Source of the DNA: Nitrosococcus watsonii C-113
GTDB taxonomy: Bacteria > Pseudomonadota > Gammaproteobacteria > Nitrosococcales > Nitrosococcaceae
Assembly: GCF_000143085.1 (NCBI RefSeq)
Contig: NC_014316.1
Coordinates: forward strand, 1 to 39,105
Reading direction: 5' to 3'
Length of the DNA stretch: 39,105 nt
The notes beneath the pieces were generated by a model. It was not told where the DNA came from and did not search any database. It was given only the letters and a program-made list of their open reading frames with translations. The position numbers were made by a program, and so were the translations under genes. Shown one piece after another: positions 1 through 39,105 of this stretch. Positions within the stretch are counted from its first letter, which is position 1. Each line of letters starts with the position of its first letter.

Positions 1-1370
1 CCCCGCGCATCAGGTTCCAACGCCAATCTAGAATCCTGCATCGACGTTCTTTTCTCGTGCTGTGCTCAGATATCGGCGGGCTTCCTTGCCCCTTCTCGCC
101 GCGTCCTGCGGCGTTTTAGCTTTCGCCCGCGTCGGTTGGCCGGCGGCGTGTTACGTGTTCCCAGGCTGTCCCGGCCCCGCAAGGGTGCGCGGGCTATCCC
201 TGCCCGCGCTTGACGGCTTTCGGCTTCCTGCCTCAGCTCGCCCTTGCAGGGACGTGCCAGCCCGGGCTGTTTTTTTATCGCCGCCGTCCCCCCTCCGCCG
301 GGGCGGTGTGCGCTGGGGGTCCCTCCTGGGGCCTTCGGCCTGGTTCCGCGGGCGTCCTGCCCGCGGGTTGTGGGGTGTTTTCTGTTTTGGGGGTTGTTTA
401 TGTCCCGTGGTTTCGTTTCTGTTCCTTCTTCTCGTGGCGCGGGTGTCGTTGCCCGTGTTTGCCGTTCCGGTTGGGTGTGGGCGTGGCGTGCGCTGCCGGG
501 TGGTCCGGGCTGGTCGCCGGCTCCAGCTTGCGTGTTTGTTCCTGTCCGCTCCCCGCGTGTCGCTCGTGTGTTTGCTCGTTCTGTGGCGGTGGGTTTTGGG
601 TTTCGCGTATGGGTGCGGCCCGGTGGGTCCGGTTCGCCAGTGTTCGCGGCTTGTGGCTTGCCGGTGCCTGTCTGGTGCGTCAAGGTAGCGCTCCCCGCTG
701 GTTGGTCGCCTCGCCGGTTTCGTGCCGCATTGGCCCGGTTGGCTTCGTCTGCGGGTGCGGTCTAGTGTTCCCCGCTGGGGTGGTGGCGGTGGCGGGCTCC
801 CGCTCGCTGCCGCCTAGCTCTTCCGGCTTGGTCTCGTGGGTAGCCGGTACGCTGGCCCGGTCTGGCCAGCCGCTGGTAGTTGGTTGCTGCGTGGGCGCTG
901 ATGCCGCGGTGTTGTCTTTTGGGTCTGGCTCTCCTAACCAGATGCGCTGCCTAGCCGCCTTCGGCCCCGTGTCGCCGCCGTTCCGTGCCCCATCGGGCCG
1001 CTACTCGGCGCCGGGCGCTTGGTCGGGGTCCGCGGTTCGGGAAGTGGCTGAGTTTCATCTTGCCGGTGGTTCAGTTTCCTGGTGGTCGGGCGGGGATTCT
1101 TCAGCGCCTTTATCCATGCGCCTGGCTTCCCGTACTCGGGCAGTAGTCGCTGCGGCCTCGTCCGGCTTAGTGGTATTTTTTGCCTCGCCCAGCTCGCGCG
1201 GTTCGTTGTTAGCGGCCCGGTGTGCCGCTTCTCGTGGCCTGCCGGTGCTGGCGTTTGCCATTGGATTTCCTGGTTCCGCGCTGCCGCCGTTGGGTTCTGG
1301 CTCCTGGCTGCCGTGTGGCGGTTCCGGCGTCTGGTCTGGCGCTTGGCGGTGGACTCCCAAGCAGGAGGCT
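1..1370 (+). other. A-depleted, G/T/C-rich tract without credible genes
   Basis: The + strand is nearly devoid of adenine here: by direct count 301-660 holds only four A in 360 bases. Depletion is milder but clear from about 60 to 1370 and also over the last ~120 bases of the window. All three stop codons contain A, so frames on this strand stay open by composition alone; the complementary strand lacks T and is open for the same reason. The long translations are Cys/Gly/Val/Trp/Ser-rich on + and Pro/Arg/Thr/Glu-rich on -, resemble no family I know and lack ribosome sites. I therefore call no gene. A structural RNA, transfer or replication role is possible. Confidence 0.75.
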
Positions 1371-1384
1371 TTATTTTTATGATA

Positions 1385-1402
1385 GTAACTGCATATAGTT
1401 AC
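1385..1402. promoter_or_regulatory. Inverted repeat, candidate HicB operator in the hicA promoter
   Basis: Arms GTAACT and AGTTAC flank a 6-bp spacer and end four bases before the hicA start codon. A -10-like TATAGT (1394-1399) lies inside the repeat, so transcription would start at about the ATG. HicB antitoxins commonly autorepress by binding such repeats; that use here is inference. Confidence 0.45.
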
Positions 1403-1406
1403 CATT

Positions 1407-1655
1407 ATGGGTAAGACAGAAAAATTGGTTGCCAAGGCTGGCAACCATCCAGGCGGTTTGTCTTTTGGTGAATTCAAAACGCTATTAGCGCGGTGCCAAT
1501 GGATATTCGATCACCAAACGGGAAGCCATGAAATTTGGTATTCCCCTGGACGGAGGCGCTTGTCTATTCAGCCAACCGCCAATGGCAAGGCCAAGTCTTA
1601 CCAGGTGAAGCAATTTCTTAAGATAAGAGATGAGGAAGAGAGTAATGGAAATTAA
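1407..1655 (+). CDS. hicA: HicA-family toxin, mRNA interferase
   Basis: An 82-aa protein with the double-stranded-RNA-binding fold typical of HicA. The hallmark is the GSHEIWYSP segment (about residues 39-47), whose histidine matches the catalytic His of the family, followed by basic strands ending in VKQFLKI. HicA cleaves mRNA and halts growth when HicB is lost. It carries an N-terminal extension of about 15 residues compared with the shortest HicA proteins. No Shine-Dalgarno sequence precedes the ATG, and a -10-like hexamer sits a few bases upstream, so the message may be leaderless. The hicB start codon lies inside its 3' end, the usual toxin-first order. Likely plasmid maintenance module. 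Confidence 0.85.
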   Translation: MGKTEKLVAKAGNHPGGLSFGEFKTLLARCQWIFDHQTGSHEIWYSPGRRRLSIQPTANGKAKSYQVKQFLKIRDEEESNGN

Positions 1656-2013
1656 ATTTGATGGCTTTACTGTCAATCTCTACCAGGATGAAGAGGATGA
1701 CTGGCTGGCGCATTTTGTAGAAATGTCTGAGGTTTCAGCGTTTGCCGATACTCCCGAGCAGGCATTAAACGAATTGGCCGTAGCCTGGGAAGGAATTAAG
1801 GAGAGTTATCGTAAGCATGGAGAAGAGGTGCCCAGGGCGCCAGCTCGTAAAGAGTATAGCGGCCAATTTAACGTGAGGATTGATAAGCGTTTGCATCGTA
1901 AGCTTGCCATGGAGGCCGCTAGAGCGGGGATCAGCCTTAACGCGCTGGTGGCGCAGAAACTAGCCGAGAGCGCGGAGCATCGCAAAGCTTCTAGCGATCA
2001 GGGGCAGCGCTAG
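1645..2013 (+). CDS. hicB: HicB-family antitoxin
   Basis: A 122-aa antitoxin. The N-terminal half (MEIKFDGFTV, then EDDWLAHFVEMSEVSAFADTP) is the degenerate RNase-H-like HicB fold that covers the toxin. The C-terminal half (about residues 75-110) reads as a ribbon-helix-helix or Arc-type DNA-binding domain: FNVRIDKRLHRKLAMEAARAG then SLNALVAQKLAE. I chose the ATG at 1645 rather than 1630 because GAGGAAGAG sits directly before it and it begins at the conserved first strand; this overlaps the hicA stop by 11 bases. It should neutralise HicA and repress the shared promoter through the inverted repeat at 1385. Confidence 0.85.
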   Translation: MEIKFDGFTVNLYQDEEDDWLAHFVEMSEVSAFADTPEQALNELAVAWEGIKESYRKHGEEVPRAPARKEYSGQFNVRIDKRLHRKLAMEAARAGISLNALVAQKLAESAEHRKASSDQGQR

Positions 2014-2093
2014 CCGGAGGCGATAAAGGTCATTTAGACCAAAACTAGCCAAGAGCATAAAGAATATCAAGCGATTGATTATAAAAGTTTTTG

Positions 2094-2122
2094 TTGACAT
2101 TTTAGGAATATATTCCTATAAT
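2094..2122 (+). promoter_or_regulatory. Consensus sigma70 promoter with palindromic operator in the spacer
   Basis: TTGACA (2094-2099) and TATAAT (2117-2122) are separated by exactly 17 bp, a textbook strong promoter. The spacer holds the perfect palindrome AGGAATATATTCCT (2104-2117). The same 14-mer recurs at 2212-2225 and, with one mismatch, over the -10 of the Xre gene at 5751. A repressor bound here would block RNA polymerase. The predicted start point is at about 2129-2130, coinciding with a 15-codon ATG frame (2130-2177) that could be a leaderless peptide but has no other support. Confidence 0.8.
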
Positions 2123-2199
2123 TAAAACCATGAATAAACAATTCATCGTGTTCTTTCTTGGTAGGCTCGGCACGTAAAAGGGAGAAACCAGCTATTCTT

Positions 2200-2230
2200 T
2201 TGTCTGAAAATAGGAATATATTCCTAGATA
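2200..2230 (+). promoter_or_regulatory. Second operator copy with a weaker promoter
   Basis: TAGGAATATATTCCTA (2211-2226) is a 16-bp perfect palindrome repeating the operator at 2104. TTGTCT (2200-2205) and TAGATA (2225-2230) could act as a weak promoter with 19-bp spacing; that part is tentative. The palindrome centres are 108 bp apart, so repressor dimers might cooperate or loop. Confidence 0.6.
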
Positions 2231-2254
2231 CTCTAACAAAGAGGAGCTATAAAA

Positions 2255-2470
2255 ATGCGTAGAATTTTTCAACTTGATGGCCTTGATAAAGGTATTTTGA
2301 GCGTCGGCGAGCGGCAGGAAAGTAATCAAATAGCGCTTTGTATATCGCACGCTAATCAGGAAGCGCAGATTTTGCTAAGCGAGGAAGCTTTCAAAGAACT
2401 TGCCCATCTGCGCTATGTAATTAATTTCCAGTCGAATGATGAAGAGCAGAGCCTAAAGGCAGTGCAATAA
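2255..2470 (+). CDS. Small hypothetical protein, first gene of the operator-controlled module
   Basis: A 71-aa acidic protein that I do not recognise. GAGGAG lies nine bases before the ATG, a strong ribosome site, and the gene follows the double-operator promoter at 2094-2230. The sequence reads like a compact alpha/beta protein (IFQLDGLD at the start, QEAQILLSEEAFKELAHLRYVI in the middle) without cysteines in pairs, signal peptide or membrane segment. A strong hairpin plus T-run follows two bases or so after the stop. As the first gene after a tightly controlled promoter it could be a regulator or a DNA-metabolism helper, but nothing in the sequence decides. Confidence 0.7.
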   Translation: MRRIFQLDGLDKGILSVGERQESNQIALCISHANQEAQILLSEEAFKELAHLRYVINFQSNDEEQSLKAVQ

Positions 2471-2474
2471 ACCG

Positions 2475-2509
2475 AAAGGGCACAGGCTGCCACCTGTGCC
2501 CTTTCTTTT
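2475..2509 (+). terminator. Rho-independent terminator
   Basis: A 12-bp perfect stem, AAAGGGCACAGG with CCTGTGCCCTTT, has a 6-base loop and is followed by TCTTTT. A related hairpin (AGGGCACA with TGTGCCCT) follows the DUF932 gene at 3940. Confidence 0.85.
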
Positions 2510-2546
2510 CCCAGTACATGAGTAAGAGCTACTAGGAGTTATCAGT

Positions 2547-3053
2547 ATGACAACTGAACAGATATTTAATCAAGACGAACAGGATTCCCAAGGATGGGCT
2601 TATAAGCAAGAACTGGAACAACGCCGGCAAGAGGAGGCACGGGATAAGGCGCGTGTCCGGGAGTTATCCGAAGCGGCTGTAACTGCTGGCTGCAAGGAAT
2701 GGGAAGACCTTTCCAAAGACCAACGGCTTGATTTGGCGGCGGCCCTCATCCGCGCCGAGGGCCAGAACGGGGCGCGCTTTGAGTATGTATCGGAAACCCG
2801 GCTTGCCGAATCACTGCCCTTGCATATCGCCCAGGCGATGGAAGAGCGTGGAAAGGTAGAACGGTTCTCCAACTTGGGTCGGGATCTAGTGACTGCGGCG
2901 CTAGGTTATGCGGCTTATGCGGGACAGGAGGCATTAGATCAGGCTCAGGAGCGGCTGGCCGTGTATCAAGGGGATCTGATGAGCGAGGAAGAGCGGCTGG
3001 ATCGTCGGGAACGGGCGCGAGATATGGCGGCTGAACTTCGATCCGTATTTTAA
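2547..3053 (+). CDS. Hypothetical 168-aa helical protein
   Basis: A soluble, strongly charged, predominantly helical protein that I cannot assign. Residues 10-50 are rich in Glu, Gln and Arg (LEQRRQEEARDKARVRELSE) and look coiled-coil-like; residues 130-165 form a second charged helix ending in RARDMAAELRSVF. No catalytic motif, zinc site or membrane segment is visible. The ribosome site is TAGGAG 10 bases upstream. It sits between hairpins at 2475 and 3060 and is followed by DUF932, a RecA-fold ATPase and Gp157, so a role in plasmid DNA processing is plausible by context only. No separate promoter is visible in the 37 bases before it, so it probably depends on read-through from 2094. Confidence 0.75.
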   Translation: MTTEQIFNQDEQDSQGWAYKQELEQRRQEEARDKARVRELSEAAVTAGCKEWEDLSKDQRLDLAAALIRAEGQNGARFEYVSETRLAESLPLHIAQAMEERGKVERFSNLGRDLVTAALGYAAYAGQEALDQAQERLAVYQGDLMSEEERLDRRERARDMAAELRSVF

Positions 3054-3059
3054 AGCACA

Positions 3060-3098
3060 AAGGCCCTGGAAAATATTGTTTCCAGGGCCTTGAGTTTT
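3060..3098 (+). terminator. Rho-independent terminator
   Basis: A 13-bp perfect stem, AAGGCCCTGGAAA with TTTCCAGGGCCTT, is followed by GAGTTTTT. It lies six bases after the 168-aa gene. Confidence 0.85.
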
Positions 3099-3130
3099 TA
3101 CCAACCCCTATTGTTCTGGAGAAATTAACG

Positions 3131-3931
3131 ATGCGTACTATGACACAGCCCTTGAGTGAAAATCAGCTTAGGGAAAGAGCCTCTTCAGTATTCGCTACGA
3201 CAGCGCACGGCCGAGTCTCTGGCCGGTATCAGTTTATCTCTACCCTGGCCATGATCGAGGCCCTTGAAAGGGAAGGATGGAGCCCGGTGCATGCCGAGGA
3301 GAGCCGAGTTCGGATTCCCGACCGAAAGGGATTTAGCAAGCATTTACTACGCTTCCGGCGCTTTGATGATGAACTTCCCATGGTGGGCGATAGTTTCCCG
3401 GAAATTGTGCTTGTGAACTCCCATGATGGGTCATGCGCCTACCAACTCCATGCCGGTTTATTCCGCTTAGTTTGCTCCAACGGAATGATTGTGGCGGATT
3501 CGAATATGGGACAGGTTAAGCGGCGGCATACGGGCGACGTGGTTAGGGAGGTAATTGAAGGCACGTATGAAATTGTGGAGAAACTGCCAAGGATTGCCGC
3601 AAGGGTAGAGGACTTCAAAACCCTTGAGCTTTCCCTGCAGGAGCAGGAAATCTTTGCCGAATCCGCTTTGCGGGTCCGGTGGCGGGAAGGCGAAGCACCT
3701 TGTATGCCCCAAGCGTTGCTTAGGCCCCGGCGGCATGAAGACCAGGGTAACGATCTATGGGCCACTTACCAGCGGGCACAGGAAAACATGCTGAAAGGCG
3801 GAATCCGAGGCAGGTCGGCTGTTGGGCGCCAGATCACTACCCGAGCAGTCAAGTCGGTAGACGGTAACGTCAAACTCAATAAGGCGCTTTGGTTTCTCAC
3901 TGAACAAATGGCTGCACTTAAGAAAGCATAA
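3131..3931 (+). CDS. DUF932 family phage/plasmid-like protein
   Basis: A 266-aa protein of the DUF932 family, found widely on plasmids and in phages with unknown biochemical function. Recognisable segments are FATTAHGRVSGRYQFIST near residue 20, the following region of about 60 residues ending in LLRFRRFDD, PEIVLVNSHDGS near residue 98 and LHAGLFRLVCSNGM near residue 107. The core LVCSNGM, in which an invariant-looking Cys-Ser-Asn is preceded by hydrophobics, is characteristic. GGAGA sits eight bases before the ATG; a second in-frame ATG three codons later is also usable. Family members are often near single-strand DNA-binding or annealing genes, as here, which suggests a role when the DNA is single-stranded. 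Confidence 0.8.
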   Translation: MRTMTQPLSENQLRERASSVFATTAHGRVSGRYQFISTLAMIEALEREGWSPVHAEESRVRIPDRKGFSKHLLRFRRFDDELPMVGDSFPEIVLVNSHDGSCAYQLHAGLFRLVCSNGMIVADSNMGQVKRRHTGDVVREVIEGTYEIVEKLPRIAARVEDFKTLELSLQEQEIFAESALRVRWREGEAPCMPQALLRPRRHEDQGNDLWATYQRAQENMLKGGIRGRSAVGRQITTRAVKSVDGNVKLNKALWFLTEQMAALKKA

Positions 3932-3939
3932 AGGAAATC

Positions 3940-3978
3940 AGGGCACAAGCGGACTGCTTTCCACCTGTGCCCTTTTTC
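3940..3978 (+). terminator. Terminator-like hairpin
   Basis: AGGGCACA pairs with TGTGCCCT across an imperfect 18-base loop and is followed by TTTTCTC. The arms match the terminator at 2475, so the two hairpins share an origin. Confidence 0.7.
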
Positions 3979-4013
3979 TCAGCAAGCAAGTCATTGAACT
4001 AGGAGATTAAATC

Positions 4014-4943
4014 ATGGCATTCAGAAAAGCCGAGCGCAAGCAAGCGAAACTTAGACTGACTTTATGCGGGCCTTCGGGCAGTGGAAAAACTTATAGTGCG
4101 TTGCTTATCGCTAAGGGTCTGGCTTCAGGCGGAAAGATCGCCTTGATCGATACGGAGCGTGGCAGCGGTGAGCTCTATTCCGAGCTTGTAGATTACGACG
4201 TAAGTTCTTTGTCACCCCCCTTTACTCCCGAGCGCTATATTGCGTTAGTTCGCGAGGCTGAGCAGATAGGCTATAAAGTGCTCATTATTGACAGCTTAAG
4301 CCATGCCTGGATTGGTCAAGGCGGTATCTTGGATATGCACGACAAAGTTACTGCGGCCTCCAGGACTGGTAATAGATTTACTTCTTGGCGGGAGGTTACA
4401 CCCCAGCATAATACCTTGGTCGATACCATCCTGGGCGCAAACCTGCATATTATCACTACCATGCGCGTAAAGACGGCTTACGATCTGGTAGACGATGGGA
4501 ATGGGAAAAAGCGGCCCATTAAATTGGGTTTGTCTCCCGTGCAACGAGAAGGAATGGAATACGAGTTTACCGTGGTGTTTGATCTTAGCGTTGATGGGCA
4601 TATAGCAACAGCCAGTAAGGATAGAACCCATCTTTTCGACGGTAAGCATTGGGTGCCTACCATAGAAACGGGTGAAGTCTTGAAGGAGTGGCTTGAATCC
4701 GGCAAAGATCCGCAAGAAGCAAGTCAGGAGTTACTTGAGGGTCTTAAAGCAAGTGTGGACGAAATTGATGACGTCCAGCAACTGAATGAATGGTGGCGTA
4801 CTCATGGTGATGAAATCGCGTTACTTATTCCTGATGATAATGCACTCTTAACATCGCACTGCGCGGCAAGGAAGGGAGCAATCCTGAAGGCTTCGTCTGG
4901 AAAGTATGCGAATTCTAAAGTTAACGGTGTTGAAGCGGTGTAA
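4014..4943 (+). CDS. RecA-fold ATPase, AAA_24/Sak4-type recombination protein
   Basis: A 309-aa P-loop ATPase. Walker A is GPSGSGKT (residues 19-26) and Walker B is KVLIIDS (88-94), followed by LSHAW. This arrangement matches the phage and plasmid ATPases of the AAA_24/Sak4 group, RecA-like proteins implicated in single-strand annealing. The region around residues 150-190 (IITTMRVKTAYDL, then PIKLGLSPVQREGMEYEF) is typical of the family, with the REGMEYEF sensor-like stretch. The C-terminal ~80 residues are acidic and variable. TAGGAG precedes the ATG. It lies between DUF932 and Gp157, a combination common in phage recombination modules. A replicative function cannot be excluded. Confidence 0.75.
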   Translation: MAFRKAERKQAKLRLTLCGPSGSGKTYSALLIAKGLASGGKIALIDTERGSGELYSELVDYDVSSLSPPFTPERYIALVREAEQIGYKVLIIDSLSHAWIGQGGILDMHDKVTAASRTGNRFTSWREVTPQHNTLVDTILGANLHIITTMRVKTAYDLVDDGNGKKRPIKLGLSPVQREGMEYEFTVVFDLSVDGHIATASKDRTHLFDGKHWVPTIETGEVLKEWLESGKDPQEASQELLEGLKASVDEIDDVQQLNEWWRTHGDEIALLIPDDNALLTSHCAARKGAILKASSGKYANSKVNGVEAV

Positions 4944-4954
4944 GTAGATACGAT

Positions 4955-4981
4955 GGGCGGCCCGGACAACTGGGTCCGCCC
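4955..4981 (+). terminator. GC-rich hairpin between the ATPase and Gp157 genes
   Basis: GGGCGG pairs with CCGCCC, extended by CC/GG past a mismatch, with a loop of about eight bases. Only a weak T-run (GCTCTT) follows, so it may attenuate or protect mRNA rather than fully terminate. Confidence 0.5.
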
Positions 4982-5002
4982 GCTCTTAGGGGAAAATTCA
5001 CA

Positions 5003-5503
5003 ATGAGTACATTGAGATTATATGCGATCGCCGATGACTATCTGGAGGTTCTAGAAGGGCTAGCCGAGATAGATGATTTGCCCGCGGAAGTGATCACCGA
5101 CACTCTGGAAGGTTTGCAAGGCGCGTTCGAGGTAAAAGCTCGTCATGTGGCTGCTTATATACGCAGCCTAGAGGCAGAAGCTTCTGCTATTAAGGAAGCC
5201 CGTAAGGCGATGGAACAACGAGAGCGGTCCATGATGCGGCATGTCAAGAGACTAAGAGGATATCTCGAAACTCACATGGAACGCACGGGCATAACTAGGA
5301 TTAAGAGTCCCGAGTTATCGCTGAGACTCCAAGCAAGCCCGCCCAAGGTAGTGATCGATAATGAAGAGCAAGTTCCTGCAAGGTACAAGGAAATCCGAAC
5401 TGAGACCGTGCTTTTAAAATCCTCGCTTGGTGAGACCTTGAAAGATGGGGAGTATGTGCCTGGCGCCCACCTGGAGCAAAGTAAGCGGCTAGTGATTACG
5501 TAA
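5003..5503 (+). CDS. Siphovirus Gp157-family protein
   Basis: A 166-aa protein matching the Gp157 family of phage origin. It has a long helical N-terminal part with a coiled-coil segment (about residues 55-95, IRSLEAEASAIKEARKAMEQ and onwards), then the typical C-terminal beta-rich part: SLRLQASPPKVVIDN followed by VPARYKE and KSSLGETLKDGEYVPGA. AGGGGAAAA lies before the ATG. Gp157 genes in phages sit beside single-strand-binding and recombinase genes, and one member has been linked to phage resistance; the exact role is unknown. Here it closes the module that starts at 2255. Confidence 0.85.
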   Translation: MSTLRLYAIADDYLEVLEGLAEIDDLPAEVITDTLEGLQGAFEVKARHVAAYIRSLEAEASAIKEARKAMEQRERSMMRHVKRLRGYLETHMERTGITRIKSPELSLRLQASPPKVVIDNEEQVPARYKEIRTETVLLKSSLGETLKDGEYVPGAHLEQSKRLVIT

Positions 5504-5671
5504 GTGGTAGACAGCAGAGATGGGAAGGCTAATCTTCTACACGTATCCCGAACATACCCTCTTTTAGCCTAGAAGGTCCTAGAAGTAGGTGCTGAGGTCG
5601 TGGCGTAGGTCTATGAGCAGCGCAATGGCTGAAATACTTTCCCCTATAGAATATACAACGATTTACCGTCC

Positions 5672-5703
5672 TTTATTTCATCTATCGCTAGGAATATAAT
5701 CCT
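5672..5703 (+). promoter_or_regulatory. Xre promoter with imperfect operator over the -10
   Basis: AGGAATATAATCCT (5690-5703) matches the palindrome at 2104 and 2212 in 13 of 14 positions. It contains a perfect TATAAT (5695-5700); a weak TTTATT (5672-5677) lies 17 bp upstream. This links the regulator at 5751 with the promoter at 2094 and suggests weaker autoregulation. Confidence 0.65.
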
Positions 5704-5750
5704 TACTCCTTAGATTAAAGTAAAACGCATCCATTCTATGGGGTAGGATC

Positions 5751-5981
5751 ATGGGCGTAGGTAAGAATATCAAGGGATTACGTATAGCCGCTGGGCTGAC
5801 TCAAACCCAGTTAGCCAAAAAAGCTCATATAGATCAAAGCGGCTTGAGTAAAATTGAGCGTGGAGAAAATGAGAGCGTCACGCTACCTATGCTTAGAAAA
5901 ATTGCCAAGGCGCTAGATTGCAGCGTTGTGGCTCTTCTGGAAGATGAAGATAAGGGCAAGAAGATAAGGGAACTCCCTTAA
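5751..5981 (+). CDS. Xre-family repressor, probable master of the 2255-5503 module
   Basis: A 76-aa protein that is almost only a lambda-Cro/C1-type helix-turn-helix (residues 5-62). IKGLRIAAGLTQTQLAKKA is helix 1-2, and IDQSGLSKIERGEN is the recognition helix and following turn. KALDCSVVALLE closes the fold. The ATG follows GGGGTAGGATC. The region upstream carries an operator nearly identical to the two at the 2094 promoter, so I infer that this protein represses both. Proteins of this size bind as dimers and usually have no ligand domain, so induction probably comes from dilution (for example on entry to a new cell) or from competition. Confidence 0.85.
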   Translation: MGVGKNIKGLRIAAGLTQTQLAKKAHIDQSGLSKIERGENESVTLPMLRKIAKALDCSVVALLEDEDKGKKIRELP

Positions 5982-6067
5982 TACTTCTTCCTTATACCTG
6001 CTTTTATCCATTTTGGACATTTCAGCCATTTTCGTCTCTCTTTGTTATTAACGTCTTCCTAGACATT

Positions 6068-6304
6068 TTGCCAGAGGATTATAAACCTCATAAGAGCCGT
6101 CTAATTAGCCCACCACGCCATTTAAAATCAAATAACAGGAGATTGGGTTATACACAAGAAAGACTTCTCTATATGGCTTTGAGAGCCTCAGAACACCCTT
6201 CATGGTTTTCCTGGAAGCAGTTCTTTAGCTTTATATTTTTTATTCTCTCTAAGGTTATATATAGGTTATATAAGAAGGTTAGGGATCTCCGCAAAGCCGC
6301 ATAA
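6068..6304 (+). CDS. Possible small membrane-associated protein
   Basis: A 78-codon frame from a TTG start, just upstream of the iterons. It encodes a basic N-terminus, a hydrophobic stretch near residues 48-64 (WKQFFSFIFFILSKVIYRLY) and a basic end. There is no good ribosome site and no family resemblance that I recognise. The AT-rich sequence near the origin could leave such a frame open by chance. I keep it at low confidence because it has one clear membrane-like segment and is the only frame in this 300-base stretch. Confidence 0.25.
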   Translation: MPEDYKPHKSRLISPPRHLKSNNRRLGYTQERLLYMALRASEHPSWFSWKQFFSFIFFILSKVIYRLYKKVRDLRKAA

Positions 6305-6328
6305 AACCTGGTCTGAAGGGCTATTGAT

Positions 6329-6436
6329 GTGCCTCATAAATCGATAGTAATGTGCCTCATAAATCGATAGTACGTGCCTCATAAATCGATAGTACGTGCC
6401 TCATAAATCGATAGTACGTGCCTCATAAATCGATAG
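6329..6436 (+). repeat. Five tandem iterons of GTGCCTCATAAATCGATAG
   Basis: Identical 19-bp cores begin at 6329, 6352, 6374, 6396 and 6418, spaced 23, 22, 22 and 22 bp, i.e. two helical turns, so initiator molecules would bind on one face. Two more copies lie at 6505 (ending TGG) and 6570 (with CCGATAA). Confidence 0.95.
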
Positions 6437-6600
6437 GTTGTGGATAACTTCCTGATTCAGCCAGATATAAATGGCCGCTAATCGCTATTTTTGAGTTTTA
6501 GGATGTGCCTCATAAATCGATGGTGATTTTTTTAGAATCAATTACTTATATATGTGATTTTTATAAAGTGTGCCTCATAAACCGATAATGAAAATTAAAT
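6329..6600. other. oriV: Iteron-type replication origin (oriV)
   Basis: The region combines five tandem iterons (6329-6436), a perfect DnaA box TGTGGATAA (6439-6447, TTATCCACA on the other strand), two further iterons (6505-6523, 6570-6588) and an AT-rich stretch at 6524-6600. A TrfA-family initiator gene ends at 6601. This is the classic arrangement of a plasmid origin in which the initiator binds the iterons and DnaA helps open the AT-rich DNA. Confidence 0.85.
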
Positions 6601-7482
6601 TCATTTTTTGGCCCGGACTACGTGTATCCGATCTTTATCATCAAGACACCAAACTTCAAGAAACCCAATTGCTTTCATCTCATCCAATGCGGATTTGAGT
6701 TTAGGGCGGAAGAATCGCAGCTGCTTTTGTTCCGAGCCGCACCCTTGGTGGAGACTGGCTACCGATACTGGTTTAGGCTGCTTATGGCTGGCAAAATAGC
6801 CTTGCAGCCACTTTGCCAGGGGTTTTAGCTGACGCCGCTGCTTCCATTCCAGGCGGGTATAATGGACATTACCGAATAATTGCCGCATCTTGGGTTCCAC
6901 CCACACCCGCCAACGGTCCAGGCGGTTTCCCTGATCGTCCTCATAATCGAACATTCGGATCAGCGATAGGCTAATCCCTTTATTTAATCGTTTATTACGA
7001 ATTTTAAGTGCCGTGGCTTGCATTCGGGAGAGGCAGGTCATCAGCCGTTTATAACTCTGCCCGGAAGTGGACCAACCCAATGATTTGCAAAAGGAATAAG
7101 CGCTGAATTCTACCCACTCTCCTAATGGTTGGTGGCGAGCTAATTGCAATACGTACAGCCATACGTCTTGGTCGTCCTGGCGCAGCTCTTGCCCTCGGTA
7201 AATGATTTCCCCATCCCCAAGCACGACGATAGGAACGTCTTCATGGTATTCTCGCCGTTCCCTTCGGTTGCCGATATTGAACAGAGCCGAGCGCACAATC
7301 TCATTCGGGATTGCCCGTTCCCACTCTGGCCAAGAGGGCAGTATTAAGTTTTGTTCTTCCTCTCCTGTTGTCGAATTCTTTGAGGGGCTTGCTTTTTTTC
7401 GCTGCTTGGAACGGGCGGCAATCTTGTTAATTCGATCCGCTATTTGATTGGATGTAGCACGGTTTTTTTTGCTGCTGCTCAT
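6601..7482 (-). CDS. trfA: TrfA-family plasmid replication initiator
   Basis: A 293-aa protein with the TrfA family signature. After a basic, disordered N-terminus of about 45 residues comes NEIVRSALFNIGNRRERR, then GEIIYRGQELRQDDQDVWLYVLQLAR near residue 105, which is the most conserved TrfA block. Two winged-helix domains follow (SFCKSLGWSTSGQSYKRLM near 145; LKPLAKWLQGYFASH near 225). TrfA binds iterons as a monomer and recruits DnaA and the helicase. The gene reads toward the iterons, which begin directly after its stop codon. Its divergent neighbour is an Xre regulator, a likely copy-number controller. Length is close to the shorter TrfA forms. Confidence 0.85.
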   Translation of the reverse strand: MSSSKKNRATSNQIADRINKIAARSKQRKKASPSKNSTTGEEEQNLILPSWPEWERAIPNEIVRSALFNIGNRRERREYHEDVPIVVLGDGEIIYRGQELRQDDQDVWLYVLQLARHQPLGEWVEFSAYSFCKSLGWSTSGQSYKRLMTCLSRMQATALKIRNKRLNKGISLSLIRMFDYEDDQGNRLDRWRVWVEPKMRQLFGNVHYTRLEWKQRRQLKPLAKWLQGYFASHKQPKPVSVASLHQGCGSEQKQLRFFRPKLKSALDEMKAIGFLEVWCLDDKDRIHVVRAKK

Positions 7483-7639
7483 AATCTTTCAATAGCTCGG
7501 ATAGTGATGGAATAAAATTTCTAGTCCATGGAAAGGCGTGATTTCGTCAAGCCAAGGTAAACTGGCGAACGTAAAGTAGTTTTATGGATAACCTGGAAAG
7601 CCGCTATCCTGGTTTAGGCTTTACCGATCATGTTTACTT

Positions 7640-7697
7640 TCTTTCTAAGTATACATATAGTGATTATATTCATATACGCATATAATTTTAACCTATT
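7640..7697. promoter_or_regulatory. AT-rich divergent control region between trfA and an Xre gene
   Basis: TATAAT (7681-7686) lies 12 bases before the Xre start codon, so that message would have a very short leader. The near-repeats TATACATATA and TACGCATATA flank the likely promoter and could bind the Xre protein. No iteron copy is present, so trfA is not obviously autoregulated through iterons. Confidence 0.4.
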
Positions 7698-8012
7698 ATG
7701 ATTGGCAACATCGTTCGTAATCGCCGCAAGCAATTGGGTTGGACTCAAAAGGAGCTAGCCGAGAAATCTGGCGTCGCTCAGGCACAAATCAGCCGGCTAG
7801 AGGCAGGTAAGAGCTATAACGTCACTATTGATAGCCTTCGGAATTTGGCCTGGGCTTTTGGCTGTAGCGTAATTGACTTATTGCCAGAGGAGGACCAACG
7901 GCCATTATCCGGGAAACGGAGGTTGAGCAGAAAAGAAGCCGAGCTTCTATCTATCAAGGCTCTGGATAAAAGGATAAGTGAGATCGAGAAGCGTCTAAAA
8001 GGACAAGCTTGA
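7698..8012 (+). CDS. Xre-family transcriptional regulator beside trfA
   Basis: A 104-aa protein with an N-terminal helix-turn-helix (residues 3-65): IVRNRRKQLGWTQKELAEKSG and the recognition part VAQAQISRLEAGKS. The remaining 35 residues form a short basic and acidic helical tail (KALDKRISEIEKRLKG) suited to dimerisation. It resembles the regulator at 5751 in outline but differs in the recognition helix, and the AGGAATATATTCCT operator is absent here, so the two should have different targets. Position and orientation, divergent from trfA with about 215 bases between, suggest control of replication or of itself. No ribosome site is visible before the ATG. Confidence 0.8.
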   Translation: MIGNIVRNRRKQLGWTQKELAEKSGVAQAQISRLEAGKSYNVTIDSLRNLAWAFGCSVIDLLPEEDQRPLSGKRRLSRKEAELLSIKALDKRISEIEKRLKGQA

Positions 8013-8095
8013 TACTAAATGCTTAAAAAGCTCTAGGCTAACCTATGAAAGCTGTTGGTGAATTCAAACCATCACTTACGATGAAGAGCATCCGG

Positions 8096-8500
8096 CTAGG
8101 ACGATTTCTTTTCAGACCTGAGCCACCTTTCCCACCAACTCCTACGATGAACGGGTTCGCTCTTAGCTGCTACTACCCCTTCACCTTGTACGGGGGCCAC
8201 GCAGCCACGTAGCACATCGTCGATAAGGGTGGATGAGCAACCGATATCCTGGCAGCGCTTTTTAGTAAAGGTTTTTGCTTCTTCACCCTCGAATTGGACT
8301 TTCTGGCTTTCCTCCGCACGCACTATAACGGGCGCTATTGAACTCTGCCCATCCCTAGTCTTTAGCCACAGAGGGAGTTCAGTTTTACCTTGAATAGTTT
8401 TTGACCCAGAAAGCCGTATTTTCCGCTCGCTAAGCGCATTTCCGGACCGGTCGATCAAGCGAATGACCACCTCTCCTTCTCCCTGAATTAATACTTCCAT
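8096..8500 (-). CDS. Hypothetical 134-aa protein, second gene of a two-gene operon
   Basis: The N-terminal part (about residues 1-70) reads as beta strands: MEVLIQGEGEVVIRLIDRSGN, then LPLWLKTRDGQSS and APVIVRAEESQKVQFEGE. The C-terminus is basic and tryptophan-rich (RRSWWERWLRSEKKSS). I do not recognise a family. Its start codon lies five bases after the stop of the upstream gene at 8506, so the two are almost certainly co-transcribed and may act together. The short alternation of hydrophobic residues could suit a structural or binding protein; this is speculation. Confidence 0.65.
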   Translation of the reverse strand: MEVLIQGEGEVVIRLIDRSGNALSERKIRLSGSKTIQGKTELPLWLKTRDGQSSIAPVIVRAEESQKVQFEGEEAKTFTKKRCQDIGCSSTLIDDVLRGCVAPVQGEGVVAAKSEPVHRRSWWERWLRSEKKSS

Positions 8501-8505
8501 GCCTG

Positions 8506-8913
8506 TTACTCCACCTCGTCGAGATAGGCGTGGGCGCCAATAATACGCGCTCCAGAGATCGATCCCGGCGAAGTAATGCTATAACCCGAGTCTCTAATCT
8601 CCAGAATGGCCATTCCAGCACCTTGAATAGGCGGTGAAGGAACATGCGAAGGGGCGTAGAACGATAGGAGTGGCCGGTTCTGTTCCGCAAAAACGAGAAA
8701 AAGCTTAGTGTAGGCTCCATCTGCAAAATCCACCGATCCGGTATGTCTATTAAAGGCGACCCCGCTTAATTTCTCGGCGGCGATCTCACGTACGGTAGTG
8801 GTATCCCCATCTAGTGTGTCAAAGGCGTGCGCGAAAAGCCATGGCACCGACGTGATCATGGGATCAAAGAATTCAGTTACCTCCATCTGAATCATTATGC
8901 TGCCCTTAGCCAC
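8506..8913 (-). CDS. Hypothetical 135-aa protein, first gene of a two-gene operon
   Basis: A soluble protein with alternating hydrophobic residues and many Gly, Pro and Ser, suggesting a beta-rich fold: MIQMEVTEFFDPMITSVPWLF near the start, TKLFLVFAEQNRPLLSFYAP in the middle and MAILEIRDSGYSITSPGSI near the end. I do not recognise it. An alternative start is the Met seven codons in. No signal peptide or cysteine pair is present. It is followed five bases later by the 134-aa gene, so the two form an operon on the - strand that is isolated from the flanking genes by about 200 bases of gap upstream. Confidence 0.65.
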   Translation of the reverse strand: MAKGSIMIQMEVTEFFDPMITSVPWLFAHAFDTLDGDTTTVREIAAEKLSGVAFNRHTGSVDFADGAYTKLFLVFAEQNRPLLSFYAPSHVPSPPIQGAGMAILEIRDSGYSITSPGSISGARIIGAHAYLDEVE

Positions 8914-9110
8914 GGTTTGTACCTCCCAAGCCTAAATAGAAAATTTAACACTCATTCCAGAAATAGAGAGTCCTATCTAGTTTAGTTGCCCAAAATGGCA
9001 ATTTCATCAAACCGGAAGCTATGCTTGAGGCTCAGAAAATAGACCCGAAAAGGAGTCTCAAAGAAAACAAGGCGTTGAAACAGGAAACGAGCTACGGGTG
9101 GCAAGCCAGC

Positions 9111-9677
9111 CTATGGAAGTCTGTGGATATTTGAGAGAGAAAAGCACGCCACGGCAACACCAATAATGAAAAGAGTAATACTCGCTAGCCAGAATCCCAT
9201 AGCCCAACGGCGGTGTTTCTTACCCTTATCACCCCAGCATGTTGCTTCTCCTTCTTTTTCTCCTGCTGTGTGAGGATTGTCGTCGTCACTCGCTTTATCA
9301 GCCTCAAGCTTTCTACGAATATGTTTGAGAAAGGCAAACTGGGAGCAATAAGCAGAAACGGTCACGAAAACAGCGAAAGCTAAGCCTATAGTCCAAATAA
9401 CCATCGCCCCTTTTGCCCACGGATGATCGATCTGAACACATGTATCAGTTGTTCTTACAATAGCGCCATATAAAGCCATGAACGCAATCAAGGCACCACC
9501 ATTCAGCAAGTAAAGTGGCCGTAATGCCGCATGCTCAAAGGCCGCCGTGGCTTTTAGCAACTCGGATTCTGAAGCTAGTTTGGCCTTAAATCGCTCAAGC
9601 TCTTTATTAGAATGGAGAGTCGTTTTGCACATGAGTAGCCACCTTCTAAATAGGTTAATCTGCATTTCTTCAAACAC
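9111..9677 (-). CDS. Hypothetical membrane protein with three transmembrane helices
   Basis: A 188-aa protein from a GTG start (an ATG lies four codons later). Three hydrophobic helices are visible at about residues 54-74 (PLYLLNGGALIAFMALYGAI), 90-115 (AMVIWTIGLAFAVFVTVSAY) and 157-181 (MGFWLASITLFIIGVAVACF). Between the second and third lies a charged loop of about 40 residues rich in Asp, Glu and Lys. The helical stretch before the first membrane segment (ELERFKAKLASESELLKATA) could form a coiled coil. No family is recognised. Small multi-span proteins of this kind occur in accessory regions and are sometimes defence effectors, but nothing here shows that. Confidence 0.65.
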   Translation of the reverse strand: MFEEMQINLFRRWLLMCKTTLHSNKELERFKAKLASESELLKATAAFEHAALRPLYLLNGGALIAFMALYGAIVRTTDTCVQIDHPWAKGAMVIWTIGLAFAVFVTVSAYCSQFAFLKHIRRKLEADKASDDDNPHTAGEKEGEATCWGDKGKKHRRWAMGFWLASITLFIIGVAVACFSLSNIHRLP

Positions 9678-9741
9678 AGATTGTGGATAGGCTGATATTA
9701 TGGTTTGGCCAAATTGGATTTAATACTATCAAGAGACCATC

Positions 9742-10050
9742 ATGACTGCTGACCTCGATCTGTTCAAAGAATGCTACCGTCGAGCTGATGAGGCTATCGC
9801 TAATGCGTCCAAGAATGAATTGGCTGAATGCGCTAGGATTCTGGCATTGAATGTAGCCCACTACCAGCAACAGTATGGAAATCTGCCCCTGGAAGAACAG
9901 AATAAGCTATTCAATGCTAACGAAATAGAGCCGGAAACGGCCAAATTATTGGCCGCGGGTATGTTACAGCTGCTTTCCAGTTTGGCTGTGGCAACAGGCG
10001 ATGCAGAGGCTTTTGGCAAGTATGAGGCGATGAAGCAGACTTTTCATTGA
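9742..10050 (+). CDS. Hypothetical 102-aa helical protein
   Basis: A small, soluble, all-helical protein that I do not recognise. It starts MTADLDLFKECYRRADEAIA and includes ECARILALNVAHYQQQYGNL and ETAKLLAAGMLQLLSSLAVA, each an amphipathic helix. It is divergent from the membrane protein at 9111, with 64 bases between the two starts that must hold both promoters; TAATACTAT just upstream may contain its -10. It precedes the leader of the second replication gene but is separated from it by about 350 bases. Confidence 0.65.
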   Translation: MTADLDLFKECYRRADEAIANASKNELAECARILALNVAHYQQQYGNLPLEEQNKLFNANEIEPETAKLLAAGMLQLLSSLAVATGDAEAFGKYEAMKQTFH

Positions 10051-10256
10051 GAATTTCTAATATTCAAATAACACTGTGTCCTTAGTTTATCGGGCTGGTC
10101 CAGGAACGGGCTTAAAAACCAGTTCGATGAAGTAGCGTGGAAGAGGCTCAGAATAGTATTTGGGGGAACTAAAGAGGAAAATTATTGATAATTTTCTCAA
10201 ATTAAGACTTTAAAAAGTATTTATTTTGAATCTTATTGTAAATTTCAGGGTTAGTT

Positions 10257-10327
10257 GTGCTGGCACACACCTGGCCCGGGATAGTACTAAACAAATAAAA
10301 AGGCCAGGTGCTGGCACACCTGGCCTT
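10257..10327. promoter_or_regulatory. Leader with mutually exclusive hairpins upstream of the RepA-like gene
   Basis: GGCCAGGTG (10302-10310) can pair either with CACCTGGCC at 10268-10276 or with the same sequence at 10317-10325. Choosing one pairing prevents the other, as in attenuators and antisense-controlled replication leaders. Both partners lie within near-identical GTGCTGGCACA repeats (10257 and 10308). Confidence 0.5.
10290..10327 (-). terminator. Minus-strand terminator opposite the RepA-like leader
   Basis: An 11-bp stem, AAGGCCAGGTG with CACCTGGCCTT (10300-10327), is followed on the - strand by TTTTATTTGT. No - strand gene lies upstream, since the next gene is on + at 10406. It would therefore end an antisense transcript, as expected for an RNA that controls replication. 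Confidence 0.5.
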
Positions 10328-10343
10328 CGAGTTAAAACGTTCA

Positions 10344-10417
10344 AACGAGACATTTCGAAACGTTCTAGATGAATAGAATAAACGAGACATTTCGAAACGT
10401 TCTAGATGAATAGAATA
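10344..10417 (+). repeat. Perfect 37-bp tandem duplication across the RepA-like start codon
   Basis: 10344-10380 and 10381-10417 are identical. Each copy contains TTCGAAACGTTCTAG and an ATG. The ATG of copy 1 (10369) opens a 14-codon frame that ends at 10411-10413, overlapping the RepA-like ATG at 10406 in another frame. That is the geometry of a translationally coupled leader peptide. Confidence 0.9.
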
Positions 10418-11173
10418 GCGGAAAACAACAATAATTTCGATACCTTTATTTCGGGTGGCAATGGCTGCGGGCATAGCCCCGCTCATCCACGGTGGTTTTC
10501 GCCGCCGGAGAATCACAAGGAGCGCCCGCGCATTCTAGGCAAGCTCAGCGAGAAAATCCGCGCTTATTACCATGACCCAGAGGCCATTTTGCCCTCCCTT
10601 AACCTTGCTAACGGAAGTGAGCGGAAGCAGCGTAGCGAGCGGCGGGAGGCTTGCCTCCAGGTCTTAAGCTGTCTGACCCATTATCTCGATCTGGTGACTC
10701 TCCGGGTTGGCATCCCTTGGAAGGATGGCTCCTTTGGTGGAATCAGCATGGAACGCATTGCAACCCTATGTGGTATTGGTCTAAGGCGTGCCGAGCGCGC
10801 CATTCGCGACCTAGTTGCGGCCGGCATCATTACCGTTCACCCCATTGCCAAGCAGTCTGGCCTTGCCACGTACACGGGTTACCCCGCAATCCGCACTATT
10901 TCGACCTCTTTATTTAAAGCCTTTGGCTTAAGTAAGTGGCTGCGCCATGAACGCGATAAAGCTTCCAGACGCCACCACAAGCAAAAAAGAAGAGAGGAGC
11001 CCATAGGTCGGCTGGAATTAATCATCAAAGCGGCAGAGGCAAAAAAAACGCAGCATAATCAAACCCGAACGCCAGAGGAAACCACGCCGCAAAAATCACC
11101 GCCCTCGCAAGACCCGCGTTCCGCTATCGCCCATCTCAAGAAAATTGTCATCGGTAAAAGACGACCCCCTTAA
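10406..11173 (+). CDS. RepA-like winged-helix replication protein, probable second initiator
   Basis: A 255-aa basic protein. The core (about residues 70-175) has RERREACLQVLSCLTHYLDL, then MERIATLCGIGLRRAERAIRDL, a clear helix-turn-helix, and LVAAGIITVHPIAKQSG as the wing. This layout resembles RepA proteins of the IncFII/IncL-type group and other theta plasmids. The last 80 residues are very basic and probably unstructured. A TAG codon immediately before the ATG forces this start, and no ribosome site precedes it, so translation may rely on the short leader frame at 10369. The upstream alternative hairpins, the antisense terminator and the downstream motifs at 11370 fit a second replicon. 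A plain regulator is the main alternative. Confidence 0.6.
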   Translation: MNRIAENNNNFDTFISGGNGCGHSPAHPRWFSPPENHKERPRILGKLSEKIRAYYHDPEAILPSLNLANGSERKQRSERREACLQVLSCLTHYLDLVTLRVGIPWKDGSFGGISMERIATLCGIGLRRAERAIRDLVAAGIITVHPIAKQSGLATYTGYPAIRTISTSLFKAFGLSKWLRHERDKASRRHHKQKRREEPIGRLELIIKAAEAKKTQHNQTRTPEETTPQKSPPSQDPRSAIAHLKKIVIGKRRPP

Positions 11174-11369
11174 TTTCTCCTTTTTTCCTTCCTGGCCGTC
11201 CATTATTAACTCCCTTACAGCGTAAGTAAGGGTTGGATTTGCCTGCTTGCAATCCTTTCAAATTATTTTCTCTCTGAACCCCGCCTTATTTAATATCAAC
11301 GGAGCGAATTTTATCTCTCGCAGGGTGATTCTCTCGATGGAGCCTCATTTGCTTGTGTAAAGCTTAATA

Positions 11370-11467
11370 TTAAGTGTCGGTATACTTCTAATTAGCTGTC
11401 GGCTAAGGAGAAATTATAAAAAAGTACTTAAACTTAAGTGTCGTCATTAGGTTTCTTTAAGTGGCGG
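11370..11467 (+). repeat. Four phased TTAAGTGTCGG-like motifs, candidate second origin
   Basis: Copies lie at 11370-11380 (TTAAGTGTCGG), 11392-11402 (TTAGCTGTCGG), 11434-11444 (TTAAGTGTCGT) and 11457-11467 (TTAAGTGGCGG). Spacings of 22, 42 and 23 bp keep them on one helical face with one position unfilled. They follow the RepA-like gene in AT-rich DNA, where IncFII-type origins lie. Copies are imperfect, so chance is not excluded. Confidence 0.4.
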
Positions 11468-11626
11468 AGCTTAATCACAACCTTTTATCAGTACCAAGCA
11501 ATATAAGGTAATTAGTCAAAAACATCCGGGCTTAGTCAGTTGTGGGGTAACCGATTAAGGCTACATTTGAATGCGCCCTGTGAAGTTATTTTCTTACCTA
11601 TCAATAAAAATACGCGAATCAGCGGA

Positions 11627-11962
11627 ATGACGAAGACAAGCACTACCTTGGGCCACTACATCGCCACCATGCGCGCTCAACAAGGCTTAACCCAGCGGGC
11701 GCTGGCTGCCAGGATTTGCCATGAAAATGGCCGCCCTATCTCTCCCCAATATCTCCACGATATCGAATACGACCGGCGTATGCCTTCTTCCGATCACCTC
11801 CTGCGCCAATTTGCGAAAGCCTTAAGGCTCGATACGGACTATCTCTATTACCTAGTAGGACGGCTGCCAGAAGATATTTGCCGCCTGTCGCTAGATGAGG
11901 CTGAGGTAGCTAAGGGCATGAAAGCGCTGCGAAATACAAAAAAGCGCGTAAAAAGAAGATAA
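11627..11962 (+). CDS. Xre-family transcriptional regulator
   Basis: An 111-aa protein with a helix-turn-helix in residues 6-70: LGHYIATMRAQQGLTQRALAAR for the first helices and PISPQYLHDIEYDRRMPSSD for the recognition helix and turn. LRLDTDYLYYLVGRLPED then closes the domain. The C-terminus is very basic (RNTKKRVKRR). I chose the ATG at 11627 because the frame upstream of it opens only with TTG and encodes residues with no homology to the fold. It lies between the second replicon and the GC-rich cluster, so it might regulate either; no palindrome pinpoints its target. Confidence 0.75.
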   Translation: MTKTSTTLGHYIATMRAQQGLTQRALAARICHENGRPISPQYLHDIEYDRRMPSSDHLLRQFAKALRLDTDYLYYLVGRLPEDICRLSLDEAEVAKGMKALRNTKKRVKRR

Positions 11963-12042
11963 TTAGTAGACAAATATTTGTTTTCTATTAAAATTAATTA
12001 ATAAGCTGATCTGCGGATCAGGTAACAGAAAATAATCAACTT

Positions 12043-12279
12043 ATGAAACATGATTATTTCACGGTGGAAGATGCGCTAAAGCTGCTTGGCCAACGCCGGC
12101 GCGCTAAGGTTAAATTCCCCTGGGCGCCAAGGGGCACCACCGGGACCGTAACGCGGGTGGATGCAGGGGTCGTTCCCGGAGGCTGCACCGTGGCCATTGA
12201 ATGGGACGTGCTGGAGATAAAACCCATGATGGATTGGTTCACCAAGGATGAATATGAGGGTTTGCTGGAAAAAATCTAA
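12043..12279 (+). CDS. Small hypothetical protein with SH3-like character
   Basis: A 78-aa protein. After a short helix (FTVEDALKLLGQRRRAKVKF) it reads as a compact beta barrel: PRGTTGTVTRVDAGVVPGGC followed by TVAIEWDVLEIKP, reminiscent of KOW/SH3-type RNA- or protein-binding modules. It ends with a short helix. I cannot name a family. Its last 32 bases overlap the start of the exported protein at 12248, so translation of the two is probably coupled. It begins the GC-rich cluster that runs to 15609, and its codon use already matches that cluster rather than the AT-rich genes before it. Confidence 0.65.
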   Translation: MKHDYFTVEDALKLLGQRRRAKVKFPWAPRGTTGTVTRVDAGVVPGGCTVAIEWDVLEIKPMMDWFTKDEYEGLLEKI

Positions 12280-13093
12280 GCGAGCGTGGTGGTGCGGACT
12301 GCTTTTACTCCCGGCCTGGGCCGGGGCCTGGCAGGAGCAGGCCGTGTTGGAATTTATCCTCGCTTCCAATCCCCTCCTGCGAGCCTATCAAGGGGTTACG
12401 CGGGAATACGCCCCGCCCACCCTGGCCGAGCGGCTGCTGGAGCGGACTTCTCTTTTCGCCCGTGCTTCCACTGATGGCGGTAGCCTTCAAGCGACCGATA
12501 GTTTTTTTACCACCGGTACTACGGCGGGCGTGCAGATTTATATTCCCTTGATTTCCCGCCAAGAGAACCGGGAGCATGCGCTCAGAACGCTGGAGGAGAC
12601 CCGCGCCCTGGAGCAGACCCGCAACCAAGCTTTGCAAGGCATGGCCCAGCTCAGGGTTTATGAAGCGGATTTGGCCGCGGCTAAGACCCAGCTTCAGTTC
12701 TATCGGGATAAGTCAGGGTGGGCGCAGCAGCGGGTGGAGAGCGGCTACGAGGAGGTGGAAAATTTATGGACCCTGGCCCAAAAACTCAACGAAGCCCAGG
12801 CGAGCGTGGAGAAACTGGCTTTGCTCATCGCTTCCCAACGCCAAAACATAGCCGCTTACGCCGGTCCTCAGTGGCCGTCGCTGTTGGCCTATTTGAAAGG
12901 AGAAGGAGGACTGCCGGGAGATGAAGCACATCACCGGACTGATGGGCCGAGAGGCGTTAGTCAGTTCCATCGTCAAGGAACTGCGCAAGGGCAAGCACGT
13001 GCTCCTGAGCGGACCGGTGGGGGTTGGCAAGTCGGCGGTGCTGGAGGCCGCACTGGGGAAGCTTCAGGGGCGGGAGGCAACGCCTTCCCCTGA
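12248..13093 (+). CDS. Exported TolC-like helical protein with a doubtful C-terminus
   Basis: The first ~28 residues form a signal peptide (basic start, WWCGLLLLPAWAGAWQ). The rest resembles one repeat of outer-membrane efflux proteins: AVLEFILASNPLLRAYQG, then a strand AGVQIYIPLISRQENRE, long helices to about residue 210 (YEADLAAAKTQLQFYRDKSG and others). Full TolC proteins are about twice this length. Translation continues in frame for 58 residues into the next gene, overlapping it by 173 bases; these residues are Gly/Arg/Gln-rich and look like out-of-frame reading of the ATPase Walker A region. Either the overlap is real or a one-base slip has moved the end, since a shift near 12910 would give an ATGA junction. 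Two adjacent start codons (12248, 12254) are possible. Confidence 0.6.
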   Translation: MNMRVCWKKSKRAWWCGLLLLPAWAGAWQEQAVLEFILASNPLLRAYQGVTREYAPPTLAERLLERTSLFARASTDGGSLQATDSFFTTGTTAGVQIYIPLISRQENREHALRTLEETRALEQTRNQALQGMAQLRVYEADLAAAKTQLQFYRDKSGWAQQRVESGYEEVENLWTLAQKLNEAQASVEKLALLIASQRQNIAAYAGPQWPSLLAYLKGEGGLPGDEAHHRTDGPRGVSQFHRQGTAQGQARAPERTGGGWQVGGAGGRTGEASGAGGNAFP

Positions 13094-13895
13094 GAGGCAA
13101 TCCTCCCGCCCTTGCCGTGCCCTGACCGTCGTCCATCTGCATGACCACCAGGCCAAGGGGCAGTTCGTAGAGATGGCCCGCCAACTCTTGGCCGCGGGGA
13201 TCATCAAACCCAGCGCTTTGGAATTGGCTAGGCGCTACGATGAACTGCCGCCTGCGGAAATCGAATGGGCAAAGGTCAAGCGCACGGTGAACCGGCTTAG
13301 CATCCGGGACTTGACCGGCGCCATCATCCCGGCCCTCTCCGCTCATGGGGGCCGGGTCCTCATAGCGGTGGATGATATGACCCGGCTCACCCCGACCCAG
13401 CAGGCATTTTGGTTGGCGCTCTTTGACCAGGCCCAAGTCATCACCTGCGCCAGCGAGAAAAAGCAGGGCCTGCGAAAATTGTGGTGGAAGATGAAGGAAA
13501 TGGAAGTCTCGCCCCTGACCCCGGAAGCCTCGGCGGAAATCGTACAAACGTATATCACCCAGCAAGGGGTACTGATTGAGTCCCCGGAACTGTACGTCTC
13601 CCATGTGGTGAAACAAGGCGGCGGTAACCCCCAGGCGATTTACGACATGGTCAACGACAGCGCCAAGGAGCGGGTAGTGGACAAGCGCAAAATCCGGGAG
13701 ATGCGCCATCAGGCGGGGATACGTTATCTGGATTTTACCCCAGTGATGATGGTGGCCAGTGCTTTGATTATCGGCTCCCGCTATTTGGCCATTGGCCTGG
13801 GGGATACGGAGCTCTATATCTTGGCGGGCATGGCGGCTGCCTTGTTTTTGAGTCTGCGGTTTTTCTTGTTCAAGGGGGCCGGGAAGGCGAACTAA
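12921..13895 (+). CDS. Membrane-anchored AAA/STAND-like ATPase
   Basis: A 324-aa ATPase. Residues 7-20 (LMGREALVSSIVKE) match the start of ORC/STAND-type modules, Walker A is GPVGVGKS (31-38), Walker B is VLIAVDD (146-152), and GGGNPQAI (233-240) matches the Gly-Asn-Pro sensor typical of STAND and ExeA-like ATPases. Two hydrophobic helices at about 273-293 and 298-317 end the protein, so it should sit on the inner membrane with the ATPase in the cytoplasm. A strong AGGAGG precedes the ATG. The exported TolC-like gene is directly upstream and overlaps it, which suggests a joint envelope function such as powering assembly or transport. The substrate is unknown. Confidence 0.7.
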   Translation: MKHITGLMGREALVSSIVKELRKGKHVLLSGPVGVGKSAVLEAALGKLQGREATPSPERQSSRPCRALTVVHLHDHQAKGQFVEMARQLLAAGIIKPSALELARRYDELPPAEIEWAKVKRTVNRLSIRDLTGAIIPALSAHGGRVLIAVDDMTRLTPTQQAFWLALFDQAQVITCASEKKQGLRKLWWKMKEMEVSPLTPEASAEIVQTYITQQGVLIESPELYVSHVVKQGGGNPQAIYDMVNDSAKERVVDKRKIREMRHQAGIRYLDFTPVMMVASALIIGSRYLAIGLGDTELYILAGMAAALFLSLRFFLFKGAGKAN

Positions 13896-13909
13896 GGAAG
13901 CGCTTGCGT

Positions 13910-13939
13910 TATCCTATTATGGATATAGTATATAGGATA
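13910..13939. promoter_or_regulatory. Inverted repeat before the MazEF-like pair
   Basis: TATCCTAT (13910-13917) and ATAGGATA (13932-13939) are perfect 8-bp arms around a TATAGTATAT-type core that can act as -10. Antitoxin autoregulation is the likely use. Confidence 0.5.
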
Positions 13940-13958
13940 TCCAAAAGGAGAAATTTCA

Positions 13959-14192
13959 ATGCAAAAAGTGCTCTTTTCCTTGCCCCCTGACTTGGTGGCG
14001 CGCATGCGGGCCAGCATCCCGCCGAAACAACGCAGCCAGGTGATCGCCCGCCTCCTGGCGCAGGAGCTTGAGAAGCGGGAGCAGGCCCTTTATCAATGCG
14101 CCCTGGAAGTGGAGGCAGACGATGCCCTGGGGGAAGAAATGAAAGACTGGGACATCACCGTGGGCGATGGCCTCAACCATGACTCGGGGTGA
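13959..14192 (+). CDS. MazE-like ribbon-helix-helix antitoxin
   Basis: A 77-aa antitoxin. The N-terminus QKVLFSLPPDLVARMRASIP forms the ribbon and first helix, and QRSQVIARLLAQELEKRE the second helix, of a ribbon-helix-helix DNA-binding fold. The acidic C-terminal tail (VEADDALGEEMKDWD) is what binds MazF-type toxins. AAAGGAG lies before the ATG. The toxin start codon lies within its last 14 bases, the normal antitoxin-first order. The inverted repeat at 13910 is its likely operator. The pair interrupts a cluster of same-strand GC-rich genes and ends only three bases before the next one, so read-through into 14503 is expected. Confidence 0.8.
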   Translation: MQKVLFSLPPDLVARMRASIPPKQRSQVIARLLAQELEKREQALYQCALEVEADDALGEEMKDWDITVGDGLNHDSG

Positions 14193-14499
14193 GGTGTATT
14201 GGGTGAATCTTAATCCCACCCAAGGGTCGGAAATCCGCAAGCGCCGCCCCTGCGTCTTGGTGGGGGCCACGCCCATCAATCAGGCCCGGCGCACGGTAGT
14301 GGTCGTGCCCCTGTCCACCTCCGCCAAGCCCAGGCCGCCCCTGACCGTGCCTATCCAGGGCCTCGCTCAGCCCGTGGTGGCGGTCTGCGATCAGATCCGT
14401 GCGGTGGATAAGTCCCGCTTGCTGGAGGCAGCCGGCCGTTTATCCAAAAAAGACTTGGACGCTCTGGCGGAAGGGCTGAGGCAGGTGTTGGTCCTTTAG
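14179..14499 (+). CDS. MazF/PemK-family endoribonuclease toxin
   Basis: A 106-aa toxin of the MazF/PemK superfamily. The start MTRGEVYWVNLNPTQGSEIR is diagnostic, with the loop Gly-Ser-Glu-Ile-Arg next to KRRPCVLVG that carries the catalytic Arg, then TVVVVPLSTSA with the Thr/Ser site, and VAVCDQIRAVDKSRL. I place the start at 14179 because the family begins at this motif and the four residues encoded upstream are not conserved. It cleaves single-stranded mRNA at short sequences; the recognition sequence cannot be read from the protein. It should be neutralised by the antitoxin at 13959. Confidence 0.85.
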   Translation: MTRGEVYWVNLNPTQGSEIRKRRPCVLVGATPINQARRTVVVVPLSTSAKPRPPLTVPIQGLAQPVVAVCDQIRAVDKSRLLEAAGRLSKKDLDALAEGLRQVLVL

Positions 14500-14502
14500 G
14501 GC

Positions 14503-15609
14503 ATGATTGCCGGTACCCATATCGCCTTTGCCTCCGTCCTTTACCTGGGCGGGGCGGCCCTGTTTGAATACGACACGGATCTCCTGGGTTGGGCCTTGGC
14601 GGCGGGGGCTTCCCTCCTGCCGGATGTGGATTTGCCCACTTCCAAGCTGGGGCGGGTACTGTTTTGGCTCTCCACCCGGCTGGAGAAGCATTTTGGCCAC
14701 CGCACGATCACCCATTCCTTCCTTGCCCTGATGGTCCTGGCGGTGCTCATTTCTCCCCTCCTGTGGCTCAAGCCGGTTTATTTTGGGTGCATCCTGGGCG
14801 GTTACTGGTCCCACCTGTGGATCGACATGCTCAATCTCCGGGGCGCTGATTTGCTCTGGCCTTCCCCGGTACGGGTAGTGATGCCGGGAAATCGAGATTA
14901 CCGGATGGCGGTGGGCAGCAAGGCGGAGATGGTGCTCATGACCGTCTTGCTGGCCGCTTGTTTGGCGCTGTATCCCGTGAGTGGCCTGGGGTTTCGCACC
15001 GGGTTGCAGCACTTGCTGGGCAACTTCGAGTTGGCCCGGGATGCTTTTATCAAGGAGGCGGGCACCCACTGGTTTACCCTGGAGCTGGAGGCCATTGATA
15101 ATCTGACCTTGGAACAGATTACCTGCCAGTGCCCGGTGCTCGGGGTGTGGCAGCAGGGATTGATTGTGCTCCATCAGGGCCAACCGAGAGCGGTGGGCAA
15201 GTCCCAGCTCCATCACAATCTCTATCCCACCCGGGCCAAGCTCCTAGCGGGGGAACCCTTGCGGGTGGTGTCCCATAAAGTGGAGATGCAGGGCCGGTCT
15301 TTGGGCTGGCTTTTGAAGCGTTTGGACCGGCGGCACACGTATTATTTGTCCGGGGAAATGCAGGTGGGGAGCCGACTGGCGCCGGTGGCGGATATTGATT
15401 TGTACCATCCGGTGGCTTTCAATGGGAAAGTATTGCGGCTGCACTATGCCCGAGGGCAAGAGCTGGCGCCTTATCTGAATAGGGTCGCTATCCAGGGCGA
15501 GGTGTATGTACAGTTTTGGCTCAGGCCGGGCGATCCTCCGGTGGAGTTAAGGATGGTTGACGAGGCGCCGACAGAACTCATACCGGAGGTGTTGAAAGAA
15601 TATTTGTGA
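14503..15609 (+). CDS. YdjM-like inner-membrane metal-dependent hydrolase
   Basis: A 368-aa protein whose first ~170 residues match the YdjM/metal-dependent membrane hydrolase family. Conserved metal-binding-type residues are His6 (GTHIAF), Asp41 and Asp43 (LLPDVDLPTS), the GHRTITHSF block (65-73) and His-Asp in GGYWSHLWIDMLN. Membrane helices occur near residues 10-35, 73-110 and 143-160. The last ~200 residues are soluble and variable, rich in beta strands (LDRRHTYYLSGEMQVGSRLA), and have no family that I recognise, which makes this longer than typical YdjM (about 200). It follows the MazF gene by three bases. The substrate is not known; family members may act on lipids or be LexA-controlled. 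Confidence 0.75.
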   Translation: MIAGTHIAFASVLYLGGAALFEYDTDLLGWALAAGASLLPDVDLPTSKLGRVLFWLSTRLEKHFGHRTITHSFLALMVLAVLISPLLWLKPVYFGCILGGYWSHLWIDMLNLRGADLLWPSPVRVVMPGNRDYRMAVGSKAEMVLMTVLLAACLALYPVSGLGFRTGLQHLLGNFELARDAFIKEAGTHWFTLELEAIDNLTLEQITCQCPVLGVWQQGLIVLHQGQPRAVGKSQLHHNLYPTRAKLLAGEPLRVVSHKVEMQGRSLGWLLKRLDRRHTYYLSGEMQVGSRLAPVADIDLYHPVAFNGKVLRLHYARGQELAPYLNRVAIQGEVYVQFWLRPGDPPVELRMVDEAPTELIPEVLKEYL

Positions 15610-15689
15610 GGCTTGGGTAATTGCCGTCTTTTTTAAGACACTTAAGAGCTACGCAGCTTTAATGATAATTAACAATGATGGTGTTCTAA

Positions 15690-17057
15690 ATGAGAATGCA
15701 ATGGAATAAGTTATTAAATAACAAACGCTTACGTAGACCTAATGAAAAACCATCCTCAAGGCCGCTAAAATTAAACCCTTTTCAACTTGATCAAGAGCGG
15801 ATAATTTTCTCTCAACCTTTCCGTCGATTGAAAGATAAAACCCAAGTCCATCCGTTTTCCGATAACGATCATGTTCGAACCCGACTGACGCATAGCCTAG
15901 AAGTTGCAACCGTTGGTCAATCTCTAGGGACGCTTGTAGGCTCTGAAATAATCGAGCGCTATGAACTGAAAAATTTTAAGAGTGAGGATTTTGGAAATAT
16001 TATCAAAGCGGCTTGTTTAGCTCATGACATCGGCAACCCTCCCTTTGGCCATATTGGGGAAGAGGCTGTTCGCGAATGGTTTAATGAAAAAGAGAATAAC
16101 GAAAAATTATTCGAAGAAATGACAAAAGCCAAAAGATCTGATTTCCAGAGATTTGATGGAAATGCTCAAGGGTTTCGCATCATTACACAAACTGAAAACT
16201 ATAAAGGAAATGGCGGCTTGCAGCTTACTTTCGCGACTCTTGCTACGTTGATGAAATATCCTTGGCCAAGTACTCATAATAAGGCTAATAAGAATAAATT
16301 TGGATTTTTTCAGTCGGAGCAGAACTATATAGAAGAAATTGCAGAACAGGTAGGTCTTTTACCAACCAGAGATGGAGCATGGTATCGTCACCCTTTAGCT
16401 TACTTAGTAGAAGCAGCAGATGATATCTGTTATGCAATTATAGACCTAGAAGATGGTATTGATATGGGAGCACTCAGCTTCAGATATTATGAAGAATTTA
16501 TCAAAGGCTATTTAAAACAAGATAAAGAGTATGAGGGTTGGGAGAGCGAATATAAAAATCTAGAAACTACTAAACAAAAAATTAGCTATTTAAGAAATAA
16601 AGCGATTACAAAACTTATTGAAGAAGCTTCAGAGTCATGGCTCAAACATGAGGTCGATATTTCGCATGGAAATTTTGAGTACCCTCTATTAGACAAAGTG
16701 GAAGGGAATGGCTTTGTGCAGGACGCTAAAAAAATTGCAAAGGAAGAAATTTTCATAAATCATAAAAAAATTTATATAGAAATTGCTTCATATAAAATTT
16801 TATATGGGCTATTGGATGCCTTTTCGGAGGCAGCTCTACAAGGGAAGGGAGATGACTTTGAATCTGGTAAAAATAAACGATTATTTACACTTATGGGGGA
16901 AGATGCACCGAAGAGTGAATGTTCACGATATGAAACTCTAATGAAAGTTATAGACTTCATTTCAGGAATGACTGATCGGTTTGCCCTCGGTATGTATAGG
17001 CAGTTAGATGGTATTTCACTAGGCGGTATGACTCCTGCTCCCCTTGAGATTAAGTAG
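15690..17057 (+). CDS. dGTP triphosphohydrolase, HD-domain, putative phage defence
   Basis: A 455-aa dGTPase that splits dGTP into deoxyguanosine and triphosphate. The N-terminus IIFSQPFRRLKDKTQVHPFS (39-57) is the family signature, TRLTHSLEV supplies His68, ACLAHDIGNPPFGHIGEEA supplies the His112-Asp113 metal pair and His121, and VEAADDICYAIIDLEDG the distal Asp. Stand-alone dGTPases next to defence genes are known antiphage systems that deplete nucleotides. The gene is much more AT-rich than its neighbours on either side, with A/T at most third positions, which indicates separate acquisition. It has no partner gene, so it could equally be a housekeeping-type enzyme carried along. Confidence 0.85.
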   Translation: MRMQWNKLLNNKRLRRPNEKPSSRPLKLNPFQLDQERIIFSQPFRRLKDKTQVHPFSDNDHVRTRLTHSLEVATVGQSLGTLVGSEIIERYELKNFKSEDFGNIIKAACLAHDIGNPPFGHIGEEAVREWFNEKENNEKLFEEMTKAKRSDFQRFDGNAQGFRIITQTENYKGNGGLQLTFATLATLMKYPWPSTHNKANKNKFGFFQSEQNYIEEIAEQVGLLPTRDGAWYRHPLAYLVEAADDICYAIIDLEDGIDMGALSFRYYEEFIKGYLKQDKEYEGWESEYKNLETTKQKISYLRNKAITKLIEEASESWLKHEVDISHGNFEYPLLDKVEGNGFVQDAKKIAKEEIFINHKKIYIEIASYKILYGLLDAFSEAALQGKGDDFESGKNKRLFTLMGEDAPKSECSRYETLMKVIDFISGMTDRFALGMYRQLDGISLGGMTPAPLEIK

Positions 17058-17330
17058 TTAGTGAGAGACATCTTGATCGCTCCCATTTAAGATGATCCCA
17101 AGTTTCATAGCAAGAGGCATTAAAAACGCCGATCCTCAGAATGCGAATGAAAAAAAGTGTACCCATCCTTGCAGTATAGAATCTAGGGTCTTAAGTCGAG
17201 GTATTGGAGCCTTTGCCAAAACCCTAAGAAGGGGAGGCGTGGGTAGACCGGAGAGATGGCCACGAAGATGTCTGCAAGGCCCTCAACCAGCGCTATGGAA
17301 GGAAGGCAAAGGCGGTGAAAATGTGCAAAG

Positions 17331-17648
17331 TTAGCGGCTCGCGCGGATCTCGAAGCGGACCCCCTCGCGCTGTTGGAGGTAGCCGAGTACCTGGAACAGG
17401 TTACGGGCATTCGGATTGCCCTTGGGTCCGAACATGCGCATGAGGCTCTTGGACGGAATCTGGGTTTCCGCCGAAAGGGTCTCAAAGCCGACCGTGGCGT
17501 TGATGTAGTCGCGCAGCACGGCTTTACCGGTGGTCATGTCGCCGGACAGTAGGGCTTCTACGCCCTCTTTAAGCAGGGCCTCGCGGAAGGCGGGATCACG
17601 GGCCACGCGGGCCTGAATCGTTTCTTTGAAATCACGGGTCAGCACCAT
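17331..17648 (-). CDS. HigA-type antitoxin/addiction-module regulator
   Basis: A 105-aa protein of the addiction-module antidote type that accompanies HigB-like toxins. LTRDFKETIQARVARDPAFR and EALLSGDMTTGKAVLRDYIN form the N-terminal helices; ETLSAETQIPSKSLMRMFGP is the helix-turn-helix, followed by NPNARNLFQVLGYLQQREGV, all typical. It starts three bases after the toxin stop codon, so the pair is an operon in toxin-first order. A short coding-like stretch (near 17230-17330) on the opposite strand reads HEDVCKALNQRYGRKAKAVK and may be a leftover of another gene; it has no start and I do not annotate it. Confidence 0.8.
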   Translation of the reverse strand: MVLTRDFKETIQARVARDPAFREALLKEGVEALLSGDMTTGKAVLRDYINATVGFETLSAETQIPSKSLMRMFGPKGNPNARNLFQVLGYLQQREGVRFEIRASR

Positions 17649-17651
17649 CGC

Positions 17652-17993
17652 TCAATCTTCCTCCTGCTGGCGTTGTTGATACGCTGCCCATAGGGTCTGT
17701 GCGGCCTCGATGTCTTTCTGCTGGCGTTGCTTGGTGCCACCGCCCAGCAGGATAATGAGCCAATCACCGTCCTTGCCAAAATAGACCCGGTATCCGGGGC
17801 CGAAATCGATTCGGTACTCAAAGACCCCGGCGCCGACCCCCTTGATATTAGAGACATTGCCTTGCGCCATCCGGATCAGGGCCGTCGCCACCTTGGCCGC
17901 TGCCTGGGCATTGAGCTTGTCGAACCATTTGGCGTAGGGGCTACGGCCCTTGGCGTCGATATATTCCCTGATCAGGGTAGATGCCACATACAT
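17652..17993 (-). CDS. HigB/RelE-ParE family toxin
   Basis: A 113-aa toxin of the RelE/ParE superfamily, HigB-like branch. YAKWFDKLNAQAAAKVATAL gives the helical hairpin, FEYRIDFGPGYRVYFGKDGD the central strands with the conserved arginines (Arg in GVFEYRID and GYRVYF), and LIILLGGGTKQRQQKDIEAA the last strand and lysine-containing tail. The family cleaves ribosome-bound mRNA or inhibits gyrase; the HigB-like partner favours the former. The antitoxin gene follows at once. Inverted repeats of CACGCATAATCCA (18018 and 18086) flank its promoter region and are candidate operators. Confidence 0.8.
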   Translation of the reverse strand: MYVASTLIREYIDAKGRSPYAKWFDKLNAQAAAKVATALIRMAQGNVSNIKGVGAGVFEYRIDFGPGYRVYFGKDGDWLIILLGGGTKQRQQKDIEAAQTLWAAYQQRQQEED

Positions 17994-18415
17994 TCCAAAA
18001 GGATCGCCAAGGTATTACACGCATAATCCAGTCTAGCAATTTCAATAGGTTATAAGTCTTCTTGTGTTTTTCACCGTCTCTGACATGGATTATGCGTGGA
18101 TGTGATCATATACGCCTAATTGAGGGCTACGTAATTGTATTATATACATAATTTATGGGGCCCAGCGGCTCTGAAATTATGCGTATAATACTTTAGCGAT
18201 ATTTTCTGTAGCCAAGAGGCATGTACCCCGTTCTCCGGAATTATTCGGCCCTGTAAAACGCGAGCCTCATTGCACTGCTTAGAGCATGCTATCCTTCGGA
18301 TTTAAAATACTTTTCACTTGAAATCGTCTCAATAAAAGTGACCGCGCCTTCAGGAGAATACTTCAGATTCACACCATCGCGCCCGTTATATCTAAATCAA
18401 AGCCACACCAATATA
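17994..18415. other. AT-rich intergenic region with inverted repeats, no gene
   Basis: CACGCATAATCCA (18018-18030) and its exact inverse TGGATTATGCGTG (18086-18098) are 13-bp arms 55 bases apart, just upstream of the toxin gene. A third TTATGCGT sits at about 18178-18185 in a promoter-like TATAAT context. The rest (to 18415) holds only short frames without support. Confidence 0.7.
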
Positions 18416-18616
18416 GGGGCGGCGCTGTGGTCTACTTGGACCCGGGGACCTCTTTGCCCGCGAGCCTTTTGCCGCACGCTTTCAGTCCGACAATGGTCAG
18501 TACCGTTGGACCGCCGCCACCATGCACGTCATCCGTGGGAAAGGCCAGGCTGAGCGCCGTCGAGAGGCCTGGTAGCTGAAGATTATGTGCGCTGGCTGGA
18601 AGAACGAGTATGTCGG
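18416..18616 (+). pseudogene. Decayed fragment of a secreted DNase-like gene
   Basis: Translated with two frame corrections, this stretch reads GGAVVYLDPG, then LFAREPFAARFQSDNGQYRW, TAATMHVI, AERRREA and EDYVRWLEERV. It matches residues 110-174 of the intact nuclease at 36655 at most positions. One missing base follows the Pro-Gly codons, and a stop and a second frame change follow REA. Both ends of the match are abrupt, with no remainder of the gene nearby, so only the middle third survives. It lies directly before the Druantia-type operon and marks the left edge of that insertion. It is a separate paralogue, because it differs at many bases from the intact copy. Confidence 0.85.
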
Positions 18617-18675
18617 GGCTAACGTGCCGTCTGAATGCAAAAAGTCCAGATTCTGAGCAGGGGGAAAACCGAAAA

Positions 18676-19908
18676 ATGAAAAAAAGCAGCAGAGCTGTCG
18701 TTAGCACTACTCCACGGGAAGCTAATCTAAAGAGAAAACTGCGAGCGCATTTGCAATCCCTCGGATTCACCAAATCAGAAGATGGTGCCTTGCAAGTTCC
18801 GGGAAATGACAAAGGCATAATCCGCACGTTACACCGTGCACAAAGAGAAGAACGACTCCGGGCAAACCACGAATTTATTTCCCTCAAGGGCGAAAAACTG
18901 ATGCGGTTCTTTGCATTAGGCAAAGAAGTTAATCCGGAAAGAATATCGCCTATCCTTGAACGCGTATCGGCCGGAACGCTGCATGGCGACCTGTTCCGGC
19001 TCGCATCACTCACGTGGTCCGTCCCCGTCTCCAACGGCTTCGGCAGACGCCTACGTTACCTTGTCTGGGACGAAAACAACAGAAAACTGATGGGTCTTAT
19101 CGCCATCGGCGACCCGGTCTTCAATCTTTCCGTGCGGGACAAGCTCATCGGCTGGAATACGCACGACAGGAGCGCCCGCCTCGTCAATCTAATGGATGCC
19201 TACGTACTCGGCGCACTTCCCCCCTATAATGCCCTGCTCGGCGGGAAGCTGATAGCATGCCTACTGCGCAGCCGCGACCTTTATGACGACTTCGCAAATG
19301 CTTATGGCAGCACGACCGGAATAATCTCCCAGGAAGAGAAAAAAGCGCGCTTGCTGGCAATCACTACTTCATCGTCCATGGGGCGGTCTTCGGTCTACAA
19401 TCGCCTGAAACTCGCCGGAATTCAGTACCTCAAGTCTATAGGCTACACCGGCGGATGGGGGCACTTCCATATTCCCGACCGGCTCTTCGCGGAACTGCGT
19501 GACTATCTGCGCAACATTGACCACACCTACGCAGACCAGCACCGGTTCGGACAGGGGCCGAACTGGCGGTTGCGGACAACGCGGGTGGCGCTTTCGGCAC
19601 TTGGCTTTAAAGAAGACATGCTGCGGCACGGGATTCAGCGCGAGGTATTCTTTTGTCAACTCGCGGCCAACGCCGCCAAAATCCTGCAGACGGGGAAAGG
19701 CCAGCCTGACCTGAGGTCACTCCTATCCGCAAAGGAAATCGCCGAACTGGCATTGGACAGGTGGATGATTCCACGTTCGAAACGCAGACCCGGGTACCGG
19801 GACTGGGTGTCAAGTGACCTCGTGGGCTTGTTTGGCAATCAGGCCCGAATGCTACGCACCCAGATCAAGAAAGCGGAGATGGCCAAGAGAGGTATCGCGG
19901 GAGCATAG
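18676..19908 (+). CDS. druA: DruA-family protein (DUF4338), Druantia defence system
   Basis: A 410-aa protein of the DUF4338/DruA family, the hallmark of type I Druantia. Key blocks are GRRLRYLVWDENNRKLMGLI, IGDPVFNLSVRDKLIGW, LVNLMDAYVLGALPPYNALL, GGKLIACLL, then TTSSSMGRSSVYNRLKLAGI and YTGGWGHFHIP. The family is required for phage resistance but its reaction is unproven. I chose the ATG at 18676, which follows CAGGGGGAA. The in-frame ATG at 18610 lies inside the decayed nuclease fragment, so its 22 extra residues are probably not native. The next gene begins six bases after the stop. This is the first gene of a four-gene operon ending at 29425. Confidence 0.85.
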   Translation: MKKSSRAVVSTTPREANLKRKLRAHLQSLGFTKSEDGALQVPGNDKGIIRTLHRAQREERLRANHEFISLKGEKLMRFFALGKEVNPERISPILERVSAGTLHGDLFRLASLTWSVPVSNGFGRRLRYLVWDENNRKLMGLIAIGDPVFNLSVRDKLIGWNTHDRSARLVNLMDAYVLGALPPYNALLGGKLIACLLRSRDLYDDFANAYGSTTGIISQEEKKARLLAITTSSSMGRSSVYNRLKLAGIQYLKSIGYTGGWGHFHIPDRLFAELRDYLRNIDHTYADQHRFGQGPNWRLRTTRVALSALGFKEDMLRHGIQREVFFCQLAANAAKILQTGKGQPDLRSLLSAKEIAELALDRWMIPRSKRRPGYRDWVSSDLVGLFGNQARMLRTQIKKAEMAKRGIAGA

Positions 19909-19914
19909 CCAGCT

Positions 19915-22782
19915 ATGGGCGTGTCCTTAGACAAATGGCAGGATCACATGGAGCGGCACTTCTCGGCCCTCGCCGAACGGCGTGCCGTGTCGGGCCTGCC
20001 TATCTTTGCCCTTGAGCATGGTCTATCAGAAGCCGAATTTGACAAGATTTCAGGACAACTGCAATCGCGCCTGAACGCCGGCTTGAGGCTTGCCCCGCAC
20101 TGGTTGCTCTGGACAATCTATGCGGCCGAAAGGGGATACACCTATGAGGGCGGTGAGTACTGGCAATCGTTCGAAGAGGCAACGCCGGGGTGGGATTCCA
20201 GCGATAGGTATCGTGTCTCGGCATGGTTCTCGAAATTTCAGAAAGCATATAACGGCGTTATACCCTCAGGGCCGTGGGCGGCGCATTTCAGTATCATTGC
20301 TTGGCCGATCACACATGCTGTCCTACCTCGCTATCTGCAGCAACAATTTGCACGAACGCTCTATGACCTGAGGTACATGCTGGCCCGTCTGACTTCTATC
20401 GAGCCCGCAGAAATCGGTCGTTTGACTGCCGCCAATGTCTACTATGCCTCCACGCGTTTCGAGCAGTTCCTGCAACAGGAGGAACTGGTTGGGCGCATTG
20501 TCCTCGCTCTTCTTCACCAGGATCCGCGGGAAGGCGAAGAACCGCTTTTACCCGCAACCCTTGACCGCATTGTCGCCGATCTGGAGAAGGTCCGCTATGC
20601 GCGCGACTGGCTAAGAGAGACCAGCCGCGTCGTTACGGACCGATTCAAAGGAATAGGCCGAGGTAGCGGCCCCCGTCCGGTTGCCAGCGGCGCTGAATCC
20701 GCCGAAAGGAGGCTGAGGGAGGCCCGGCCAGATATCCGGCCGGACTTGCGCCTGCGTTACGCCGGCGACGGCCGGTGGACCCTGATCATTGATGTTCCGA
20801 GCTTCAAAGGGATCGCCGCGCTGAACCCAGAGGTGCGTCAGTTCCTCAAGCAAACGCGCTGCACACTGAACGGTGATCCCGGCAAAAAGCCCGCTGGCTG
20901 GGTTTTGTCCGGCAATCGCCGCGCCGTATTGAAGGAATGGCCCAACCCGACGAAGCCGCTCGTCAAGTTCGAGAAGGCCAATGGTACGGTCGATCATCTT
21001 CTCGAAAGCGAGTGCCGAATGAGTGATGGGCCGATCTGGCTCTTTCGCATCGGCCGCGACGGGATCGCCCGTGAGATCGCTGGTCGCATCGTCCGGCCGG
21101 GATACGAATACATTCTCGTCTCACGCGAGGCTTTCGAGGGTGTGCTTGACGGGATGGCTCCGTGCACAATCGATTGCAAGGATATCCAGGCGATCCGCAT
21201 CTCGGTGCCTGACAACGTTTCAGCAGACTACATTCACTGGTTGCAGCACCGAAACCTTGAGCTTGCGCGAACCATCCGCGTCTGGCCTGCCGGACTACCC
21301 GGGCGCCATTGGGACGGCGAGGGTCGCAGTGAATGGCTGACTACTGAAAAACCCTGCTTCAGGATCGTTCCGGACCATCCTGTCGACTCCTACCTTATCG
21401 CTCTTGATGGCGATACCGCTACGGCCATTCAGGCGCCTGCGTCCGGACAACCAACTTTTGTCCAACTGCCGCAACTTGCGCCCGGCAAACATATCCTGAC
21501 AGTGCGGGCGCGCCGCAGCGCCGCACTTGAAGATTTGGGGGCACCCCCGGCGCATGAGGGCTACCTTGAGTTACGCGTGCGCGAGCCAGAGCCATGGATA
21601 CCAAGTACGACTTCATATACTGGCCTTGTGGTTACCAGTACTCCCCATGATGCTACATTAGATGTTTTTTGGGAGAATGAACTTGACCTAACCGTGTTTG
21701 GTCCCGAAGGCCGACAGATTACACCAATCGTAAGTTTAGAGAATGCCAAGGGAGAAGAGGTTTATAACGCTCACGTTTGTCCGGTGATGGACCTACCGAT
21801 TTTGCCAAGTGTATGGCGAAAGCGGTTTCACGATTTTCTGAAGAGAGAAGAATCAGAGTGGCGCTACCTGGAGGCATCTTCCGGTACTCTCAGAATCGAA
21901 GGGCAAGAACTTGGTCTGTATACTCTACGCTTTAACCATGAAGTATTACCTGTTCGCTGGGTTCTTCGTCATAACGGTGAGCGCGTAACCATCCGACTAA
22001 TCGATGACAGTGGGCAAGAAGGAGAACAGCCGGAATGTCATTTTTTCAGTATGGAAACACCTACAAAGACGGAGTTTCTAAAAATTGAAAATGCACTTAC
22101 AGGGTTTGAAATCAAACCGCCAGGTGGGCTCTATCTTGTACGAAAAGGAAAGTTCGTAAACTCCATTATTGTGAGCGATGGCCTAAGCGAAGAAGGGCTA
22201 AAGGGGCTAGGCGTTAAGCCCACTTATGACCAAATTTCCCGTAACCCAGACTCTATCGTCCATCTTCTGAAAATTCTACATTCTTGGAAGATGGCTCGTC
22301 TCGCCGGACCCTTGGCAAATGCTAGGCGTCAACAAGTACATGACGGGATGCTTGTTCATATCTATGGTGCACTGGCGGGACGGGATTGGGGGTTTGCAGA
22401 ATCAAAGGCAAAGGTTAAGGGTAACTATAATTTGCAGCAGGTGATGACTCGCTTGGAGGCATTGCTTGATCGACGGAGTGGATTTCGGGTCGTTATACAA
22501 CGTGATGTCGCTACTATTCAAGGTGGGCGCAATGCTATTGCTGATTGGTATGCAGACCTCGCCTCACGTTTTGGTATCTGTTCGAACAAGACCCTCTGCG
22601 AATTGGCTATCGAACTAGCTAGCCGTCCTCACGACGTACCTAATCTTTATGAGGATAGGTTGCCCAGGCTTCTCAATCAGTTGATTGAGAAGCCTTTGAT
22701 TGTGCGTGGTGCCCGTTTTGCTGCGTTGAATTATACGTGTAATGATGCGGGATCCTCTGAATTGCTACCGGAGTGGGATTGA
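19915..22782 (+). CDS. Large Druantia-operon protein, DruB/C- or DruH-like
   Basis: A 955-aa protein between DruA and the DruD-position gene. Residues 1-250 are helical and tryptophan-rich. A linker near 250-285 leads to a beta-rich region: LRYAGDGRWTLIIDVPSF, then CTLNGDPGKKPAGWVLSGN, SDGPIWLFRIGRDGIAREI and AGRIVRPGYEYILVS. That style reminds me of the STY4851/ECs_5259 family and of type III DruH, though I cannot confirm it. Type I Druantia has separate DruB and DruC here, so a fusion is another option. The last third carries a helical tail (IYGALAGRDWGFAESKAKVK). At about 21597 codons switch from GC- to AT-ending, a sharp composition change inside one gene. Its TGA overlaps the next ATG. 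Confidence 0.65.
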   Translation: MGVSLDKWQDHMERHFSALAERRAVSGLPIFALEHGLSEAEFDKISGQLQSRLNAGLRLAPHWLLWTIYAAERGYTYEGGEYWQSFEEATPGWDSSDRYRVSAWFSKFQKAYNGVIPSGPWAAHFSIIAWPITHAVLPRYLQQQFARTLYDLRYMLARLTSIEPAEIGRLTAANVYYASTRFEQFLQQEELVGRIVLALLHQDPREGEEPLLPATLDRIVADLEKVRYARDWLRETSRVVTDRFKGIGRGSGPRPVASGAESAERRLREARPDIRPDLRLRYAGDGRWTLIIDVPSFKGIAALNPEVRQFLKQTRCTLNGDPGKKPAGWVLSGNRRAVLKEWPNPTKPLVKFEKANGTVDHLLESECRMSDGPIWLFRIGRDGIAREIAGRIVRPGYEYILVSREAFEGVLDGMAPCTIDCKDIQAIRISVPDNVSADYIHWLQHRNLELARTIRVWPAGLPGRHWDGEGRSEWLTTEKPCFRIVPDHPVDSYLIALDGDTATAIQAPASGQPTFVQLPQLAPGKHILTVRARRSAALEDLGAPPAHEGYLELRVREPEPWIPSTTSYTGLVVTSTPHDATLDVFWENELDLTVFGPEGRQITPIVSLENAKGEEVYNAHVCPVMDLPILPSVWRKRFHDFLKREESEWRYLEASSGTLRIEGQELGLYTLRFNHEVLPVRWVLRHNGERVTIRLIDDSGQEGEQPECHFFSMETPTKTEFLKIENALTGFEIKPPGGLYLVRKGKFVNSIIVSDGLSEEGLKGLGVKPTYDQISRNPDSIVHLLKILHSWKMARLAGPLANARRQQVHDGMLVHIYGALAGRDWGFAESKAKVKGNYNLQQVMTRLEALLDRRSGFRVVIQRDVATIQGGRNAIADWYADLASRFGICSNKTLCELAIELASRPHDVPNLYEDRLPRLLNQLIEKPLIVRGARFAALNYTCNDAGSSELLPEWD

Positions 22783-23864
22783 TGATTACCGAGCTTACTC
22801 CGCAAGACGTGGTTACTTACTGCCGGAATGTTGTTGGCGCGAACGTTGAGAGGGGCGGGATTGACGATATATTATTGGTTGGATTATTACGGCGAAGCGC
22901 GGGAATAATCTGCCCTTGTTCACGTGTTGCTCTTCGAGCGTCTGTAACAGAAAGCCTATCCTATTTACATTCTGATGACGATGATCTATCTGGTCGCCTC
23001 GATAATCTAATCGAGGTTCTGATTGTAACCGGCGATTTATTGGAATTGTCTGATGTTGTGGTGGATGATCCAGATGTCAAGGAAACATGGGTTTTTGCTG
23101 CACCGCCTTCATTTGTGGTTCGTCAAAATGGAATCGCATTCTTAGCAGGTATTGTCCCAGACCAGGATAGCTTCCTATCTTCTGATCTAGATAGCCGAAT
23201 CGTGTATTCGAGTAGTGCGCGTTTCATTGAGCCTAAACCCGGTGAAAACCTAGAAGAAGAATTGAAAGCTGAGGGAATTCACCAAATAGAAGAAGCGACC
23301 TGGCTTAGGTCTCCGAGAAGCCAACCCCCAAAGCATTTGATTGATCGGTATAAACAACAATTGGCTTTAGAGTCGATTTGTGGGCCAGTCAATGGACTTA
23401 AAATTCTCGATTCATCTATCAAATCTACATATTACAAAGGCCGCTGGGTTGAACTCCTAAATCAAACAGGTGCATTTATAGCCAGAAGACCTCAAGAATT
23501 TGGTGCTCCTTTATGGTGCTTTGTTGAAGTTGCTGGGGGGCAACTGCAACGAGTGATAGACCTCCCTCCTCAAAACTATCGTTGGCGGGGGTGCGATGCT
23601 GCATGGCACTTACAGATGGCAATAGACAGTTACCAAAGGATGCCACAACGATATAGGTTGAGCCGCATTGAAGAATCGGTTCGTTTTGACTTTTTTTCAC
23701 CACTACCACTGTGGGCGCAACGAAGGCTAATGGTGGTTGGTCGAGAGGTTCCTCGGGAAGGCAGTCTCCTCTCATACGAGATTCCTGCGTCAGAAGCTGA
23801 TGAAGAGGAGGGGTTTTTACAACAAAACCTGTGGCTGGAGCCCGTTGAAAAAGAAAATCGTTAG
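22782..23864 (+). CDS. Druantia-operon protein in the DruD position
   Basis: A 360-aa protein that starts at the ATG sharing its A with the upstream TGA. An upstream in-frame GTG at 22773 is possible but less likely. I recognise no catalytic motif. The N-terminal third is acidic (DDDDLSGRLDNLIEVLIVTG). Later come YYKGRWVELLNQTGAFIARR and DAAWHLQMAIDSYQRMPQRY, and the acidic end SEADEEEGF. It is the third gene of the operon and precedes the helicase by 11 bases. Type I systems have a gene of similar position and size (DruD), so I infer that role. Third positions are AT-rich throughout, like the flanking gene ends, which sets it apart from druA. Confidence 0.6.
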   Translation: MITELTPQDVVTYCRNVVGANVERGGIDDILLVGLLRRSAGIICPCSRVALRASVTESLSYLHSDDDDLSGRLDNLIEVLIVTGDLLELSDVVVDDPDVKETWVFAAPPSFVVRQNGIAFLAGIVPDQDSFLSSDLDSRIVYSSSARFIEPKPGENLEEELKAEGIHQIEEATWLRSPRSQPPKHLIDRYKQQLALESICGPVNGLKILDSSIKSTYYKGRWVELLNQTGAFIARRPQEFGAPLWCFVEVAGGQLQRVIDLPPQNYRWRGCDAAWHLQMAIDSYQRMPQRYRLSRIEESVRFDFFSPLPLWAQRRLMVVGREVPREGSLLSYEIPASEADEEEGFLQQNLWLEPVEKENR

Positions 23865-23875
23865 AGGACCAGATA

Positions 23876-26800
23876 GTGCAAACAATTAAAGAAACTATAG
23901 AGAATTTACACGGATCTCTGCGCGACTACATCGAAGCGACCTACCATATCAGCGCACCATCTTTAATTTCGCAGCGGAAAGTCCTTCTCGATACTGATGG
24001 TGTAATACATCGTACTCCTTATCTTGAATCAACGCCGAAGTACCAAACGGGCAACGCATTCGCATCTATTGATGGTTTGCCGTCAGCTGCTCAGAAACTT
24101 TTCTTGCGATTAAGTGCTCCCGAAGGCGATCTTCCACGACTGATCTATGACCCGCCTTATAAGCATCAAGCCGAGTCCTTGCAATATAGTCTTATTGATA
24201 GGAAAAACCTAGTTATCATGACTGGAACAGGCTCGGGAAAGACCGAATCCTTCCTGCTGCCGATTCTTGGCAAGTTCGCGATGGAGGCGAAGACCCGTCC
24301 GGCAGTCTTCACGGAACAGCCTGCCATGCGCGCGCTCGTCATGTATCCCATGAACGCGCTCGTGAACGACCAACTCGGCCGCCTGCGGGCGTTGCTCGGC
24401 GATCCGCGGCTTGTCCAGATGTTCAAAGAATGGTGCGGCCGCCCACCGCGATTTGCACGCTACACAAGCAGAACGCCCTATGCCGGGGTTCGCACGAGCA
24501 AGAAGGATTCTGCTCGGTTGCAGTCCTTTGACAGCTTCTATGTCGATGTTCTCCGCCGTGTGGAAAGCGACGACCCGGAAGAGAAAGAACAGGCTGTAAA
24601 ACTCTTGGATGCGCTCAAAGAGCGCGGAAAATGGCCCGCCAAACCTGACCTTAAGGCGTGGTTCGGAGAAAAAGGCAGCGCTTGGCAGGACCGGAAGACC
24701 GGCGAGTTTGTCAGGGCAGTGACCCTGCCGGATGACTCCGAATTGTTGACACGTCATGAAGTCCAACTCGCGCCGCCGGACTTGCTTGTCACCAACTATT
24801 CCATGCTCGAATACATGCTCATGCGCCCGATTGAGCGGCCCATCTTCGACAGGACGCGGGAGTGGCTGGCGAAGAACCCCGACGAGAGCTTTCTTGTCGT
24901 GCTTGATGAAGCGCACTTGTATCGCGGCGCAGCCGGTGCGGAAATCGGCCTCCTGCTTAGGAGACTGCGCGACAGGCTCGGAGTTCCCGAAGAACGGTTT
25001 AGGGTAATCTGCGCCACAGCAAGTTTCAAAGATGCTGCGTACGCCCCGGAATTTGGCGCGCAACTCTCCGGTATCACACCCGATACATTCGTACCCATCG
25101 AAGGCACTCTCGACCTGAAAGAGGAGGTAGGGGTCGGGACGAATCGCGATGCCGAGGTGCTGTCCGGCATCGATCTGCGCACATTTTACGAGGTAAACAC
25201 TGACAAAGCTCGTATGGCGACGATAAAGTCCTTGCTTGATTATAGGGGCGTCACTGGTGCCGAGACCACCGAGAGCGCGCTTTTCGATGCCCTTGGCTCG
25301 CTCGGCCCAATGGGCGCGCTCATCAATGCGACAATGAAGGAAGCCCGGCCGATCGCCGAACTCGGCAGCTTCCTGTTCGCAGACGACGTGCCGGCACACA
25401 TGGTGGATAAAGCCGTCACCGTACTGATGACACTAGGCAGTGTTGCAAGGCCAGAACCGAAATTGCCGGGGCTTTTGCCCTGTCGTGTTCATAACTTCTT
25501 CCGCGGTCTTCCGGGACTCTGGGTTTGCATGGACCCGGAATGCAGCGAACTCGCCGAGGACCAGCGCAGCAGCATCTGCGGAAAAATGTATTCGCAGCCG
25601 ATGGACGAATGTAGCTGTGGCGCTCGGGTACTGGAACTGTTTACCTGCCGAAATTGCGGCACGGCCTATGCCCGTGCCTATACAGATGACGTCGATACGC
25701 CGCGCGCTCTTTGGCCAGAGCCCGGCGAGCAGTTGCGGATGGCAAGCGGCGAGACCAATCCGCTCTTAGCGCTCGACCTCTTGCTTGAGCAACCGGCACA
25801 CGATGATGCGGCAGAACCTGCGGACTACGATCTGGAAACAGGCCAACTAAACCCGGCCACGACCGGCCCTCGTACGCGAACGGTCTATATCAGGCAGGAG
25901 CGTCTTGCCAACGCTGCCGACGATAAAAACGATAACGATCCCAGCTTCGAGTCACGCGGCCAATTCAAGCCGTGCGCGGTGTGCGGTAAGATGGCGCGTT
26001 CCGGTCGAAGCTACGTCCAGGACCATCAAACAAAAGGCGACCAGCCGTTCCAGGCGCTCCTCGCACGCCAAATCCAGATTCAGCCCCCCGGACCGCAAGA
26101 AGCGACGCGCTTTGCACCGTTACGCGGCCGCAAGGTACTCGCGTTTTCCGATTCCCGGCAGGTAGCAGCGCGACTGGCACCGAATATTCAAATGTATTCA
26201 GAGAGAGATTCCCTTCGGCCACTTATCATTAGTGGGTTCGCATGGCTTCAAGAGCAGGATGTACTGAAAAATCATCTCAGCCTTGACGACTTGTATTTTG
26301 GTGCTTTGATTGCATCAAAGAGGTTAAATGTGCGCTTGCGCCCGGAAATGCACGACCACGAAAGTTTTGATGCAGAAGTAATAGTCGAAAGGGCAATAAA
26401 ATCGGGCGATTTAAATAATCCAATGTCTCTATTAGATCTGTTGCTGGATTTACGTTCCCATCACCCGCCGCATTCTTTGCTCAGTAGTATGCTAACAACA
26501 TTGACTGACAGGTTCTGGGGAATGGAGCCACTAGCGCTCGCGACGCTCAGAGAAAAGAATCGCCGTAGCAGTAAGATTCTTGGTCTTCCGCCGATACCGG
26601 ACATTGCTGAAACCGACAAGACAAAGCTTGCACTTGCTCGCTTTTGGCTCCGTTGCTGGGCCGGTTTCCGCATTGCCCAAATGCCTGATGACTGGGTCGA
26701 TCGACCGACCTCTGAAGGTTTCCGGGCTCAGTCACGAAAACCAAAATCCAAGATTAAGGCAGTGAATTCTGTGATCTCGGATAAATTGGCACGAAAGATC

Positions 26801-29425
26801 TTTTGGGAAAAATGGTCGCCGGAATTACTGGCTTGCTTTACCCGTTCCAAAGCAGGTGGAAATGCGTACCTGAATGGCAGTGAACTATCTCTTGAATTCG
26901 ATGGAGACTGGATGCATTGTCCGAGTTGCAAGTCCGTTCACCGTCCCATTCCCGGAATTGAACGTTGCCTTGACTGTGGCAGTGATGCTGTATCGGCGCT
27001 CGCCCCCGATACCGACCCGGTTTTTCTTGCCCGCAAAGGTTTTTACCGCAAACCCGTCACAGAAGCTCTTGAAGAGCCGCCGCGCGAGCCCATGGCACTT
27101 ATCGCTGCCGAGCACACCGCACAACTCAACGCGCCACAGAATGAGGATGTGTTCTCCAAGGCAGAATTAAATGAACTCCTGTTCCAGGATATCAAGCTGG
27201 CCGGAAACGGGATTGGAAGCCGCCCAACCGCTATTGACATCTTGTCGAGCACGACGACGATGGAAGTCGGTATCGACCTCGGGGCGCTGTCCGGTGTGGC
27301 CCTGAGGAACATGCCGCCCGGGCGCGCAAACTACCAGCAGCGAGCAGGCCGCGCGGGACGCCGCGGCAATACTGTGGCGACGGTGGTGGCGTTTGGCAGC
27401 GCCGACAGCCATGACGAGCATTATTTTACTGAGCCGGACGAAATGATCCGGGGAGATGTGGTTGACCCGAAACTAGCCCTCGATAATCCCGAGATTGTTC
27501 GCCGGCACATCCGGGCGTTCCTGCTGCAAAACTATCACCAGGACCGGTTGCCAGTAGTAGACCCAGACCAGCCGCATGATCTGTTCTCTGTTCTAGGGAG
27601 TGTTGCAGGTTTTAGGCGTACGGACTCGGTTTTGAACCGGGACGACTTTGCCGAATGGCTTGCCAGAAACGAGAATGTTTTGCGTACGCGCATAGCAAAA
27701 TGGATTCCGGCGGAGTTGTTGGAAGAGGACCGCGTGGAGCTAATCAACGGTTTCGTCACTGATTGTCTTAAGGCGGTGGACGAGGCAATTGCCCCCGATC
27801 CCGGAGAAGAAGTCGAGGACGACGAAGAAGATAGCAGGGGTGATGAGGAGGTAGCGGAAGAAGGAGAAGAGCGGCCTCAACAGGGATCGAACCTGGGCAA
27901 GTTACTCGACCGGCTCCTGTATTGTGGGAAACTCCCTCGTTATGCCTTCCCGACCGATGTCGCCACATTCCACGTGTTCGACCGCGATCGCTCTTCCCGG
28001 TTCCGGCACATCATGAAGTTCGCGCCTTCGCAGGGTCTACCGATTGCGCTGTCGCAGTACGCACCGGACAAACAGGTCTGGATATCCGGAAAATGCTATA
28101 CCTCTGGTGCAATTTATTCGGTGATGAAGGATGATCGCTTCCACGCCTGGGAGTCAAAGCGGCTCTACATGGAATGTAGCGATTGTGGCTTCTCCAGGAC
28201 TTTCGACATAGGCGAGGCCACGCGCGACGAAACCAGGAATTGCGATGCCTGTGGCGGCGAGGACACGTTCGGTCCAGCGCGCTACTGGATGCGGCCGCCG
28301 GGATTTGCACACCCGATTAGCGTGGAAGAAGTGACGTCGCCAGACGAAATTCCCGAAACCAGCTATGCCACGCGCGCCAAGCTCACGATGGGTACACCCG
28401 GCGACGATGAGGACTGGACCGAAGCCAATGAGCGTGTTCGGAGCCTGAAGACCCGTCGGCACCTACTGGTTTCGAACACCGGACCACAGCACGAGGGTTA
28501 TACCTATTGCGTCAAGTGCGGCCGAATAGAGGCCAGTAACACGCCGAACCCGATCCTTGCCGCGCCTCACCGCAAGCCATTTCCGGACGATGATGATAAG
28601 CAAATGTGCGACGGGACCAGCCCCACTCGTCATTTAGTTCTTGGAACGGACTTCATTACGGATATCGCCCTGTTTTCGATGCGTGTGGCGGCCCCGCTTA
28701 AACTGAAGCCGGGTCACTATTCGACGGACGTGGCGCTACGCACCGTCAGTGAAGCTCTGGCCAAGGCGGCCTGCCAGTTGCTGGAGATCGAACCGGGCGA
28801 ACTGATGGCGGAGTATCGGCCGGCGCTCACCCCGGCGGGAAAGAATGGGCTAGAGGCTGAGATATTCCTCTATGACACGCTGCCGGGAGGCGCTGGTTTT
28901 GCAAGCCAGTTCGCAACTCGCGGGCTCGAATTATTTCAGCGCGCGTTCTACCTACTGAAGACCTGTCCCGAGGACTGTGATGCATCCTGCTACAGGTGCT
29001 TGCGAAGCTTCAAGAATAAGTTCGAGCATAGGCTGCTCGACCGGCACGTCGGCGTTGAACTTCTGGAATACCTGCTCGCCGGGCAGCATCCCGGCTTCAA
29101 CACACAGCGTCTGAAGAATTCGATCGAACTTCTGCTCAATGACCTCCTGCGTCGCAATGAAGGCGTCGTTACTTTCCATGAAAATGCAGAGATCAAGTAT
29201 GGAGTGGGAAAGACCGCGAAAGCGCCAATCCTTGCTGAATATGAAGGGAAGAAATTTGTCATTGCGCTATCAAGACCGTTGACCGCCGGGCATCCTTCGG
29301 ATCCACTTATTGCGGATTTGCGCGACAGCAGCACCGAGTACCAGGTCATCGTCGAGAATGAGCTTGTCGTCCGCGGCAACCTTCCGACGGCGACACGCAC
29401 GGTCTATCAGCAGATCACCGAGTGA
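23876..29425 (+). CDS. druE: DruE-family DEAH-box helicase with DUF1998 domain
   Basis: An 1849-aa superfamily-2 helicase. The Q-type motif YKHQAESL (95-102) precedes Walker A GTGSGKT (117-123); MYPMNALVNDQLGRLR follows. VVLDEAH (about 341-347) is motif II, ATASF motif III, FSDSRQVAARL motif IV, STTTMEVGIDLGALSG motif V and QQRAGRAGRRG (about 1155-1165) motif VI. Cysteine pairs occur near 540-600, 700, 1020-1045 and 1430-1465. The C-terminal DUF1998 region ends in CPEDCDASCYRCLRSFKNKF, a four-cysteine zinc site. An acidic insert lies near 1303-1335. Such large DUF1998 helicases define DruE. The GTG start follows AGAGGACC. Composition shifts to AT-rich before the Walker A and again at about 26180-26985. 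Confidence 0.85.
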   Translation: MQTIKETIENLHGSLRDYIEATYHISAPSLISQRKVLLDTDGVIHRTPYLESTPKYQTGNAFASIDGLPSAAQKLFLRLSAPEGDLPRLIYDPPYKHQAESLQYSLIDRKNLVIMTGTGSGKTESFLLPILGKFAMEAKTRPAVFTEQPAMRALVMYPMNALVNDQLGRLRALLGDPRLVQMFKEWCGRPPRFARYTSRTPYAGVRTSKKDSARLQSFDSFYVDVLRRVESDDPEEKEQAVKLLDALKERGKWPAKPDLKAWFGEKGSAWQDRKTGEFVRAVTLPDDSELLTRHEVQLAPPDLLVTNYSMLEYMLMRPIERPIFDRTREWLAKNPDESFLVVLDEAHLYRGAAGAEIGLLLRRLRDRLGVPEERFRVICATASFKDAAYAPEFGAQLSGITPDTFVPIEGTLDLKEEVGVGTNRDAEVLSGIDLRTFYEVNTDKARMATIKSLLDYRGVTGAETTESALFDALGSLGPMGALINATMKEARPIAELGSFLFADDVPAHMVDKAVTVLMTLGSVARPEPKLPGLLPCRVHNFFRGLPGLWVCMDPECSELAEDQRSSICGKMYSQPMDECSCGARVLELFTCRNCGTAYARAYTDDVDTPRALWPEPGEQLRMASGETNPLLALDLLLEQPAHDDAAEPADYDLETGQLNPATTGPRTRTVYIRQERLANAADDKNDNDPSFESRGQFKPCAVCGKMARSGRSYVQDHQTKGDQPFQALLARQIQIQPPGPQEATRFAPLRGRKVLAFSDSRQVAARLAPNIQMYSERDSLRPLIISGFAWLQEQDVLKNHLSLDDLYFGALIASKRLNVRLRPEMHDHESFDAEVIVERAIKSGDLNNPMSLLDLLLDLRSHHPPHSLLSSMLTTLTDRFWGMEPLALATLREKNRRSSKILGLPPIPDIAETDKTKLALARFWLRCWAGFRIAQMPDDWVDRPTSEGFRAQSRKPKSKIKAVNSVISDKLARKIFWEKWSPELLACFTRSKAGGNAYLNGSELSLEFDGDWMHCPSCKSVHRPIPGIERCLDCGSDAVSALAPDTDPVFLARKGFYRKPVTEALEEPPREPMALIAAEHTAQLNAPQNEDVFSKAELNELLFQDIKLAGNGIGSRPTAIDILSSTTTMEVGIDLGALSGVALRNMPPGRANYQQRAGRAGRRGNTVATVVAFGSADSHDEHYFTEPDEMIRGDVVDPKLALDNPEIVRRHIRAFLLQNYHQDRLPVVDPDQPHDLFSVLGSVAGFRRTDSVLNRDDFAEWLARNENVLRTRIAKWIPAELLEEDRVELINGFVTDCLKAVDEAIAPDPGEEVEDDEEDSRGDEEVAEEGEERPQQGSNLGKLLDRLLYCGKLPRYAFPTDVATFHVFDRDRSSRFRHIMKFAPSQGLPIALSQYAPDKQVWISGKCYTSGAIYSVMKDDRFHAWESKRLYMECSDCGFSRTFDIGEATRDETRNCDACGGEDTFGPARYWMRPPGFAHPISVEEVTSPDEIPETSYATRAKLTMGTPGDDEDWTEANERVRSLKTRRHLLVSNTGPQHEGYTYCVKCGRIEASNTPNPILAAPHRKPFPDDDDKQMCDGTSPTRHLVLGTDFITDIALFSMRVAAPLKLKPGHYSTDVALRTVSEALAKAACQLLEIEPGELMAEYRPALTPAGKNGLEAEIFLYDTLPGGAGFASQFATRGLELFQRAFYLLKTCPEDCDASCYRCLRSFKNKFEHRLLDRHVGVELLEYLLAGQHPGFNTQRLKNSIELLLNDLLRRNEGVVTFHENAEIKYGVGKTAKAPILAEYEGKKFVIALSRPLTAGHPSDPLIADLRDSSTEYQVIVENELVVRGNLPTATRTVYQQITE

Positions 29426-29743
29426 GGGGCGACATGTATTTACCTTCCGGGAGAGTTGAGTTTCGTTCCCGTCATGAAACGCCTGGCCGAAGCGAGAGAA
29501 GCGGTCTGGTATGATGGGTATTTTTGCAGATCCCCTCGTTTTAGGGTCTATCCCAACAAGGGGTTTTTTGCAGATCCCCTCGAAAAGGTATATTCCAGGA
29601 ATTAAATTAAGTGTGTTCTGGTTCTAGGAAGAAGCTCTACCATTTGTGCTCGTACTCCTCCTGAACGTGCAGGTCCGTAAGGTGAAAGGGCCAGACTATT
29701 CTGAGTACAGAAATACTACCTTAAAATCGGAGTTGTACTTGCA
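29426..29743. other. Intergenic region with an 18-bp direct repeat
   Basis: TTTTTGCAGATCCCCTCG occurs at 29521-29538 and 29565-29582, 44 bp apart. No gene is visible. A repeat just after the Druantia-type operon could be a remnant of the event that brought it in, but no matching copy is seen at the left edge. Confidence 0.7.
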
Positions 29744-30112
29744 ATGCCCAGAGATATTACCCACAAAAAAAGCCATCATAATGCACAGGGGCCACGAGCG
29801 ATGACCGACGATGAGCTTATTAGCGAATTCACTCGCCTAGCGGAAAGAGACGGCAAAACCGTTCTCGAAGTAGGCGTGGTCACATGGGGCGGAGCACATA
29901 GCCATAGCCCGGAACTCAGTTGGAAGGCTTTTCGCCAGTGGTCCAGACCTCCTACAAACGAGCGACTTGTAGCAGCTCAAATGAAGGCGCTTGAAACGTC
30001 GCGGTTTTTCCGTGTCTGTAGGCATTGCAAAGAACGAGTAAACGCCGGTCACATGCTGGATCAAGAGATTTGTCAAAGCTGCGCCGAGAAAGAGTTGGGT
30101 GTCACCTTCTGA
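29744..30112 (+). CDS. Small zinc-ribbon protein
   Basis: A 122-aa protein with a C-terminal zinc ribbon: CRHCKERVNAGHMLDQEICQ followed by SC, two Cys-x-x-Cys pairs 18 residues apart. A helical N-terminal part (DDELISEFTRLAERDGKTV) precedes it. The function is unknown; such modules often bind nucleic acids or proteins. A second start at 29801 (MTDDEL) would remove 19 basic residues and has a similarly poor ribosome site. It stands alone between the Druantia-type operon and the recombinase. Confidence 0.6.
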   Translation: MPRDITHKKSHHNAQGPRAMTDDELISEFTRLAERDGKTVLEVGVVTWGGAHSHSPELSWKAFRQWSRPPTNERLVAAQMKALETSRFFRVCRHCKERVNAGHMLDQEICQSCAEKELGVTF

Positions 30113-30193
30113 TTGAAGTTGGAAAGACTTTCAACCCCATCTAAGATCTAAGCTCTACAACTTACAGCCATCAAGATCACCTCTTCCCATGGG

Positions 30194-31132
30194 CTACAAC
30201 TTCGCCACCACCCCGGCCATCCGCTCCTCGCTCACATGGGTGTAAATCTGGGTGGTGGATAAATCCACGTGCCCCAGCAAGGCTTGGATGTCCACCAGCT
30301 CAGCCCCGGATTCCAATAGCCGCGTGGCGTAAGTATGACGCAGCTTGTGGGGCGTGACGGGCTTGTCGATGCCCGCCCGTTCAATGAGCCGCCGCAAATA
30401 GGCCCGCGCCGCATGGGGTCCAGGCGGTTTTCCCCCCGGGGCTTTGGCGAACACGAAATCGTCCCCTTCCCTGCCCTGTAGCCAAGCCCCGAATACTTGG
30501 CCGAAGGCTTCCGGTAGTGGCACCAGCCGTTCCCGGTTGCCCTTGCCGATGATCCGCACGGATTTAGCGATCCCGTTCATCACCCGCACATCCCGGACTT
30601 TCACGGCCAGAGCTTCGCTGATTCGCAGGCCGCTGTTGAGAATAAGGCCAAACAGGACATCATAGCGACGCCGGACCGCTTTAATATGCTCCTGGGTACG
30701 CCCGAAGATATTCTCGGGTAAATTGTCTATCCGCTGGGTCGCTTCCTGGAGCGCTTGTTGCTCTTCCTTCTCTAGCCAGACGGGGATGCGATAGGGACGC
30801 TTGGGTTTATCAGCGAGATAGATGGGGTCTGATTCCACCAGGGCATTCTTCATGGCCCATTTGTAGAACGAGCCTAGGCAACTGGAGCGGCGGGCCACGA
30901 TGTGCGCCTTGGCGCCCCGCTCCCGCATCTGCCAGGCCACAAACTTCTCGGTGTCTGCATGGGTGGCCTGACACCAGTCCTTGCCCGCCTCTTCTAGCCA
31001 GCGGCCCCAAATTCCCAGGTCCGAGTTGTAGGCATAGCAGGTCCCCTGACTGTACCCCTTGGCGTAATGCAGATGCGCCAGGAAGTCTTTTCGTGCCTGC
31101 CAGAAATCAACGGCTTTTTTCTCCATTGTCAC
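30194..31132 (-). CDS. XerC/D-like tyrosine recombinase
   Basis: A 312-aa tyrosine recombinase. The SAM-like core-binding domain covers residues 8-95, and the catalytic domain follows. Catalytic residues are Arg170 (NSGLRISEAL), Lys197 (IIGKGNRERLVPL), His262 and Arg265 (TPHKLRHTYATRLLE), His288 (LLGHVDLS) and nucleophile Tyr297 (TTQIYTHV). The length and absence of an arm-binding domain are like Xer or small integron-type recombinases, so plasmid dimer resolution is the likely job. The start is GTG at 31132 with GGAGG upstream; ATG at 31126 is also possible. A candidate core site lies at 31349-31376, some 220 bases upstream. Confidence 0.85.
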   Translation of the reverse strand: MTMEKKAVDFWQARKDFLAHLHYAKGYSQGTCYAYNSDLGIWGRWLEEAGKDWCQATHADTEKFVAWQMRERGAKAHIVARRSSCLGSFYKWAMKNALVESDPIYLADKPKRPYRIPVWLEKEEQQALQEATQRIDNLPENIFGRTQEHIKAVRRRYDVLFGLILNSGLRISEALAVKVRDVRVMNGIAKSVRIIGKGNRERLVPLPEAFGQVFGAWLQGREGDDFVFAKAPGGKPPGPHAARAYLRRLIERAGIDKPVTPHKLRHTYATRLLESGAELVDIQALLGHVDLSTTQIYTHVSEERMAGVVAKL

Positions 31133-31348
31133 AATGCCTCCCCGGTTCAGAATCGGGCCGCGTTCTCCATGCGGCTTTTAATCTCCTGTTGCGCTTACAG
31201 TACCATAAGCGCCGGATTTGCGATTTACTGAAATAAGTATTTTAGTGCTTTAGAGTTGAAACCCATTTTCGTAACTATGGGGGTGTCTGGCAAAAAAACG
31301 CCTATATAACAACTAAAAAACACCGATATTCCAACATCTTCAAATCAA

Positions 31349-31376
31349 AGTTACTAAAACCCTAGTTTTAGTGATT
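31349..31376. other. Candidate Xer-type core recombination site
   Basis: Arms AGTTACTAAAA and TTTTAGTGATT flank CCCTAG: 11-6-11 geometry, arms inverse in 9 of 11 positions. This matches the layout of dif- or cer-type cores, and it lies close to the recombinase gene. Binding is inferred. The surrounding 31133-31435 holds no gene. Confidence 0.4.
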
Positions 31377-31422
31377 ATCCATCAAAACCTCGTCCAACAG
31401 GTTTCAAAGTAATGTGATAGGG

Positions 31423-31440
31423 TTCACCTTTTGGGGTGAA
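31423..31440. other. Short hairpin TTCACC-GGTGAA
   Basis: TTCACC (31423-31428) and GGTGAA (31435-31440) flank a 6-base loop, followed by GGGGTTTTCC. It could end a leftward or rightward transcript, but the stem is only six base pairs. Confidence 0.3.
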
Positions 31441-31669
31441 GGGGTTTTCCTTAGTAAATCGGATAACGATTTTACGAGCCGGTCATTCTGTTCCGCGCTT
31501 TCCGCCGAAAGGATTTCATTCTTATAAAGTACAGATCCCTCCATACCGTGGGGTTGTGTTGAGTGCCGACTCGAAAAAACAGAGAGAGGAAAAACCAGCT
31601 AGCAAATTTTCTCTGCCCCAGTTACTACAAGGAACAGGGGTAGCTCGCGATCATTTAGGTAAAGAATAG
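31436..31669 (+). CDS. Doubtful small ORF
   Basis: A 77-codon frame from a GTG start, without a good ribosome site, encoding a basic protein of unremarkable composition (VNRITILRAGHSVPRFPPKG). I see no relatives. It overlaps the short hairpin at 31423. It is the only candidate in this 500-base gap between the recombinase and parB; I list it mainly so the space is accounted for. Confidence 0.2.
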   Translation: MKGFSLVNRITILRAGHSVPRFPPKGFHSYKVQIPPYRGVVLSADSKKQREEKPASKFSLPQLLQGTGVARDHLGKE

Positions 31670-31744
31670 CGTGGGCATAGAATGGTGATCTCCACGCATT
31701 AGAATTTTAAGCTCGGAGAGCAGAATTACCTCTGCTCTATCTTG

Positions 31745-31762
31745 GAGTCGGACGTCCGACTC
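31745..31762. promoter_or_regulatory. parS: 18-bp palindrome, candidate parS downstream of parB
   Basis: GAGTCGGACGTCCGACTC is a perfect palindrome 80 bases past the parB stop. An identical copy lies within parB at 32160-32177. Centromere sites beside parAB are usually such repeats. Confidence 0.6.
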
Positions 31763-31843
31763 TGTGGGAATTGGGTTTTACCAAGAGGCCGTCTGTTGAG
31801 TTCATCCATGCTTAAAAGAAATGAAATTAATCCCAAGGATAGC

Positions 31844-32698
31844 TTAAAATCGCCCGCCACCCTCTTCCTCTAGGGTATTAATTAATTTATCTATCTGCTC
31901 GCGTAATTTAAGCAACGTATAAAAATGCTCGCTGTTTAATTCGTGAGGAGCAATCCCCGCCAGTTTCTTGGTAAATACTTTTCCAGCGGAAAGCAGTTGC
32001 ATGGCTGGAGAAGAAGGCGTCTTGCTGGTTATTTCCTCTTTTTTTGCTTTTCTAGCAGTCCGCACGGTGGCCCCTGCCTTTAATTCTTCCCAAAGATTCA
32101 ATTGTTCGTCTTTGTTTTTTATCCTAGTCAGCTCAATAAGCGCTGACTTCGACACCCCAGAGTCGGACGTCCGACTCCGATACTCCTCTTTAATGCCTTG
32201 AGGCAGCGTGTTGAGGCGCAAAAGCTCATTCACCGTATTTCTAGCTTTGCCGATGACCTTACTTACCTCATTTTGAGTGTACGCATGGCGGCTCATAATT
32301 TGTGCTAACGCTTCCGCTTCTTCAAGTGGATTGAGGTTTTCGCGTTGAAGATTTTCAATCAAGGCGATCTCATCACGGTTCCCCTGGGTAACGATGGCTG
32401 GGATGGTCTCACGCCCAAGCCGCTTAAAAGCCCGCAACCGGCGCTCACCGGCCACCACCATGTAACCCTCTTTATTTTCCGGATCGGATGCAACAGCGAT
32501 AGGCTGAATTAATCCGTGTTGCTCTATGGAGGCGGCAAGCTCTTGCAAAGCCGTCTCGTCAAAGGTTTTACGGGGTTGATCGGGATTCTCCCTGAGATTG
32601 CTGAGATCCACCTCTATGATGCGCGGCAGATCCAGGGAGGTATGAAAAAATACGTTTCGATTAATCTTGCCGGCAAGGGGTGAAATTTTTTTAGCCAT
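31844..32698 (-). CDS. parB: ParB-family plasmid partition protein
   Basis: A 284-aa CTP-dependent partition protein. The N-terminal domain includes ENPDQPRKTFDETALQELAA, then QHGLIQPIAV and GYMVVAGERRLRAFKRLG (the Gly-Glu-Arg-Arg nucleotide motif), and ENLQRENLNPLEEAEALAQI. The helix-turn-helix is YTQNEVSKVIGKARNTVNEL. It binds parS and activates ParA. Start and the parA stop overlap by 8 bases, so they are coupled. Residues 174-180 (RSRTSDS) are encoded by the palindrome at 32160, which puts a candidate parS in frame inside the gene. The C-terminus is a likely dimerisation helix. Confidence 0.9.
   Translation of the reverse strand: MAKKISPLAGKINRNVFFHTSLDLPRIIEVDLSNLRENPDQPRKTFDETALQELAASIEQHGLIQPIAVASDPENKEGYMVVAGERRLRAFKRLGRETIPAIVTQGNRDEIALIENLQRENLNPLEEAEALAQIMSRHAYTQNEVSKVIGKARNTVNELLRLNTLPQGIKEEYRSRTSDSGVSKSALIELTRIKNKDEQLNLWEELKAGATVRTARKAKKEEITSKTPSSPAMQLLSAGKVFTKKLAGIAPHELNSEHFYTLLKLREQIDKLINTLEEEGGGRF
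32160..32177. promoter_or_regulatory. parS: 18-bp palindrome inside parB, candidate intragenic parS
   Basis: An exact copy of the palindrome at 31745. The flanks also match in inverse orientation (GGAGTCGGACGTCCGACTCT shared over 20 bases). Two identical 18-mers 415 bp apart within a partition cassette are very unlikely by chance. Confidence 0.65.
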
Positions 32699-33464
32699 AG
32701 TGCGTCACCAGATGATTAGCTAGTTGGAAGTAATTCTGCGCCGCAGGGGCATTGGGGAGGAGTTCAAGGGTAGAACGCCCCTCCGCGGCTGATTTATCAA
32801 AACTGGTGCTGCGGCTGATAGGATCGAAGACATGAATATCCGGTTCCAAAGAGTTGCGAAGTTCGGCAAGGGCTTCGTTGTCGTGACTATTGCGCACATC
32901 GAACATGGTCGGCAGTACACCGATGATCTCAAGGCGCGGGTTGGGGCGTCGTCTCACGTCTTCAATAGTTTCTAACATGAGAGGAATACCCATGATTGAG
33001 AGATAGTCCGTCTTGACGGGTATCAATACCGCATCGGCTGTAGTAAGCGCATTGATAGTAAGCAGCGCGAGCGTTGGCGGACAGTCAATGAGGATAAAAT
33101 CGTAATCATTTTCGATTTCGCGCAGTTTTTCCTTAAGGATAGAAATTGAGTCCCACTCCCGGGCTAATTCCGGTTCCGCCTTAGCTAATTGGATGCTTGA
33201 AGGAAGGAGAGCGGGGGTTCCGGTGATCACCAGATTAGCAAGACCACCGGCTTTTATGAGTCCCCAATAGATGGTGTGTTTTTGCTGCTCTAGTACTCTG
33301 GGATCGTGGCCACAGTAGAGGGTGAGACTTGCCTGGGGGTCCATATCTACTGCTAGCACCCGTTTTCCCTGCTGAGAGAGCGCATAGGCTAGGTTGACCA
33401 CCGTAGTGGTTTTTCCTACGCCTCCCTTTTGGTTTGCTAAGGCAATGGTTGTAGTTTTTGTCAT
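32691..33464 (-). CDS. parA: ParA-family partition ATPase
   Basis: A 257-aa Walker-type partition ATPase. The deviant Walker A is KGGVGKTT (residues 13-20) with both lysines; VLAVDMDPQASLTLYCG is the A' motif and FILIDCPPTLALLT the Walker B. VLIPVKTDYLSIMG and GVLPTMFDVRNSHDNE are further family blocks. It has no N-terminal DNA-binding extension, so it belongs with the short ParA (type Ib or chromosomal-like) forms, where regulation is by ParB or ParA itself. I set the start at the ATG at 33464, preceded by GGTGACTAAG; upstream residues lack homology. It drives plasmid segregation with parB and the parS-like palindromes. Confidence 0.9.
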   Translation of the reverse strand: MTKTTTIALANQKGGVGKTTTVVNLAYALSQQGKRVLAVDMDPQASLTLYCGHDPRVLEQQKHTIYWGLIKAGGLANLVITGTPALLPSSIQLAKAEPELAREWDSISILKEKLREIENDYDFILIDCPPTLALLTINALTTADAVLIPVKTDYLSIMGIPLMLETIEDVRRRPNPRLEIIGVLPTMFDVRNSHDNEALAELRNSLEPDIHVFDPISRSTSFDKSAAEGRSTLELLPNAPAAQNYFQLANHLVTHYG

Positions 33465-33762
33465 CTTAGTCACCTTGTATAACAAATATGGCAAGGAAAG
33501 CAACTTCCAAAAATACGGCGATGGAAACCATATTGTCCTTACCTGCAATTGACAAGGAGTTCGAAGAACCGGATGGTGATAGGGATGATCCAGGTAAGCT
33601 TAATGGTATTTATCTGATGATCGTATTCTGATGAAAGCCAAAAGTGATATGTATTGTGAAATTAAGCACTTCCACTGAGATGACGATAACTAAGCGAGAG
33701 CAAGGCCTTTTCCTTCCAGGAACGGGTTATCTTAAGCCTAGATTGTTATTCAAGGTCATAAT

Positions 33763-34446
33763 ATGAAAAACAAATTTTTTTCATTGATCATCGTCGCCTT
33801 TATCGGAGTAGCGGGATGCACCGTTAAGGTAGCTCCTTCTCTTGACTCCAGCCTGGGTATGGATGCCTTCGAGAATATGCGGCAGATTAATATGCGCGAT
33901 GTTTCTTTGGCCCTTTATCTTGATCCGAAGCTCAAGAACTTAAACGTAGAGCAGAAAATTAGAATGGGAGAATTCTCCTTTGACATAGGGAGAGCATTCT
34001 CGGCGAAATTAGTTAAAGCGCTCGCATATAATTTTCGGACTATCCATATTATCGATACGCTGAGTTATTCTGGGCCGGAGCCAGTGGATGCGCTCATGCG
34101 CGTTAGCTTACAGGATATGGATGTCAATATGGCCATGCGGACAGGATTTGCAACTATTTCAACAGAGGCCTACTCTCGCCTTTCCATCCGGGCAGAAATC
34201 CAGGATGCGCAAGAGAACAGAACAATATGGGTGGGTACGACCCAAGCGAAGGAAGAAGGTGGATCTCAGGAGATGGGTCAAATGACCTATCAAGAAGCTG
34301 GAAGAGGTTTTGCTTCTACCATGAGCAGCGCGATTGACAAAGCCATCGGCGACCTTCTTGGTCAGATGAATAAATCATCCAACTTGCACAATTACCTAGC
34401 CAAGTGGGAGCAAAAAAATAATGGAATGCCCTGTGCTCAACGCTAG
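33763..34446 (+). CDS. Predicted lipoprotein, first of a pair
   Basis: A 227-aa protein with a lipoprotein signal: KKFFSLIIVAFIGVAGC-type start whose lipobox is VAGC with Cys19. The mature part reads like an LPS- or envelope-associated lipoprotein with mixed strands and helices (RVSLQDMDVNMAMRTGFATI, then YSRLSIRAEIQDAQENRTIW); I recognise no named family. It should be anchored in the outer or inner membrane facing the periplasm. It overlaps the second lipoprotein by 26 bases, so the two are translated together. No promoter can be singled out in the 210 bases before it. Confidence 0.7.
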   Translation: MKNKFFSLIIVAFIGVAGCTVKVAPSLDSSLGMDAFENMRQINMRDVSLALYLDPKLKNLNVEQKIRMGEFSFDIGRAFSAKLVKALAYNFRTIHIIDTLSYSGPEPVDALMRVSLQDMDVNMAMRTGFATISTEAYSRLSIRAEIQDAQENRTIWVGTTQAKEEGGSQEMGQMTYQEAGRGFASTMSSAIDKAIGDLLGQMNKSSNLHNYLAKWEQKNNGMPCAQR

Positions 34447-35154
34447 GTGGCTAGGAATCCTCCCCTTAATTCTGTTGGGGTGTGCCGCGCCTTTGAATAC
34501 GGACACCGTGTCTTTTAAATCTCCAGCTCATTATGCTAATCACCAGCAAATTGATGGACTGGATATTGCCATGATCCCCATTGATTCTCCTGATCGTTCC
34601 AAAGCGATTTTCGGAACGGATTTGAAAACGGCAAACATTCTTCCTGTTCATTTAATCGTTGAGAATAAGGGTACAAAAGAATTTGAGATTAACGCCCAAC
34701 AAATATTTGGTGTCGTTGCGAACGGAGAGATGACTGCTGCTTATTCCCTCGGAAAGTCCGCACAGCATGTCCGCCGTTCATCCATTGGCACTACTGCGGT
34801 GACTGGCGCTGTTGTGGGTGCTGTGGCTGGAGCTGCGGTAGGAGCAGGACTGGGCGCGGCTATTGGACATGCGGCCGGCGATTCGGGTGGTGGAGCTGGC
34901 GCTGGAGCTGCATTGGCGGTGCCACTGGAGCTGCTACAGGAGCGGGCGCGGGACTGTCAGATGCCATCACCATACAATTTAAGAAGGAACTGGCTTCCTT
35001 AGCGTTTGAGGATCGTGTCATTTATCCAGGCGATATTCAGCAGGGTTTCATTTATCTGAAATGGAATCCCTACCAAAAAATTCGAGTGAAGGTTTTCGAT
35101 ATTACGGATAATAAGACATATAGTTTAGCTTTCAAGACATCCATTATGCGTTAG
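34421..35154 (+). pseudogene. Glycine-zipper lipoprotein gene with a frameshift
   Basis: The N-terminus has a lipobox (ILLGCAAP) after a short hydrophobic segment. A glycine/alanine-zipper runs from about residue 128 to 165 (VTGAVVGAVAGAAVGAGLGA and onward). The frame from 34421 ends at 35002, but after about 34910 its residues turn aberrant (LELLQERARDCQMPSPY). Dropping back one frame restores the zipper (GGATGAATGAGAGLSDAI) and then a sensible domain, FKKELASLAFEDRVIYPGD and IQQGFIYLKWNPYQKIRVKV, to a TAG at 35152-35154. So one base appears lost near 34908-34916. This may be a true mutation or a sequencing error in repetitive GC-rich sequence. Confidence 0.75.
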
Positions 35155-35196
35155 AAAGGTTAAGGTTTCCTGAGCTTAAGCTCCACCTTCTTTGTC

Positions 35197-36012
35197 CTAT
35201 GGACAATTCCTTACGCCTCTACACTGAGGAAATGCGATGCAACCCCAAAATTTTTTACCGGCATTCCTCCCTTTTCGAGCTTTTCGGAGCACCATCGATT
35301 TACCGCAAAGAGGGCAATTGGGATCGACTTGAGTAGATTGTGCTCGCTTAGGAACGATGCCTGGATCAGTTTTGCTGTGCTTTTGAACTTCACTTATCCG
35401 CTCCAGCAGCGTGGTCCCCTCTACCAACTCCAGCGCTTTTCCTTTGGCAAAGGCCCTAGCGTCAGGAGTGAATTGACCACAAGTGACGAGGATTCCTCGA
35501 GTAGCGTTCTCACCAGCCACCACACCGTAGAGTTCGCGCACCTTAGCGACCCCCACCTGCCTAGTTTTCCATTGTTTGCACTGAACGAGAATGACCTCAC
35601 CTTGCCGTCGTAATACCAGATCAACACCGCCATCGGCGCCTTCACCTCCTTTTTCTTCCACCCTATACCCTTGCCGCCGGTAGCACTCGCCTACCAGTTT
35701 TTCAAAACTCTGCCAACTCATGGCGCGAATCGAATCAAGGCCCGATTGACGATTCAGCAATTTCCGGCGAGACCGCTTGCCGAGTTGCGCAAAGGCGCCA
35801 GTTAACAAGACAAAACCCGTTACCCAAGGCGCGAAGAGTGGCCCCAGTGGTTCAAATGGTTTTAAGAACAAATTGCTTTCATCAATGTAGGCGGGTAGGC
35901 CAAAATTAAGAGCGGCATATGCCGTGCCTGCCACTAGGAGACTGACCCACCAAGGTGTCCGCAGAAAGATGCCGTACATACTTTCCACGATATTGGATCG
36001 GCGACGGGCCAT
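35197..36012 (-). CDS. Membrane-anchored Mrr-type nuclease with zinc finger
   Basis: A 271-aa protein. Two membrane segments near the N-terminus (WWVSLLVAGTAYAALNFGLP and PLFAPWVTGFVLLTGAFAQL) tether it. The Mrr catalytic domain follows: FEKLVGECYRRQGYRVEEKG, GADGGVDLVLRRQGEVILVQ and CKQWKTRQVGVAKVRELYGV, with the Asp and Gln-x-Lys pair of the PD-(D/E)XK fold. A C-terminal topoisomerase-type zinc finger starts CPLCGKSMVLRK and ends WGCIAFPQCRG. I set the start at 36012 since the upstream frame opens only with TTG. It probably cleaves modified or foreign DNA near the membrane. It has no methylase partner, as expected for Mrr types. Confidence 0.8.
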   Translation of the reverse strand: MARRRSNIVESMYGIFLRTPWWVSLLVAGTAYAALNFGLPAYIDESNLFLKPFEPLGPLFAPWVTGFVLLTGAFAQLGKRSRRKLLNRQSGLDSIRAMSWQSFEKLVGECYRRQGYRVEEKGGEGADGGVDLVLRRQGEVILVQCKQWKTRQVGVAKVRELYGVVAGENATRGILVTCGQFTPDARAFAKGKALELVEGTTLLERISEVQKHSKTDPGIVPKRAQSTQVDPNCPLCGKSMVLRKARKGRNAGKKFWGCIAFPQCRGVRNCP

Positions 36013-36076
36013 ATATCTGTGCCTCTTGCGTTGAATTTTAAGAAATATCGGCAATACTGCTAATTAGTTCAGCGGC

Positions 36077-36484
36077 TTATGGGCAGGGGTAACGTTTTTT
36101 CAAGGATTTCATCACTGCGGCGGGGTAGGAGTAGGAGGAGGTTTCACTATTGCCAGGAGGAGTCTTCAGCTCAGCGATTACAATCTGCGCCACTGCTTCA
36201 AGGCTCTCTTCCTCGGGAATGCACCAGAGCTGACGACCCCATAACTCGGGCCGAGTAACAAAATCATTCGCCACCTTTCCCGTATGCCGCAACCCTTGGA
36301 GGTAACCATAACAGTAGCCGCTAGTGAAAGCAGCTCCAGATGTTTCTATCGTTTTCGTGAGCGCCTGCTGGCAGATCTGCTGGAACCAGGCTTGATCAAG
36401 GGTATCTTCATCCGCTGAAAGGATAGGCGCCCATAAAAAGCAAGACAGGATAAAAAGACAAGATTGCCATCGACGTTGTTTCAT
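36077..36484 (-). CDS. Rap1a/Tai-like periplasmic immunity protein
   Basis: A 135-aa exported protein. The signal peptide (RWQSCLFILSCFLWAPILSA) is cleaved after about residue 24. The mature part matches the Rap1a/Tai family layout: FTSGYCYGYLQG, LWCIPEEESLEAVAQIVIAE, a proline/serine stretch, and the ending AVMKSLKKRYPCP. Four cysteines would give disulfides. Characterised members protect against peptidoglycan-cutting type VI effectors; no such effector gene is seen here. It is divergent from the secreted nuclease at 36655, with 170 bases between. Confidence 0.7.
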   Translation of the reverse strand: MKQRRWQSCLFILSCFLWAPILSADEDTLDQAWFQQICQQALTKTIETSGAAFTSGYCYGYLQGLRHTGKVANDFVTRPELWGRQLWCIPEEESLEAVAQIVIAELKTPPGNSETSSYSYPAAVMKSLKKRYPCP

Positions 36485-36654
36485 AGGTAAGTGCTTCTTT
36501 ATAGGGATTGAGTCAGATAATCAGGTTTTCGGCTTCGCGCTCTCTTTTCTGAATGAGTTAACTCTCTTTTATATAGATTCATCCGTTCTCTGGCTGTAGC
36601 TCTTCAGGTTCGCGTAGCATTGCCAGCTATTTCTGATCAAGAGGAGTAGCTATT

Positions 36655-37851
36655 ATGGGCAAGCGGTTATTAATCTTATTTTTTCTTTTTCTACCCACTA
36701 TCTCAGCGCAAGCGTTCACCATTGCAAGCTGGAATACCAAACATTTAGGGTGGGGGGACAAGAGGAACTGGAACGCAACCGCGGCGGTCGTAGCACCCTA
36801 CGATTTTGTCGCCCTCCAGGAGGTAATGAGTAAAACGGCCGTCAACCATCTGGTCCAGACGCTGAAGAAGCAGACCGGAGTAAAATGGTCCTCACTGGTT
36901 TCGGGAACCAGCGTAGGACGCTCGAAACGTTACCAGGAATTCTATGCTTTCATCTGGCGTGAAGAGGCTGTCGATTATGTGGGCGGCGCCGTGGTCTATT
37001 TGGACCCAGGGGATATCTTTGCGCGGGAGCCTTTTGCAGCACGGTTTCAGACAGATAATGGAAAGTATCGTTGGACTGCGGCCACCGTACATGTGGTCTA
37101 TGGAGATAGCCGGGATGAGCGGCGCCGAGAAGCACAGCAGCTTGATGAGTATGTAAACTGGCTAGAGGAAAACGTCGCTGAAGGAGATCCGGTGGTTCTG
37201 ATGGGCGACTTCAACCTACCCCCGGATTCAGCGGGATTCCGGGATCTGGCTAAAGTACTTAAACCCGCTATCCGGGAAGGGGCAACGACTCTGTCCGCCA
37301 AAGAGGGCCGGTACGCCAATCTCTACGATAATATCTGGTACCGACCGGATGCCTTGAAAATCCAGGAAGCCCGGATCGATCGTTTCCCTCAGCGTTTGGG
37401 AATTACTCACAAGCTAGCTCGAAAAACCGTCAGTGACCATGCTCCCGTGGTGATTGTGCTTGGTGATCCGGTATCCCCATCTCCAAAAGGAAAATTGAAT
37501 GGCGCACAGACAACCTCTTCAGCCGAGCGAAAGGCAACATTAGCAATTATTTGCGTGCATCCCGATGCGCCTGGAAACGATAACAAAAATCTGGCCGGTG
37601 AATGGGTGGAGATACAGAATTCTGGCGCTCAGCATCTGGATTTAACCGGCTGGATACTGGCGGATGAAGCGGACCATAAGATTGCCTTACAAGGCAGCCT
37701 TAATGCTGGCGGTACCCTTCGGATAGACTCCACCGCAATAGGACGCCCTATATGGAATAATTCGGGGGATACGGCGATTTTGCGTGATCCAGAGGGGACT
37801 GTGGTCTCAACGCTGCGCTACCCCGGCGGGAGAATTTGCGAAGATCGCTAA
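36655..37851 (+). CDS. Secreted DNase I-like enzyme with lamin-tail domain
   Basis: A 398-aa exported protein. A signal peptide (LILFFLFLPTISAQA) is followed by an endonuclease/exonuclease/phosphatase domain: ASWNTKHLGW (Asn27), ALQEVMSK (Glu56), TVHVVYGDSRDE (His146), VLMGDFNLPPDS (Asp185, Asn187) and VSDHAPVV (Asp261-His262), all the expected metal and catalytic residues. A linker leads to a lamin-tail-type beta domain (about 290-395, LAGEWVEIQNSGAQHLDLTG then WILADEADHKIAL). It should degrade DNA outside the cell or in the periplasm. A decayed paralogue fragment lies at 18416. AAGAGGAG precedes the ATG. Confidence 0.85.
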   Translation: MGKRLLILFFLFLPTISAQAFTIASWNTKHLGWGDKRNWNATAAVVAPYDFVALQEVMSKTAVNHLVQTLKKQTGVKWSSLVSGTSVGRSKRYQEFYAFIWREEAVDYVGGAVVYLDPGDIFAREPFAARFQTDNGKYRWTAATVHVVYGDSRDERRREAQQLDEYVNWLEENVAEGDPVVLMGDFNLPPDSAGFRDLAKVLKPAIREGATTLSAKEGRYANLYDNIWYRPDALKIQEARIDRFPQRLGITHKLARKTVSDHAPVVIVLGDPVSPSPKGKLNGAQTTSSAERKATLAIICVHPDAPGNDNKNLAGEWVEIQNSGAQHLDLTGWILADEADHKIALQGSLNAGGTLRIDSTAIGRPIWNNSGDTAILRDPEGTVVSTLRYPGGRICEDR

Positions 37852-37860
37852 TGGCGGGTT

Positions 37861-37898
37861 GGGATGTGGCTGAGAATTGAAGAACTTTGCCACATCCC
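37861..37898. terminator. Hairpin between convergent genes
   Basis: GGGATGTGGC and GCCACATCCC form a perfect 10-bp stem with an 18-base loop just after the nuclease stop. The T-run is weak, so it may act in both directions. Confidence 0.6.
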
Positions 37899-37920
37899 TT
37901 GCGGTATTTACTGGCGCGTA

Positions 37921-38442
37921 TTAGCACGTGCCCTCTGACTTATTTGCCCGGCCTACAGGATTAATACTTAATATTCTGGTTTTTCCCAGACCTGGGCTAC
38001 ACAAAGTAAAGGTCAACTCCTCATTAAATGTAGCAGTCGTATTCATGCCCCTAGAATTGAACGCGGTACAAACCTTTGAACTGCCATTCTGCTTTACCTT
38101 CAAGGTGCTGTTATCTAATCCTTGGGAGACCCGGAGTAGAGTATCCGTGCCTGTGGTGTAGGCACAGTCTTCATCACTATCGACAAAGACAATCCAGCCA
38201 TCGTTCCAGCTCCCTCCACAGCCAGCAGTCTCACTTCCAGAACAGACAGCTGCTTGCATGCCCCGCTTGATAGCCTCAGTACGGGCCAGAGTAAAAGTGG
38301 TAATGAGGGTATTGGTATCCGTCACCAAACGGTTTGTCCGTATGGCGCCGGTGAAGGAGGGTACTGCCATTGTGGTTAAAATAGCAGCAATTGCCAACGT
38401 TATTATCAACTCGGCAAGAGTAAATCCGTGGGTGTGCCTCAT
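37921..38442 (-). CDS. GspH/FimT-type pseudopilin
   Basis: A 173-aa type IV pilin-like protein. The prepilin motif is HGFTLAELIITLAIAAILTT with Gly6-Phe7 cleavage and Glu at mature position 5, then a single hydrophobic helix. The C-terminal domain has four or more cysteines (CSGSETAGCGGSWNDGWIVF, CTAFNSRGMN, CSPGLGKT), as in GspH/FimT family minor pilins. It is the only pilus gene on this molecule, so it may join chromosomal pilus machinery or DNA uptake. Its ATG overlaps the stop of the small membrane gene upstream (ATGA), so the two are co-translated. Confidence 0.85.
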   Translation of the reverse strand: MRHTHGFTLAELIITLAIAAILTTMAVPSFTGAIRTNRLVTDTNTLITTFTLARTEAIKRGMQAAVCSGSETAGCGGSWNDGWIVFVDSDEDCAYTTGTDTLLRVSQGLDNSTLKVKQNGSSKVCTAFNSRGMNTTATFNEELTFTLCSPGLGKTRILSINPVGRANKSEGTC

Positions 38443-38627
38443 TGCCTGATTTCTCCACTAACATCAAAGGCCACGCTGTCAGCGGTAAGATAAAAGTAAA
38501 TATCGGCGAGCGTTTCCCGTTCCAAGTAGCCAGCAATGCCCACAGCCATGATCAGGCCGATGACTATCCCAAAAATTGCGGCGGGAATAACCTGGTGCTG
38601 CTGATTCTTTTCCTCAGTATCGTTCAT
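38439..38627 (-). CDS. Small single-span membrane protein before the pseudopilin
   Basis: A 62-aa protein from the ATG at 38627 (an in-frame upstream ATG at 38654 adds nine residues). A charged N-terminus (NDTEEKNQQHQ) precedes one membrane helix (VIPAAIFGIVIGLIMAVGIA), then a short periplasmic tail. It overlaps the pseudopilin start by four bases and may assist it. I know no family. Confidence 0.55.
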   Translation of the reverse strand: MNDTEEKNQQHQVIPAAIFGIVIGLIMAVGIAGYLERETLADIYFYLTADSVAFDVSGEIRQ

Positions 38628-38773
38628 ATTGTCCTTCGTCCATGTGAAACACAAAAGTTTATAGAAGCCATATCACTCTGGATGGTGTGTCTACCGTAAT
38701 TAGATAGTGAATAAATAACATGAACCAGAGCACGTAGTTGAGATGCGTTCCCAATTTTAAAATTGGCCAGGAT

Positions 38774-39079
38774 TTATATCTGCATCTCTCCTCTGGGGTT
38801 AATATCCGTCGTGAAAAGAATCTGGTTAATTCGGCTGATGTATAAATAAATCTCCGTGCCCGCGGTGAGCATGGTGCTGGTTAAAGGTGTGCCCGGCGAA
38901 GTGCAGACTAAATTCTTCTGCCATTGAATCCGGGCCCGGAATTCCTGGTTAACATCGTACGCCGGGCACGGTTTATTCCGCTCGCCCGTCGTGTCCAGCT
39001 CGCTTACAGCCTTCCCTGGGCGCCTGCTCCGCTGCGCCGAGCAGGCCGCGCCCGGCATCCTTGCCCGGCTTATCGCCAT
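38774..39079 (-). CDS. Possible small ORF at the right edge of the window
   Basis: A 101-aa frame. The C-terminal half (FRARIQWQKNLVCTSPGTPL, then EIYLYISRINQILFTTDINP) looks protein-like, while the N-terminal 35 residues derive from the T-poor strand of the composition tract and are basic. The true start may lie further in, or beyond the window edge if the molecule is circular. It points the same way as the pseudopilin pair 150 bases downstream and could be a third gene of that set. Confidence 0.3.
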   Translation of the reverse strand: MAISRARMPGAACSAQRSRRPGKAVSELDTTGERNKPCPAYDVNQEFRARIQWQKNLVCTSPGTPLTSTMLTAGTEIYLYISRINQILFTTDINPRGEMQI

Positions 39080-39105
39080 CCTTGGCTAATGGCGCGGCGC
39101 TCCTG

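Follow-up and report, generated by a model that had tools for sequence, protein, structure and literature searches.

A plasmid-borne Druantia-type operon of Nitrosococcus watsonii with an uncatalogued 955-residue protein in the place of DruB and DruC

The nearest described relatives of the operon examined here are the type I (DruABCDE) and type III (DruH-DruE) Druantia systems. Type I DruE carries a C-terminal Vsr-type nuclease that is predicted to be inactivated (PMC12458937). Type III DruE is a helicase-nuclease whose substrate is DNA with 3' ssDNA, and its partner DruH has N- and C-terminal helical regions around a core and three Ig-like domains (PMC13192584). In M. smegmatis the minor tail protein Gp25 of a phage activates DruH-DruE (PMC13316683). 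For E. coli, proteins of the virion or baseplate have been implicated as triggers (PMC13192584). Types II and IV are built on DruF with DruM/DruG or DruL (PMC8565338). As canonical type I references we used the operons of E. coli 165 (L055; DruA 404, DruB 548, DruC 627, DruD 347 and DruE 1836 aa) and P. putida pKF715A (L040).

The DNA analysed, hereafter the window, is a stretch of 39,105 bp that makes up the entire contig C2 of the three-contig, 3.37-Mb assembly of N. watsonii C-113. Positions 18676–29425 hold a compact operon of four genes on the + strand, separated by 6, –1 and 11 bases, all with open frames:

18676–19908, + strand: druA, 410 aa, DUF4338/DruA domain (PADLOC PDLC00002 (DruA1), 720 bits; Pfam DruA, 270 bits)
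19915–22782, + strand: x955, 955 aa, an uncatalogued core subunit conserved upstream of druD (no PADLOC, Pfam, NCBIfam or PHROGs match)
22782–23864, + strand: druD, 360 aa (PADLOC PDLC00010 (DruD1), 490 bits; PDLC00012, 388 bits)
23876–29425, + strand: druE, 1849 aa, YprA-like DEAD/DEAH helicase with an MrfA Zn-binding domain (PADLOC DruE1 (PDLC00013), 2068 bits; Pfam DEAD, Helicase_C and MZB)

The ATG chosen for druA at 18676 lies near where most homologues begin aligning; if translation started at the ATG of position 18610, further upstream, the protein would have 432 aa. The druD ATG overlaps the x955 stop codon by one base, with a GTG at 22773 as an alternative start (363 aa). An earlier note, made from the sequence alone, had called DruA and DruE clear and the architecture unlike DruABCDE. 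The DruA1 and DruE1 scores confirm the first point, and the absence of DruB and DruC, with X955 there instead, confirms the second. It had also set both the 955-aa and the 360-aa gene against the expected DruB, DruC and DruD, which was wrong for the latter. The 360-aa gene is DruD, as the DruD1 score shows, so that only DruB and DruC are ‘missing’ and X955 is the sole oddity.

A Walker A motif and a DEAH box are visible in the DruE translation, and relatives of DruE with solved structures exist (e.g. 9tu7). The PADLOC models next in line, DruE2 (641 bits) and DruE3 (556 bits), score far below DruE1. Pfam found helicase and Zn-binding domains only in DruE, and recognised a nuclease in neither DruE nor X955. 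Type II/IV models were absent from the best 25 of the 38 matches of DruE, and PADLOC assigned none of the seven other proteins examined from 17.3 to 31.1 kb to type II/IV genes.

Like the canonical type I operons, the window has a DruA (70–73% identical), a DruD1-family protein and a helicase recognised by the DruE1 model, with the shared genes in the same order. It differs from them in having X955 where they have DruB and DruC, and in a DruE that is just 33% identical. The best DruD models also differ, PDLC00010/12 for the window and PDLC00009 for both canonical systems; the E. coli DruD reaches just 15.7 bits on PDLC00010. PADLOC models of DruB and DruC matched nothing in the operon. The earlier note had suggested that the long gene might be a fused DruBC; a fusion that had diverged far enough would make this an ordinary type I system. 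X955 does occupy exactly the position of druB and druC, and its best match to DruB falls repeatedly in overlapping stretches (residues 422–450, 426–462 and 409–492). However, the hhalign probability was 0.4% with DruB and 0.1% with DruC, in a test weakened by profiles of two sequences each. The DruB score of 22.1 barely exceeded the maximum of 60 column shuffles (21.6), and a wider X955 profile scored 23.7 with DruB, inside its own shuffles (maximum 26.5). Moreover, P. putida DruC gave weak SMC-like coiled-coil matches, whereas the middle of X955 is predicted to be beta-rich. With no significant similarity by hhalign and a faint DruB signal about as strong as shuffled columns, the fusion was not supported, and we consider it improbable.

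In genome-wide searches, the DruC model (PDLC00006) matched 163 of 398 genomes, with the matches listed at no more than 30.2 bits and in coiled coil, which is uninformative. The DruB model (PDLC00005) matched 3 of 398 and 4 of 246 genomes, always partially and at up to 27.4 bits; two of the matched loci were opened (L065 and L066) and showed no Druantia match. Neither DruB nor DruH was found in viral contigs.

To see whether the layout recurs, an alignment of three DruD sequences was run against GTDB genome contigs, which gave 29 loci. An X955 open reading frame lies immediately upstream of DruD in 27 of these, or 27 of the 28 in which this could be checked: L022 is uninformative because its sequence begins at DruD, and L034, a DruD-DruE locus, has no detectable X955 in the 3.6 kb upstream. 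Hosts of the X955-DruD arrangement include Alphaproteobacteria, Acidobacteriota, Armatimonadota and Gemmatimonadota, among others. With a G216 locus, one from Sinorhizobium medicae and three viral contigs added, the X955 profile matched 32 of 34 loci, and profiles of DruB, DruC and DruH matched none of the 34. Since 29 of the 34 were found via DruD, the set says nothing on how frequent X955 is without DruD. Narrower searches recovered few relatives. In the window's own class, DruD1 (PDLC00010) was found in 2 of 369 genomes, the window's own and G216. A search with the single X955 protein matched one of 95 relatives, namely itself. X955 was not found in phages; in viral contigs it was found in none with the single sequence and in three with the alignment.

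Because X955-DruD-DruE recurs in related loci, the layout is not a matter of chance. One alternative would be that a type I system has decayed or been rearranged and survives on this plasmid by chance. The lineage does decay: four S. medicae plasmids carry x955 relatives, and in the one examined (pMl4, L002) an IS3 element interrupts druE, while x955 is frameshifted and shortened. In the window, however, all frames are open, and the layout is preserved across several phyla, which makes decay a very improbable explanation here. X955-DruD-DruE is a conserved layout rather than a degraded type I system, and has the look of a genuine variant that went unnoticed. On pMl4, no DruA match was seen within 22.6 kb; the other three plasmids with x955 relatives are its sister plasmids.

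DruA is the less constant member. A short DruA lies upstream of X955 in 20 of the 29 loci (the L029 copy is cut by a contig edge). Five others have a long DruA, confirmed as PADLOC PDLC00001 in L030 and L036. It is on the opposite strand in four of them (downstream in L030, L032 and L037, upstream in L036). In L035, where druD and druE are about 4 kb apart, it lies upstream and shares their strand. The remaining four show no DruA: L011, L022 and L023, which are cut by contig edges, and L034.

The DruA of the window is 69.8% identical to that of the E. coli type I system and 73.3% to that of P. putida, and the corresponding DruE identities are 32.5% and 33.6%. Within the X955 group, the two proteins have about equal identities (DruA/DruE 61.5/64.9% for L020 and 56.1/55.6% for L033). 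A slow DruA clock is therefore no explanation, as the two diverge at a similar pace inside the group, and DruA appears to have moved between two Druantia architectures. In DruA trees (rows of at least 395 aa, without L029 and the long DruA), the window, E. coli and P. putida sequences grouped together with support of 99/97 and 97/98, L061 being included in the former tree only. An AU test, run with two canonical DruA, was nevertheless compatible with all 22 X955-type DruA forming one clade (p = 0.168), so that the trees fit more than one direction and number of transfers. The DruE of X955 systems came together apart from canonical type I DruE (28 rows, support 99) in a quick tree that carried long-branch warnings. 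These rows, of at least 1800 aa, were 26 from loci in which X955 was seen plus L022 and L034; L011, L017, L025, L027, L029 and L035 were left out. The identities support an exchange of DruA well, and the discordance between DruA and DruE opens modular exchange in Druantia to testing.

X955 itself matched nothing in PADLOC at E values up to 0.1, and as a single sequence nothing in Pfam, NCBIfam, PHROGs or PDB sequences; its profile gave one chance-level match among PDB sequences (4ezb, E = 0.69). Four divergent relatives matched no Druantia model in PADLOC at E values up to 1, with one chance-level match to BrxA. An AlphaFold2 model of the full-length protein (26 sequences) was of modest quality (pLDDT 73.7, pTM 0.44). 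It predicts a helical N-terminal domain, a beta-rich Ig-like centre and a helical C-terminal domain:

19915–20724, + strand: N-terminal helical domain, residues 1–270 (domain modelled alone with AlphaFold2, pLDDT 83.5, pTM 0.80)
20743–22194, + strand: predicted beta-rich centre, residues about 277–760 (full-length AlphaFold2 model)
21265–21594, + strand: predicted Ig-like sandwich, residues 451–560 (VIA match to Caf1M, 4az8_A, Z 9.2, rmsd 2.4, 89 aligned; also Foldseek)
22246–22743, + strand: predicted C-terminal helical domain, residues about 778–943 (AlphaFold2 model)

A second Ig-like sandwich probably lies at about residues 570–680 of the model. For the N-terminal domain, even the best PDB fold match (Z 3.8) was not significant. 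The Foldseek lists included many Ig/FnIII arrays, phage tail proteins included, all with low TM-scores. Ig-like folds are very widespread and carry little weight for the function of X955.

Outside Druantia, relatives of X955 lie in DISARM-like loci. X955-like proteins were found on plasmids of Rhizobium, Azospirillum, Leisingera and Paracoccus, and over about 745 columns X955 aligned with proteins of DISARM-like loci at an hhalign probability of 100% (E = 2e-42, A7 set). At the sequence level X955 is clearly homologous to these uncatalogued proteins, which links two defence families by a non-helicase subunit. In the Rhizobium locus L004, the X955-like gene is followed by a DpdE/DrmD-like SNF2 helicase gene, scoring below NCBIfam cut-offs, with DrmA-like, DrmB, UvrD and NERD genes nearby. 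In the Azospirillum locus L003, the stretch ends too early to show a partner gene. Neither locus showed a DruE match beyond the DrmA-like helicase. L006, like these Rhizobium and Azospirillum plasmid loci, is DISARM-like with an uncatalogued X955-like gene.

Two larger Druantia-like arrays, on a Leisingera plasmid (L041) and on Paracoccus pTAV4 (L039), carry a DruE1-type helicase of 2063–2094 codons that is 37.6–38.3% identical to the window DruE. Like the window they combine DruA, here the long form, with an X955-like gene; unlike it, they have the X955-like gene on the opposite strand. The Leisingera array also shows a faint DruD-like match (22 bits), an annotated DpdE/DrmD-like SNF2 gene (below NCBIfam cut-offs) after the X955-like gene, and a NERD gene. 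It is a possible intermediate, and together the two arrays may bridge Druantia and the DISARM-like systems.

The relation to type III is less direct. As in DruH-DruE, a large multidomain protein precedes DruE, with a predicted helical–Ig-like–helical order and a weak profile match at the N terminus; unlike it, the window has DruA and DruD besides, and no DruH model matches X955. The helicase is of the DruE1 rather than the DruE3 type by its scores, and shares 23% identity with the type III DruE that the host itself carries. If X955 were a DruH homologue, the operon would be a true type I/type III hybrid in which a DruH-like sensor and DruE are joined by DruA and DruD.

Features recalling DruH had been proposed in the earlier note, which is half right: the predicted order of parts is the same as that described for DruH (PMC13192584), and the N-terminal match exceeds all nulls tried. 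The N-terminal domains align colinearly, X955 residues 14–243 with DruH residues 19–262, at an hhalign score of 28.0. The corresponding nulls reached 20.0 (maximum of 60 column shuffles), 17.8 (reversed profile) and 23.5 (best of 26 natural segments). A combined X955 profile followed the same N-terminal diagonal (26.2). Used by itself, the DISARM-like set aligned with DruH along a stretch that overlaps this diagonal (18.7, E = 0.088). The full-length score, 32.1, was also above the maximum of 60 shuffles (27.6). However, the hhalign probability of the N-terminal match was just 8.9%; full-length comparisons gave 0.5–4% with an inconsistent aligned region, and the middle and C-terminal parts of X955 fell inside the nulls. 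The X955 N terminus also scored 22.0 against the DruH C terminus. In HMM searches no DruH sequence rose above the best decoy with X955 profiles, nor the reverse, and the PADLOC DruH models matched neither X955 nor its four divergent relatives. With decoys scoring as high, the HMM searches did not establish X955 as a DruH. Common descent of X955 and DruH is possible on the sequence comparisons, and the hybrid is an alternative to be taken seriously, though we lean against it.

The DruH profile comprised 11 sequences, without the broken copy of the host and a truncated one from Acinetobacter (L086); 7 of 19 DruH-matched plasmid records were used. The DruH structure 9tud is present among the PDB sequences. 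It was not among the 50 fold matches listed per search (entries to 2026-04-08), which does not speak against a DruH fold.

The host chromosome has a type III system of its own (G000:C1:2139820-2149439; L077:9821-19440). One TAA interrupts its druH, leaving open frames of 425 and 683 codons, adjoined by a DruE-like frame of 2098 codons. In E. coli S1-NGR-02-A (L069), a chromosomal DruH-type gene is cut beside an IS3 element and followed by an 8280-bp STY4851/ECs_5259 gene, perhaps a DruH-DruE fusion.

We read DruA-X955-DruD-DruE as a Druantia variant directed against phages, with X955 as the putative sensor or adaptor for the DruE helicase, and assign this reading a probability of about 0.6. 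The analysis shows the gene content, the recurrence of the layout, the identity of DruD and DruE, the discordance between DruA and DruE and the homology of X955 to DISARM-like proteins, and it predicts the Ig-like centre of X955. Defence activity, sensing and a DNA-acting subunit are what we infer for the operon. X955-DruD-DruE would form the heritable core, with DruA as an exchangeable extra. DruE, to judge from its studied relatives, would be a helicase motor on infection-linked DNA. X955 would substitute for DruB and DruC, most likely as the sensor or adaptor. By analogy with DruH, whose published triggers are phage structural proteins (PMC13316683, PMC13192584), X955 is likely the sensor and DruE the motor. 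The putative Ig-like array may bind a structural protein of the phage, in line with the proposal made for type III DruH, and the helical ends may relay the signal to DruE or DruD.

A wider proposal, which we regard as rather unlikely, is that X955-DruD-DruE constitutes a Druantia type of its own, in which DruA can be swapped. X955 would then belong to a superfamily of Ig-array helicase partners that includes the DISARM-like proteins, this variant and, more remotely, DruH, and that serves YprA-family defence as a general sensor recognising phage tail or virion proteins. If such a type exists, canonical DruABCDE has DruA in common with the X955 lineage.

The variant is partly catalogued. The PADLOC DruA1 model, DruD1 models 10 and 12 and the DruE1 model match the lineage strongly (DruE1, 2068 bits here and 2465 bits in canonical DruABCDE), and its members are therefore probably already counted as type I. 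The earlier note had allowed for the layout being in the catalogues already, which holds for DruA1, DruD1 and DruE1 but not for X955, which no PADLOC model matches and which has neither model nor name in the libraries searched. Probably, then, two systems with different subunits are pooled under a single DruE1-based name. We found no description of the DruA-X955-DruD-DruE layout in the literature searched, supplements aside. DruB, DruC, DruD and DruH are absent from the main text of the YprA tree paper (PMC12458937); the X955-lineage DruE may fall within a Druantia clade of its tree.

The surroundings of the operon agree with the earlier description of the locus as plasmid-borne. No overlap was found between the ends of contig C2, and a TrfA-like replication gene together with ParAB makes it very probably a plasmid. 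A toxin–antitoxin pair lies directly upstream of the operon (17331–17993), on the opposite strand:

6601–7482, – strand: TrfA-like plasmid replication initiator (Pfam TrfA, 158 bits)
17331–17648, – strand: partner gene of the toxin, small, named by position only (no PADLOC, Pfam or NCBIfam match)
17652–17993, – strand: HigB-type toxin of the pair beside the operon (NCBIfam TIGR02683, 103 bits)
30194–31132, – strand: XerC/D-like tyrosine recombinase downstream of the operon (Pfam Phage_integrase; NCBIfam XerC, 202 bits, below cut-off)
31844–33548, – strand: ParB and ParA partition genes (Pfam)

Elsewhere in the window, positions 35200–36054 encode a restriction endonuclease domain of the Mrr type together with a zinc ribbon of the topoisomerase type, and a row of DUF932, AAA_24 and Siphovirus Gp157-like genes at 3131–5500 places phage-like genes on the plasmid.
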